In this document: piece after piece, positions 1 through 27,019 of the stretch
Position numbering within the stretch: position 1 is the stretch's first letter
How the letters are laid out: every line of letters begins with the position of its first letter
IMG/VR virus record: IMGVR_UViG_3300021142_000149
Span: 1 to 27,019 of that record
Reading direction: 5' to 3' (one strand)
Length of the DNA stretch: 27,019 nt
Source of the DNA: a virus
The notes under the pieces: model-generated
Told to the model about the DNA's origin: nothing
The model's input: the letters and a program-made list of their open reading frames with translations, nothing else
Database searches by the model: none
Made by a program: the position numbers and the translations under genes

Positions 1-2
1 CA

Positions 3-101
3 GTGCCCTACGGCGACTGCAATGTATTCCACGTGTTCGACGGCAAGTACTACTGTGAAATCAGGGATCCAGCGGCGACCTACAACAGGTCAGCATTTTA
101 A
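3..101 (+). CDS. C-terminal end of a hypothetical protein (partial)
   Basis: An open frame runs from the left edge of the window to a TAA at 99-101 and gives 32 residues ending DPAATYNRSAF. The other two forward frames give less protein-like sequence here. The reading is rich in Tyr, Cys and Asp, like the small phage proteins nearby. The start lies outside the window, and no family can be recognised from so short a tail. It is followed by about 160 bases without a gene that contain the late promoter at 224. Confidence 0.5.
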   Translation: MPYGDCNVFHVFDGKYYCEIRDPAATYNRSAF

Positions 102-186
102 CGAGATCGCGAAGCGGCGGTGCAAATTTTTTAGCCGTGAAACGGCAGCGGTAAAATCCTAGCTGATCCTAAGTCTAAATCCACTG

Positions 187-216
187 GATTAGTCCGCCTA
201 GAGAGTCAGACTAATC
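187..216 (+). repeat. Hairpin before the late promoter at 224
   Basis: GATTAGTC at 187-194 is the exact reverse complement of GACTAATC at 209-216, with a 14-base loop. There is no T-run after it, so it is not an obvious intrinsic terminator. It lies 8 bases before the TATAAATA late promoter and could be an RNA end or processing structure for the upstream gene. Confidence 0.45.
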
Positions 217-223
217 AGCGGGC

Positions 224-231
224 TATAAATA
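224..231 (+). promoter_or_regulatory. T4-type late promoter, TATAAATA
   Basis: Exact T4 late consensus TATAAATA. In T4 this octamer spans about -13 to -6, which puts transcription start near 237. That leaves a leader of about 27 nt with AAAGGA before the ATG at 264. It would drive the three small genes at 264, 510 and 694 up to the terminator at 861. Confidence 0.7.
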
Positions 232-263
232 ATACTAATGATAACACTCGTAAAGGACACACT

Positions 264-500
264 ATGTTAACCACAGAAACCATATATACAGTCTATGCCT
301 ATAGTCCCTCACAAAATCAAGAAATACGCCGAGTTGAGCTGGCTGATCCGCATAAACGACTCACAGAAGCTGAAGCGCTGACTACAGCAGAGTTTTGGGC
401 TATTACACAAAATGCCGCTGGTAGTCTGGGCGCACATGATTGGCAACCCAGAGTTAAGTTAGAAACAGTTGGATTGGGCACGATTCCACAGATCAAGTAA
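264..500 (+). CDS. Hypothetical 78-residue late phage protein
   Basis: A 78-residue acidic to neutral soluble protein beginning MLTTETIYTVYAYSPSQNQ, with a basic patch (EIRRVELADPHKRL) and a C-terminal stretch around GAHDWQPRVKLETVGLGT. I see no signal peptide, membrane segment or known motif. The ATG follows AAAGGACACACT, a good Shine-Dalgarno, and lies about 27 nt after the start predicted from the TATAAATA box, so it is probably a late gene. It is the first of three tightly packed small genes ending at a terminator. Function unknown. Confidence 0.75.
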   Translation: MLTTETIYTVYAYSPSQNQEIRRVELADPHKRLTEAEALTTAEFWAITQNAAGSLGAHDWQPRVKLETVGLGTIPQIK

Positions 501-509
501 ACAACTGCT

Positions 510-692
510 ATGACCGAGCAAGCCCTAGTTGATTATGTGCTAGAACGTGTGCGCACTCTATATCCCACATTCACACACGAACAACAGTTGGCCTATGCAC
601 TTGGGTTCTTAGCCGCACAAGTGTCAATGGCCGTCAATGATGATAACCGGTATTACTATCGCGTAAAATCAGCATTAAACAAGGACATGTAA
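510..692 (+). CDS. Hypothetical 60-residue protein
   Basis: Starts 9 bases after the previous stop and ends 1 base before the next start, so it is probably co-transcribed with both neighbours. The 60 residues contain a helical central part (HEQQLAYALGFLAAQVSMAV) with hydrophobic residues at helix spacing, followed by a polar Asn/Asp/Tyr-rich tail. It could pack as one or two amphipathic helices. There is no clear Shine-Dalgarno, so translation is probably coupled to the upstream gene. No family recognised. Confidence 0.7.
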   Translation: MTEQALVDYVLERVRTLYPTFTHEQQLAYALGFLAAQVSMAVNDDNRYYYRVKSALNKDM

Positions 693-693
693 C

Positions 694-774
694 ATGAGCA
701 ACGGACATATAGCAATAGCACTGGTCATAGCTACAGTCTTATGGGTAGCAGTCTATATACTACTAGCACACTAG
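694..774 (+). CDS. 26-residue single-pass membrane peptide
   Basis: A tiny gene starting 1 base after the previous stop, with AAGGA 8 bases before the ATG. The product, MSNGHIAIALVIATVLWVAV followed by YILLAH, is almost entirely one hydrophobic segment (residues 5-24), long enough to span the inner membrane, with a polar N-terminus. Peptides of this sort are common in large phages, where they alter the host envelope or lysis timing, but nothing here shows which. It is the last gene of the unit closed by the terminator at 861. Confidence 0.65.
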   Translation: MSNGHIAIALVIATVLWVAVYILLAH

Positions 775-860
775 ACTACAGTAGTTCATAGTTTACCGCT
801 GGTACTTCGTACTGCGCTCAGACCGGAACCGATAGTAACGAGTCTTGTAGTACAATACTA

Positions 861-895
861 AAGCACACACTGGCATGTGTGCTTTTCTTTTATTC
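861..895 (+). terminator. Rho-independent terminator after the first late operon
   Basis: AAGCACACA at 861-869 pairs perfectly with TGTGTGCTT at 876-884 around a 6-base loop, and is followed by TTCTTTTATTCTTTT. This is a strong intrinsic terminator for the + strand genes at 264-774. The stem is preceded by only a short A-run, so function in the other direction would be weaker. Confidence 0.9.
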
Positions 896-897
896 TT

Positions 898-1164
898 TTA
901 TCTACGAGCGCCCTTAGACACAATCCAATTGATGACAACAACTGCTGTGACTATGTAGACTACATAGAGTAGGTGTGCTGGTGTTGATAGTGTTACAAGC
1001 ATTGTGGCCCCGCTGTTAGAGTATGTGTATAGAACTACTGCCATTGCTACTGGACGAGCCGCTAGAGTTCTACTTGAATAGCTAACAGTATATAGGATAA
1101 GTGTAGAACACAGCAAGAGTTTTGAGCTAATACACATACAGGCCCCGCTGTTAAGGCCGTACAT
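898..1164 (-). CDS. Doubtful membrane protein ORF containing the GGCCCC repeats
   Basis: An 88-codon frame on the - strand with two hydrophobic stretches (around KLLLCSTLILYTVSY and LLYVVYIVTAVVVINWIV) and a basic C-terminus, KGARR. No Shine-Dalgarno precedes the first ATG. Two of three copies of a 13-base repeat fall in frame and both encode NSGA followed two residues on by Met. The later start at 1002 would give a 34-residue single-pass membrane peptide. It ends next to the hairpin at 861. It could be a real small membrane protein or a chance frame in repeat DNA; I lean slightly to chance. Confidence 0.28.
   Translation of the reverse strand: MYGLNSGACMCISSKLLLCSTLILYTVSYSSRTLAARPVAMAVVLYTYSNSGATMLVTLSTPAHLLYVVYIVTAVVVINWIVSKGARR
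1006..1018. repeat. GGCCCCGCTGTTA repeat, copy 1
   Basis: First of three exact copies of GGCCCCGCTGTTA within 192 bases. On the - strand it reads TAACAGCGGGGCC followed by ACA and an ATG. See the finding on this repeat. Confidence 0.8.
1141..1153. repeat. GGCCCCGCTGTTA repeat, copy 2
   Basis: Second exact copy, 135 bases after the first, which is a multiple of three. On the - strand it is followed by TGT and an ATG. Confidence 0.8.
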
Positions 1165-1184
1165 AGAGGGTGGATTTACGTGTA

Positions 1185-1197
1185 GGCCCCGCTGTTA
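1185..1197. repeat. GGCCCCGCTGTTA repeat, copy 3
   Basis: Third exact copy, 44 bases after the second and therefore out of frame with the other two. It is flanked by ACATGTAACATG. Confidence 0.8.
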
Positions 1198-1314
1198 CAT
1201 GTAACATGGGAGTAACCATTTACGCTATGCCTCTCTGCACCACGGTCCAAAGAATTCTCAACCCTATGCCGCCAGGGTGTCAACCTTGATAGTGGCTCAG
1301 TATCGCAATTCTGC

Positions 1315-1354
1315 CACACTTTATCACACTTTTCTGCACTTTTTGACACTTTTT
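1315..1354. repeat. Four tandem 10-base units with phased T-tracts
   Basis: CACT begins at 1317, 1327, 1337 and 1347, exactly every 10 bases. Each is followed by a T-tract (3, 4, 5 and 5 T's) starting at 1320, 1330, 1340 and 1350. A/T tracts in phase with the helix are a known cause of intrinsic DNA bending. The unit could equally be a tandem protein-binding site such as an iteron. Confidence 0.75.
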
Positions 1355-1398
1355 CAGGACCTTGACCCCTGCGTAGACACCGTAGCGCCGGGTGGTGA

Positions 1399-1430
1399 GA
1401 TCTATTTCACACAGAATCACACTATAGATC
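1399..1430. repeat. Inverted repeat GATCTAT / ATAGATC
   Basis: GATCTAT at 1399-1405 and ATAGATC at 1424-1430 are exact reverse complements separated by 18 bases, ahead of the late promoter at 1474. It may be an operator or a short RNA stem. Confidence 0.45.
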
Positions 1431-1473
1431 AGAAATAACCAAGTAAATTTCACGGTGATTAATAGTGTTGACT

Positions 1474-1481
1474 GTTAAATA
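1474..1481 (+). promoter_or_regulatory. Late promoter variant GTTAAATA
   Basis: GTTAAATACTAT resembles the other late promoters of this window (GATAAATACTAG at 15084, GGTAAATACTAG at 24306 on the - strand). T4-type spacing puts the start near 1487, after the ATG at 1484 and before the ATG at 1505. This supports 1505 as the real start. Confidence 0.5.
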
Positions 1482-1504
1482 CTATGTCAACCGTGGAGGT
1501 TCAT

Positions 1505-1711
1505 ATGACTAATAGCAAAACTCACATACGCTTTCCCACACACGCTGTCTACTGTGAAGTAAAAGATGAGCGCATATACATATTCAAATATGCTGACCAT
1601 GGCTGTGACTATGAAGTGTTTGAGCAGACCGATCAGCTGGGAGCAAGTGACTATATAGTAGAACCTCTCAATCAAATACACTATCGTGTTAGTTTTCCAG
1701 GCGAAGAGTAA
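1505..1711 (+). CDS. Hypothetical 68-residue protein, probably late
   Basis: The frame is open from an ATG at 1484, but I choose 1505. GGAGG lies 5 bases before it, and the late-type box at 1474 would start transcription after 1484. The 68-residue product (MTNSKTHIRFPTHAVYCEVK onward) is acidic, with alternating hydrophobic residues suggesting beta strands and two Cys. It has no membrane segment or known motif. It stands alone, with repeat-rich noncoding DNA on both sides. Function unknown. Confidence 0.65.
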   Translation: MTNSKTHIRFPTHAVYCEVKDERIYIFKYADHGCDYEVFEQTDQLGASDYIVEPLNQIHYRVSFPGEE

Positions 1712-1730
1712 CGTAAAGTATTAATCCCCG

Positions 1731-1759
1731 ATCTAAATAAGAATTATTCGCATTTGGGC
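1731..1759. repeat. 29-base direct repeat, copy A (Fur-box-like core)
   Basis: Begins ATCTAAATAAGAATTATTCG and differs from copy B at two of 29 positions. Its core TAAGAAT-T-ATTCGCA matches 10 of 14 arm positions of the classic 7-1-7 Fur operator TGATAATnATTATCA. The outer bases (CCC...AAAT / ATTTGGG) could also pair as RNA. Confidence 0.7.
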
Positions 1760-1763
1760 CTGA

Positions 1764-1792
1764 ATCTAAATAAGAATTAGTCGCATTTAGGC
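1764..1792. repeat. 29-base direct repeat, copy B
   Basis: Starts 33 bases after copy A. Outer bases GCCT...AAAT / ATTTAGGC can pair, whereas copy A uses CCC/GGG at the same place. The paired ends thus change together, which hints at RNA structure. Confidence 0.7.
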
Positions 1793-1973
1793 AGTAAGTT
1801 GGCACTGACTAACTTAGAATCCATCGCGCAGCCTCCACGTCCACCCCGGAATTTTAGTCCTTCGAAGCTATCAGTTTCTACTGGGGCATGTTTCGCTCTC
1901 TCAGTATCATTATTATAACGTCTTTTGGGCAGACTGTCAAAGCCATATAGTCTGTAGGGTCTTTATTGAGCGG

Positions 1974-2002
1974 TTGACTGGTCACTTGTTTTCATGTACA
2001 AT
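1974..2002 (+). promoter_or_regulatory. Early sigma70 promoter P1
   Basis: TTGACT at 1974-1979, 17 bp, TACAAT at 1997-2002. Drives the 2033-3293 gene group. Confidence 0.8.
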
Positions 2003-2032
2003 TAAGACTTAATTAATGCAAAGGAGCGAACC

Positions 2033-2734
2033 TTGTTTAAATTACTTTCTACAGCGAACCCTAAGATCCAGAAGGGTACTAAGATGGGCTATTTGAGCTT
2101 TATCTTGCATCTAGCGCCAGCAGACTTGAGCGGGCGTGAAACTTGCCCTAAACGAACAGCTGGTTGTACAGCGGCTTGCCTTAATACAGCGGGTCGTGGT
2201 GGTATGTTCCGTAAGGGTGAGACTACCAATACTATACAGCGAGCTCGTATACGCAAGACCCAGTACTTTTTCAACCGTCGCCAAGACTTCATGTTGGATC
2301 TTGTAGCAGACATCCGCAAGGCCATCAAATTCGCAGAACGCAAGGGCTTGACTCCTGTATTCCGACTAAATGGTACTAGTGACTTGAGCTGGGAGAAATA
2401 CGATGCAGTCCCAGGACAGAACATTTTCGAAATGTTCCCTGGTGTACAGTTCTATGACTATACCAAAGTACTTGGGCGCAAGGTTGCTCAATATCCTAAC
2501 TATCACCTTACATTCTCTAAGGCAGATGGCAATGACTCTGATGTTGCAGAAGCACTCTTGCAAGGCATGAGCGTGGTGGCAGTATACGATGAGATCCCCC
2601 AGGGTGTTCCGTCAGCTGATGAAACAGATCTGCGCTTCTTAGATCCAAAAGGCATCATGTTAGGGCTCAAGGCCAAGGGTCGTGCTAAGAAGGACTCGTC
2701 AGGCTTCGTAATCCGTTTGAAGGAGGTTGCATAA
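2033..2734 (+). CDS. GP88-like (DUF7227-type) phage protein
   Basis: A 233-residue protein starting at a TTG 2 bases after AAGGAGCGAA. The N-terminal pattern (LLSTANPKIQKG, then YLSFILHLAPADLSG, then a Cys cluster C38-X6-C45-X3-C49 in a TCPKRTAGCTAACLNTAGRG context, then LTPVFRLNGTSDLSWEKY) fits the GP88-like family found in phages and plasmids. The biochemical role of that family is not established. The Cys cluster may bind a metal or an iron-sulfur centre; that is inference. It is the first gene of a three-gene unit and overlaps the next start by one base (TAATG), so translation is probably coupled. Confidence 0.85.
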   Translation: MFKLLSTANPKIQKGTKMGYLSFILHLAPADLSGRETCPKRTAGCTAACLNTAGRGGMFRKGETTNTIQRARIRKTQYFFNRRQDFMLDLVADIRKAIKFAERKGLTPVFRLNGTSDLSWEKYDAVPGQNIFEMFPGVQFYDYTKVLGRKVAQYPNYHLTFSKADGNDSDVAEALLQGMSVVAVYDEIPQGVPSADETDLRFLDPKGIMLGLKAKGRAKKDSSGFVIRLKEVA

Positions 2735-3060
2735 TGTTAACACCCTTAACTCAGCGCCAGCAGGATCTAATCGTTGCCAATGTACTCCGGGCCGTTAAGG
2801 ATATCGAGGCACTGAACAAGACAGGCTACAATTTCCTGTATCTAGCATCAGGGTTCATAGCTCATTACAGCATCAACGGATTCAAAGGCTACTACACGAG
2901 TCATAGCCTAGAGGCGGACATCCTGGCCAATGCTCGCCAGAACATGTGGCTCAATTTCCATCCTGGAGATCGTGACTATGAGTACTATAGAAGCAAGGCC
3001 CAAGTCTACCAGCGCATCCTCGCTGGTATCAACTTCTATAGCCAAAGGGAGTATGCATGA
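2734..3060 (+). CDS. Hypothetical 108-residue early protein
   Basis: The ATG overlaps the previous stop by one base and AAGGAGG lies 7 bases upstream. The product is mostly helical by eye (TQRQQDLIVANVLRAVKDIE), Tyr-rich and ends YSQREYA. It overlaps the next gene by 4 bases (ATGA). A GY-rich centre (INGFKGYYTSHSLEADI) suggests a loop between helices. It has no recognised motif. Its place behind the GP88-like gene suggests a shared task in early takeover. Confidence 0.75.
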   Translation: MLTPLTQRQQDLIVANVLRAVKDIEALNKTGYNFLYLASGFIAHYSINGFKGYYTSHSLEADILANARQNMWLNFHPGDRDYEYYRSKAQVYQRILAGINFYSQREYA

Positions 3061-3293
3061 TCACCTACTATAAGATTGAAAAGCTGATGGGCCTTAGCAG
3101 TGAGGCTCTCATGCGGGCACTGGCTAAGAACGGGCACACGGACACGATCAAAGAAACCAAGTTCCTGGGCATTACTAACGGTCGTCAGTTCTGCTATGAG
3201 ATCCTGTACTTTGATCCCAAGTTCGGAGAGGATGCCTATACCAAGGTGTTCGTGGACTTGGATACAGATGAGCAGCCCATAGCTGATTTCTAG
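3057..3293 (+). CDS. Hypothetical 78-residue early protein
   Basis: Starts inside the previous stop (ATGA) with AAAGGGAG upstream. The first half looks like a short helix-turn-helix (YKIEKLMGLSSEALMRALAK), where 'MGLSSEALMRAL' resembles a turn plus recognition helix. The second half is beta-like and acidic (DLDTDEQPIADF). A DNA-binding role is possible but not shown. Promoter P2 begins 4 bases after its stop. Confidence 0.7.
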   Translation: MITYYKIEKLMGLSSEALMRALAKNGHTDTIKETKFLGITNGRQFCYEILYFDPKFGEDAYTKVFVDLDTDEQPIADF

Positions 3294-3296
3294 GGG

Positions 3297-3325
3297 TTGA
3301 CAACGGTTGATTTTGGTAGTATAAT
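3297..3325 (+). promoter_or_regulatory. Early promoter P2
   Basis: TTGACA at 3297-3302, 17 bp, TATAAT at 3320-3325: a perfect sigma70 consensus just after the preceding stop. Drives the membrane protein at 3350. Confidence 0.9.
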
Positions 3326-3349
3326 GTAGTATAGTGAGAGGAGTGGCAG

Positions 3350-3565
3350 GTGCTTAATACAATTTTAAAATGGAGTGGGTGCGCTAGTACTATTCTAGGC
3401 GCACTATGTACAAGTCTAGCATTAGATCCTGCTAATATTATTCTTTTGAATTTAGGGTCTTTACTGTACTTGTGCTGGAGTCTGCGCATTAAAGAGTGGA
3501 ATCTCGTGGCGGTTAACGGGGGCCTCTTGACAATATATCTGTTAGGTGCTATACTACGTATGTAG
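3350..3565 (+). CDS. Small multi-pass inner membrane protein
   Basis: 71 residues from a GTG, with AGGAG 7 bases upstream. It is one of the few early genes here without the GGAGCGAA site. Three hydrophobic stretches (about residues 11-25, 30-45 and 52-69) predict two or three membrane passes. The loop WSLRIKEWN between the last two is basic and so likely faces the cytoplasm. No transporter family could be assigned. The next promoter, P3, lies completely inside its last 13 codons. Confidence 0.75.
   Translation: MLNTILKWSGCASTILGALCTSLALDPANIILLNLGSLLYLCWSLRIKEWNLVAVNGGLLTIYLLGAILRM
3527..3555 (+). promoter_or_regulatory. Early promoter P3, inside the preceding gene
   Basis: TTGACA at 3527-3532, 17 bp, TATACT at 3550-3555, wholly within the coding end of the 3350 gene. 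Confidence 0.85.
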
Positions 3566-3586
3566 TTTAACATTAAGGAGCGAAAC

Positions 3587-3820
3587 TTGAAAACTATCAC
3601 TACACTTAGAAACGGCAATATCTATCAGATGGACATTACAGAAGCCATTGAGATCGTAGAAGCTTACAAAAGGGTCAACGGTCATCCTGGTATCTTAGAA
3701 GCGGTTATGGAGATGGGTGATCTAGTAGCACTAGATGAACTGCCTATCAAGCAGAAGGTTGCCTACAGACGCTTCATGCGAGATATGCAACAATTATTCG
3801 CACCCAAGGTTGACGCCTAG
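3587..3820 (+). CDS. Hypothetical 77-residue early protein
   Basis: Starts at a TTG placed right after AAGGAGCGAAAC, the standard early ribosome site, so I accept the rare start. The product begins MKTITTLRNGNIYQMDITEA and is predicted mainly helical, with charged ends. No Cys cluster or membrane segment. The middle (LEAVMEMGDLVALDELPIKQ) is acidic and the C-terminal third basic (KVAYRRFMRDMQQ), so a surface binding nucleic acid or a host protein is conceivable. Its stop TAG lies inside the spacer of promoter P4. Function unknown. Confidence 0.75.
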   Translation: MKTITTLRNGNIYQMDITEAIEIVEAYKRVNGHPGILEAVMEMGDLVALDELPIKQKVAYRRFMRDMQQLFAPKVDA

Positions 3821-3838
3821 TGATTTTGGTGCTATAAT
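3810..3838 (+). promoter_or_regulatory. Early promoter P4
   Basis: TTGACG at 3810-3815, 17 bp, TATAAT at 3833-3838. The upstream gene's stop is in the spacer. Confidence 0.85.
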
Positions 3839-3868
3839 ACATTTTTAACTAACTAAGGAGCGAAACTT

Positions 3869-4078
3869 ATGTCAGGTATCTACGATCAAGTACAGAATCC
3901 AATCCCAAAGACAGGCCTGTTTGCAACCCCAGAGAGCTACGAGCAGTTGATGGAATACTGCCAGCGATTCAATGGTAGCGAGCGCATGATCGCTATCACA
4001 GTGGCCACCATGGCCCTGAATCTAGCACATGAGCTGGTTGAGGAGCGGATCCTTTCTAAAGAAGTGTTCTGCGGTTGA
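3869..4078 (+). CDS. Hypothetical 69-residue early protein
   Basis: ATG directly after AAGGAGCGAAACTT. The product starts MSGIYDQVQNPIPKTGLFAT and becomes helical (ESYEQLMEYCQRF, then ITVATMALNLAHELVEERIL) with one Cys in the middle and one near the end. It is the size and style of single-domain host-takeover proteins, but no family is recognised. Its stop TGA is supplied by the -35 box of promoter P5 (TTGACA), so gene end and next promoter are fused. Confidence 0.75.
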   Translation: MSGIYDQVQNPIPKTGLFATPESYEQLMEYCQRFNGSERMIAITVATMALNLAHELVEERILSKEVFCG

Positions 4079-4103
4079 CATCTAGCCCGAAAGGGCTTAT
4101 AAT
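4075..4103 (+). promoter_or_regulatory. Early promoter P5 with hairpin spacer
   Basis: TTGACA at 4075-4080, 17 bp, TATAAT at 4098-4103. The spacer holds AGCCC-GAAA-GGGCT, a perfect 5-bp inverted repeat ending at the first base of the -10 region. The upstream stop TGA is within the -35 box. Confidence 0.9.
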
Positions 4104-4133
4104 TGACTTATAGTAGGTTAACAAGGAGCGAAG

Positions 4134-4475
4134 ATGGGTTACTTTACAGATACAGATTTTGATTCGACACTCGACATGATCGACTGTGTCAACGAGGTTG
4201 TAGAGCGCCATGTGCGCCGGATGGAACGATGCACACCAAACGAACTGGGCTTGGACATGCGCTGTGGCCCTGTCTACATTGACAGGGACGAGGAAGTGAT
4301 TGCTGTAAGCCACTCCAGTGCTATCGACTACTACGGTGGGTTCGAGTACATCAAAGAGGGTGAGGGCCGCATGGTCTGTGGTGACTACACTTTCTTCAAC
4401 ACAGAGTCAAGCCGTGTGCAAGACTGCTTTGACTACTTGAATGAAGCTAAAGAAGCAGAAGCTGAAGGGTTCTAA
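4134..4475 (+). CDS. Hypothetical 113-residue acidic early protein
   Basis: ATG after AAGGAGCGAAG. Very acidic, with five Cys and several Asp/Glu clusters (MGYFTDTDFDSTLDMIDCVN at the start, ending NEAKEAEAEGF). Helical N-terminal half, mixed strands around GPVYIDRDEEVIAVSHSS, and no membrane segment. Strongly acidic small proteins often mimic DNA in phages (for example to block host nucleases), but nothing specific supports that here. Transcribed alone from P5; P6 follows 23 bases after its stop. Confidence 0.75.
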   Translation: MGYFTDTDFDSTLDMIDCVNEVVERHVRRMERCTPNELGLDMRCGPVYIDRDEEVIAVSHSSAIDYYGGFEYIKEGEGRMVCGDYTFFNTESSRVQDCFDYLNEAKEAEAEGF

Positions 4476-4498
4476 TAACCCGTAGAACTGAAGGGGAT

Positions 4499-4527
4499 TT
4501 GACAGTCTGCTCGTTTGGCGCTATAAT
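4499..4527 (+). promoter_or_regulatory. Early promoter P6
   Basis: TTGACA at 4499-4504, 17 bp, TATAAT at 4522-4527. Drives the 23-residue gene at 4555. Confidence 0.85.
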
Positions 4528-4554
4528 AAAGACTTAGCAACAAAGGAGCAGACA

Positions 4555-4626
4555 ATGGAATGTACCTATTGCAGAAAGTGGCACTGGAAGGGATTTGAAG
4601 TTTGTAAAGACCGTCCAAAACAATAG
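4555..4626 (+). CDS. 23-residue Cys/His microprotein (mini zinc-knuckle-like)
   Basis: A very short gene with a complete early promoter and AAAGGAGCAGAC before its ATG, so it is very probably expressed. The product, MECTYCRKWHWKGFEVC plus KDRPKQ, has C3-X2-C6-X3-H10-X6-C17, a spacing that could hold one zinc ion like a shortened zinc knuckle. The rest is basic and aromatic, which would suit nucleic-acid or protein binding. This is inference from spacing alone. Promoter P7 starts 5 bases after its stop. Confidence 0.65.
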   Translation: MECTYCRKWHWKGFEVCKDRPKQ

Positions 4627-4630
4627 GTTA

Positions 4631-4659
4631 TTGACAGGTTAGGGTTCATGTGCTATAAT
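4631..4659 (+). promoter_or_regulatory. Early promoter P7 upstream of a gene-free stretch
   Basis: TTGACA at 4631-4636, 17 bp, TATAAT at 4654-4659. No gene follows for about 340 bases, so it probably makes a noncoding RNA. Confidence 0.85.
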
Positions 4660-4671
4660 AAGCACATGAAC
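4644..4671. repeat. Perfect 11-bp inverted repeat centred on the P7 -10 box
   Basis: GTTCATGTGCT at 4644-4654 is the exact reverse complement of AGCACATGAAC at 4661-4671. The 6 bases between are ATAATA, the core of the -10 box. This is a classic operator position for a dimeric repressor that would block RNA polymerase. Confidence 0.8.
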
Positions 4672-4880
4672 AGTTAGAAAAGCATTAAAGGTTACCTACA
4701 TCGCTAGGTACTTGGAGGGTTAGGACAGTAGCGACGGCTACGCTCAATCCAGGTACATGAAACAGGGCGTAAGCTCGGAGAAGCGGCGATAGTAAGTAGG
4801 CAGTAATAGCGAAGGCAGACGATCTAGTAGACGGTACTAGCGGCTAGTCCGGAGCCCCTTTAATTCTTCTCTAACTGTGC
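4665..4880 (+). ncRNA. Possible structured noncoding RNA from promoter P7
   Basis: After P7 there is no reading frame with a ribosome site for about 340 bases. The stretch has several local stems: ACCTA/TAGGT near 4693, GTAGC-GACG-GCTAC near 4728, CTAGTA-GACGG-TACTAG near 4825, and GGCT/AGCC followed by CCCTTTAATTCTTCT near 4842-4870, a weak terminator-like end. GGGC near 4765 could pair with GCCC near 4853 and close a larger domain. It matches no RNA family I know. The 3' end is uncertain. Confidence 0.4.
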
Positions 4881-4996
4881 AGTTACAGGGTGTTGGCCAG
4901 TGGGCTTAACATTAAACGAGGAGCACGCTCTGCCCGCCCAATCTAATTACTGTCGCTGGGGTCAAACGATGATAAGCTACCTTGTAGCATCCCCGG
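4881..4996. other. Noncoding stretch before P8 with a hairpin
   Basis: No convincing gene. GCTAC-CTT-GTAGC lies at about 4976-4988, flanked by GGGG and CCCC and followed directly by P8. GAGGAGC at 4918-4924 resembles a ribosome site but leads to no plausible frame. Confidence 0.4.
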
Positions 4997-5025
4997 TTGA
5001 CAGTAACTGGTTTTGGTTGTATAAT
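4997..5025 (+). promoter_or_regulatory. Early promoter P8
   Basis: TTGACA at 4997-5002, 17 bp, TATAAT at 5020-5025. Drives genes 5057-6067. Confidence 0.9.
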
Positions 5026-5056
5026 ATATTTTTAACAGTACACAAAGGAGCGAACG

Positions 5057-5545
5057 ATGGGTACACGAAGCATGATTGGTATTGAGAATCCCAACACAGG
5101 CGTTGTCAAAAGCGTCTACTGTCATTGGGACGGCTATCTACAGCACAATGGCTCAATCCTCAACAAACACTATACAGCAAGCCCTAAGGTCAACAACCTT
5201 ATTGCCTTGGGTGACTTGAGTAGCTTACGTCCAGAGATTGGCGAGAAGCACGCCTTTAGCCAGTTAGATCTGTGCGAAGCAGATCGCGAAGAATACGAAA
5301 AACAGCACGGCAACTCCTGCACATTTTACACACGCGATCGCGGTGAAACAGCGCCCTACAAGCGTTTTGACAATGCCAAGGCCGCTGTAGACTACTACGA
5401 TGGCAGCTGGTGCGAGTACTTCTATCTCTTCAAGTACGACGAGGATCAAGAGTCAGGCAAGTGGTACTTCCGTACACGAGAAAACGGTCGTTGGAAGCGT
5501 TTGAGCACAGCACTCAAGCAGTTCAAAGAAGACGAGGTGGCATAA
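5057..5545 (+). CDS. Conserved phage protein with N-terminal GTRSMIGIEN motif
   Basis: 162 residues, ATG after AAAGGAGCGAACG. The N-terminus (MGTRSMIGIENPNTGVVKSV, then YCHWDGYLQHNGSILNKHY and a LIALGDLSSLRPE stretch) follows a pattern I recognise from conserved proteins of unknown function in phages and plasmids. The C-terminal half is Tyr/Trp-rich and charged (YYDGSWCEYFYLFKYDED). It is soluble, with no membrane segment. It overlaps the next start by one base (TAATG), so translation is coupled. It is first in a three-gene unit that ends in a structured 3' region. Confidence 0.8.
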   Translation: MGTRSMIGIENPNTGVVKSVYCHWDGYLQHNGSILNKHYTASPKVNNLIALGDLSSLRPEIGEKHAFSQLDLCEADREEYEKQHGNSCTFYTRDRGETAPYKRFDNAKAAVDYYDGSWCEYFYLFKYDEDQESGKWYFRTRENGRWKRLSTALKQFKEDEVA

Positions 5546-5892
5546 TGACAGGCTTTCAAAGCAAGAAGGCCGCGGCCCAAGCCAAACTAGAGGCTCTTAG
5601 GGAGAGCCCTAGTCGTAGCGTCTCAGACGAGATTGAGATCAGCAGACTTGAAACACTTTTGATCGCAGGAGAAGGTATGAAAACAGTACGAGTTGAAACA
5701 CTACTAACACAAGAGCTTGAAGTTCCTGATACTTGGGAGCGTGAGGATGTATTAGACTTCTTAGCTGAATATCAATCATTCCGTACAGCCTTCCAGGGTG
5801 TATCAAATGAAGATCAAACAGCTCGCATCGTTGATCTAGGCGTAGTTACCGAAACAGTAACAGAAATGGGCGAGGAGGCCTTTGATGAGTAA
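5545..5892 (+). CDS. Hypothetical 115-residue acidic early protein
   Basis: The frame is open from 5410, but I start at the ATG at 5545 because it overlaps the previous stop and has GAGGTGG upstream. The first 44 residues are a charged helix (KKAAAQAKLEALRES), a likely coiled coil. The rest is acidic with a LAEYQSFRTAFQGVSNEDQT segment. A second in-frame ATG at 5677 has AGGAG ahead of it and could make a shorter 71-residue form lacking the coiled coil. It overlaps the next gene by 8 bases. Confidence 0.75.
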   Translation: MTGFQSKKAAAQAKLEALRESPSRSVSDEIEISRLETLLIAGEGMKTVRVETLLTQELEVPDTWEREDVLDFLAEYQSFRTAFQGVSNEDQTARIVDLGVVTETVTEMGEEAFDE

Positions 5893-6067
5893 GATGGCAG
5901 AATTAGACTTGTATTCATACGATATTGAACAGCTCTATATCGAAGGCTTGACTGAAAAGAACATTGCCAAGACCTTAGATGTACCTGTAGAGTACGTCTA
6001 CGCTTGGATGCAGTTAAATGGCATCGCTGAAGAAGAATTCAGCCCTAATGCTACCATAAACAGCTAG
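5885..6067 (+). CDS. Small helix-turn-helix-like protein
   Basis: 60 residues. The frame opens three bases earlier at a TTG, but I take the ATG at 5885 because GAGGAGG lies upstream. The segment IEQLYIEGLTEKNIAKTLDV followed by PVEYVYAWMQLNGI has the layout of a helix-turn-helix (helix, Gly-containing turn, recognition helix), as in many short T4-like phage proteins. DNA binding is therefore plausible but unproven. The stop codon itself is part of the CTAG stem that shows the anti-Shine-Dalgarno loop at 6068-6074. Confidence 0.75.
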   Translation: MSKMAELDLYSYDIEQLYIEGLTEKNIAKTLDVPVEYVYAWMQLNGIAEEEFSPNATINS

Positions 6068-6200
6068 TTCGCTCCTAGACATCGCTGAGGGACAAGTGCG
6101 TTCCTGTAGGGCTAGCCATAGGTTAGCGATTCATAAGGGACCCTACGAAACCTGCTGGTGAATGACGGTGCCACCTCACAAAACCACCCGTCCTTTCTTT
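6064..6200 (+). ncRNA. Candidate second anti-Shine-Dalgarno RNA (3'-UTR type)
   Basis: Directly after the gene ending at 6067, CTAG (6064-6067) and CTAG (6075-6078) can pair and expose TTCGCTC. TTCGCTCC (6068-6075) is the exact complement of the early ribosome site GGAGCGAA. Next come a hairpin GTAGGG (6106-6111)/CCCTAC (6141-6146) enclosing GCTAGCC-ATA-GGTTAGC, and a terminator at 6164-6200. The parts match the candidate sRNA at 13057 in a different order. No separate promoter is seen, so it would come from the P8 transcript by processing or act as its 3' end. Confidence 0.45.
6164..6200 (+). terminator. Probable terminator before P9
   Basis: GACGGTG at 6164-6170 pairs with CACCCGTC at 6185-6192 (one bulged C) around a 14-base loop, followed by CTTTCTTT. 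Moderate strength. Confidence 0.6.
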
Positions 6201-6202
6201 GG

Positions 6203-6231
6203 TTGACACTCTCACCAAAATCTGCTATACT
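6203..6231 (+). promoter_or_regulatory. Early promoter P9
   Basis: TTGACA at 6203-6208, 17 bp, TATACT at 6226-6231, right after the terminator at 6164. Drives genes 6255-6637. Confidence 0.85.
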
Positions 6232-6254
6232 AATGACATAGTAAGGAGAGCGAG

Positions 6255-6395
6255 ATGAAGATTGTTGTAAAAGTGCCACAGAAAACACGAGCACATCTTG
6301 TGCTTTTCTGTGCGAATACGCCCTTCAAGCAGAAGCGTGTAGAGAGCAAGATCAAGTATAAACGCCAACCCAAACACAAAGGACGCGAGCAATGA
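6255..6395 (+). CDS. 46-residue basic early protein
   Basis: A short gene behind P9 with AAGGAGAGCGAG before the ATG, an altered form of the standard early site. The product (MKIVVKVPQKTRAHLVLFCA, then NTPFKQKRVESKIKYKRQPKH and KGREQ) is a strand-like start followed by a strongly basic tail. It resembles small basic proteins seen in T4-like phages of cyanobacteria and other aquatic hosts. Binding nucleic acid is likely from charge alone. It overlaps the next start by 4 bases (ATGA). Confidence 0.75.
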   Translation: MKIVVKVPQKTRAHLVLFCANTPFKQKRVESKIKYKRQPKHKGREQ

Positions 6396-6637
6396 AAGGC
6401 CTAATCACCAACGAATGGGATCGTGACAACCTAGAGTTCCTACTCAACACCAAGGGTGACGAGTTCAAGGCTTGGTTCGCACAGGCAGATGAGGACGACA
6501 AGGCCTATGCCCAGGAACTGATGGATGCCTATAGCCTAGAGCTCAAACTCCGTGCGGAAGAGCTGGAGATTGAAGCACGCCTAGACAATACCCGTGAAGC
6601 TGATCAGGTTATTAGCCAGTTCAGGTTGACGAAGTGA
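6392..6637 (+). CDS. Hypothetical 81-residue acidic helical protein
   Basis: Begins in the stop of the previous gene (ATGA), with AAAGGA about 10 bases upstream. The product is almost fully helical and acidic (NLEFLLNTKGDEFKAWFAQA, then YAQELMDAYSLELKLRAEEL), with heptad-like Leu spacing in the second half, so it may form a coiled coil. The pairing of a basic 46-mer with an acidic helical protein in one transcript suggests they may bind each other; that is inference. Its last codons and stop lie in promoter P10. Confidence 0.75.
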   Translation: MKGLITNEWDRDNLEFLLNTKGDEFKAWFAQADEDDKAYAQELMDAYSLELKLRAEELEIEARLDNTREADQVISQFRLTK

Positions 6638-6654
6638 GCATTTGGCAGTATAAT
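6626..6654 (+). promoter_or_regulatory. Early promoter P10
   Basis: TTGACG at 6626-6631, 17 bp, TATAAT at 6649-6654. The upstream stop TGA is in the spacer. Drives genes 6687-8006. Confidence 0.85.
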
Positions 6655-6686
6655 TAACACTTAATTAACAATAAGGAGCGAAACTT

Positions 6687-6953
6687 ATGAACATAGCGAC
6701 ACTAGAGCAGTATGTAGAGAACAAGAACAAATGGCGTGCCGTATTCAACCAAAAGCCTTTGAGCCTGTTGAACGCTAAGGATCGCCAGGCCATCGCTGAC
6801 AGCATTGACAGCGGAATGAGCCCAGAGAACCTTACCTGCGATGGCGAACTGCCTCGCTCAGTGGTTCAACTCAAAATGCGTAACCTTACTCGCTGTGCAG
6901 AAGAATTACTCAGCATTGATCCTTCAGTAACCTTTTACGAAATGGGAGTCTAA
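6687..6953 (+). CDS. Hypothetical 88-residue early protein
   Basis: ATG directly after AAGGAGCGAAACTT. A helical protein (MNIATLEQYVENKNKWRAVF, then LNAKDRQAIADSIDSGMSPE), with 'DSGMSPENLTCDGELPRSV' as a likely loop and two Cys. Residues 28-48 look like a turn between two helices, but not a clear DNA-binding motif. It is one base away from the Api92-like gene and is co-transcribed with it. Confidence 0.75.
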   Translation: MNIATLEQYVENKNKWRAVFNQKPLSLLNAKDRQAIADSIDSGMSPENLTCDGELPRSVVQLKMRNLTRCAEELLSIDPSVTFYEMGV

Positions 6954-6954
6954 T

Positions 6955-7608
6955 ATGCCTAATTGGTGCAATAACTATCTTGAACTCACACACGACAACC
7001 CAGAGATGATCACCCGTGCAAGGAAGGCTTTTGCAGATGGTCGTCTACTAGATGAATTCTGCCCAGTGCCCAAGGATCTGCATATCGTAGCAGGCCGAGT
7101 AGGTAGTGATGAAGACCCTGCCCAGATTGAGCTAGAAGCCCAAGAGAAGCGTAACCTCGAGACACACGGCTACTCTACTTGGTATGACTTCTGCGTTAAT
7201 GAATGGGGCACCAAGTGGGATGTAGGCGGTGATGACTACAATCCTGCAGATGACACAGACCCTAACCATACCCGTATGAGCTTTGATTCAGCCTGGGCAC
7301 CTCCTGTGCCTGCCATGGAGAAGTTCATGGATCAAGGCTTCAGAGTCAAGTTGATCTACTGGGAGTCGGGCATGTGCTTCTGCGGTCTCTTTGATGAGAA
7401 CGGCGATGACTACTACGAATATACAGATATGTCAGTGGATGAGCTGGCTGAATGTATCAACCCTGAGATCGACGAGTGCATGAACATCACTGAAAGCATC
7501 CGCGAATGGGAAGAAGACAACGCAGAAGAACTAGATGAAACTCCACATGAGTTTGCTACTCCGGGATCATTTACAATAGAAGAAGGCTTGAAAAAAGATG
7601 AAGACTAA
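6955..7608 (+). CDS. Api92-like protein with ferredoxin-like fold (DUF1281 type)
   Basis: 217 residues with GGGAG six bases before the ATG. The N-terminus MPNWCNNYLELTHDNPEMI, the central WGTKWDVGGDD, the FDSAWAPPVPAM motif and a following LIYWESGMCFCGLF stretch are hallmarks of the Api92-like/DUF1281 family found in phages and plasmids. The function of that family is unknown. The C-terminal 70 residues are very acidic and look like an added tail. It overlaps the short gene at 7598 by 11 bases. Confidence 0.85.
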   Translation: MPNWCNNYLELTHDNPEMITRARKAFADGRLLDEFCPVPKDLHIVAGRVGSDEDPAQIELEAQEKRNLETHGYSTWYDFCVNEWGTKWDVGGDDYNPADDTDPNHTRMSFDSAWAPPVPAMEKFMDQGFRVKLIYWESGMCFCGLFDENGDDYYEYTDMSVDELAECINPEIDECMNITESIREWEEDNAEELDETPHEFATPGSFTIEEGLKKDED

Positions 7609-7738
7609 CAAAGAAAAGAACCTAGAGCATGATGCTAGGCAGCAGGCGAGGGTTCGCCCTCAGCCTAAGGAGTATAATTGGGAACCATTAGAGGCTGTAA
7701 TCCAGCAATGGAAAGCGAGGGCTCATGAGCAAACTTGA
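7598..7738 (+). CDS. 46-residue hypothetical protein overlapping both neighbours
   Basis: A short frame, MKTNKEKNLEHDARQQARVR then PQPKEYNWEPLEAVIQQWKARAHEQT, that overlaps the previous gene by 11 bases and the next by 14. It is basic and helical, with a Trp-containing C-terminal helix. AAGG lies about 12 bases before the ATG, a little far. The composition is protein-like and the overlaps fit phage packing, so I think it is real, though a chance frame is not excluded. Confidence 0.55.
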   Translation: MKTNKEKNLEHDARQQARVRPQPKEYNWEPLEAVIQQWKARAHEQT

Positions 7739-8006
7739 GTTCTACAGCCGCCCGCTAGTGGCATTTGATCCTGCTAAGAAGGAACATCGTAGGATCTTCA
7801 ACGAGTTCGAAACCAAAAGAACTTGGGGTCATAGCCCGTATCGATTCATTTGCCCTGAAGATGTTGGGCACGATTTACCGGCTATGATCAAGAATCAATT
7901 GCTGGATTGGTATTTGGACAAGGAATTTGGTCAGCCCGTAGCGGTAGAAACAGCTCGAAAAGATGTCCAAAAGATCAAAAGATTGGTTGACAAGCAGAAG
8001 GTTTGA
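7725..8006 (+). CDS. Hypothetical 93-residue T4-like phage protein
   Basis: ATG after GCGAGGGCTC. The sequence (SKLEFYSRPLVAFDPAKKEH, then TWGHSPYRFICPEDVGHDLP and MIKNQLLDWYLDKEFG) follows a pattern I have seen in small proteins of T4-like phages from aquatic bacteria. The function is not known to me. The C-terminal 20 residues are Lys/Arg-rich (ARKDVQKIKRLVDKQKV). Its stop TGA falls in the spacer of promoter P11. Confidence 0.75.
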   Translation: MSKLEFYSRPLVAFDPAKKEHRRIFNEFETKRTWGHSPYRFICPEDVGHDLPAMIKNQLLDWYLDKEFGQPVAVETARKDVQKIKRLVDKQKV

Positions 8007-8015
8007 GTATACAAT
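7987..8015 (+). promoter_or_regulatory. Early promoter P11
   Basis: TTGACA at 7987-7992, 17 bp, TACAAT at 8010-8015. The upstream stop lies in the spacer. Drives the gene at 8073. Confidence 0.8.
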
Positions 8016-8021
8016 AGACTT

Positions 8022-8050
8022 ATGCGTTAGAGATAATGCATTCATTTTTT
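8022..8050 (+). promoter_or_regulatory. Stem-loop at the extreme 5' end of the P11 mRNA
   Basis: ATGCGTTA at 8022-8029 pairs with TAATGCAT at 8034-8041 (one G-U pair) around the GNRA tetraloop GAGA. Transcription from P11 should start near 8021-8023, so the mRNA would begin with this stem. TCATTTTTT follows, so partial termination is also possible. Such 5'-end stems are known to protect mRNAs (E. coli ompA). Confidence 0.6.
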
Positions 8051-8072
8051 AACACACACAGAAGGAAGTAAA

Positions 8073-8423
8073 ATGGCTACAGATAAATTGTTTAAAGTTT
8101 TTGGTGTTTCTAAACTTGATGGCGAGTACAAAGTTCGCTTTGCCAATGACATCATGCGCACTAAGGTCTTGGCTAAACACGGTCACACTGACATTGAGTT
8201 GGTAGAGCTTTCAGAAGCAGTTACCAAGTACGAGGGTATCAAGACAATCCAGTCTTTGCCTGAGTTCTCAAACGCCAATGCACAGTCAGCTATCGCTGAG
8301 TACTTGGAAGAAAAGGCTCCTAAGGCATCTAAGCCTGCGGCTAAGGGTGTAATGAAGCCTGCTAAGGCTGTCAAAGCACCCGCTAAGGTTGCTGTAACAG
8401 AGGACGAAGACGCTCCTTTCTAA
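8073..8423 (+). CDS. 116-residue protein with SSB-like disordered linker and acidic tip
   Basis: ATG after AGAAGGAAGTAAA, not the standard early site. Residues 1-78 are a small globular region (LFKVFGVSKLDGEYKVRFAN). Residues 81-106 are an Ala/Lys/Pro linker (KAPKASKPAAKGVMKPAKAV). The end is TEDEDAPF. A flexible linker plus an acidic tip ending Pro-Phe is the layout of bacterial SSB C-termini (DDDIPF in E. coli), which recruit many host repair proteins. The N-terminal part does not look like an SSB OB-fold to me. It has its own promoter and a 5' stem-loop, so it may be abundant. Confidence 0.75.
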   Translation: MATDKLFKVFGVSKLDGEYKVRFANDIMRTKVLAKHGHTDIELVELSEAVTKYEGIKTIQSLPEFSNANAQSAIAEYLEEKAPKASKPAAKGVMKPAKAVKAPAKVAVTEDEDAPF

Positions 8424-8426
8424 GCT

Positions 8427-8609
8427 ATGTTCATCCAGTATGAAGTCTGGTACACACTCGACGGGCATGAAGAGCTCCTAGAGTGTGTGGCCACTAAGAA
8501 AGAAGCCGACCGATTGGTTATGGAGTCTTTAGAGTTTTATAATGAGATGTGGATCATCGAAGATATGGACGGTGAGACCAAAGAAATAAGTAGATTTAAG
8601 GGCCTATAG
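8427..8609 (+). CDS. Hypothetical 60-residue protein overlapping a tRNA start
   Basis: Starts 3 bases after the previous stop with no clear Shine-Dalgarno, so translation probably continues from the 8073 gene. A compact beta/alpha pattern: FIQYEVWYTLDGHEELLECV, then KKEADRLVMESLEFYNEMW and IIEDMDGETKEISRFKGL. Its last 10 bases are the first 10 of the tRNA-Arg fragment, and its stop TAG is tRNA positions 8-10. The endonuclease gene at 8667 ends in exactly the same way in tRNA-Met. Confidence 0.7.
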   Translation: MFIQYEVWYTLDGHEELLECVATKKEADRLVMESLEFYNEMWIIEDMDGETKEISRFKGL

Positions 8610-8638
8610 CTCAGTTGGTTAGAGCAGAGGACTCCTAC
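8600..8638 (+). pseudogene. 5' part of a disrupted tRNA-Arg(CCU)
   Basis: Acceptor strand GGGCCTA (8600-8606), T8 A9, D-arm GCTC-AGTTGGTTA-GAGC, A26, anticodon-stem strand GAGGA (8627-8631) and loop CTCCTAC with anticodon CCT at 8634-8636. After position 37/38 the sequence leaves the tRNA: no strand pairing with GAGGA follows. Instead the last nine bases pair with the ribosome site of the endonuclease gene. A matching 3' part with perfect acceptor pairing is at 9355-9377. Confidence 0.75.
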
Positions 8639-8660
8639 AGACTAAATAGTGTGTAGGAGT
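8631..8660 (+). promoter_or_regulatory. Hairpin masking the endonuclease ribosome site
   Basis: ACTCCTACA (8631-8639, the tRNA anticodon region) is the perfect complement of TGTAGGAGT (8652-8660), which contains the AGGAG ribosome site of the gene at 8667. It is followed by ATTTTTAT. Folded, it would hide the ribosome site and could also terminate transcription. In T4, early transcripts of I-TevI hide its ribosome site in the same manner. Confidence 0.65.
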
Positions 8661-8666
8661 ATTTTT

Positions 8667-9281
8667 ATGATTTGTCAGTTCTGTAATAGAGTAGCCAAGA
8701 GTCTCAATTCTAATCGTCAACATGAAATTAGATGTAAATCTAATCCTGCCGTTATAGCAGTCAAACCTTCCTATGGTATGCTTGGTAAGAAAGGTGCTAA
8801 CCAATATACCTACGGTGCCATCATGTTAGATAGTACCAAACAAAAGATTAGCAAGGCATCTACCGATTACAACAATACTCGATGGAGCGATCCGGACAAT
8901 CGACTTCGACAGTCAATAGCAATGAAAAAAGCCGTTGATCGTAACCCAGAAGCCTATTCAAGCTCGAACAGAGGCAGAACCAAACAGATTATCATAGACG
9001 GAATTAAACTACAAGGTCAATGGGAAGTTGACTTTTATCTATGGGCCAAGGCTCAAGGATTAGAACCAACAAGACCGACTGAATCATTTGAGTATAATTG
9101 GAATGGAGTTAGATCGTACTTTCCTGATTTCTATATCAAATCACAGGATCTCTATATTGAAGTTAAAGGTTATGAAACTGAAAGAGATCGTGCCAAATGG
9201 CGTGACTTTCCCAAGAATCTGCGTATAATAAAGGAAGCAGAGATAAAACAAATACGACAAGGATGTTTTGTAGGCCTTTAG
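8667..9281 (+). CDS. Homing-endonuclease-like protein, zinc finger plus PD-(D/E)XK
   Basis: 204 residues. The frame opens at 8649, but I take the ATG at 8667 because AGGAG sits 7 bases upstream. N-terminal zinc finger C3-X2-C6-X12-H19-X3-C23, then a basic middle (RLRQSIAMKKAVDRNPEAYS). A C-terminal nuclease core has E120, P153-D154 in YFPDFYI and E165-V-K167 in LYIEVKG, fitting PD-(D/E)XK; I-Ssp6803I, which lives in a cyanobacterial tRNA gene, has this fold. It lies between two pieces of one tRNA-Arg, so tRNA DNA is its likely target. Its last 10 bases are the start of tRNA-Met. Confidence 0.8.
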   Translation: MICQFCNRVAKSLNSNRQHEIRCKSNPAVIAVKPSYGMLGKKGANQYTYGAIMLDSTKQKISKASTDYNNTRWSDPDNRLRQSIAMKKAVDRNPEAYSSSNRGRTKQIIIDGIKLQGQWEVDFYLWAKAQGLEPTRPTESFEYNWNGVRSYFPDFYIKSQDLYIEVKGYETERDRAKWRDFPKNLRIIKEAEIKQIRQGCFVGL

Positions 9282-9354
9282 CATAATTGGTTAGTGCCGC
9301 AAACTCATAATTTGTACTGTTCCAGTTCGAGTCTGGAAGGGCCTACAAAACATC
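9262..9354. repeat. 15-bp inverted repeat enclosing tRNA-Met
   Basis: GATGTTTTGTAGGCC at 9262-9276 is the exact reverse complement of GGCCTACAAAACATC at 9340-9354. It extends the tRNA-Met acceptor stem by ten further base pairs. Its right edge is exactly where the tRNA-Arg 3' fragment begins. Confidence 0.85.
9272..9345 (+). tRNA. tRNA-Met (anticodon CAU)
   Basis: A complete cloverleaf of 74 nt. Acceptor AGGCCTT/AGGGCCT (one G-U), T8 A9, D-arm GCAT...GTGC, anticodon arm GCAAA-CTCATAA-TTTGT with CAT at 34-36, variable loop ACTGT, T-arm TCCAG-TTCGAGT-CTGGA, discriminator A. No CCA is encoded, so it must be added. The CAU anticodon could also be tRNA-Ile2 if modified by TilS. The D-arm ATAATTGGTTAGTGC is normal. 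The acceptor continues into an unusual extended stem outside the tRNA. It overlaps the end of the endonuclease gene by 10 bases. Confidence 0.88.
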
Positions 9355-9377
9355 TTTAAATCCAGGTGGGCCCACCA
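9355..9377 (+). pseudogene. 3' part of the disrupted tRNA-Arg
   Basis: TTTAAAT T-loop (normally TTCAAAT), T-stem strand CCAGG, acceptor TGGGCCC that pairs fully with GGGCCTA at 8600-8606 (one G-U), A73 and an encoded CCA at 9375-9377. Positions 38-53 of the tRNA are absent, so the two parts cannot make a normal tRNA by simple splicing. Confidence 0.7.
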
Positions 9378-9381
9378 TGAT

Positions 9382-9414
9382 AAAGACCCTACTAACCCTA
9401 GGGTCTTTCCTTTT
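9382..9414 (+). terminator. Strong terminator after the tRNA region
   Basis: AAAGACCCTA (9382-9391) pairs perfectly with TAGGGTCTTT (9399-9408), followed by CCTTTT. P12 starts 3 bases later. Confidence 0.9.
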
Positions 9415-9416
9415 GG

Positions 9417-9445
9417 TTGACAGCTAGCCCGTTTCCTAGTATACT
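9417..9445 (+). promoter_or_regulatory. Early promoter P12
   Basis: TTGACA at 9417-9422, 17 bp, TATACT at 9440-9445. Confidence 0.85.
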
Positions 9446-9470
9446 ATGTTTTTATTTAGAAGGAGCGACG

Positions 9471-9800
9471 ATGTTAACAGTTAAAGACATTACTAAAGAC
9501 GATGACAGTACTACTACACACTACACACTGAACGAGCAGGTAGTCTTAGCAGGCGACAGCATTTGGGACTGTACACTTAAAGAAGTTACAGTTACAGACA
9601 TTGTAGTTACAGAGTTTGAAGACTACAAGAGCATTAATGTATACTACGACGTTGACGGCGTAGAGGGTACAGAAGTAGAAGACAGCTGGACTATGTACAC
9701 AGACACAGGCTTTGAAGAGGCCATTAGTGAGCTGTTAGGCTATGACGTTAGCTTTACAGAGCAGGGAATGCAAGAGGACGGCATAGCTAGCATGGAGTAA
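9471..9800 (+). CDS. Hypothetical 109-residue acidic early protein
   Basis: The frame opens upstream at the promoter, but the ATG at 9471 follows AAGGAGCGACG and is downstream of the predicted transcript start, so I use it. The product is strongly acidic and rich in Thr, Val and Asp, with alternating patterns (TLKEVTVTDIVVTEFEDYKS, then INVYYDVDGVEGTEVEDSW) that suggest an all-beta fold. No Cys pairs, membrane segment or family. DNA mimicry is a possibility from charge only. P13 starts 9 bases after its stop. Confidence 0.75.
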   Translation: MLTVKDITKDDDSTTTHYTLNEQVVLAGDSIWDCTLKEVTVTDIVVTEFEDYKSINVYYDVDGVEGTEVEDSWTMYTDTGFEEAISELLGYDVSFTEQGMQEDGIASME

Positions 9801-9804
9801 GCAG

Positions 9805-9827
9805 GGGGGTTGACAAGACCCCCTTTT
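9805..9827 (+). terminator. Terminator overlapping the -35 box of P13
   Basis: GGGGGT (9805-9810) pairs with ACCCCC (9818-9823), followed by TTTTG. The loop TGACAAG contains most of the P13 -35 box, so one short element ends the upstream RNA and starts the next. Confidence 0.7.
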
Positions 9828-9838
9828 GAGTGTACAAT
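9810..9838 (+). promoter_or_regulatory. Early promoter P13
   Basis: TTGACA at 9810-9815, 17 bp, TACAAT at 9833-9838. The -35 box is in the loop of the terminator hairpin. Confidence 0.85.
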
Positions 9839-9867
9839 ATACACATACTGAGAGATTAGGAGCGAAA

Positions 9868-10071
9868 ATGGTTATAGATCGTGTACATGGCGGATGCTAT
9901 GATAGAGGTAGTGCAGACAGCTACTACCGTCGGCCACCAAAGCCACACAAGTACCCTAACGGTACCTACAATGGCGAAGCAGTAACAGACCTTACTGCCG
10001 AAGAAGTAGCCGCTTATATGCAGGGCTACATGGACAACGAGCAGTTGGGTGATTTTAAAGACTGGGGTTGA
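9868..10071 (+). CDS. Conserved 67-residue 'YDRGSADSYY' phage protein
   Basis: The ATG at 9868 follows TTAGGAGCGAAA; the longer frame from 9826 would start inside the promoter. The core HGGCYDRGSADSYYRRPPKP and the end MQGYMDNEQLGDFKDWG follow a pattern I recognise from small proteins common in large T4-like phages and some bacterial phages. Its role is unknown. Tyr-, Gly- and Pro-rich first half, helical second half. The stop TGA is part of the -35 box of P14. Confidence 0.8.
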   Translation: MVIDRVHGGCYDRGSADSYYRRPPKPHKYPNGTYNGEAVTDLTAEEVAAYMQGYMDNEQLGDFKDWG

Positions 10072-10096
10072 CACTTCGGGCTTTTGGGCTTATAAT
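10068..10096 (+). promoter_or_regulatory. Early promoter P14
   Basis: TTGACA at 10068-10073, 17 bp, TATAAT at 10091-10096. The upstream stop TGA is inside the -35 box. Confidence 0.9.
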
Positions 10097-10128
10097 AGCT
10101 TTATACAGTTAATTAATAGGAGCGAACC

Positions 10129-10365
10129 ATGTTAGTTAGAGATCTCATAGAATTGCTAGAAGGCTACGATGCGGACTTAGAAGTCCACTTTGCATACAAC
10201 TACGGGGACCACTGGCGCACCCAAGTAGCACCCAGCGTGGACAGCGTGGATATGGGCATTGTCGAGTACAGCGACTACCACCGCATGCCTAAGGTTGTAG
10301 AAGTGGACGACGACGAGGAAGAAGCGGACGAAGTTACTGGCAAACCAGTAGTCTTGCTAGGTTGA
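10129..10365 (+). CDS. Hypothetical 78-residue acidic early protein
   Basis: ATG after AGGAGCGAACC. It starts with a helix MLVRDLIELLEGYDADLEVH typical of small phage proteins that begin 'xxxLIxLLxxxxPDxEV', then a strand region and a very acidic stretch (VEVDDDEEEADEV). The first half resembles a short family in phages and plasmids, but I cannot name it. Its stop TGA is supplied by the -35 box of P15. Confidence 0.75.
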   Translation: MLVRDLIELLEGYDADLEVHFAYNYGDHWRTQVAPSVDSVDMGIVEYSDYHRMPKVVEVDDDEEEADEVTGKPVVLLG

Positions 10366-10390
10366 CGGTTTGGCTAGAACTTGCTATAAT
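10362..10390 (+). promoter_or_regulatory. Early promoter P15
   Basis: TTGACG at 10362-10367, 17 bp, TATAAT at 10385-10390. Upstream stop TGA in the -35 box. Confidence 0.88.
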
Positions 10391-10424
10391 ATACACATAC
10401 ACTAACAAATAAGGAGCGAAACTT

Positions 10425-10643
10425 ATGAAAACAGCAACTCAACTCAAAGACATGCAAGGTAAAGAGATCAAGGTAGGCGATCGTGTAGCAATGGTCAGCT
10501 GGCACAATGCTGGCAGTCTTGTTATTGGGGTAGTTGAGAAGCTAGGCACTGTTCGTGCTCAAGTTCGCCCTGTAAAGGCCAGCTTCACTAACATCGACCC
10601 TACAGTGGCTAGCATCGGTTCAACTGATTTAATTAAACTCTAA
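10425..10643 (+). CDS. 72-residue protein, possible small SH3-like barrel
   Basis: ATG directly after AAGGAGCGAAACTT. The segment GKEIKVGDRVAMVSWHNAGS, then LVIGVVEKLGTVRAQVRPVK, shows the 'I-x-V-G-D-x-V' beginning and strand spacing of small SH3-like or KOW-like barrels, which often bind RNA, DNA or RNA polymerase. The fold call is by eye. Mildly basic, no Cys. It is transcribed alone between P15 and P16. Confidence 0.75.
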   Translation: MKTATQLKDMQGKEIKVGDRVAMVSWHNAGSLVIGVVEKLGTVRAQVRPVKASFTNIDPTVASIGSTDLIKL

Positions 10644-10645
10644 GG

Positions 10646-10674
10646 TTGACAACTGAGCCAAAAGGCCGTATAAT
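10646..10674 (+). promoter_or_regulatory. Early promoter P16
   Basis: TTGACA at 10646-10651, 17 bp, TATAAT at 10669-10674. Spacer contains GCC-AAAA-GGC. The last 12 spacer bases are the same as in P17. Confidence 0.9.
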
Positions 10675-10704
10675 AGACTTATAGTTAGATAAAAGGAGCG
10701 AACC

Positions 10705-11025
10705 ATGTTACAAGAATTAGATACTAAAGAAGCAGGCATCTTTGCATTCGCGGCGGCTATTGATGCTGATCGTCGCAATTCAAACAACAAGAGCCACTAC
10801 TCACAAGAGCAGATTCGTAGAGCGTTATCAGTGCGTGATCTAATCGACACAGCCTTTACCTACTCTAAGCTCTATATCAACTATCGCAAGAAGTTCATAG
10901 CAGTCAAAGCAGAAGGTGCTCGCCGTAAAGATCAGTTGGCTAGAGAAGTCCTCGACCTGTTTACCGCTAACGGCTACAGTGTTGTTAGTACGCCACAGGG
11001 TATGATCGTCAGGCTTGACAAGTAA
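10705..11025 (+). CDS. Hypothetical 106-residue basic early protein
   Basis: ATG after AAAGGAGCGAACC. Helical, with a basic centre (SHYSQEQIRRALSVRDLIDT, then LYINYRKKFIAVKAEGARRK) and a strand-like C-terminus (GYSVVSTPQGMIVRLDK). The charge pattern would suit nucleic-acid binding, but there is no known motif. The -35 box of P17 is in its last codons and the stop is in the P17 spacer. Confidence 0.75.
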   Translation: MLQELDTKEAGIFAFAAAIDADRRNSNNKSHYSQEQIRRALSVRDLIDTAFTYSKLYINYRKKFIAVKAEGARRKDQLAREVLDLFTANGYSVVSTPQGMIVRLDK

Positions 11026-11043
11026 GCCAAAAGGCCGTATAAT
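11015..11043 (+). promoter_or_regulatory. Early promoter P17
   Basis: TTGACA at 11015-11020, 17 bp, TATAAT at 11038-11043. Spacer ends GCCAAAAGGCCG as in P16, although the coding context differs. Confidence 0.9.
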
Positions 11044-11074
11044 AGCTGTATAAGTTAATTAATTGGAGCGAGCA

Positions 11075-11437
11075 ATGAAATTACATATCGTTACGCAATA
11101 CATGGAAAACTACGGTGCCCACGATTGGGACGGTCTAGGTGCTTGCCCCCAGCATTGGAAGTTCAAAGGTGGTGAGGACTATTTCTATCAGTTGGGTGCC
11201 CAAGAGCCTAGCGCCGAGCACATCGAAGAGTTGATCCAGGTGCTCCGTACCCGCATTGAGTGGGATGATGTTGGTAGCCGTCAGTATATCACAGGCTACG
11301 GCATCGTAGAGGACTCATTCATGACTCCGTTCGAAAAGAGCCAGCTGGAGTATGAAGGAAGCATCGCATACCCTGCAGTCATGCTCTTGCCCTTAGCAGA
11401 AGTAGAGCCAGATGGCTTTGTCTGCGAGTTCATTTAG
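11075..11437 (+). CDS. Conserved phage protein with ENYGAHDWDG motif
   Basis: The ATG at 11075 follows TTGGAGCGAGCA; the longer frame from a TTG at 11063 would start inside that site. The N-terminus MKLHIVTQYMENYGAHDWDG, then CPQHWKFKGGEDYFY, follows a motif that I recall from small phage and plasmid proteins of unknown function. It has two Cys, several Trp and a C-terminal strand region (YPAVMLLPLAEVEPDGFVCEF). P18 starts 3 bases after the stop. Confidence 0.78.
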   Translation: MKLHIVTQYMENYGAHDWDGLGACPQHWKFKGGEDYFYQLGAQEPSAEHIEELIQVLRTRIEWDDVGSRQYITGYGIVEDSFMTPFEKSQLEYEGSIAYPAVMLLPLAEVEPDGFVCEFI

Positions 11438-11440
11438 GGC

Positions 11441-11469
11441 TTGACAGCCAGCCCACTAGGCGCTATAAT
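11441..11469 (+). promoter_or_regulatory. Early promoter P18
   Basis: TTGACA at 11441-11446, 17 bp, TATAAT at 11464-11469. Spacer has GCC-CACTA-GGC. Confidence 0.9.
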
Positions 11470-11502
11470 TATTAGACATTAAACACTTAAGGAGCGAAAC
11501 TT

Positions 11503-11730
11503 ATGTCACCACAGCAAAAAGCAGTCTTATTCCTCAACGCAGGCCTGATCATGTTGCTAGGCTCAGTAGGCGGAGTCGAGCAGTCAGTGGATCTACTTAC
11601 ATACGACGGTCTATATCTATTTGCATTCACTTTGATCGGCTTGGCATTCCTAGCCCTGGGCGCAAGATATGCCAATTCTGGCACTGAAGAAACCATGCGT
11701 AAACTGGTTGACAATCCCACACTTAGATAA
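11503..11730 (+). CDS. 75-residue two-pass inner membrane protein
   Basis: ATG after AAGGAGCGAAACTT. Hydrophobic stretches at about residues 6-25 (KAVLFLNAGLIMLLGSVGGV) and 36-57 (GLYLFAFTLIGLAFLALGAR) predict a hairpin of two membrane helices, with the basic C-terminus in the cytoplasm. It is a candidate for altering the host membrane early in infection, for example superinfection exclusion, but this rests on topology only. The -35 box and most of the spacer of P19 lie in its last codons. Confidence 0.8.
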   Translation: MSPQQKAVLFLNAGLIMLLGSVGGVEQSVDLLTYDGLYLFAFTLIGLAFLALGARYANSGTEETMRKLVDNPTLR

Positions 11731-11736
11731 TATAAT
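11708..11736 (+). promoter_or_regulatory. Early promoter P19
   Basis: TTGACA at 11708-11713, 17 bp, TATAAT at 11731-11736, with the upstream TAA just before the -10 box. Confidence 0.88.
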
Positions 11737-11768
11737 ATTGTTTTAACGTTAACAAAAGGAGCGAACTT

Positions 11769-12092
11769 ATGTTAGTAACAGCAGAATTGATCCGTGCAGG
11801 TAAGCGAGTAGCAGAGCAAGCAGGTCGTGACATGTACGCCAAGGTAGGCGAGCGTGATGCTTGTGGTTTTGGTTGGGTTGAGGTCTATGTAGATCGCACA
11901 AACTCAGCCCAGGCAAAAGAGTTGATTGCCGCAGGTTTCCGCAAGGACTACAAACCAAAGTGCTTGAGCATGTGGGATCCAGCAGGCATTCCTACACAGA
12001 GCATTTCAGTCAAAGAAGCAGGGGCCTATGCCTATGCTGACTACTTGACCAAGTTGGGACTCAAGGCCTACGGCGGCAGCCGAATGGATTGA
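11769..12092 (+). CDS. Hypothetical 107-residue early protein
   Basis: ATG after AAAGGAGCGAACTT. Helical N-terminus (AELIRAGKRVAEQAGRDMYA), a central DACGFGWVEVYVDRTNSAQA strand-helix unit and a second helix with Tyr/Ala repeats (EAGAYAYADYLTKLGLKAYG). It is similar in style to small T4-like phage proteins with a repeated AAGF/GLKAYG pattern. Function unknown. The stop TGA is in the -35 box of P20. Confidence 0.75.
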   Translation: MLVTAELIRAGKRVAEQAGRDMYAKVGERDACGFGWVEVYVDRTNSAQAKELIAAGFRKDYKPKCLSMWDPAGIPTQSISVKEAGAYAYADYLTKLGLKAYGGSRMD

Positions 12093-12117
12093 CATCAAGG
12101 GGGAAACCCCTTATAAT
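12089..12117 (+). promoter_or_regulatory. Early promoter P20 with hairpin spacer
   Basis: TTGACA at 12089-12094, 17 bp, TATAAT at 12112-12117. AAGGGG-GAAA-CCCCTT (12097-12112) fills the spacer as a perfect 6-bp inverted repeat with a GAAA loop. Confidence 0.9.
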
Positions 12118-12149
12118 TAATACTTTCCAACAGCGTATAAGGAGCGACA

Positions 12150-13043
12150 ATGGTATCAGTAGTTAACAGTTCAAAGATGATGATGGCCTTACAGAAACAA
12201 CCAAAAGCCAAGGTATCAAGCCTTGAAGTAGAACCCGTAAAGAAAGACATTGCACACGAGAGTGATGAGTCAATTCTCAATAGACTCCGCGATCGCTTTG
12301 AGATCTTAGATGACATGACCCGTGCTGTCAAGCGTGGTGATGTGCGAGCTATGATCGTAACAGGCCCTCCAGGCGTAGGTAAATCCTTTGGTGTAGAGAA
12401 AGTACTCTCAAAGCATGATGTGTTTGCTGATATCGCAGACGACAAGAAGCTGAAGAAGTACGAAGTAGTCAAAGGTGCTATGAGTGCCATTGGCCTGTAC
12501 TCAAAGCTCTATGAGTACTCAGACAAGAAGTCAATCCTAGTGTTTGATGACTGCGACTCTGTACTGTTAGATGATCTAAGTTTGAACATCCTAAAGGCAG
12601 CATTGGATACATCAAAGAAGCGTATGATCCATTGGAACACTGACAGTCGCTTGCTACGTAGTGAAGGTGTGCCCAACTCATTCGAGTTCAAAGGCGGTGC
12701 TATCTTTATTACCAACATCAAGTTCGATCACGTTAAGAGCAAGAAGCTACAGGATCACTTGGAAGCACTAGAAAGCCGTTGCCACTACTTAGACTTGACT
12801 ATCGACACAGAGCGTGAGAAGGTCTTGCGCATCAAGCAGGTAGTAACAGAGCATGGCATGTTGGACAGCTACGAGCTTAGTGATGAGCGCAAGCTAGAAG
12901 TAGTTGAGTTCGTAGATGCCAACAAGCATCGCATGCGTGAGCTGAGCTTGCGTACTGTGCTCAAGGTAGCAGACTTGGCAGCCAGCATGCCCGACAAGTG
13001 GCAAGCTGTAGCAGAAGTTACATGTATGCGCGGCACTCGCTAG
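12150..13043 (+). CDS. AAA-family ATPase of T4-like phage type
   Basis: 297 residues, ATG after AAGGAGCGACA. An N-terminal tail of about 40 residues is followed by an AAA core: Walker A GPPGVGKS at 72-79, Walker B ILVFDDCD at 129-136, a sensor-1 Asn in IFITNIKF at about 189, and an Arg in LESRCHYLDL at about 210 that could be the arginine finger. It is therefore an active-looking ATPase that probably forms rings. Similar AAA proteins are frequent in early regions of T4-like phages. The substrate cannot be told. It is the last gene of the early block, and the candidate sRNA follows it directly. Confidence 0.85.
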   Translation: MVSVVNSSKMMMALQKQPKAKVSSLEVEPVKKDIAHESDESILNRLRDRFEILDDMTRAVKRGDVRAMIVTGPPGVGKSFGVEKVLSKHDVFADIADDKKLKKYEVVKGAMSAIGLYSKLYEYSDKKSILVFDDCDSVLLDDLSLNILKAALDTSKKRMIHWNTDSRLLRSEGVPNSFEFKGGAIFITNIKFDHVKSKKLQDHLEALESRCHYLDLTIDTEREKVLRIKQVVTEHGMLDSYELSDERKLEVVEFVDANKHRMRELSLRTVLKVADLAASMPDKWQAVAEVTCMRGTR

Positions 13044-13045
13044 CG

Positions 13046-13051
13046 TATACT
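13046..13051 (+). promoter_or_regulatory. Possible -10 box of the sRNA
   Basis: TATACT at 13046-13051. A start 6 bases later (about 13057) is exactly the first base of the sRNA's first stem. No good -35 box is found upstream, so the RNA may also be cut from the ATPase mRNA. Confidence 0.4.
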
Positions 13052-13056
13052 GTAGG

Positions 13057-13190
13057 GTAGGGGCATACTACTACGAGAATAAGCCCCTACAGGAGAACAG
13101 CTGACGTGATTCGCTCCCACTAGGTTGTTCGGCAGTGTGTCCCCTGACTCATAATTCCGATTCGCTCCCGGTTGGTCAGGGGATTTTTTT
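13057..13190 (+). ncRNA. Candidate anti-Shine-Dalgarno small RNA
   Basis: About 134 nt, three stems. SL1 is GTAGGGGC (13057-13064)/GCCCCTAC (13083-13090). SL2 is GTG-ATTCGCTCC-CAC (13106-13120), probably inside a weaker outer stem ACAGCTGACG/CGGCAGTGT. SL3 is CCG-ATTCGCTCC-CGG (13157-13171) inside the terminator stem. The 9-base loop is identical in SL2 and SL3 while the closing pairs differ but still match. TTCGCTCC is complementary to the early ribosome site GGAGCGAA. No reading frame is seen in it. Confidence 0.7.
13140..13190 (+). terminator. Strong terminator carrying an anti-Shine-Dalgarno loop
   Basis: TCCCCTGAC (13140-13148) pairs perfectly with GTCAGGGGA (13175-13183), followed by seven T's. 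The 26-base loop holds the nested hairpin with ATTCGCTCC. Confidence 0.92.
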
Positions 13191-13387
13191 GGTCGAGACA
13201 TCGGGGGCATGAGACAGTGATGAGGGCGAGGGGTGAGGGGTATATACATGCACAATAATAGTGCAAGCGCAACAGCGCATGGGTACCGAGGTAAAAACAC
13301 CACCTCAAAAGTTTAAGTACTTCTTTATAATTTTTTACGCGACTCGTTTTTTATCTGCAAAAGACCCATTTGGGCTATATACTGTAT
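13191..13387. other. Gene-free stretch with small palindromes
   Basis: No supported gene. It contains TGCAC-AATAATA-GTGCA, GCGC-AACA-GCGC and GAGGT/ACCTC stems (about 13247-13306), a G-rich GAGGGCGAGGGGTGAGGGG run near 13222, and the first copy of a 60-base repeat (13315-13374). It lies where + strand early transcription ends, so it could hold a replication or switch site; no direct evidence. Confidence 0.4.
13315..13374. repeat. 60-base direct repeat, copy 1
   Basis: Starts AAGTACTTC, has two T-runs, TTTTTTATCT, and ends AGACCCATTTGGG. Copy 2 is at 13841-13898. They flank the gene at 13635. Confidence 0.75.
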
Positions 13388-13498
13388 ATGTCCTGCGTCT
13401 ATACATATCATCCTTGTTTTGCATGGTGGCCGTCTAGTATGGTTATCAACCTACTATATACATCCTACACACAATGGCGTTGGACGATTGTTAAGTAA
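13388..13498 (+). CDS. Doubtful 36-residue ORF behind a repeated promoter-like box
   Basis: ATG immediately after GGCTATATACTGTAT, a 15-base sequence that also covers the start of the gene at 14617. The product is aromatic (FAWWPSSMVINLLYTSYTQW). No Shine-Dalgarno. Its only support is the shared upstream box, which may be a late promoter variant. It may be a chance frame. Confidence 0.22.
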   Translation: MSCVYTYHPCFAWWPSSMVINLLYTSYTQWRWTIVK

Positions 13499-13634
13499 GC
13501 TAGAATATCAATTGGAAACTCATCGTGCTTGAACAACTATTTTGGATCGTCCTTACCTGTATACTAACTCCCATTTCCAGCTTGTTATGCTGTTGGCTAG
13601 GCATTCTACTACAGGATTTTCTCGGGCTAGATCA

Positions 13635-13853
13635 ATGAGACAGCACTATATACTCACAATGCATCCACACTCAAAGGAAGTATTTGAGTGGATATTTCAC
13701 AACGATATCCAGTTTGAAGTACACCTAAATCGCACACGCTTTTGGGTGCCAGAAGACTTATATACAGAGTTTTATCTATGGTACGCAGACTCATGTCCCC
13801 CAGTAGATCTTGACCGTGATTTGGCCACTGGGTTTCCCCTAAGTACTTCGTAA
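13635..13853 (+). CDS. Hypothetical 72-residue protein between direct repeats
   Basis: The frame is open from a TTG at 13542. The ATG at 13635 gives MRQHYILTMHPHSKEVFEWI, then FHNDIQFEVHLNRTRFWVPEDLY, which looks like a compact protein, while the sequence before it looks less so. Another ATG at 13587 is possible. No Shine-Dalgarno is evident at any of them. Its last codons are the start of the second copy of the 60-base repeat, so it may have moved as a cassette. Function unknown. Confidence 0.55.
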   Translation: MRQHYILTMHPHSKEVFEWIFHNDIQFEVHLNRTRFWVPEDLYTEFYLWYADSCPPVDLDRDLATGFPLSTS

Positions 13854-13898
13854 ATTTTTTTTGCAGACTATTTTTTTATCTTGCTAGACCCATTTGGG
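13841..13898. repeat. 60-base direct repeat, copy 2 (58 bases)
   Basis: Shares AAGTACTTC, the T-runs, TTTTTTATCT and AGACCCATTTGGG with copy 1. It begins in the end of the 13635 gene and stops 4 bases before the end of the - strand gene at 13902. Confidence 0.75.
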
Positions 13899-13901
13899 AT
13901 C

Positions 13902-14438
13902 TTATTCAAAGTTATAAGTGCCCTGTGGATCATGTGCTCTAATCCACAGTTGACACTCAGCTAGAGTGCCTGCGTAGGGTATAGTGCCTGATTCAATGTG
14001 TACTACACGTGAGTCTTCACCATTGGGTATTATATAGTATTTAGGTGCGTTACCCGCTTCCATTTGGTGATGTCTAGCTCCTTTATCGCCCCATGGAGCT
14101 AGTACATTGTCCCCTACAGCTTCACTAGGCTCAGTCAGCTTGGGGCCGCGATAACCTTTCATATAGGCCGCATAGGGATCACCTCGATAGCCCATTAACT
14201 GCCAATAGCTCTTTACAGTATTCAAATCCCACGGAGGTTGTGGGTAACCTTTGGGCACACGTTTGAGATCAAATGCGCTAGCTGTTGCAGACTGTGCTGA
14301 TTTGACAGGAGCTGCCGCTGGTTTAAACTCAGCTTTGCTTCTGCCGTAGAGTTTGACAAACTCTTGATCTGACAAGTGCAGGAGATCTTGTGCCAGTTGT
14401 TTAACAAGGCCTTCTTGGAATAGTTCTCTTAATCGCAT
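13902..14438 (-). CDS. 178-residue late protein with MRLRELFQEG N-terminus
   Basis: The frame is open from 14480, but the late box AATAAATA ends 4 bases before the ATG at 14438, which I take as start. The N-terminus MRLRELFQEGLVKQLAQDLL is followed by a helical part, a Pro/Ala/Ser linker (AAAPVKSAQSATASAF) and a C-terminal domain (NGEDSRVVHIESGTIPYAGT) with a strand pattern. The short charged MRLxEL start recurs in the 15097 gene and recalls T4 capsid-targeting peptides, so it may be an internal head protein. No Shine-Dalgarno is present. Confidence 0.7.
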   Translation of the reverse strand: MRLRELFQEGLVKQLAQDLLHLSDQEFVKLYGRSKAEFKPAAAPVKSAQSATASAFDLKRVPKGYPQPPWDLNTVKSYWQLMGYRGDPYAAYMKGYRGPKLTEPSEAVGDNVLAPWGDKGARHHQMEAGNAPKYYIIPNGEDSRVVHIESGTIPYAGTLAECQLWIRAHDPQGTYNFE

Positions 14439-14442
14439 TGTA

Positions 14443-14450
14443 TATTTATT
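14443..14450 (-). promoter_or_regulatory. Late promoter AATAAATA next to a start codon
   Basis: Read on the - strand: AATAAATA, TACA, then ATG (14438). T4-type spacing places transcription start at or within one base of the ATG. Confidence 0.6.
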
Positions 14451-14480
14451 CCGGCCCTGAACTAGCCAGTTACATTCCAT

Positions 14481-14616
14481 ATCCTAGAGGCCACGGGGAG
14501 GCGCTACCGCTAGCAGAACTTGCGTTGTGCCGCTACGCTTCGCGTAGGTATCCTAAAATTTTCCGCTGCCGCTTCGCGATTGAAATTTCTGCGGCCGCCC
14601 TGCGGCTATATACTGT
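14481..14616. other. GC-rich gap with short palindromes
   Basis: No gene. Contains CTACGC-TTC-GCGTAG at 14533-14547, CTTCGCG twice (about 14539 and 14572), CTGCGG twice (about 14590 and 14600) and AAAATTTT/AAATTT blocks. The composition is more GC-rich than the surroundings. Confidence 0.5.
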
Positions 14617-14618
14617 AT
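14604..14618. repeat. GGCTATATACTGTAT repeat before a start codon
   Basis: Exact copy of 13373-13387. Both copies lead at once into an ATG on the + strand, so it may be a promoter. Confidence 0.55.
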
Positions 14619-14823
14619 GATCTGGACCAGTCTAATTCCCCGTTTATTGAGCATGCTACTGTCGTGGATGGACGCTAGTAATCTGCGTAATCGTGTGTAT
14701 CTGCAGGCTGATCGCATTGCTTCGCTAGAATTGGCTCTAGAGGATATAGAACGTATCAATGCCAACAGTGCTAACCCAAATGCACTTATAGCTGGTATTT
14801 GTATGTCTAGGCACTCCAGGTGA
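14617..14823 (+). CDS. 68-residue protein with hydrophobic N-terminus
   Basis: The ATG overlaps the GGCTATATACTGTAT repeat, with no Shine-Dalgarno. Residues 1-18 (MIWTSLIPRLLSMLLSWM) are hydrophobic and could be a membrane anchor or signal. Residues 20-50 form a charged helix (NLRNRVYLQADRIASLELAL) with heptad spacing, suggesting a short coiled coil. It overlaps the end of the - strand gene at 14807 tail to tail by 17 bases. This could be a small envelope or lysis-related protein; evidence is only the layout. Confidence 0.55.
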   Translation: MIWTSLIPRLLSMLLSWMDASNLRNRVYLQADRIASLELALEDIERINANSANPNALIAGICMSRHSR

Positions 14824-15058
14824 GCAAGAACAAGGTCTTGTTGCGTTCTCTACGAAATGCTATGCAGGCCTGCCAATATTCCTGCTCTTGAGTGGTGGCA
14901 AATGCCCATTCTACCCAATGTGGGCCTGTATACTGCTCTAGCCAGGATTCTATAGTTTCTATAGCATAGACCCAGTCATCTTGAATGTAAAGCGGATCAC
15001 GTGGCCAAGGAACCAAGGCCAAATGGTTGAAGTCATGATACTCGGGCAAGTAGATCAT
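14807..15058 (-). CDS. Hypothetical 83-residue late protein, probably leaderless
   Basis: The ATG at 15058 comes 6 bases after a perfect TATAAATA late box, so the mRNA would start at about the start codon. The product is aromatic and acidic (MIYLPEYHDFNHLALVPWPR, then DDWVYAIETIESWLEQY and HWVEWAFATTQEQEYW), with seven Trp, and is soluble. No family recognised. It diverges from the 15097 gene with the two late boxes only 11 bases apart. Confidence 0.65.
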   Translation of the reverse strand: MIYLPEYHDFNHLALVPWPRDPLYIQDDWVYAIETIESWLEQYTGPHWVEWAFATTQEQEYWQACIAFRRERNKTLFLLTWSA

Positions 15059-15064
15059 ATAAAA

Positions 15065-15072
15065 TATTTATA
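15065..15072 (-). promoter_or_regulatory. Late promoter TATAAATA (- strand)
   Basis: Exact consensus on the - strand, back to back with the box at 15084. Confidence 0.75.
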
Positions 15073-15083
15073 GTTTGATCAGC

Positions 15084-15091
15084 GATAAATA
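15084..15091 (+). promoter_or_regulatory. Late promoter GATAAATA (+ strand)
   Basis: GATAAATACTAG, five bases before the ATG at 15097. T4 spacing puts +1 exactly on the A of the ATG. Confidence 0.7.
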
Positions 15092-15096
15092 CTAGT

Positions 15097-15723
15097 ATGA
15101 GATTATACGAACTTACATCAAGTCAAGCCAACACAGCCACTGGCGCTGGGCAGGCTGTAGCGGGCGGTGCTGTAGCACATCAATTGACCAAACCCGCTGT
15201 CAAAAAGGCCCTGTCTATCACACGTGAAGAAGTCAAACAGCTACTACCCCAAGCACTAAGACGTAGTATCAAGACCATGAGCATGACCAGTATCATAGGC
15301 AAGGCTCTGTACATTTGGATGCTCTATGAAGATGGCAAGAGCATATCAGATCTTTGGAAAAACAAAGACTCTACTGTAGATCAATGGCAGTTTACCCTAG
15401 GTGATGTGTTAATGGATGTAGCCGGACTGATCTTGACCAGAGGATGGACTGTGGCCGCGCTGTTAGTTACACAGCTAGAACGATCAATCTACTATGGTGA
15501 AATTGACCGACATAGAGGTGTTGTAGATCCCGAACTGACCGGTGTATTTGAACATGACATTCTAGTAGATCCTGTGTTTGTCAAAGATGTTATGCAACAG
15601 ATACATGAAAGGGCTTTAGAATCGGCCTATGCCATGTTGAAAGAACTGGTAGCCACTGTGGGACGTTTTGTAGCTGGCGGCTCCAAGTTCTATAGTGATG
15701 CTACGCCAGGCAGCCTGGGCTAA
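15097..15723 (+). CDS. 208-residue late protein with MRLYEL N-terminus, possible virion protein
   Basis: The ATG is five bases after the late box GATAAATA, with no Shine-Dalgarno. An N-terminal MRLYELTSSQANTATGAGQA (Ala/Gly-rich) precedes a helical region. Residues about 66-80 (IIGKALYIWMLYEDG) and 102-124 (GDVLMDVAGLILTRGWTVAA) are moderately hydrophobic. The last third is helical. The MRLxEL start is shared with the 13902 gene. It could be a head-internal or membrane-active virion protein. Its stop overlaps the stop of the oxygenase gene on the other strand. Confidence 0.7.
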   Translation: MRLYELTSSQANTATGAGQAVAGGAVAHQLTKPAVKKALSITREEVKQLLPQALRRSIKTMSMTSIIGKALYIWMLYEDGKSISDLWKNKDSTVDQWQFTLGDVLMDVAGLILTRGWTVAALLVTQLERSIYYGEIDRHRGVVDPELTGVFEHDILVDPVFVKDVMQQIHERALESAYAMLKELVATVGRFVAGGSKFYSDATPGSLG

Positions 15724-16274
15724 CTGACTAGTAAATTGCCGCTGACACTGACTCTGGTGCAGTTGCTGGTAAAAGGTGTTACCCAATGTGCTAGCCAGCT
15801 GGGAAACACAAACATGTCGCCCGCTTCGGGGAAAAACCAATTTTGATTACGACTGTAGGGCATCTGCTCACCGTAGCGGAATGTGATCGTGCCTGCACCC
15901 TGCTCGGGATTGGCAGAATATTCAGCTTGTAGCTCTTTGGGTATACTGGCATATAAGACCCAACTGAACGCACTGTCATGTAGGTGTTCGGGGTTAAGCT
16001 CGTTGGCCCGTTGAAAGTTGATCCACGTTTTGGCTAGATTGACCTGCTGGGGCTTGGGCTTTTGATGTTTTAAGTACTGTTCCCAGTAGGGGCTAAGACT
16101 GTTGACAATCCAAGACAAATCCTCGTGATCAGTATACTCACGTACATCTTTAATAGTGCTGGCCAAGCGATCGCCTATACTAGTGTCAATTAACAAGCCG
16201 CGCATGACAAACTCATCAGCTATTGACTGATCAACGCGAGTTTGCCACAGCATAGGTCCCCAAGAATGTATCAT
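15720..16274 (-). CDS. 2OG-Fe(II) oxygenase-like protein
   Basis: The frame is open to 16454, but those first codons lie in the end of the 1660-residue gene and its terminator. I start at the ATG at 16274 (184 residues, MIHSWGPMLWQTRVDQSIAD), although its Shine-Dalgarno is weak. H97-L-H99-D100-S, then 'VLYASIP', FVFPSWLAH163, and R174 in TRVSVSGNLL follow the layout of the small phage 2OG-Fe(II) oxygenase family (TIGR02466 type), with iron ligands and a 2-oxoglutarate Arg. Such genes are frequent in T4-like phages; their substrate is unknown. Confidence 0.75.
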   Translation of the reverse strand: MIHSWGPMLWQTRVDQSIADEFVMRGLLIDTSIGDRLASTIKDVREYTDHEDLSWIVNSLSPYWEQYLKHQKPKPQQVNLAKTWINFQRANELNPEHLHDSAFSWVLYASIPKELQAEYSANPEQGAGTITFRYGEQMPYSRNQNWFFPEAGDMFVFPSWLAHWVTPFTSNCTRVSVSGNLLVS

Positions 16275-16304
16275 ACACTTAATTATGCCTAGCGGTATGG
16301 GGCC

Positions 16305-16333
16305 ATAAAAAAAGCACCTTGCGGTGCTTTTTC
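16305..16333 (-). terminator. Terminator of the virion-protein operon
   Basis: AAAAGCACC (16310-16318) pairs with GGTGCTTTT (16323-16331) around TTGC. On the - strand it is followed by a run of T's. It ends the late block 24274-16336. Confidence 0.88.
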
Positions 16334-16335
16334 TT

Positions 16336-19300
16336 TTACGCTTGAGCTTCACCCCAACGTAGAACCAAGTTCTGGTTAATTGGCGTACCTTGTGTAATGT
16401 AAGCATTAATAAACAAGATATCACAACCATTTGGATATGTACCACGTCCACCAATTGGCGTATTGGTCAATTCCTTAAATGATGTCAAATCTAACGAGTC
16501 TTTGTTAGCAGGAGCGTTAATGTACGTAAATACCGTTTCGCCTGGCAATGCGTATGTAGCACGGCTAAAGTTGACTGTATAGCTTAGACTGCTTGAACCT
16601 GCGATACCTGTAGCAGTTACTTGGTTTAGATAGAAACCATTGAATGTAGCTGTTAAGGTAGTTGCTGCCTGTGCTGTGATAGTGTTGGTTGCACTTACCA
16701 ATGCATAAGTACCAGCTAGACCTGACTGTGTAGTAGTATTGGTCAACTGTATGGTTACAAACGTATTGGCCACTGTACCAGTACCTGTTAACAACGCACC
16801 TGGTAATACTGGGCTACCTGCAACACCAGTTGGAACTGTTAGTGTATAAGGTGTACCAGTTAAGGTTGTTGGGTTTGGCAATGATTGGCTAATACTTACA
16901 GTCCATGTACTTGGACCAGCTGTAGCTGAACCAGTCAAGTTGGCCACAATATATGTGCCTGCGACTACACCTGCTCCTGATATTACCATACCAACTGCCA
17001 GTGTTCCTGCTGATACTGCACCACTTAGTGTTGTACCTGAAATTGTAGCAGTACCAATAGTAGCTGTTGAACCAACTGTAATCGTAGCTGAAGTCAATGC
17101 TGGAGCATAGGCTAGTACCTGTGCCACTTTGGTCTGTCCATACAAGCTACCAGTTGAGCTTGGGAAAAATACGTCATCGCCTACTAGTACGTTCGGAGAT
17201 ACTGCGCTGGCTGCCGCTGTAGTTGGAACATAGAATGTACCAGCTGGAATGTAAACAGGGCTAGTCAAGTAATTGTTAACTGACCCAGTAAACACCATTG
17301 ATGACCCTGGAGCAACTTGACTGAAACTTGGTTGTCCAGTTGGGTTAGCTGCCGAGTTCAATGACGCAAAGTTAATATTGGTCAAACTAGGCATGTTGCT
17401 TGGATTGATAATACCTTCAATAACCAAGGCCGCGTTACCAGCACCAGCACCCGCACTAGATTCTAGTGTTTGTAACAAGAATGACGCACGGTTAATCAAT
17501 TCACGTTGTCCTAGGTCGCCTGTTAGAGCGTTACTAACTGATGGTGCTAGTCGAACAGCAAACGCTGTGGTCTTTTTAGTTGTAATGTTAACGTTAGGCT
17601 GTGAGTAGTTGAAAATGTATGAACGGTCAGTATCAAAACCACCGTCTTCAATAAACGCCGCACCCCAGTGACTTACAATCGGACTTGCTGTGGCATTGAC
17701 TAGGATAACACCCGTACTAACTGCATGGCTAGCGGCACTACCTGCTGTAAATGAACGATAACCACCAGTCGCCCATGGGCTGATTGATACAGCTCGTGTA
17801 CAACCTGTCAGTGTACCATAGGTCATTAGCCATGATCCTATGCTTGCATTGATCTGTGTCATTACACCGCCACCGCTTGTTGTAGATAGTGTAATTGTAG
17901 TTGAATTTAGAACCGAATTAACATAGTAAGTAACACCTGATACAATATTACCCAAGTTAGCGTATGTTGAATTGTTTGTAAATACCACGGGTTGGTTAAC
18001 AGCCATGTTAGCTGAACTTGATACTGTTACAGTGTTGGTACTAGCTGATGTAGCTGTAGCATATCCGCTGACTACACCGGTGTATGAAATTAATTCATTA
18101 TCGATGTAGATCGTAGCAGTATTACCGGCAGCTGGAGTTGGGAAACGACTAGCATCATTGATTGGAATAGCTGTGTCAGTATTACCAACTGCAACTGTAC
18201 CTGAGATAAAGCTGAACGGACCTTCGTTCTGCACTTCATAGCGTACTGGCAAGTTACCAGCTCGCATCCAAGCTTCGTTGTTTAAGTTGTTGTTACGTAG
18301 ACGGTGTACAGTAATGTATTTGCCTTCTGGTCCACGTAGCATCCAGTCAATAAATCCAGCACCGTACCATGTCCATTGTACACAGACCATTTGCATTTTA
18401 ATTGGTACTAGTAAATATCCGCTTGGGTTATAAGGACTGTTAGTTCCATCGCAACGGTCGATGTTCCATTGACTTTGTGGAACTACACGATCGATAGTAC
18501 GAGTCATCTTAATACCGCTAATCGATGTAGATCCACGATACTGTGGGTTAACATACATTAGTGTATCATTAACAACCTGTGTAACCATATGAGTCATACC
18601 GCGGATAACAACACGGCATCCTACAGTACACTGTGTAGTAAAGCGAGTGTTTAGACCAATAATCTGTCCTGAACCTACTATAACTGTAATTGTACCAGCT
18701 AGCTGGAAAGTGCTTGAACGACGAACTACTTGAGGAGTCTGACCGTCAAACTGCCAGAACACACCGTTTTGTTCATCAAATGTACCAGAACGTACAGTAG
18801 CACCATACCAACTGTTAATACTTAACAATGCTGGGTCAGTAACTGTTGCACCAGTAACGCCATTAGGAACGGTGCCCAGCGTTTGTGTTGCTATAACTTG
18901 CAGTGTACGCTCATCAACAATACCTGACACTGTGTATGTTCCGTTAAATCCGCTGGTAATAACACCGCTTAGTGTTACCTGCGCACCAATTTGACAACCG
19001 TGATCAACGTCGTCAGTTGTGATTGTAATAGTTGAACCAGGTGCTGTACCGTTAGCTGTTACCTGACGTACAAAGTAGTTAGGTGCCATTAACAAACCAG
19101 TGTTGAAGTTAATTGATTTACCAGATTGGTAACGAATATACTTCTTACTCATACGTATGGCCTGTCCTGCATAACTAGGTAAACCTGTACCTAATTGTAC
19201 ACCACCGTCAAACGGTCTGTGACTAAAGTTACTGTCTGAACGAGCATATACTAGTCCTAAAATTGCTGTACCGGAAGTAATAAATCCTGGAGCACGACAT

Positions 19301-21318
19301 GTATAGGTAAATGTTGTAGCACTTGTAACTGCTTCAACAAAGTACGGACCTTGAGCTAACACGTGATTGTTAGTTCCGTTATCTGATGTGATATAGGTGT
19401 TAATAGTTTGCCCTGGAGTGAATCCATGTGGACTAGTTGTATTAACTGTAATTGTTGGTTGTGTTGTAGTTGATTGGAATGTTGATGTTGAACTAATTGG
19501 ACTTCCAACTGTTGTACTCACTGTCCATACACTAGTACCGCCACCTGATGCGTATGCCGCACCACTTACGTTGGCTAGAATCACTGTTAGACTAGGTACT
19601 GTATTAGCTGTGGTTAGGGCAACACCTTGTCCAACTGCAATAGTACCGCTGGCCACAGCAGTAACGGTCATTTGGTTACCAGTTATGCTGGCTGTAAACG
19701 AAGCCGCTTGAGTCGCTGTTGAGAATGTAAATGTTGGCTGACTCATGTTGGTCGCCCACAAATAACCTGTAGCTGTTGACAGTGGTATAGTTGTACCAAC
19801 CGCCGCTGACATAGTACCACTTGCTGTTGTTTGAACAAAGAAACTACCAGTTTGATAGCCTGTAGCACTAGTGCTTAGAATCGCTGTATAACCGTCAATG
19901 ATCTGGTAAACGTAATATGTACCTGCTACTAAGTTACCAATAGTAGTACCAGTAATAGTGATCTGTTCACCTAAGGTCATGTTGGTAGTACCTGGATAGC
20001 TAATTCCTTGATATGTATATGCTGAAAAACGTACTGAGTTGTTTACAGCATAAGTGTTAGTAATTGAAGTTGTGTAGTTGATGTTGTTACTTAAGGTTAC
20101 TTGGGTACCGCTCGATACACTTGCAATATAATACTGTGTACCTGCTGTTAATCCACCAAAACTTGCACCGCCTGTAACATACATGTTACCACCTTGTGAA
20201 GTACTTGATGGAACAAATACAGTAGTACCACCAGAATCTGTGGTCATTGTAATTGTTCTAGTATCTACAATAGTTTTTACATAATATGTAGTACCCGAAG
20301 TCAATCCTCCAAAACTTGCACCAGTCATTGTAATAGGCATACCTACTATCAAACCGATGGTAGTGCCTAGAGTAATTTGATTGTTTGAACTGTTAGTAGC
20401 AACTGCGTTGGTAATAACTTGTTGTACTAGGAATGGAGAACCTTGGAACATACCTGTAGTTGAACCTACAGTTACTAGGTTAGTACTGGTAGTAGTTGCT
20501 GTAATAGTTTGGTTGATCACAGCATTGATTGATGAACCAGTATACAATCCACCTTGGCGTAACTGTATGAACGGAGTATAAATGTTGTCACCGTTGTTAA
20601 AACCTACTTTACCTTTGGCAATATAGGTAAATGTTGTTGTTGACGGTACTTGATAGATAATAAATGATCCCTCAGCACGGTCAAAACCTGTAATAGCTGA
20701 GTTAAAGCCTTTGATAGTAATCGCATTACCAACTTGGTAGCCGTGTGCTATTGCTGTAGTAATTGTAATAATCGATTCCGCAGTTGATGCACCACCAGAC
20801 AGTGTACTTGCATCTGTGGTTGCAGCCGTAACAGTAAGATCAGTACCAGGAACTTCATAAATTGAAGGATATCCACGTTCTTGGCTGATAGTCAACCACT
20901 TAGTAGGTTGCATACCATATTCAAAGTCCGCGTCTAGTAATGACTGTGGAGCGGCAACACGTTGACGTTCAAAAGCATCTGTTCCAATTTCTGGGCTACG
21001 TACATATTGGAATGGTTGTTCGTAGAGAATTTGTAGCGTGTCAGTAGATGACATTGTGCTGGTGTTTATAGCCAGCGTAATTGTCGTAGTTCCGTCACTA
21101 TTATCTAGTGCATTAACAAATGCCGCATCGTTCGTTCTACTGAATGTAACAGTAGTGCCTGCATAAGTTGTATCTGCAAAATTATAAATTATGCTGTTTT
21201 TAGTGGTATTAGTAATTACTAAAAACTGTTGTAGATCGTATTTTCCTGGAACTTCGATCGTGCCTGCACCCGCAGCCCCTGGGGTAAAGACGTATGTTCT
21301 AAGTTGTGCTTTTGCCAT
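16336..21318 (-). CDS. 1660-residue repetitive virion structural protein
   Basis: ATG at 21318 with CGGAG 6 bases upstream, behind a late box. The N-terminal 160 residues look like a conserved attachment domain (LRTYVFTPGAAGAGTIEVPG). The middle is Thr/Ser/Gly-rich and all-beta, with about a dozen repeats of the type 'GTxYYVxxIxxxTxxTLSTxxxG', for example FGGLTSGTTYYVKTIVDTRT and NLVAGTYYVYQIIDGYTAIL. The C-terminus (RGTYPNGCDILFINAYITQG ending LRWGEAQA) is a pattern of large T4-like phage virion proteins. A long fibre or tail-associated structural protein is likely. Confidence 0.85.
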   Translation of the reverse strand: MAKAQLRTYVFTPGAAGAGTIEVPGKYDLQQFLVITNTTKNSIIYNFADTTYAGTTVTFSRTNDAAFVNALDNSDGTTTITLAINTSTMSSTDTLQILYEQPFQYVRSPEIGTDAFERQRVAAPQSLLDADFEYGMQPTKWLTISQERGYPSIYEVPGTDLTVTAATTDASTLSGGASTAESIITITTAIAHGYQVGNAITIKGFNSAITGFDRAEGSFIIYQVPSTTTFTYIAKGKVGFNNGDNIYTPFIQLRQGGLYTGSSINAVINQTITATTTSTNLVTVGSTTGMFQGSPFLVQQVITNAVATNSSNNQITLGTTIGLIVGMPITMTGASFGGLTSGTTYYVKTIVDTRTITMTTDSGGTTVFVPSSTSQGGNMYVTGGASFGGLTAGTQYYIASVSSGTQVTLSNNINYTTSITNTYAVNNSVRFSAYTYQGISYPGTTNMTLGEQITITGTTIGNLVAGTYYVYQIIDGYTAILSTSATGYQTGSFFVQTTASGTMSAAVGTTIPLSTATGYLWATNMSQPTFTFSTATQAASFTASITGNQMTVTAVASGTIAVGQGVALTTANTVPSLTVILANVSGAAYASGGGTSVWTVSTTVGSPISSTSTFQSTTTQPTITVNTTSPHGFTPGQTINTYITSDNGTNNHVLAQGPYFVEAVTSATTFTYTCRAPGFITSGTAILGLVYARSDSNFSHRPFDGGVQLGTGLPSYAGQAIRMSKKYIRYQSGKSINFNTGLLMAPNYFVRQVTANGTAPGSTITITTDDVDHGCQIGAQVTLSGVITSGFNGTYTVSGIVDERTLQVIATQTLGTVPNGVTGATVTDPALLSINSWYGATVRSGTFDEQNGVFWQFDGQTPQVVRRSSTFQLAGTITVIVGSGQIIGLNTRFTTQCTVGCRVVIRGMTHMVTQVVNDTLMYVNPQYRGSTSISGIKMTRTIDRVVPQSQWNIDRCDGTNSPYNPSGYLLVPIKMQMVCVQWTWYGAGFIDWMLRGPEGKYITVHRLRNNNLNNEAWMRAGNLPVRYEVQNEGPFSFISGTVAVGNTDTAIPINDASRFPTPAAGNTATIYIDNELISYTGVVSGYATATSASTNTVTVSSSANMAVNQPVVFTNNSTYANLGNIVSGVTYYVNSVLNSTTITLSTTSGGGVMTQINASIGSWLMTYGTLTGCTRAVSISPWATGGYRSFTAGSAASHAVSTGVILVNATASPIVSHWGAAFIEDGGFDTDRSYIFNYSQPNVNITTKKTTAFAVRLAPSVSNALTGDLGQRELINRASFLLQTLESSAGAGAGNAALVIEGIINPSNMPSLTNINFASLNSAANPTGQPSFSQVAPGSSMVFTGSVNNYLTSPVYIPAGTFYVPTTAAASAVSPNVLVGDDVFFPSSTGSLYGQTKVAQVLAYAPALTSATITVGSTATIGTATISGTTLSGAVSAGTLAVGMVISGAGVVAGTYIVANLTGSATAGPSTWTVSISQSLPNPTTLTGTPYTLTVPTGVAGSPVLPGALLTGTGTVANTFVTIQLTNTTTQSGLAGTYALVSATNTITAQAATTLTATFNGFYLNQVTATGIAGSSSLSYTVNFSRATYALPGETVFTYINAPANKDSLDLTSFKELTNTPIGGRGTYPNGCDILFINAYITQGTPINQNLVLRWGEAQA

Positions 21319-21336
21319 TTAATTCTCCGTATTTCG

Positions 21337-21344
21337 TATTTACC
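21337..21344 (-). promoter_or_regulatory. Late promoter variant GGTAAATA
   Basis: GGTAAATACG on the - strand, with about 12 nt of leader containing CGGAG before the ATG at 21318. Confidence 0.55.
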
Positions 21345-21346
21345 TA

Positions 21347-22273
21347 TTAGCTTAAGGCGGCCGCCATAGCTATGGATAGTGATTTTGTGTTTATACCGCC
21401 TACAGTTGCTGATCCGGACACGGTTAAATTACCAGCCTGTACTATAACATTGCCAGCGGTATCTGTAATATTGCCAGCTACTACTAGATTACCTTGAATA
21501 TAAGTATTGCCAGCAATACCTACACCACCTGACACAACCAATGCACCATTTGTGTATGCAGAACTAGCTGTGCTGTTTGTTATGTTTACAACTCCTGCAA
21601 GCCCAACTGTTCCTGCAACATTAAGAGCACCCCCTACTCCTGTACCACCTGCTACAACTAATGCACCAGCGTTGCTAGCAGATGAAACGGTAGTAGCAGT
21701 TACGTTAACTTGCCCAGAACTAGTTAACCCTGTTAAATTACCTAAGGTAGTTAAGTTTGATGTTACTACATTAGAAGCCAAAGTTGTTCCAGTTAGTAGT
21801 CCGGCTGCCGCACTTGCACTTGGAGCGGCCCATGTAAATCCTGATCCAGTCCATGACAAGTAGGTATTAGGTGTTGCTGGAACTGCAATAAACGCTGTAG
21901 TATTTGCACCGGATTGATAGGGAATTTGATTACTAATTCCTCCATTAATTGCAGTTGCTACACTGGCTGTGGCCGCATTGCCACTGATACTGCCGTTGAT
22001 AGGGTTTGTAACAGTTAAATTAACTAGGGTTCCAACACTGGTAAGACTACTAGCATACACGTTTGGTGCTAGCGTTGTTCCTGTTAAGGTTCCAGCAGCC
22101 GCTACAGTGGCATAGTTGGTAGGATACGGTAAGTTCACCCAAGGGTTTATACCATCACCATATTTGATCTTAAGGGTGTCGGTTTCTAAGCCCGGCTCCC
22201 CAAGTGCTAACGTAGGATTTACATTTATCCAATTGGATGCCGTATCCCGTCTAAGTTTTATTTGTACTGTCAT
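21347..22273 (-). CDS. 308-residue tail fibre protein
   Basis: N-terminus MTVQIKLRRDTASNWINVNP, then LALGEPGLETDTLKIKYGDG and WVNLPY: the typical attachment motif of T4-like tail fibres. Next come beta repeats 'AAGxLTGTTLxxxVxxSxLT' (two copies) and 'GALVVxGGxGxxG' (two copies), and an end NTKSLSIAMAAALS. The end is nearly the same as that of the next gene upstream. ATG is 3 bases after the previous stop with no Shine-Dalgarno, so translation is coupled. It is likely a receptor-contacting or short tail fibre part. Confidence 0.85.
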   Translation of the reverse strand: MTVQIKLRRDTASNWINVNPTLALGEPGLETDTLKIKYGDGINPWVNLPYPTNYATVAAAGTLTGTTLAPNVYASSLTSVGTLVNLTVTNPINGSISGNAATASVATAINGGISNQIPYQSGANTTAFIAVPATPNTYLSWTGSGFTWAAPSASAAAGLLTGTTLASNVVTSNLTTLGNLTGLTSSGQVNVTATTVSSASNAGALVVAGGTGVGGALNVAGTVGLAGVVNITNSTASSAYTNGALVVSGGVGIAGNTYIQGNLVVAGNITDTAGNVIVQAGNLTVSGSATVGGINTKSLSIAMAAALS

Positions 22274-22276
22274 AGT

Positions 22277-22924
22277 TTATGCCAATGCGGCCCCCATAGC
22301 TACTGAAAATGTTTTTAAGTTGACACCGTTTGAAAAGATGTTACCATTAGAATAAATGTTGCCTACTGCTCTTATGCTGTCGCCTGTTGCGATACCACCA
22401 GTAACTACTAACGCACCAGTAGATGTACTAGTAGATACAGTGGTATTGGTCACTGACAATATGCCTGAAAAACTTCCTGCGGCATGTGCCGATGTGCCCG
22501 ATACTGTTAAACTGGTTAGCGTTCCTACGCTGGTTAAACTACTTGACACTACAGTTGAATTTAGTGTCGTACCAGTTAATGTTCCTGCGGCCGCTGTGAT
22601 AGTACTTGTTCCACCTAGCGTTAGTGTTGTACCATTGACTATAAGTTGCCCATTTGAACTTAACATAGTGTTACTAACTGTACCTACGTCTGTATTATAG
22701 ATCCCGTTGGTAACTGTAGCGGCATTGCCAGTTATATTAGCAGTGATACTACCGTTAGTAACCGTTATTTGTCCAGCTGATAATGTTCCAGTAACTAGTA
22801 CGCTAGTAAATGTTTCAGTTGCAGGTGGCTGTAAATCCCAGGCAAGTCCGTTCCACGACCATGTGTTGCCGTTATAATTCTGTTGTTGTCCTACATAAGT
22901 CGGAACTGGAAATAATAAACTCAT
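22277..22924 (-). CDS. 215-residue tail fibre-like protein
   Basis: Starts MSLLFPVPTYVGQQQNYNGN with a Trp-rich NTWSWNGLAWDLQPP segment like phage fibre attachment regions. One copy each of the 'AAGTLTGTTL...SSLTSVGTL' repeat and the 'GALVVTGG' repeat, shared with the downstream fibre. C-terminus NLKTFSVAMGAALA parallels NTKSLSIAMAAALS next door, maybe a common trimer or chaperone end. It starts 3 bases after the previous stop. Fibre modules have clearly been duplicated here. Confidence 0.8.
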   Translation of the reverse strand: MSLLFPVPTYVGQQQNYNGNTWSWNGLAWDLQPPATETFTSVLVTGTLSAGQITVTNGSITANITGNAATVTNGIYNTDVGTVSNTMLSSNGQLIVNGTTLTLGGTSTITAAAGTLTGTTLNSTVVSSSLTSVGTLTSLTVSGTSAHAAGSFSGILSVTNTTVSTSTSTGALVVTGGIATGDSIRAVGNIYSNGNIFSNGVNLKTFSVAMGAALA

Positions 22925-22927
22925 ATA

Positions 22928-23443
22928 TTATCCGTAACTTGCTAAACCTGCGGCAATTACCCATGTGCCAGCGGCATTGTATACCATGTTAAATGTTACA
23001 AAATCTTTCTTGTTTGCGTATCCGGTTGGTTGTATACCGCCATTCCAATATAAATTTTGACTTACGCCGTTGATAGAAACTGCATAAGGAATATAAGGAT
23101 TTGAACCTTGTATTAGAATTAGTGTAATTGAAATACTTCTGTTGACTACTAAAGGCACATTGGTAAAGTTTGCTGTAAAATTACCGGCTATGTTGGTATG
23201 ATAGAAAATTCCACTGCCTGAAGCAAAATCGTGTACTACTGTTCCAGTAGCACCGGTTATGGGAGTAACTATTTCAGATGCATGTTGTATTGTAGTAGTA
23301 CCAGTTAATGTAGCACTATTAAATGCACCGCTACTGGCAGCACTGATAACACCGGTACCACTAACTGTAATAGTCACACCATCGACAATGACACCACCTA
23401 ATGATGATGTAGTTGCTGCCGGTAAAGTATATGTTGTTGCCAT
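22928..23443 (-). CDS. 171-residue tail fibre paralogue (short)
   Basis: CGGAG lies in the end of the previous gene, 8 bases before the ATG. From residue 3 (TTYTLPAATTSSLGGVIVDG) to the end it parallels the C-terminal two thirds of the 275-residue neighbour: the same ATTSxLGGVIxDGxTITV opening, a shared IAGNFTANF/ISGNFTANF, then 'YVP/YIP' and a Trp near the end. It is thus a tandem copy lacking the attachment domain. Two paralogous tips in a row could broaden receptor range. Confidence 0.8.
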   Translation of the reverse strand: MATTYTLPAATTSSLGGVIVDGVTITVSGTGVISAASSGAFNSATLTGTTTIQHASEIVTPITGATGTVVHDFASGSGIFYHTNIAGNFTANFTNVPLVVNRSISITLILIQGSNPYIPYAVSINGVSQNLYWNGGIQPTGYANKKDFVTFNMVYNAAGTWVIAAGLASYG

Positions 23444-23446
23444 TGA

Positions 23447-24274
23447 TTAAACTCCGTTTGTTGTATAAGTTCCAACTACAGTCCAATTGTTGCTTACACG
23501 AAACAATGTTAGTACACACAAATCAGTTTCATTTGCACCACCTATCGGAGCAGTTCCACCTGCCCAACTGACTGTATATCCTACGCTGTTAATATTAACA
23601 GTTGAATTAGGAACATATGGTGTTGCTCCTTGTACCAGTGCAATGCTGTATACATATAATCGATTATTAGTTGTTGGAATATTTAAAAAATTAGCAGTAA
23701 AATTACCGCTGATGTTTGTTAGGTAATAGGTAGCAGATCCACTTGACCAATCAAATGTAGCTGTTCCTCCTGATACGCCTGCAATATTAGTCACTACATC
23801 AACACTGTGTTGCAGTACTGTATTACCTTGTAAATTAGAATTAGTAAATGAATATGAACTTACATAAGATATTGTACCACTGCCGTTGACTGTAATTGTA
23901 GTACCATCTGCAATAACTCCACCCAGTGTGCTTGTAGTTGCAGGAGGTAATGAATATCCTGTGCTTGCAGGTACAGATGTCAGTAAAGGTTGAACCCAGT
24001 GTCCGCCATTAGCATCAACATAGTAAACATACAAGTTTCCTGTATCTGTACTAAGCCATAATTGTCCAGCAGTTGGATTAGAAGGGGGTGTTGATCCTAC
24101 ACTTGTTGCGGCACCAGAACTACCAATGATTTTGCCACCAGTAGTTACACCGTCAAACAGACGTAAACCACCCTGATCAGCGTCATAGAAAACCTCACCT
24201 TTATTGTAGGTAAAGCTAGTTAAATCGCTAGTTCTATACGTTTGTAATCTAAGAGATCTCTGAGCAGTAGTCAT
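23447..24274 (-). CDS. 275-residue tail fibre protein (full-length paralogue)
   Basis: ATG at 24274 after AAAGGACTGGTATTAG, behind a late box. The N-terminal 100 residues (MTTAQRSLRLQTYRTSDLTS, then FYDADQGGLRLFDGVTTGGK and AGQLWLSTDTGNLYVYY) form a fibre-attachment type domain. The rest is the beta tip duplicated in the 171-residue neighbour. First gene of the late fibre block. It is probably a virion surface protein at the baseplate or fibre. Confidence 0.82.
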   Translation of the reverse strand: MTTAQRSLRLQTYRTSDLTSFTYNKGEVFYDADQGGLRLFDGVTTGGKIIGSSGAATSVGSTPPSNPTAGQLWLSTDTGNLYVYYVDANGGHWVQPLLTSVPASTGYSLPPATTSTLGGVIADGTTITVNGSGTISYVSSYSFTNSNLQGNTVLQHSVDVVTNIAGVSGGTATFDWSSGSATYYLTNISGNFTANFLNIPTTNNRLYVYSIALVQGATPYVPNSTVNINSVGYTVSWAGGTAPIGGANETDLCVLTLFRVSNNWTVVGTYTTNGV

Positions 24275-24298
24275 CTAATACCAGTCCTTTATAACTAG

Positions 24299-24306
24299 TA
24301 TTTACC
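24299..24306 (-). promoter_or_regulatory. Late promoter variant GGTAAATA
   Basis: GGTAAATACTAG on the - strand. It shares TAAATACTAG with the box at 15084 on the + strand. It drives the fibre block from 24274 downward. Confidence 0.6.
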
Positions 24307-24311
24307 TGCTT

Positions 24312-24755
24312 TTATTCTTTGCGGTAGTACTGATAATTAACGGTAGTTTCGTTTGTTTTATGAACTTTAGCACCGTTTTTTAAATGAAAGCGTCGAGCTG
24401 TTTCTGTTTGTGGACTAAGTGTAACGATGTTCTTTACATCTTTGAATTCGCCTAGAATCCATTCGGCAGCCTGTTTGATTAGGGCTTGACCTGCACCGGC
24501 TTTATAACTCCATATAGTGTAAAAAACAGCGGTATCTTTTGATTTTTCCATGTCAACAAGATCTTGCTCGTCTTCTGGAATATCACTGAGCCATTGTAGG
24601 CAAGTTGCCGCTAGGATTTCTTCACCTGCCTTAAGAATAAGAATTTCAGCGGCATCGTTAATGCGCTGTTCTAATGGAATATGTGGACGCACAGGATCGT
24701 CCTTAACGACCCGAGTTAACGGATCATCGGTCGATCGTAGGTGGTATAGTTCCAT
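24312..24755 (-). CDS. GNAT-like acetyltransferase
   Basis: 147 residues, MELYHLRSTDDPLTRVVKDD at the start. A central strand pair (AAEILILKAGEEILAATCLQ) and SYKAGAGQALIKQAAEWI at 83-100 resemble the GNAT acetyl-CoA pyrophosphate loop (Q/R-x-x-G-x-G/A) followed by a helix. TLSPQTETARRFHLKNGAKV fits the GNAT 'A..F..k.G' part. Such proteins occur in T4-like phages with unknown substrates. It has its own consensus sigma70 promoter but no Shine-Dalgarno and a leader of about 11 nt, unlike the other early genes. Confidence 0.7.
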   Translation of the reverse strand: MELYHLRSTDDPLTRVVKDDPVRPHIPLEQRINDAAEILILKAGEEILAATCLQWLSDIPEDEQDLVDMEKSKDTAVFYTIWSYKAGAGQALIKQAAEWILGEFKDVKNIVTLSPQTETARRFHLKNGAKVHKTNETTVNYQYYRKE

Positions 24756-24772
24756 GGCAGTTTTATAAAATT

Positions 24773-24801
24773 ATTATATACGTACTTATCTCTTTTGTCA
24801 A
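24773..24801 (-). promoter_or_regulatory. Sigma70-type promoter P21 (- strand)
   Basis: On the - strand: TTGACA (24801-24796), 17 bp, TATAAT (24778-24773). It is the same design as P1-P20, but there is no GGAGCGAA between it and the ATG at 24755. Confidence 0.85.
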
Positions 24802-24808
24802 AAAATGC

Positions 24809-26242
24809 CTAGATATCATCGCCTGGAAGATTATTAAGCAGTTCTCTCAGCTTGCTCGATTCTACTTGAGCACGAACTTTTGGAACTGCTATACCACTAG
24901 CAGGATCACTAATTTCACCAGTTGAAGTGTTGACAGTTTGACGTTGTTTAATTGAATTCAATAGTGTTGATCCAGCTGATTGACTGTTCAAATTACCATA
25001 ACTTTCCTCATCAGCTAGGTCGCTGATACGCAGACTGTCAATGTTAAACTCTAGGTCAATTTTTTGTCCAACTCCGCTTGATGAACGTGTTTTCATCAAC
25101 TGAATTTGGTAACGACCACGTTCACGCATAGCTCGACTTGTAAAGATACCAAATACATTATCTGCCGTTTGAATCTTACTTAAACCACCTGAAATATGAC
25201 TGTGATCAAATTCAACTTCTTCAACAGCACCACGATTCAACTGGGCCGCAGTCACAAACACACAGTTCTTTTCAACCGCTAGGTTTCGTAATTCTTCACT
25301 GACATATTTGTCTTTAATAAACAAATCTGCTGGACTGATCTTCTTGCTTTGTGGCATCAGCAAGTCTAGATAGTCAACTAGTAGTACATCGACTTTTCGA
25401 TCCATTTTAATTTCATACTCTTTCAAGTATGCACGAATGTCATTGGCAGTTTTACCGCTTGGCATGTATTTTACCTGGTAAGATCCAGATTTTTTACCCA
25501 CCATTTTGACCTTCATTTCTACGTCATCTAAATTCTTGAAAATCTCTCTAGTGGCCATTCCAGTCACCATGGCATCCATACGCATACTGACAAGTTCTTC
25601 TGAAAGTTCAAGAGTTAAGTACACTACGTTCAAACCTGCAAGAGCCCAGTTGATACCTAAATTTGCTAAAAATAGCGATTTTCCTGCTCCTGATCCGCCT
25701 GCAAAAATATTCAGTTCTCCGCGATTCATACCACCAAACAATTTGTCATCCATGGCCTTCCAACCAGTTGACACTTGTCCATTATTGTCTTTGATACGCA
25801 TCAATCGAGCACGTGGATCTAAGAAATAATCAGTGCCCATGTCCTTGGTTAGACCCACCTGTACCGCTTTTTTAATCATTTCTTCTACAGGACCATACTC
25901 ACCTTTTTCAAGCAGATCAGCTGATTCGAGAATAGCTTTTTCTAGGCCTTTATGTCTAATAAATGTTTCAAAGTCAGACAACAGCCAATCAAAATGTTCT
26001 TCACGCAAGTCTTGTGACACCTTAAAATCACTACCAGTTGCCGCATTTACAATATCTTGTGTAGGCATAACATTGTGATCTTCAACATACTTGTTGATAA
26101 ATTCTGCTGGCGTTTGTAATCTTCGATCAAACAAGCTGGCATCAAAAATGCTTTGGCAACGAACAAATGTTGCCGCATCTGCTAGCATCATTTCTAGGTA
26201 TAATTTTTGTATATCGTAACTGTAATCTGTATTTTGTGGCAT
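24809..26242 (-). CDS. Replicative DNA helicase, DnaB/gp41 type
   Basis: 477 residues, the size of T4 gp41. An N-terminal helical domain (to about 140) is followed by a RecA-like core: Walker A GGSGAGKS at 182-189, Walker B LLVDYLD at 287-293, then TAAQLNRGAV with the conserved Gln and ISGGLSKIQTADNVF. It would unwind the lagging-strand template as a ring and work with phage primase and polymerase. A TATAAT lies 8 bases before the ATG with no good -35 box and no Shine-Dalgarno, so the start of its mRNA is uncertain. It may be a middle gene. Confidence 0.92.
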   Translation of the reverse strand: MPQNTDYSYDIQKLYLEMMLADAATFVRCQSIFDASLFDRRLQTPAEFINKYVEDHNVMPTQDIVNAATGSDFKVSQDLREEHFDWLLSDFETFIRHKGLEKAILESADLLEKGEYGPVEEMIKKAVQVGLTKDMGTDYFLDPRARLMRIKDNNGQVSTGWKAMDDKLFGGMNRGELNIFAGGSGAGKSLFLANLGINWALAGLNVVYLTLELSEELVSMRMDAMVTGMATREIFKNLDDVEMKVKMVGKKSGSYQVKYMPSGKTANDIRAYLKEYEIKMDRKVDVLLVDYLDLLMPQSKKISPADLFIKDKYVSEELRNLAVEKNCVFVTAAQLNRGAVEEVEFDHSHISGGLSKIQTADNVFGIFTSRAMRERGRYQIQLMKTRSSSGVGQKIDLEFNIDSLRISDLADEESYGNLNSQSAGSTLLNSIKQRQTVNTSTGEISDPASGIAVPKVRAQVESSKLRELLNNLPGDDI

Positions 26243-26249
26243 ATATTCT

Positions 26250-26255
26250 ATTATA
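26250..26255 (-). promoter_or_regulatory. Possible -10 box of the helicase gene
   Basis: TATAAT on the - strand, 7 bases before the helicase ATG. No TTGACA-like box at the right distance; the region upstream is the end of the carbamoyltransferase gene. It may be a middle promoter that needs a phage activator. Confidence 0.4.
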
Positions 26256-26259
26256 ACAT

Positions 26260-27019
26260 TTAATTAAACACTTTAACACCGTAATGGCGTTCAAAGTTTT
26301 TTGCGTCGGCATGATCATTTACCATAGGGTGTCCTTTGATATTTAAACTAGTGTTGAGTAACATAGGACATCCAGTACGGGCATACCATAATTCTAAGAG
26401 TTGTCTAAACGGGCTTCCATCGTTCGGAACAGTTTGTACACGTGAACTTCCATCACGATGAACGATGGCAGGATAAAGCTGAGGATGCCTACAACGAGCG
26501 ATGACCTGCATATACCTACTGTTATCCCAACCGTGAGGCATATCGAAATACATATCAGTAAGCTCTTCGAGTATTGCCGGAGCAAAGGGTCTAAATTCTT
26601 GACGTTGTTTGATTGCATTTACTTTATCCTTTATATCATCCCCCCGGGGGTCTGCCAGTAAACTTCTGTTACCTAATGCCCGTGGTCCAAATTCTGCCCG
26701 GCCGCGAGCAACACCGCATATCTTATTTTGTATAATATATTCTACAATTTCTTCATTAGAAGAACGATAGCCCATATCATGACCCAAGAAATTGTTGGAC
26801 CAATCAGTATAGTCTTTATAATGCGGATTATGTGCTAATACCGTTCCTATAGCACTACCCGCATCGCCCGGGTTTGGATAAATCCACGTTTTACCGTAGT
26901 ATTCTCCCGTCAATCTATTAGCACTGCAATTCAAGGCACAGCCGCCCATTAGAACTAAATTGTCGCTGTCTACCATTAGTCTTGCTTTGACCAGTATTTC
27001 ATCGAGCCACTCTTCATAC
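26260..27019 (-). CDS. Carbamoyltransferase, NodU/TobZ type (C-terminal part)
   Basis: The frame is open to the right edge of the window (codons before the first Met read YEEWLDEILVKARLM), so the start is outside. GGCALNCSANRL, then FGPRALGNRSLLADPR and IKQRQEFRPFAPAILEE, are hallmark motifs of the carbamoyltransferase family: the first belongs to the ATP/carbamoyl-phosphate (YrdC-like and Kae1-like) part and the rest to the C-terminal domain. It would transfer carbamoyl from carbamoyl phosphate to a hydroxyl. In phages it may modify DNA bases or surface glycans; nothing in this window settles which. Confidence 0.88.
   Translation of the reverse strand, partial: YEEWLDEILVKARLMVDSDNLVLMGGCALNCSANRLTGEYYGKTWIYPNPGDAGSAIGTVLAHNPHYKDYTDWSNNFLGHDMGYRSSNEEIVEYIIQNKICGVARGRAEFGPRALGNRSLLADPRGDDIKDKVNAIKQRQEFRPFAPAILEELTDMYFDMPHGWDNSRYMQVIARCRHPQLYPAIVHRDGSSRVQTVPNDGSPFRQLLELWYARTGCPMLLNTSLNIKGHPMVNDHADAKNFERHYGVKVFN

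Follow-up and report, generated by a model that had tools for sequence, protein, structure and literature searches.

Hairpin loops behind the early genes of uncultured phages match a tag shared by early ribosome-binding sites and may form an RNA brake on early protein synthesis

The window, that is, the whole stretch of DNA analysed here, corresponds to a viral record 27,019 bases long. Short plus-strand genes, most of them with near-perfect sigma-70 promoters, cluster at approximately 2,000–13,040, and minus-strand genes, including those for a DnaB-like helicase and a carbamoyltransferase, predominate from approximately 13,900. The label "early" is used here on the basis of the sigma-70 promoters and the gene order. 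The final early gene encodes an AAA ATPase and has GGAGCGAC as its own ribosome site (12141–12147); the hairpins that are the subject of this study lie directly 3′ of it (Table 1). A perfect minus-strand sigma-70 promoter (1940–1912) borders the early genes on the left and faces away from them. A perfect extended sigma-70 promoter at 4631–4659 is followed by approximately 330 nt, to position 4990, that lack an obvious gene and have a predicted fold of −75 kcal/mol (z −1.3). The stretch may encode a long non-coding RNA, for which Rfam gave no match, and part of it recurs in locus L006, immediately upstream of an anti-tag hairpin of the kind described below. The stretch 8601–9346 holds a tRNA-like 5′ half (GGCCTATAGCTCAGTTGGTTAGAGC...), an ORF of 210 amino acids (8649–9281) with a weak DUF7487 match and a complete tRNA-Met (9272–9346), in this order; an endonuclease-like gene may have inserted here and split a tRNA gene.

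Table 1. Hairpins, tagged ribosome sites and associated features of the window (positions in the window).
Feature	Position	Strand	Remarks
Target site GGAGCGAA	2023..2030	+	gene at 2033; predicted pairing −13.1 kcal/mol
Target site GGAGCGAA	3577..3584	+	gene at 3587
Target site GGAGCGAA	3857..3864	+	gene at 3869
Target site GGAGCGAA	4125..4132	+	gene at 4134
Target site GGAGCGAA	5047..5054	+	gene at 5057
Third antisense element, CTAG-TTCGCTC-CTAG hairpin	6064..6078	+	immediately 3′ of the stop codon of an operon
Target site GGAGCGAA	6675..6682	+	gene at 6687
Target site GGAGCGA(C)	9462..9468	+	gene at 9471; predicted pairing −12.3 kcal/mol
Target site GGAGCGAA	9859..9866	+	gene at 9868
Target site GGAGCGAA	10119..10126	+	gene at 10129
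Target site GGAGCGAA	10413..10420	+	gene at 10425
Target site GGAGCGAA	10695..10702	+	gene at 10705
Target site GGAGCGA(G)	11065..11071	+	gene at 11075; predicted pairing −12.6 kcal/mol
Target site GGAGCGAA	11491..11498	+	gene at 11503
Target site GGAGCGAA	11758..11765	+	gene at 11769
Perfect sigma-70 promoter (12089–12117) and tagged site of the AAA gene	12089..12147	+	nearest promoter for the candidate RNA
Target site GGAGCGA(C)	12141..12147	+	AAA gene at 12150; predicted pairing −12.3 kcal/mol
AAA ATPase gene, relative of T4-type nrdC.10	12150..13043	+	3′ UTR bears both loops
SL1, GTAGGGGC/GCCCCTAC	13057..13090	+	13057–13064 pairs with 13083–13090
SL2, outer stem GAACAGCT/GGTTGTTC, 3-bp GTG/CAC, 9-nt loop ATTCGCTCC	13095..13130	+	
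SL3, intrinsic terminator, TCCCCTGAC/GTCAGGGGA, CCG/CGG, loop ATTCGCTCC, T7	13140..13190	+	

The three stems, the 9-bp terminator stem and the T7 run reported in the initial annotation are all present, in position and sequence alike, and the predicted minimum-energy fold of the region consists of exactly SL1, SL2 and SL3 (−51.6 kcal/mol, z −2.0). SL2 and SL3 display the same open loop ATTCGCTCC (13109–13117 and 13160–13168, respectively) on differing stems, and the sequence confirms that the identical loops are closed by different pairs, GTG/CAC and CCG/CGG. Both loops were more than 93% unpaired in the ensemble prediction. The SL3 hairpin proper (13140–13183) has a perfect 9-bp stem, is followed by the T7 run at 13184–13190 and gave an R1 match of 70.6 bits. 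The position of SL1 is in relatives taken by a different hairpin or by none. A search of Rfam returned no covariance-model match to any family, even at E up to 5. A third antisense copy, overlooked in the initial annotation, was detected at 6068–6075 in the middle of the early region. The CTAG-TTCGCTC-CTAG hairpin that carries it was also found in loci L003, L004 (position 5864), L012, L033 (6133) and L062 (2629), in surroundings that differ between the phages. The stretch 6030–6200 as one folded RNA was no better than its shuffles, and only the small hairpin is retained as a lead.

Eight of the loop bases, TTCGCTCC, are the exact complement of GGAGCGAA. The two words occur 15 times in the window versus 0.36 times expected from shuffles, as 12 copies of GGAGCGAA preceding starts and three antisense copies, namely the two loops and 6068–6075. 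GGAGCGAA precedes 12 of the 19 first early genes and GGAGCGA three further ones (9462, 11065 and 12141), and the earlier count of 12 + 3 of 19 holds. The AAA gene is itself among the tagged genes, and feedback on its own mRNA is possible. Predicted pairing between the loop and the starts had a median of −13.1 kcal/mol for the 19 first genes versus −6.0 kcal/mol for 10 internal genes and −3.8 kcal/mol for 10 minus-strand starts, the gene lists having been typed by hand from the sequence and the ORF table. The pairing of a tagged site with the 16S tail was predicted at −7.6 kcal/mol. Beyond GGAG, the next four bases are unable to pair with the 3′ end of 16S rRNA, and their conservation therefore requires another reason. 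Across all loop-carrying loci, GGAGCGA was found at 429 of 728 promoter-led GGAG starts (59%), and GGAG starts without a promoter continued with CGA in 7%; among distant relatives without that loop, none of 134 promoter-led GGAG sites read GGAGCGA. The large contigs have GGAGCGAA concentrated upstream of the RNA and on its strand.

The AAA protein served as the query in IMG/VR for relatives of the window, of which the 80 closest were fetched (74–90% identity, contigs up to 383 kb). TCGCTCC was found at most 170 nt after the AAA gene in all 80, and twice, with a spacing of 43–84 nt, in 77. The loop read ATTCGCTCC in 153 of 159 copies and AATCGCTCC in the other 6. The closing pairs differed among the relatives (GTG/CAC, CCG/CGG, CTG/CAG, GCG/CGC and TTG/CAA), as did the outer stems, and an SL2-type first loop was present on different stems in 77 of the 80. 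An alignment of 18 SL3 sequences that was not fitted to the structure had 93.0% of its cells paired and a covariation of 0.611, versus 0.169 when shuffled and at most 0.133 when slid. The model-based alignment of 61 distinct rows, which was fitted to the structure and is hence biased that way, had 97.9% of cells paired and 13 of 14 pairs changed on both sides, all ten outer pairs included, with a covariation score of 0.611 versus 0.140 shuffled and at most 0.103 slid. An invariant loop on freely changing stems indicates that function resides in the loop, which has to stay unpaired.

Viral contigs contain the pattern CCGATTCGCTCCCGG in at least 120 stretches, of which some are chance matches within genes. 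Some phages have a one-loop form approximately 600–930 nt 3′ of the AAA gene, followed by a separate terminator. A second anti-tag RNA locus exists in some phages (L006 at 2212, L035 at 4281–4316, L179 and L280), and has in the latter three two or three loops and a place after a different gene, whose protein ends in GYKAKALGITL in L035. Other copies of ATTCGCTCC in six large contigs are not hairpins; they are reverse complements of the start sites of other genes, or chance. Every record of the cultured-phage collection had less than 60% identity in the AAA protein, no carrier of the element was found in that collection, and a distant search of cultured phages with the RNA yielded nothing better than E of 1. 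In the nearest cultured relatives, PA5oct and Vibrio D479, TCGCTCC is absent near the AAA gene. Bacterial genomes, searched for a hint of the host, revealed no encoded relative.

The more distant relatives seemed at first to be without the element, except for three loci with both tag and loop, until similar hairpins with other loops were found downstream of the AAA gene. One large lineage has the loop GGTTGGCTCC and promoter-led early sites of the form GGAGCCA(ACC), the commonest extended site, GGAGCCAACC, being a 10-base perfect complement of the loop. Another lineage has the loop TCTAGCTCC together with the site GGAGCTAG or GGAGC(N)TAG. The anti-tag words of the other lineages are GGUUGGCUCC or UCUAGCUCC, and in other lineages the hairpin is separate from the terminator. 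Lineages without a hairpin have no shared tag.

The joint change of loop and tag was assessed in 298 distinct loci, with the 1.1 kb after the AAA gene as the downstream region. Where GGAGCGA was the dominant tag, TCGCTCC was found downstream in 87 of 87 loci, and the case of relatives that keep GGAGCGAA and are without the loops, raised in the initial annotation, did not occur among them. Where the dominant tag was GGAGCCA, TGGCTCC was found in 29 of 31 loci and TCGCTCC in none of the 31. When any NNNCTCC word in a stable hairpin was sought, only three words occurred in at least four loci, and for each of them the corresponding tag was enriched, by a factor of about 9 to 37 (0.60 versus 0.046, 0.60 versus 0.016 and 0.18 versus 0.020). 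Loop class equalled site class in 180 of 182 classifiable loci (106/60/14 concordant, 2 discordant), with loop classes partly defined by searching for the predicted word. For clusters of the AAA protein, 51 of 52 were concordant, and the maximum in 10,000 shuffles was 45. Phylogeny is the main caution on this concordance, as there are few independent switches on well-supported branches (CGA 1, CCA 3 and CTA about 2, nearly all in the same direction), too few for significance of a sign test on the tree alone. Among comparative lines of evidence, the co-variation of loop and tag is the decisive one for pairing. The structure, its conservation, the invariant loop, its exact complementarity to the tag and the change of both together are documented here. 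The invariance of the loop on co-varying stems, the association of tag and loop, their switching together in other lineages and the predicted energies support the initial proposals that the loops pair with the shared early ribosome site and that this pairing accounts for the conservation of CGAA.

The TCTAGCTCC class departs from the many-gene pattern. Its matching site is at a single gene, the first of the AAA operon, approximately 250–290 nt before the AAA gene (for example in L432, L295 and L426), and this one-target form is possibly an ancestor or a remnant of the many-gene system. Eight classifiable loci with the TCTAGCTCC loop have no exact GGAGCTA site, some of them bearing GGAGC(N)TAG. 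Locus L434 is an exception with the loop ATTCGCTCC on a TCTAGCTCC-type stem, AGGAGCTCAC as the first site of the operon and no GGAGCGA found; it is perhaps a recent switch or a recombinant. A fourth code with the loop TGAACCTCC and the site GGAGGTT was seen in the single locus L165, with the hairpin 27–34 nt after the AAA gene, and is not claimed.

A promoter of the RNA's own was sought in the 150 nt before loop 1 in 78 loci, and no excess over shuffles was detected; the same scan scored the early genes mostly with 0–1 mismatches. The RNA of 130 nt proposed in the initial annotation would therefore be a 3′ fragment of an early mRNA, and action in cis or from the 3′ UTR becomes possible. The candidate RNA probably represents the terminal portion of early mRNAs, whether it works in place or after release by cleavage. 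Transcription from the AAA-gene promoter would end in two stable hairpins displaying ATTCGCTCC, and read-through from other early promoters may reach the same end. The eight loop bases TTCGCTCC would pair with the GGAGCGAA tag at most promoter-proximal early genes. As this pairing spans the GGAG core, with a predicted strength above that of the pairing between the core and 16S rRNA, ribosome loading on tagged mRNAs would fall, and the natural interpretation is ribosome occlusion, as in NfeR1 (PMC10746234) and RNAIII (PMC2837412). We infer that the RNA is made and stable, acts in trans, may be freed as a small RNA and represses, and also when it does so. Its build-up would lower ribosome loading on every tagged early mRNA, that of the AAA gene included, and untagged genes, both downstream operon genes and those on the other strand, would escape. 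The early genes are co-directional, so the amount of the 3′ end would report the extent of early transcription, and early protein synthesis would be switched off by a self-timed process with no protein repressor involved. We put at roughly three in four the probability that an RNA formed by the 3′ terminus of early transcripts pairs with the Shine-Dalgarno sites of early genes, blocks ribosomes and shuts off early synthesis.

The strongest competitor is action in cis only, by which the loop in the 3′ UTR would pair with the tagged 5′ site of its own transcript, as feedback confined to a single operon, and the tag elsewhere would stem from overlapping transcripts or common descent of the leader. 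The RNA without its own promoter, the TCTAGCTCC class with its match at just the first gene of the AAA operon, and the tagged site of the AAA gene itself in 62 loci of the window clade would all suit this explanation, which we nevertheless regard as unlikely: in the same clade 471 of 804 other promoter-led starts are tagged, and the GGTTGGCTCC class has 113 of 175 other starts tagged and the AAA gene's own site untagged. Moreover, the majority of tagged genes have promoters of their own and are located as much as 11 kb upstream, and two loops per RNA, together with the extra antisense hairpins elsewhere, fit action in trans. Pairing could also be real and not repressive, with early mRNAs protected or activated, or with tagged mRNAs serving as a sponge that spares, for example, host mRNAs. 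Pairing alone does not fix the direction of an effect, and some phage small RNAs compete with host RNAs (PMC12197685). This is nonetheless improbable in view of a paired stretch that spans the GGAG core and is predicted to be more stable than the 16S rRNA pairing, and of the repression exerted by the anti-Shine-Dalgarno loops of alpha-r14 and RNAIII (PMC10746234, PMC2837412).

Two further explanations dispense with pairing altogether. If the loop were a protein-binding hairpin and its match to the early sites incidental, the conservation of the loop A and the closing G-C pair, which exceeds the requirements of pairing with GGAGCGAA, would be accounted for; the change of loop and site together as exact complements in three lineages would not, which leaves this explanation very little room. 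That the region is an ordinary terminator, its loop due to chance or duplication, agrees with SL3 being an intrinsic terminator with T7, and is the least credible of all. The two stems are unrelated but carry the same loop, an arrangement retained by 77 of 80 relatives, and this loop is complementary to the early tag; other lineages have the hairpin apart from the terminator, and the 87 tagged loci out of 87 carry this loop and not random terminator loops.

The hairpins offer a concrete RNA candidate for the shut-off of early protein synthesis in large phages without a RegA-like protein. The contigs studied are metagenomic and often incomplete, and the evidence is comparative throughout; within this frame, the system of loop and tag is a feature of many uncultured phages, most of them large, in which the hairpins close the early region, and it points to an RNA brake built into these phages that would turn off early protein synthesis. 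No earlier description was found in a literature search with thin coverage of subscription journals, and the passages that a keyword search identified in a review of phage small RNAs contain no regulator of a whole early gene set (PMC12197685). We lean slightly towards the broader view that this is an RNA-only regulon, in a large lineage of uncultured phages, with a short address tag in the ribosome-binding site of each early gene and a multi-loop anti-tag RNA where the early region ends, in which the codes of the lineages change jointly and possibly prevent cross-silencing by co-infecting phages. The system would be a natural case of one regulator RNA co-evolving with its whole set of targets, in at least three tag/anti-tag codes, and would explain the conservation of four bases beside the Shine-Dalgarno core that do not aid ribosome binding. 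The candidate RNA is open to a two-sided test by changing the loop from TTCGCTCC to TTGGCTCC, the tag from GGAGCGAA to GGAGCCAA, or both. The tag code could also help to place phage contigs from metagenomes in their lineages and to predict which of their genes are early.

The T4 protein RegA (PF01818) is a repressor that lowers the translation of many early genes at their initiation sites. It is the closest known system in role, RegA being a protein and the candidate here an RNA. RegA was detected in none of seven large records of the group, which are possibly fragments, and the same model finds RegA in Acj9. The c4 antisense RNA of P1 and P7 is encoded together with its target ant in the immunity region, whereas the present element follows an AAA ATPase gene where the early genes end. 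Both have sequences complementary to a phage ribosome-binding site, those of c4 pairing at the site of ant and probably lying in loops, but c4 has one target, the antirepressor, and controls immunity (PMC12197685), and is not the centre of a tag regulon of many early genes in a large genome. RNAIII of Staphylococcus aureus masks the Shine-Dalgarno sites of several mRNAs with C-rich loops and blocks initiation (PMC2837412), and the phage loops are likewise complementary to such sites. RNAIII, however, acts on mRNAs of bacterial virulence factors through imperfect duplexes and loop-loop contacts, with cleavage by RNase III, and its targets share a G-rich signature (PMC2837412) and not a dedicated tag of 8–10 bases that changes with the loop.

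The closest structural parallel is alpha-r14, or "cuckoo", of alphaproteobacteria, to which NfeR1 belongs. These RNAs of approximately 120–150 nt pair with the translation starts of several mRNAs, NfeR1 silencing ntrBC, and like the phage element they have several hairpins that expose an identical unpaired anti-Shine-Dalgarno motif on differing stems (PMC10746234). Their motif CCUCCUCCC, against which the phage loop was tested as AUUCGCUCC, targets the general Shine-Dalgarno consensus of cellular mRNAs (PMC10746234); the phage loop differs from it and matches a phage-specific tag of 8–10 bases that is common to early genes and changes together with the loop. Alpha-r14 RNAs have a regulated promoter of their own (PMC10746234), whereas none was found for the phage RNA at the 3′ end of an early gene. 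By motif, promoter, targets and the lack of an Rfam match, the phage element is not a member of this family. In its place at the end of an mRNA, finishing in a terminator, it resembles the small RNAs derived from 3′ UTRs such as CisR, which comes from prtV. CisR is of bacterial origin and targets a phage mRNA (PMC13250501), whereas here a phage RNA would act on many mRNAs of the phage itself.
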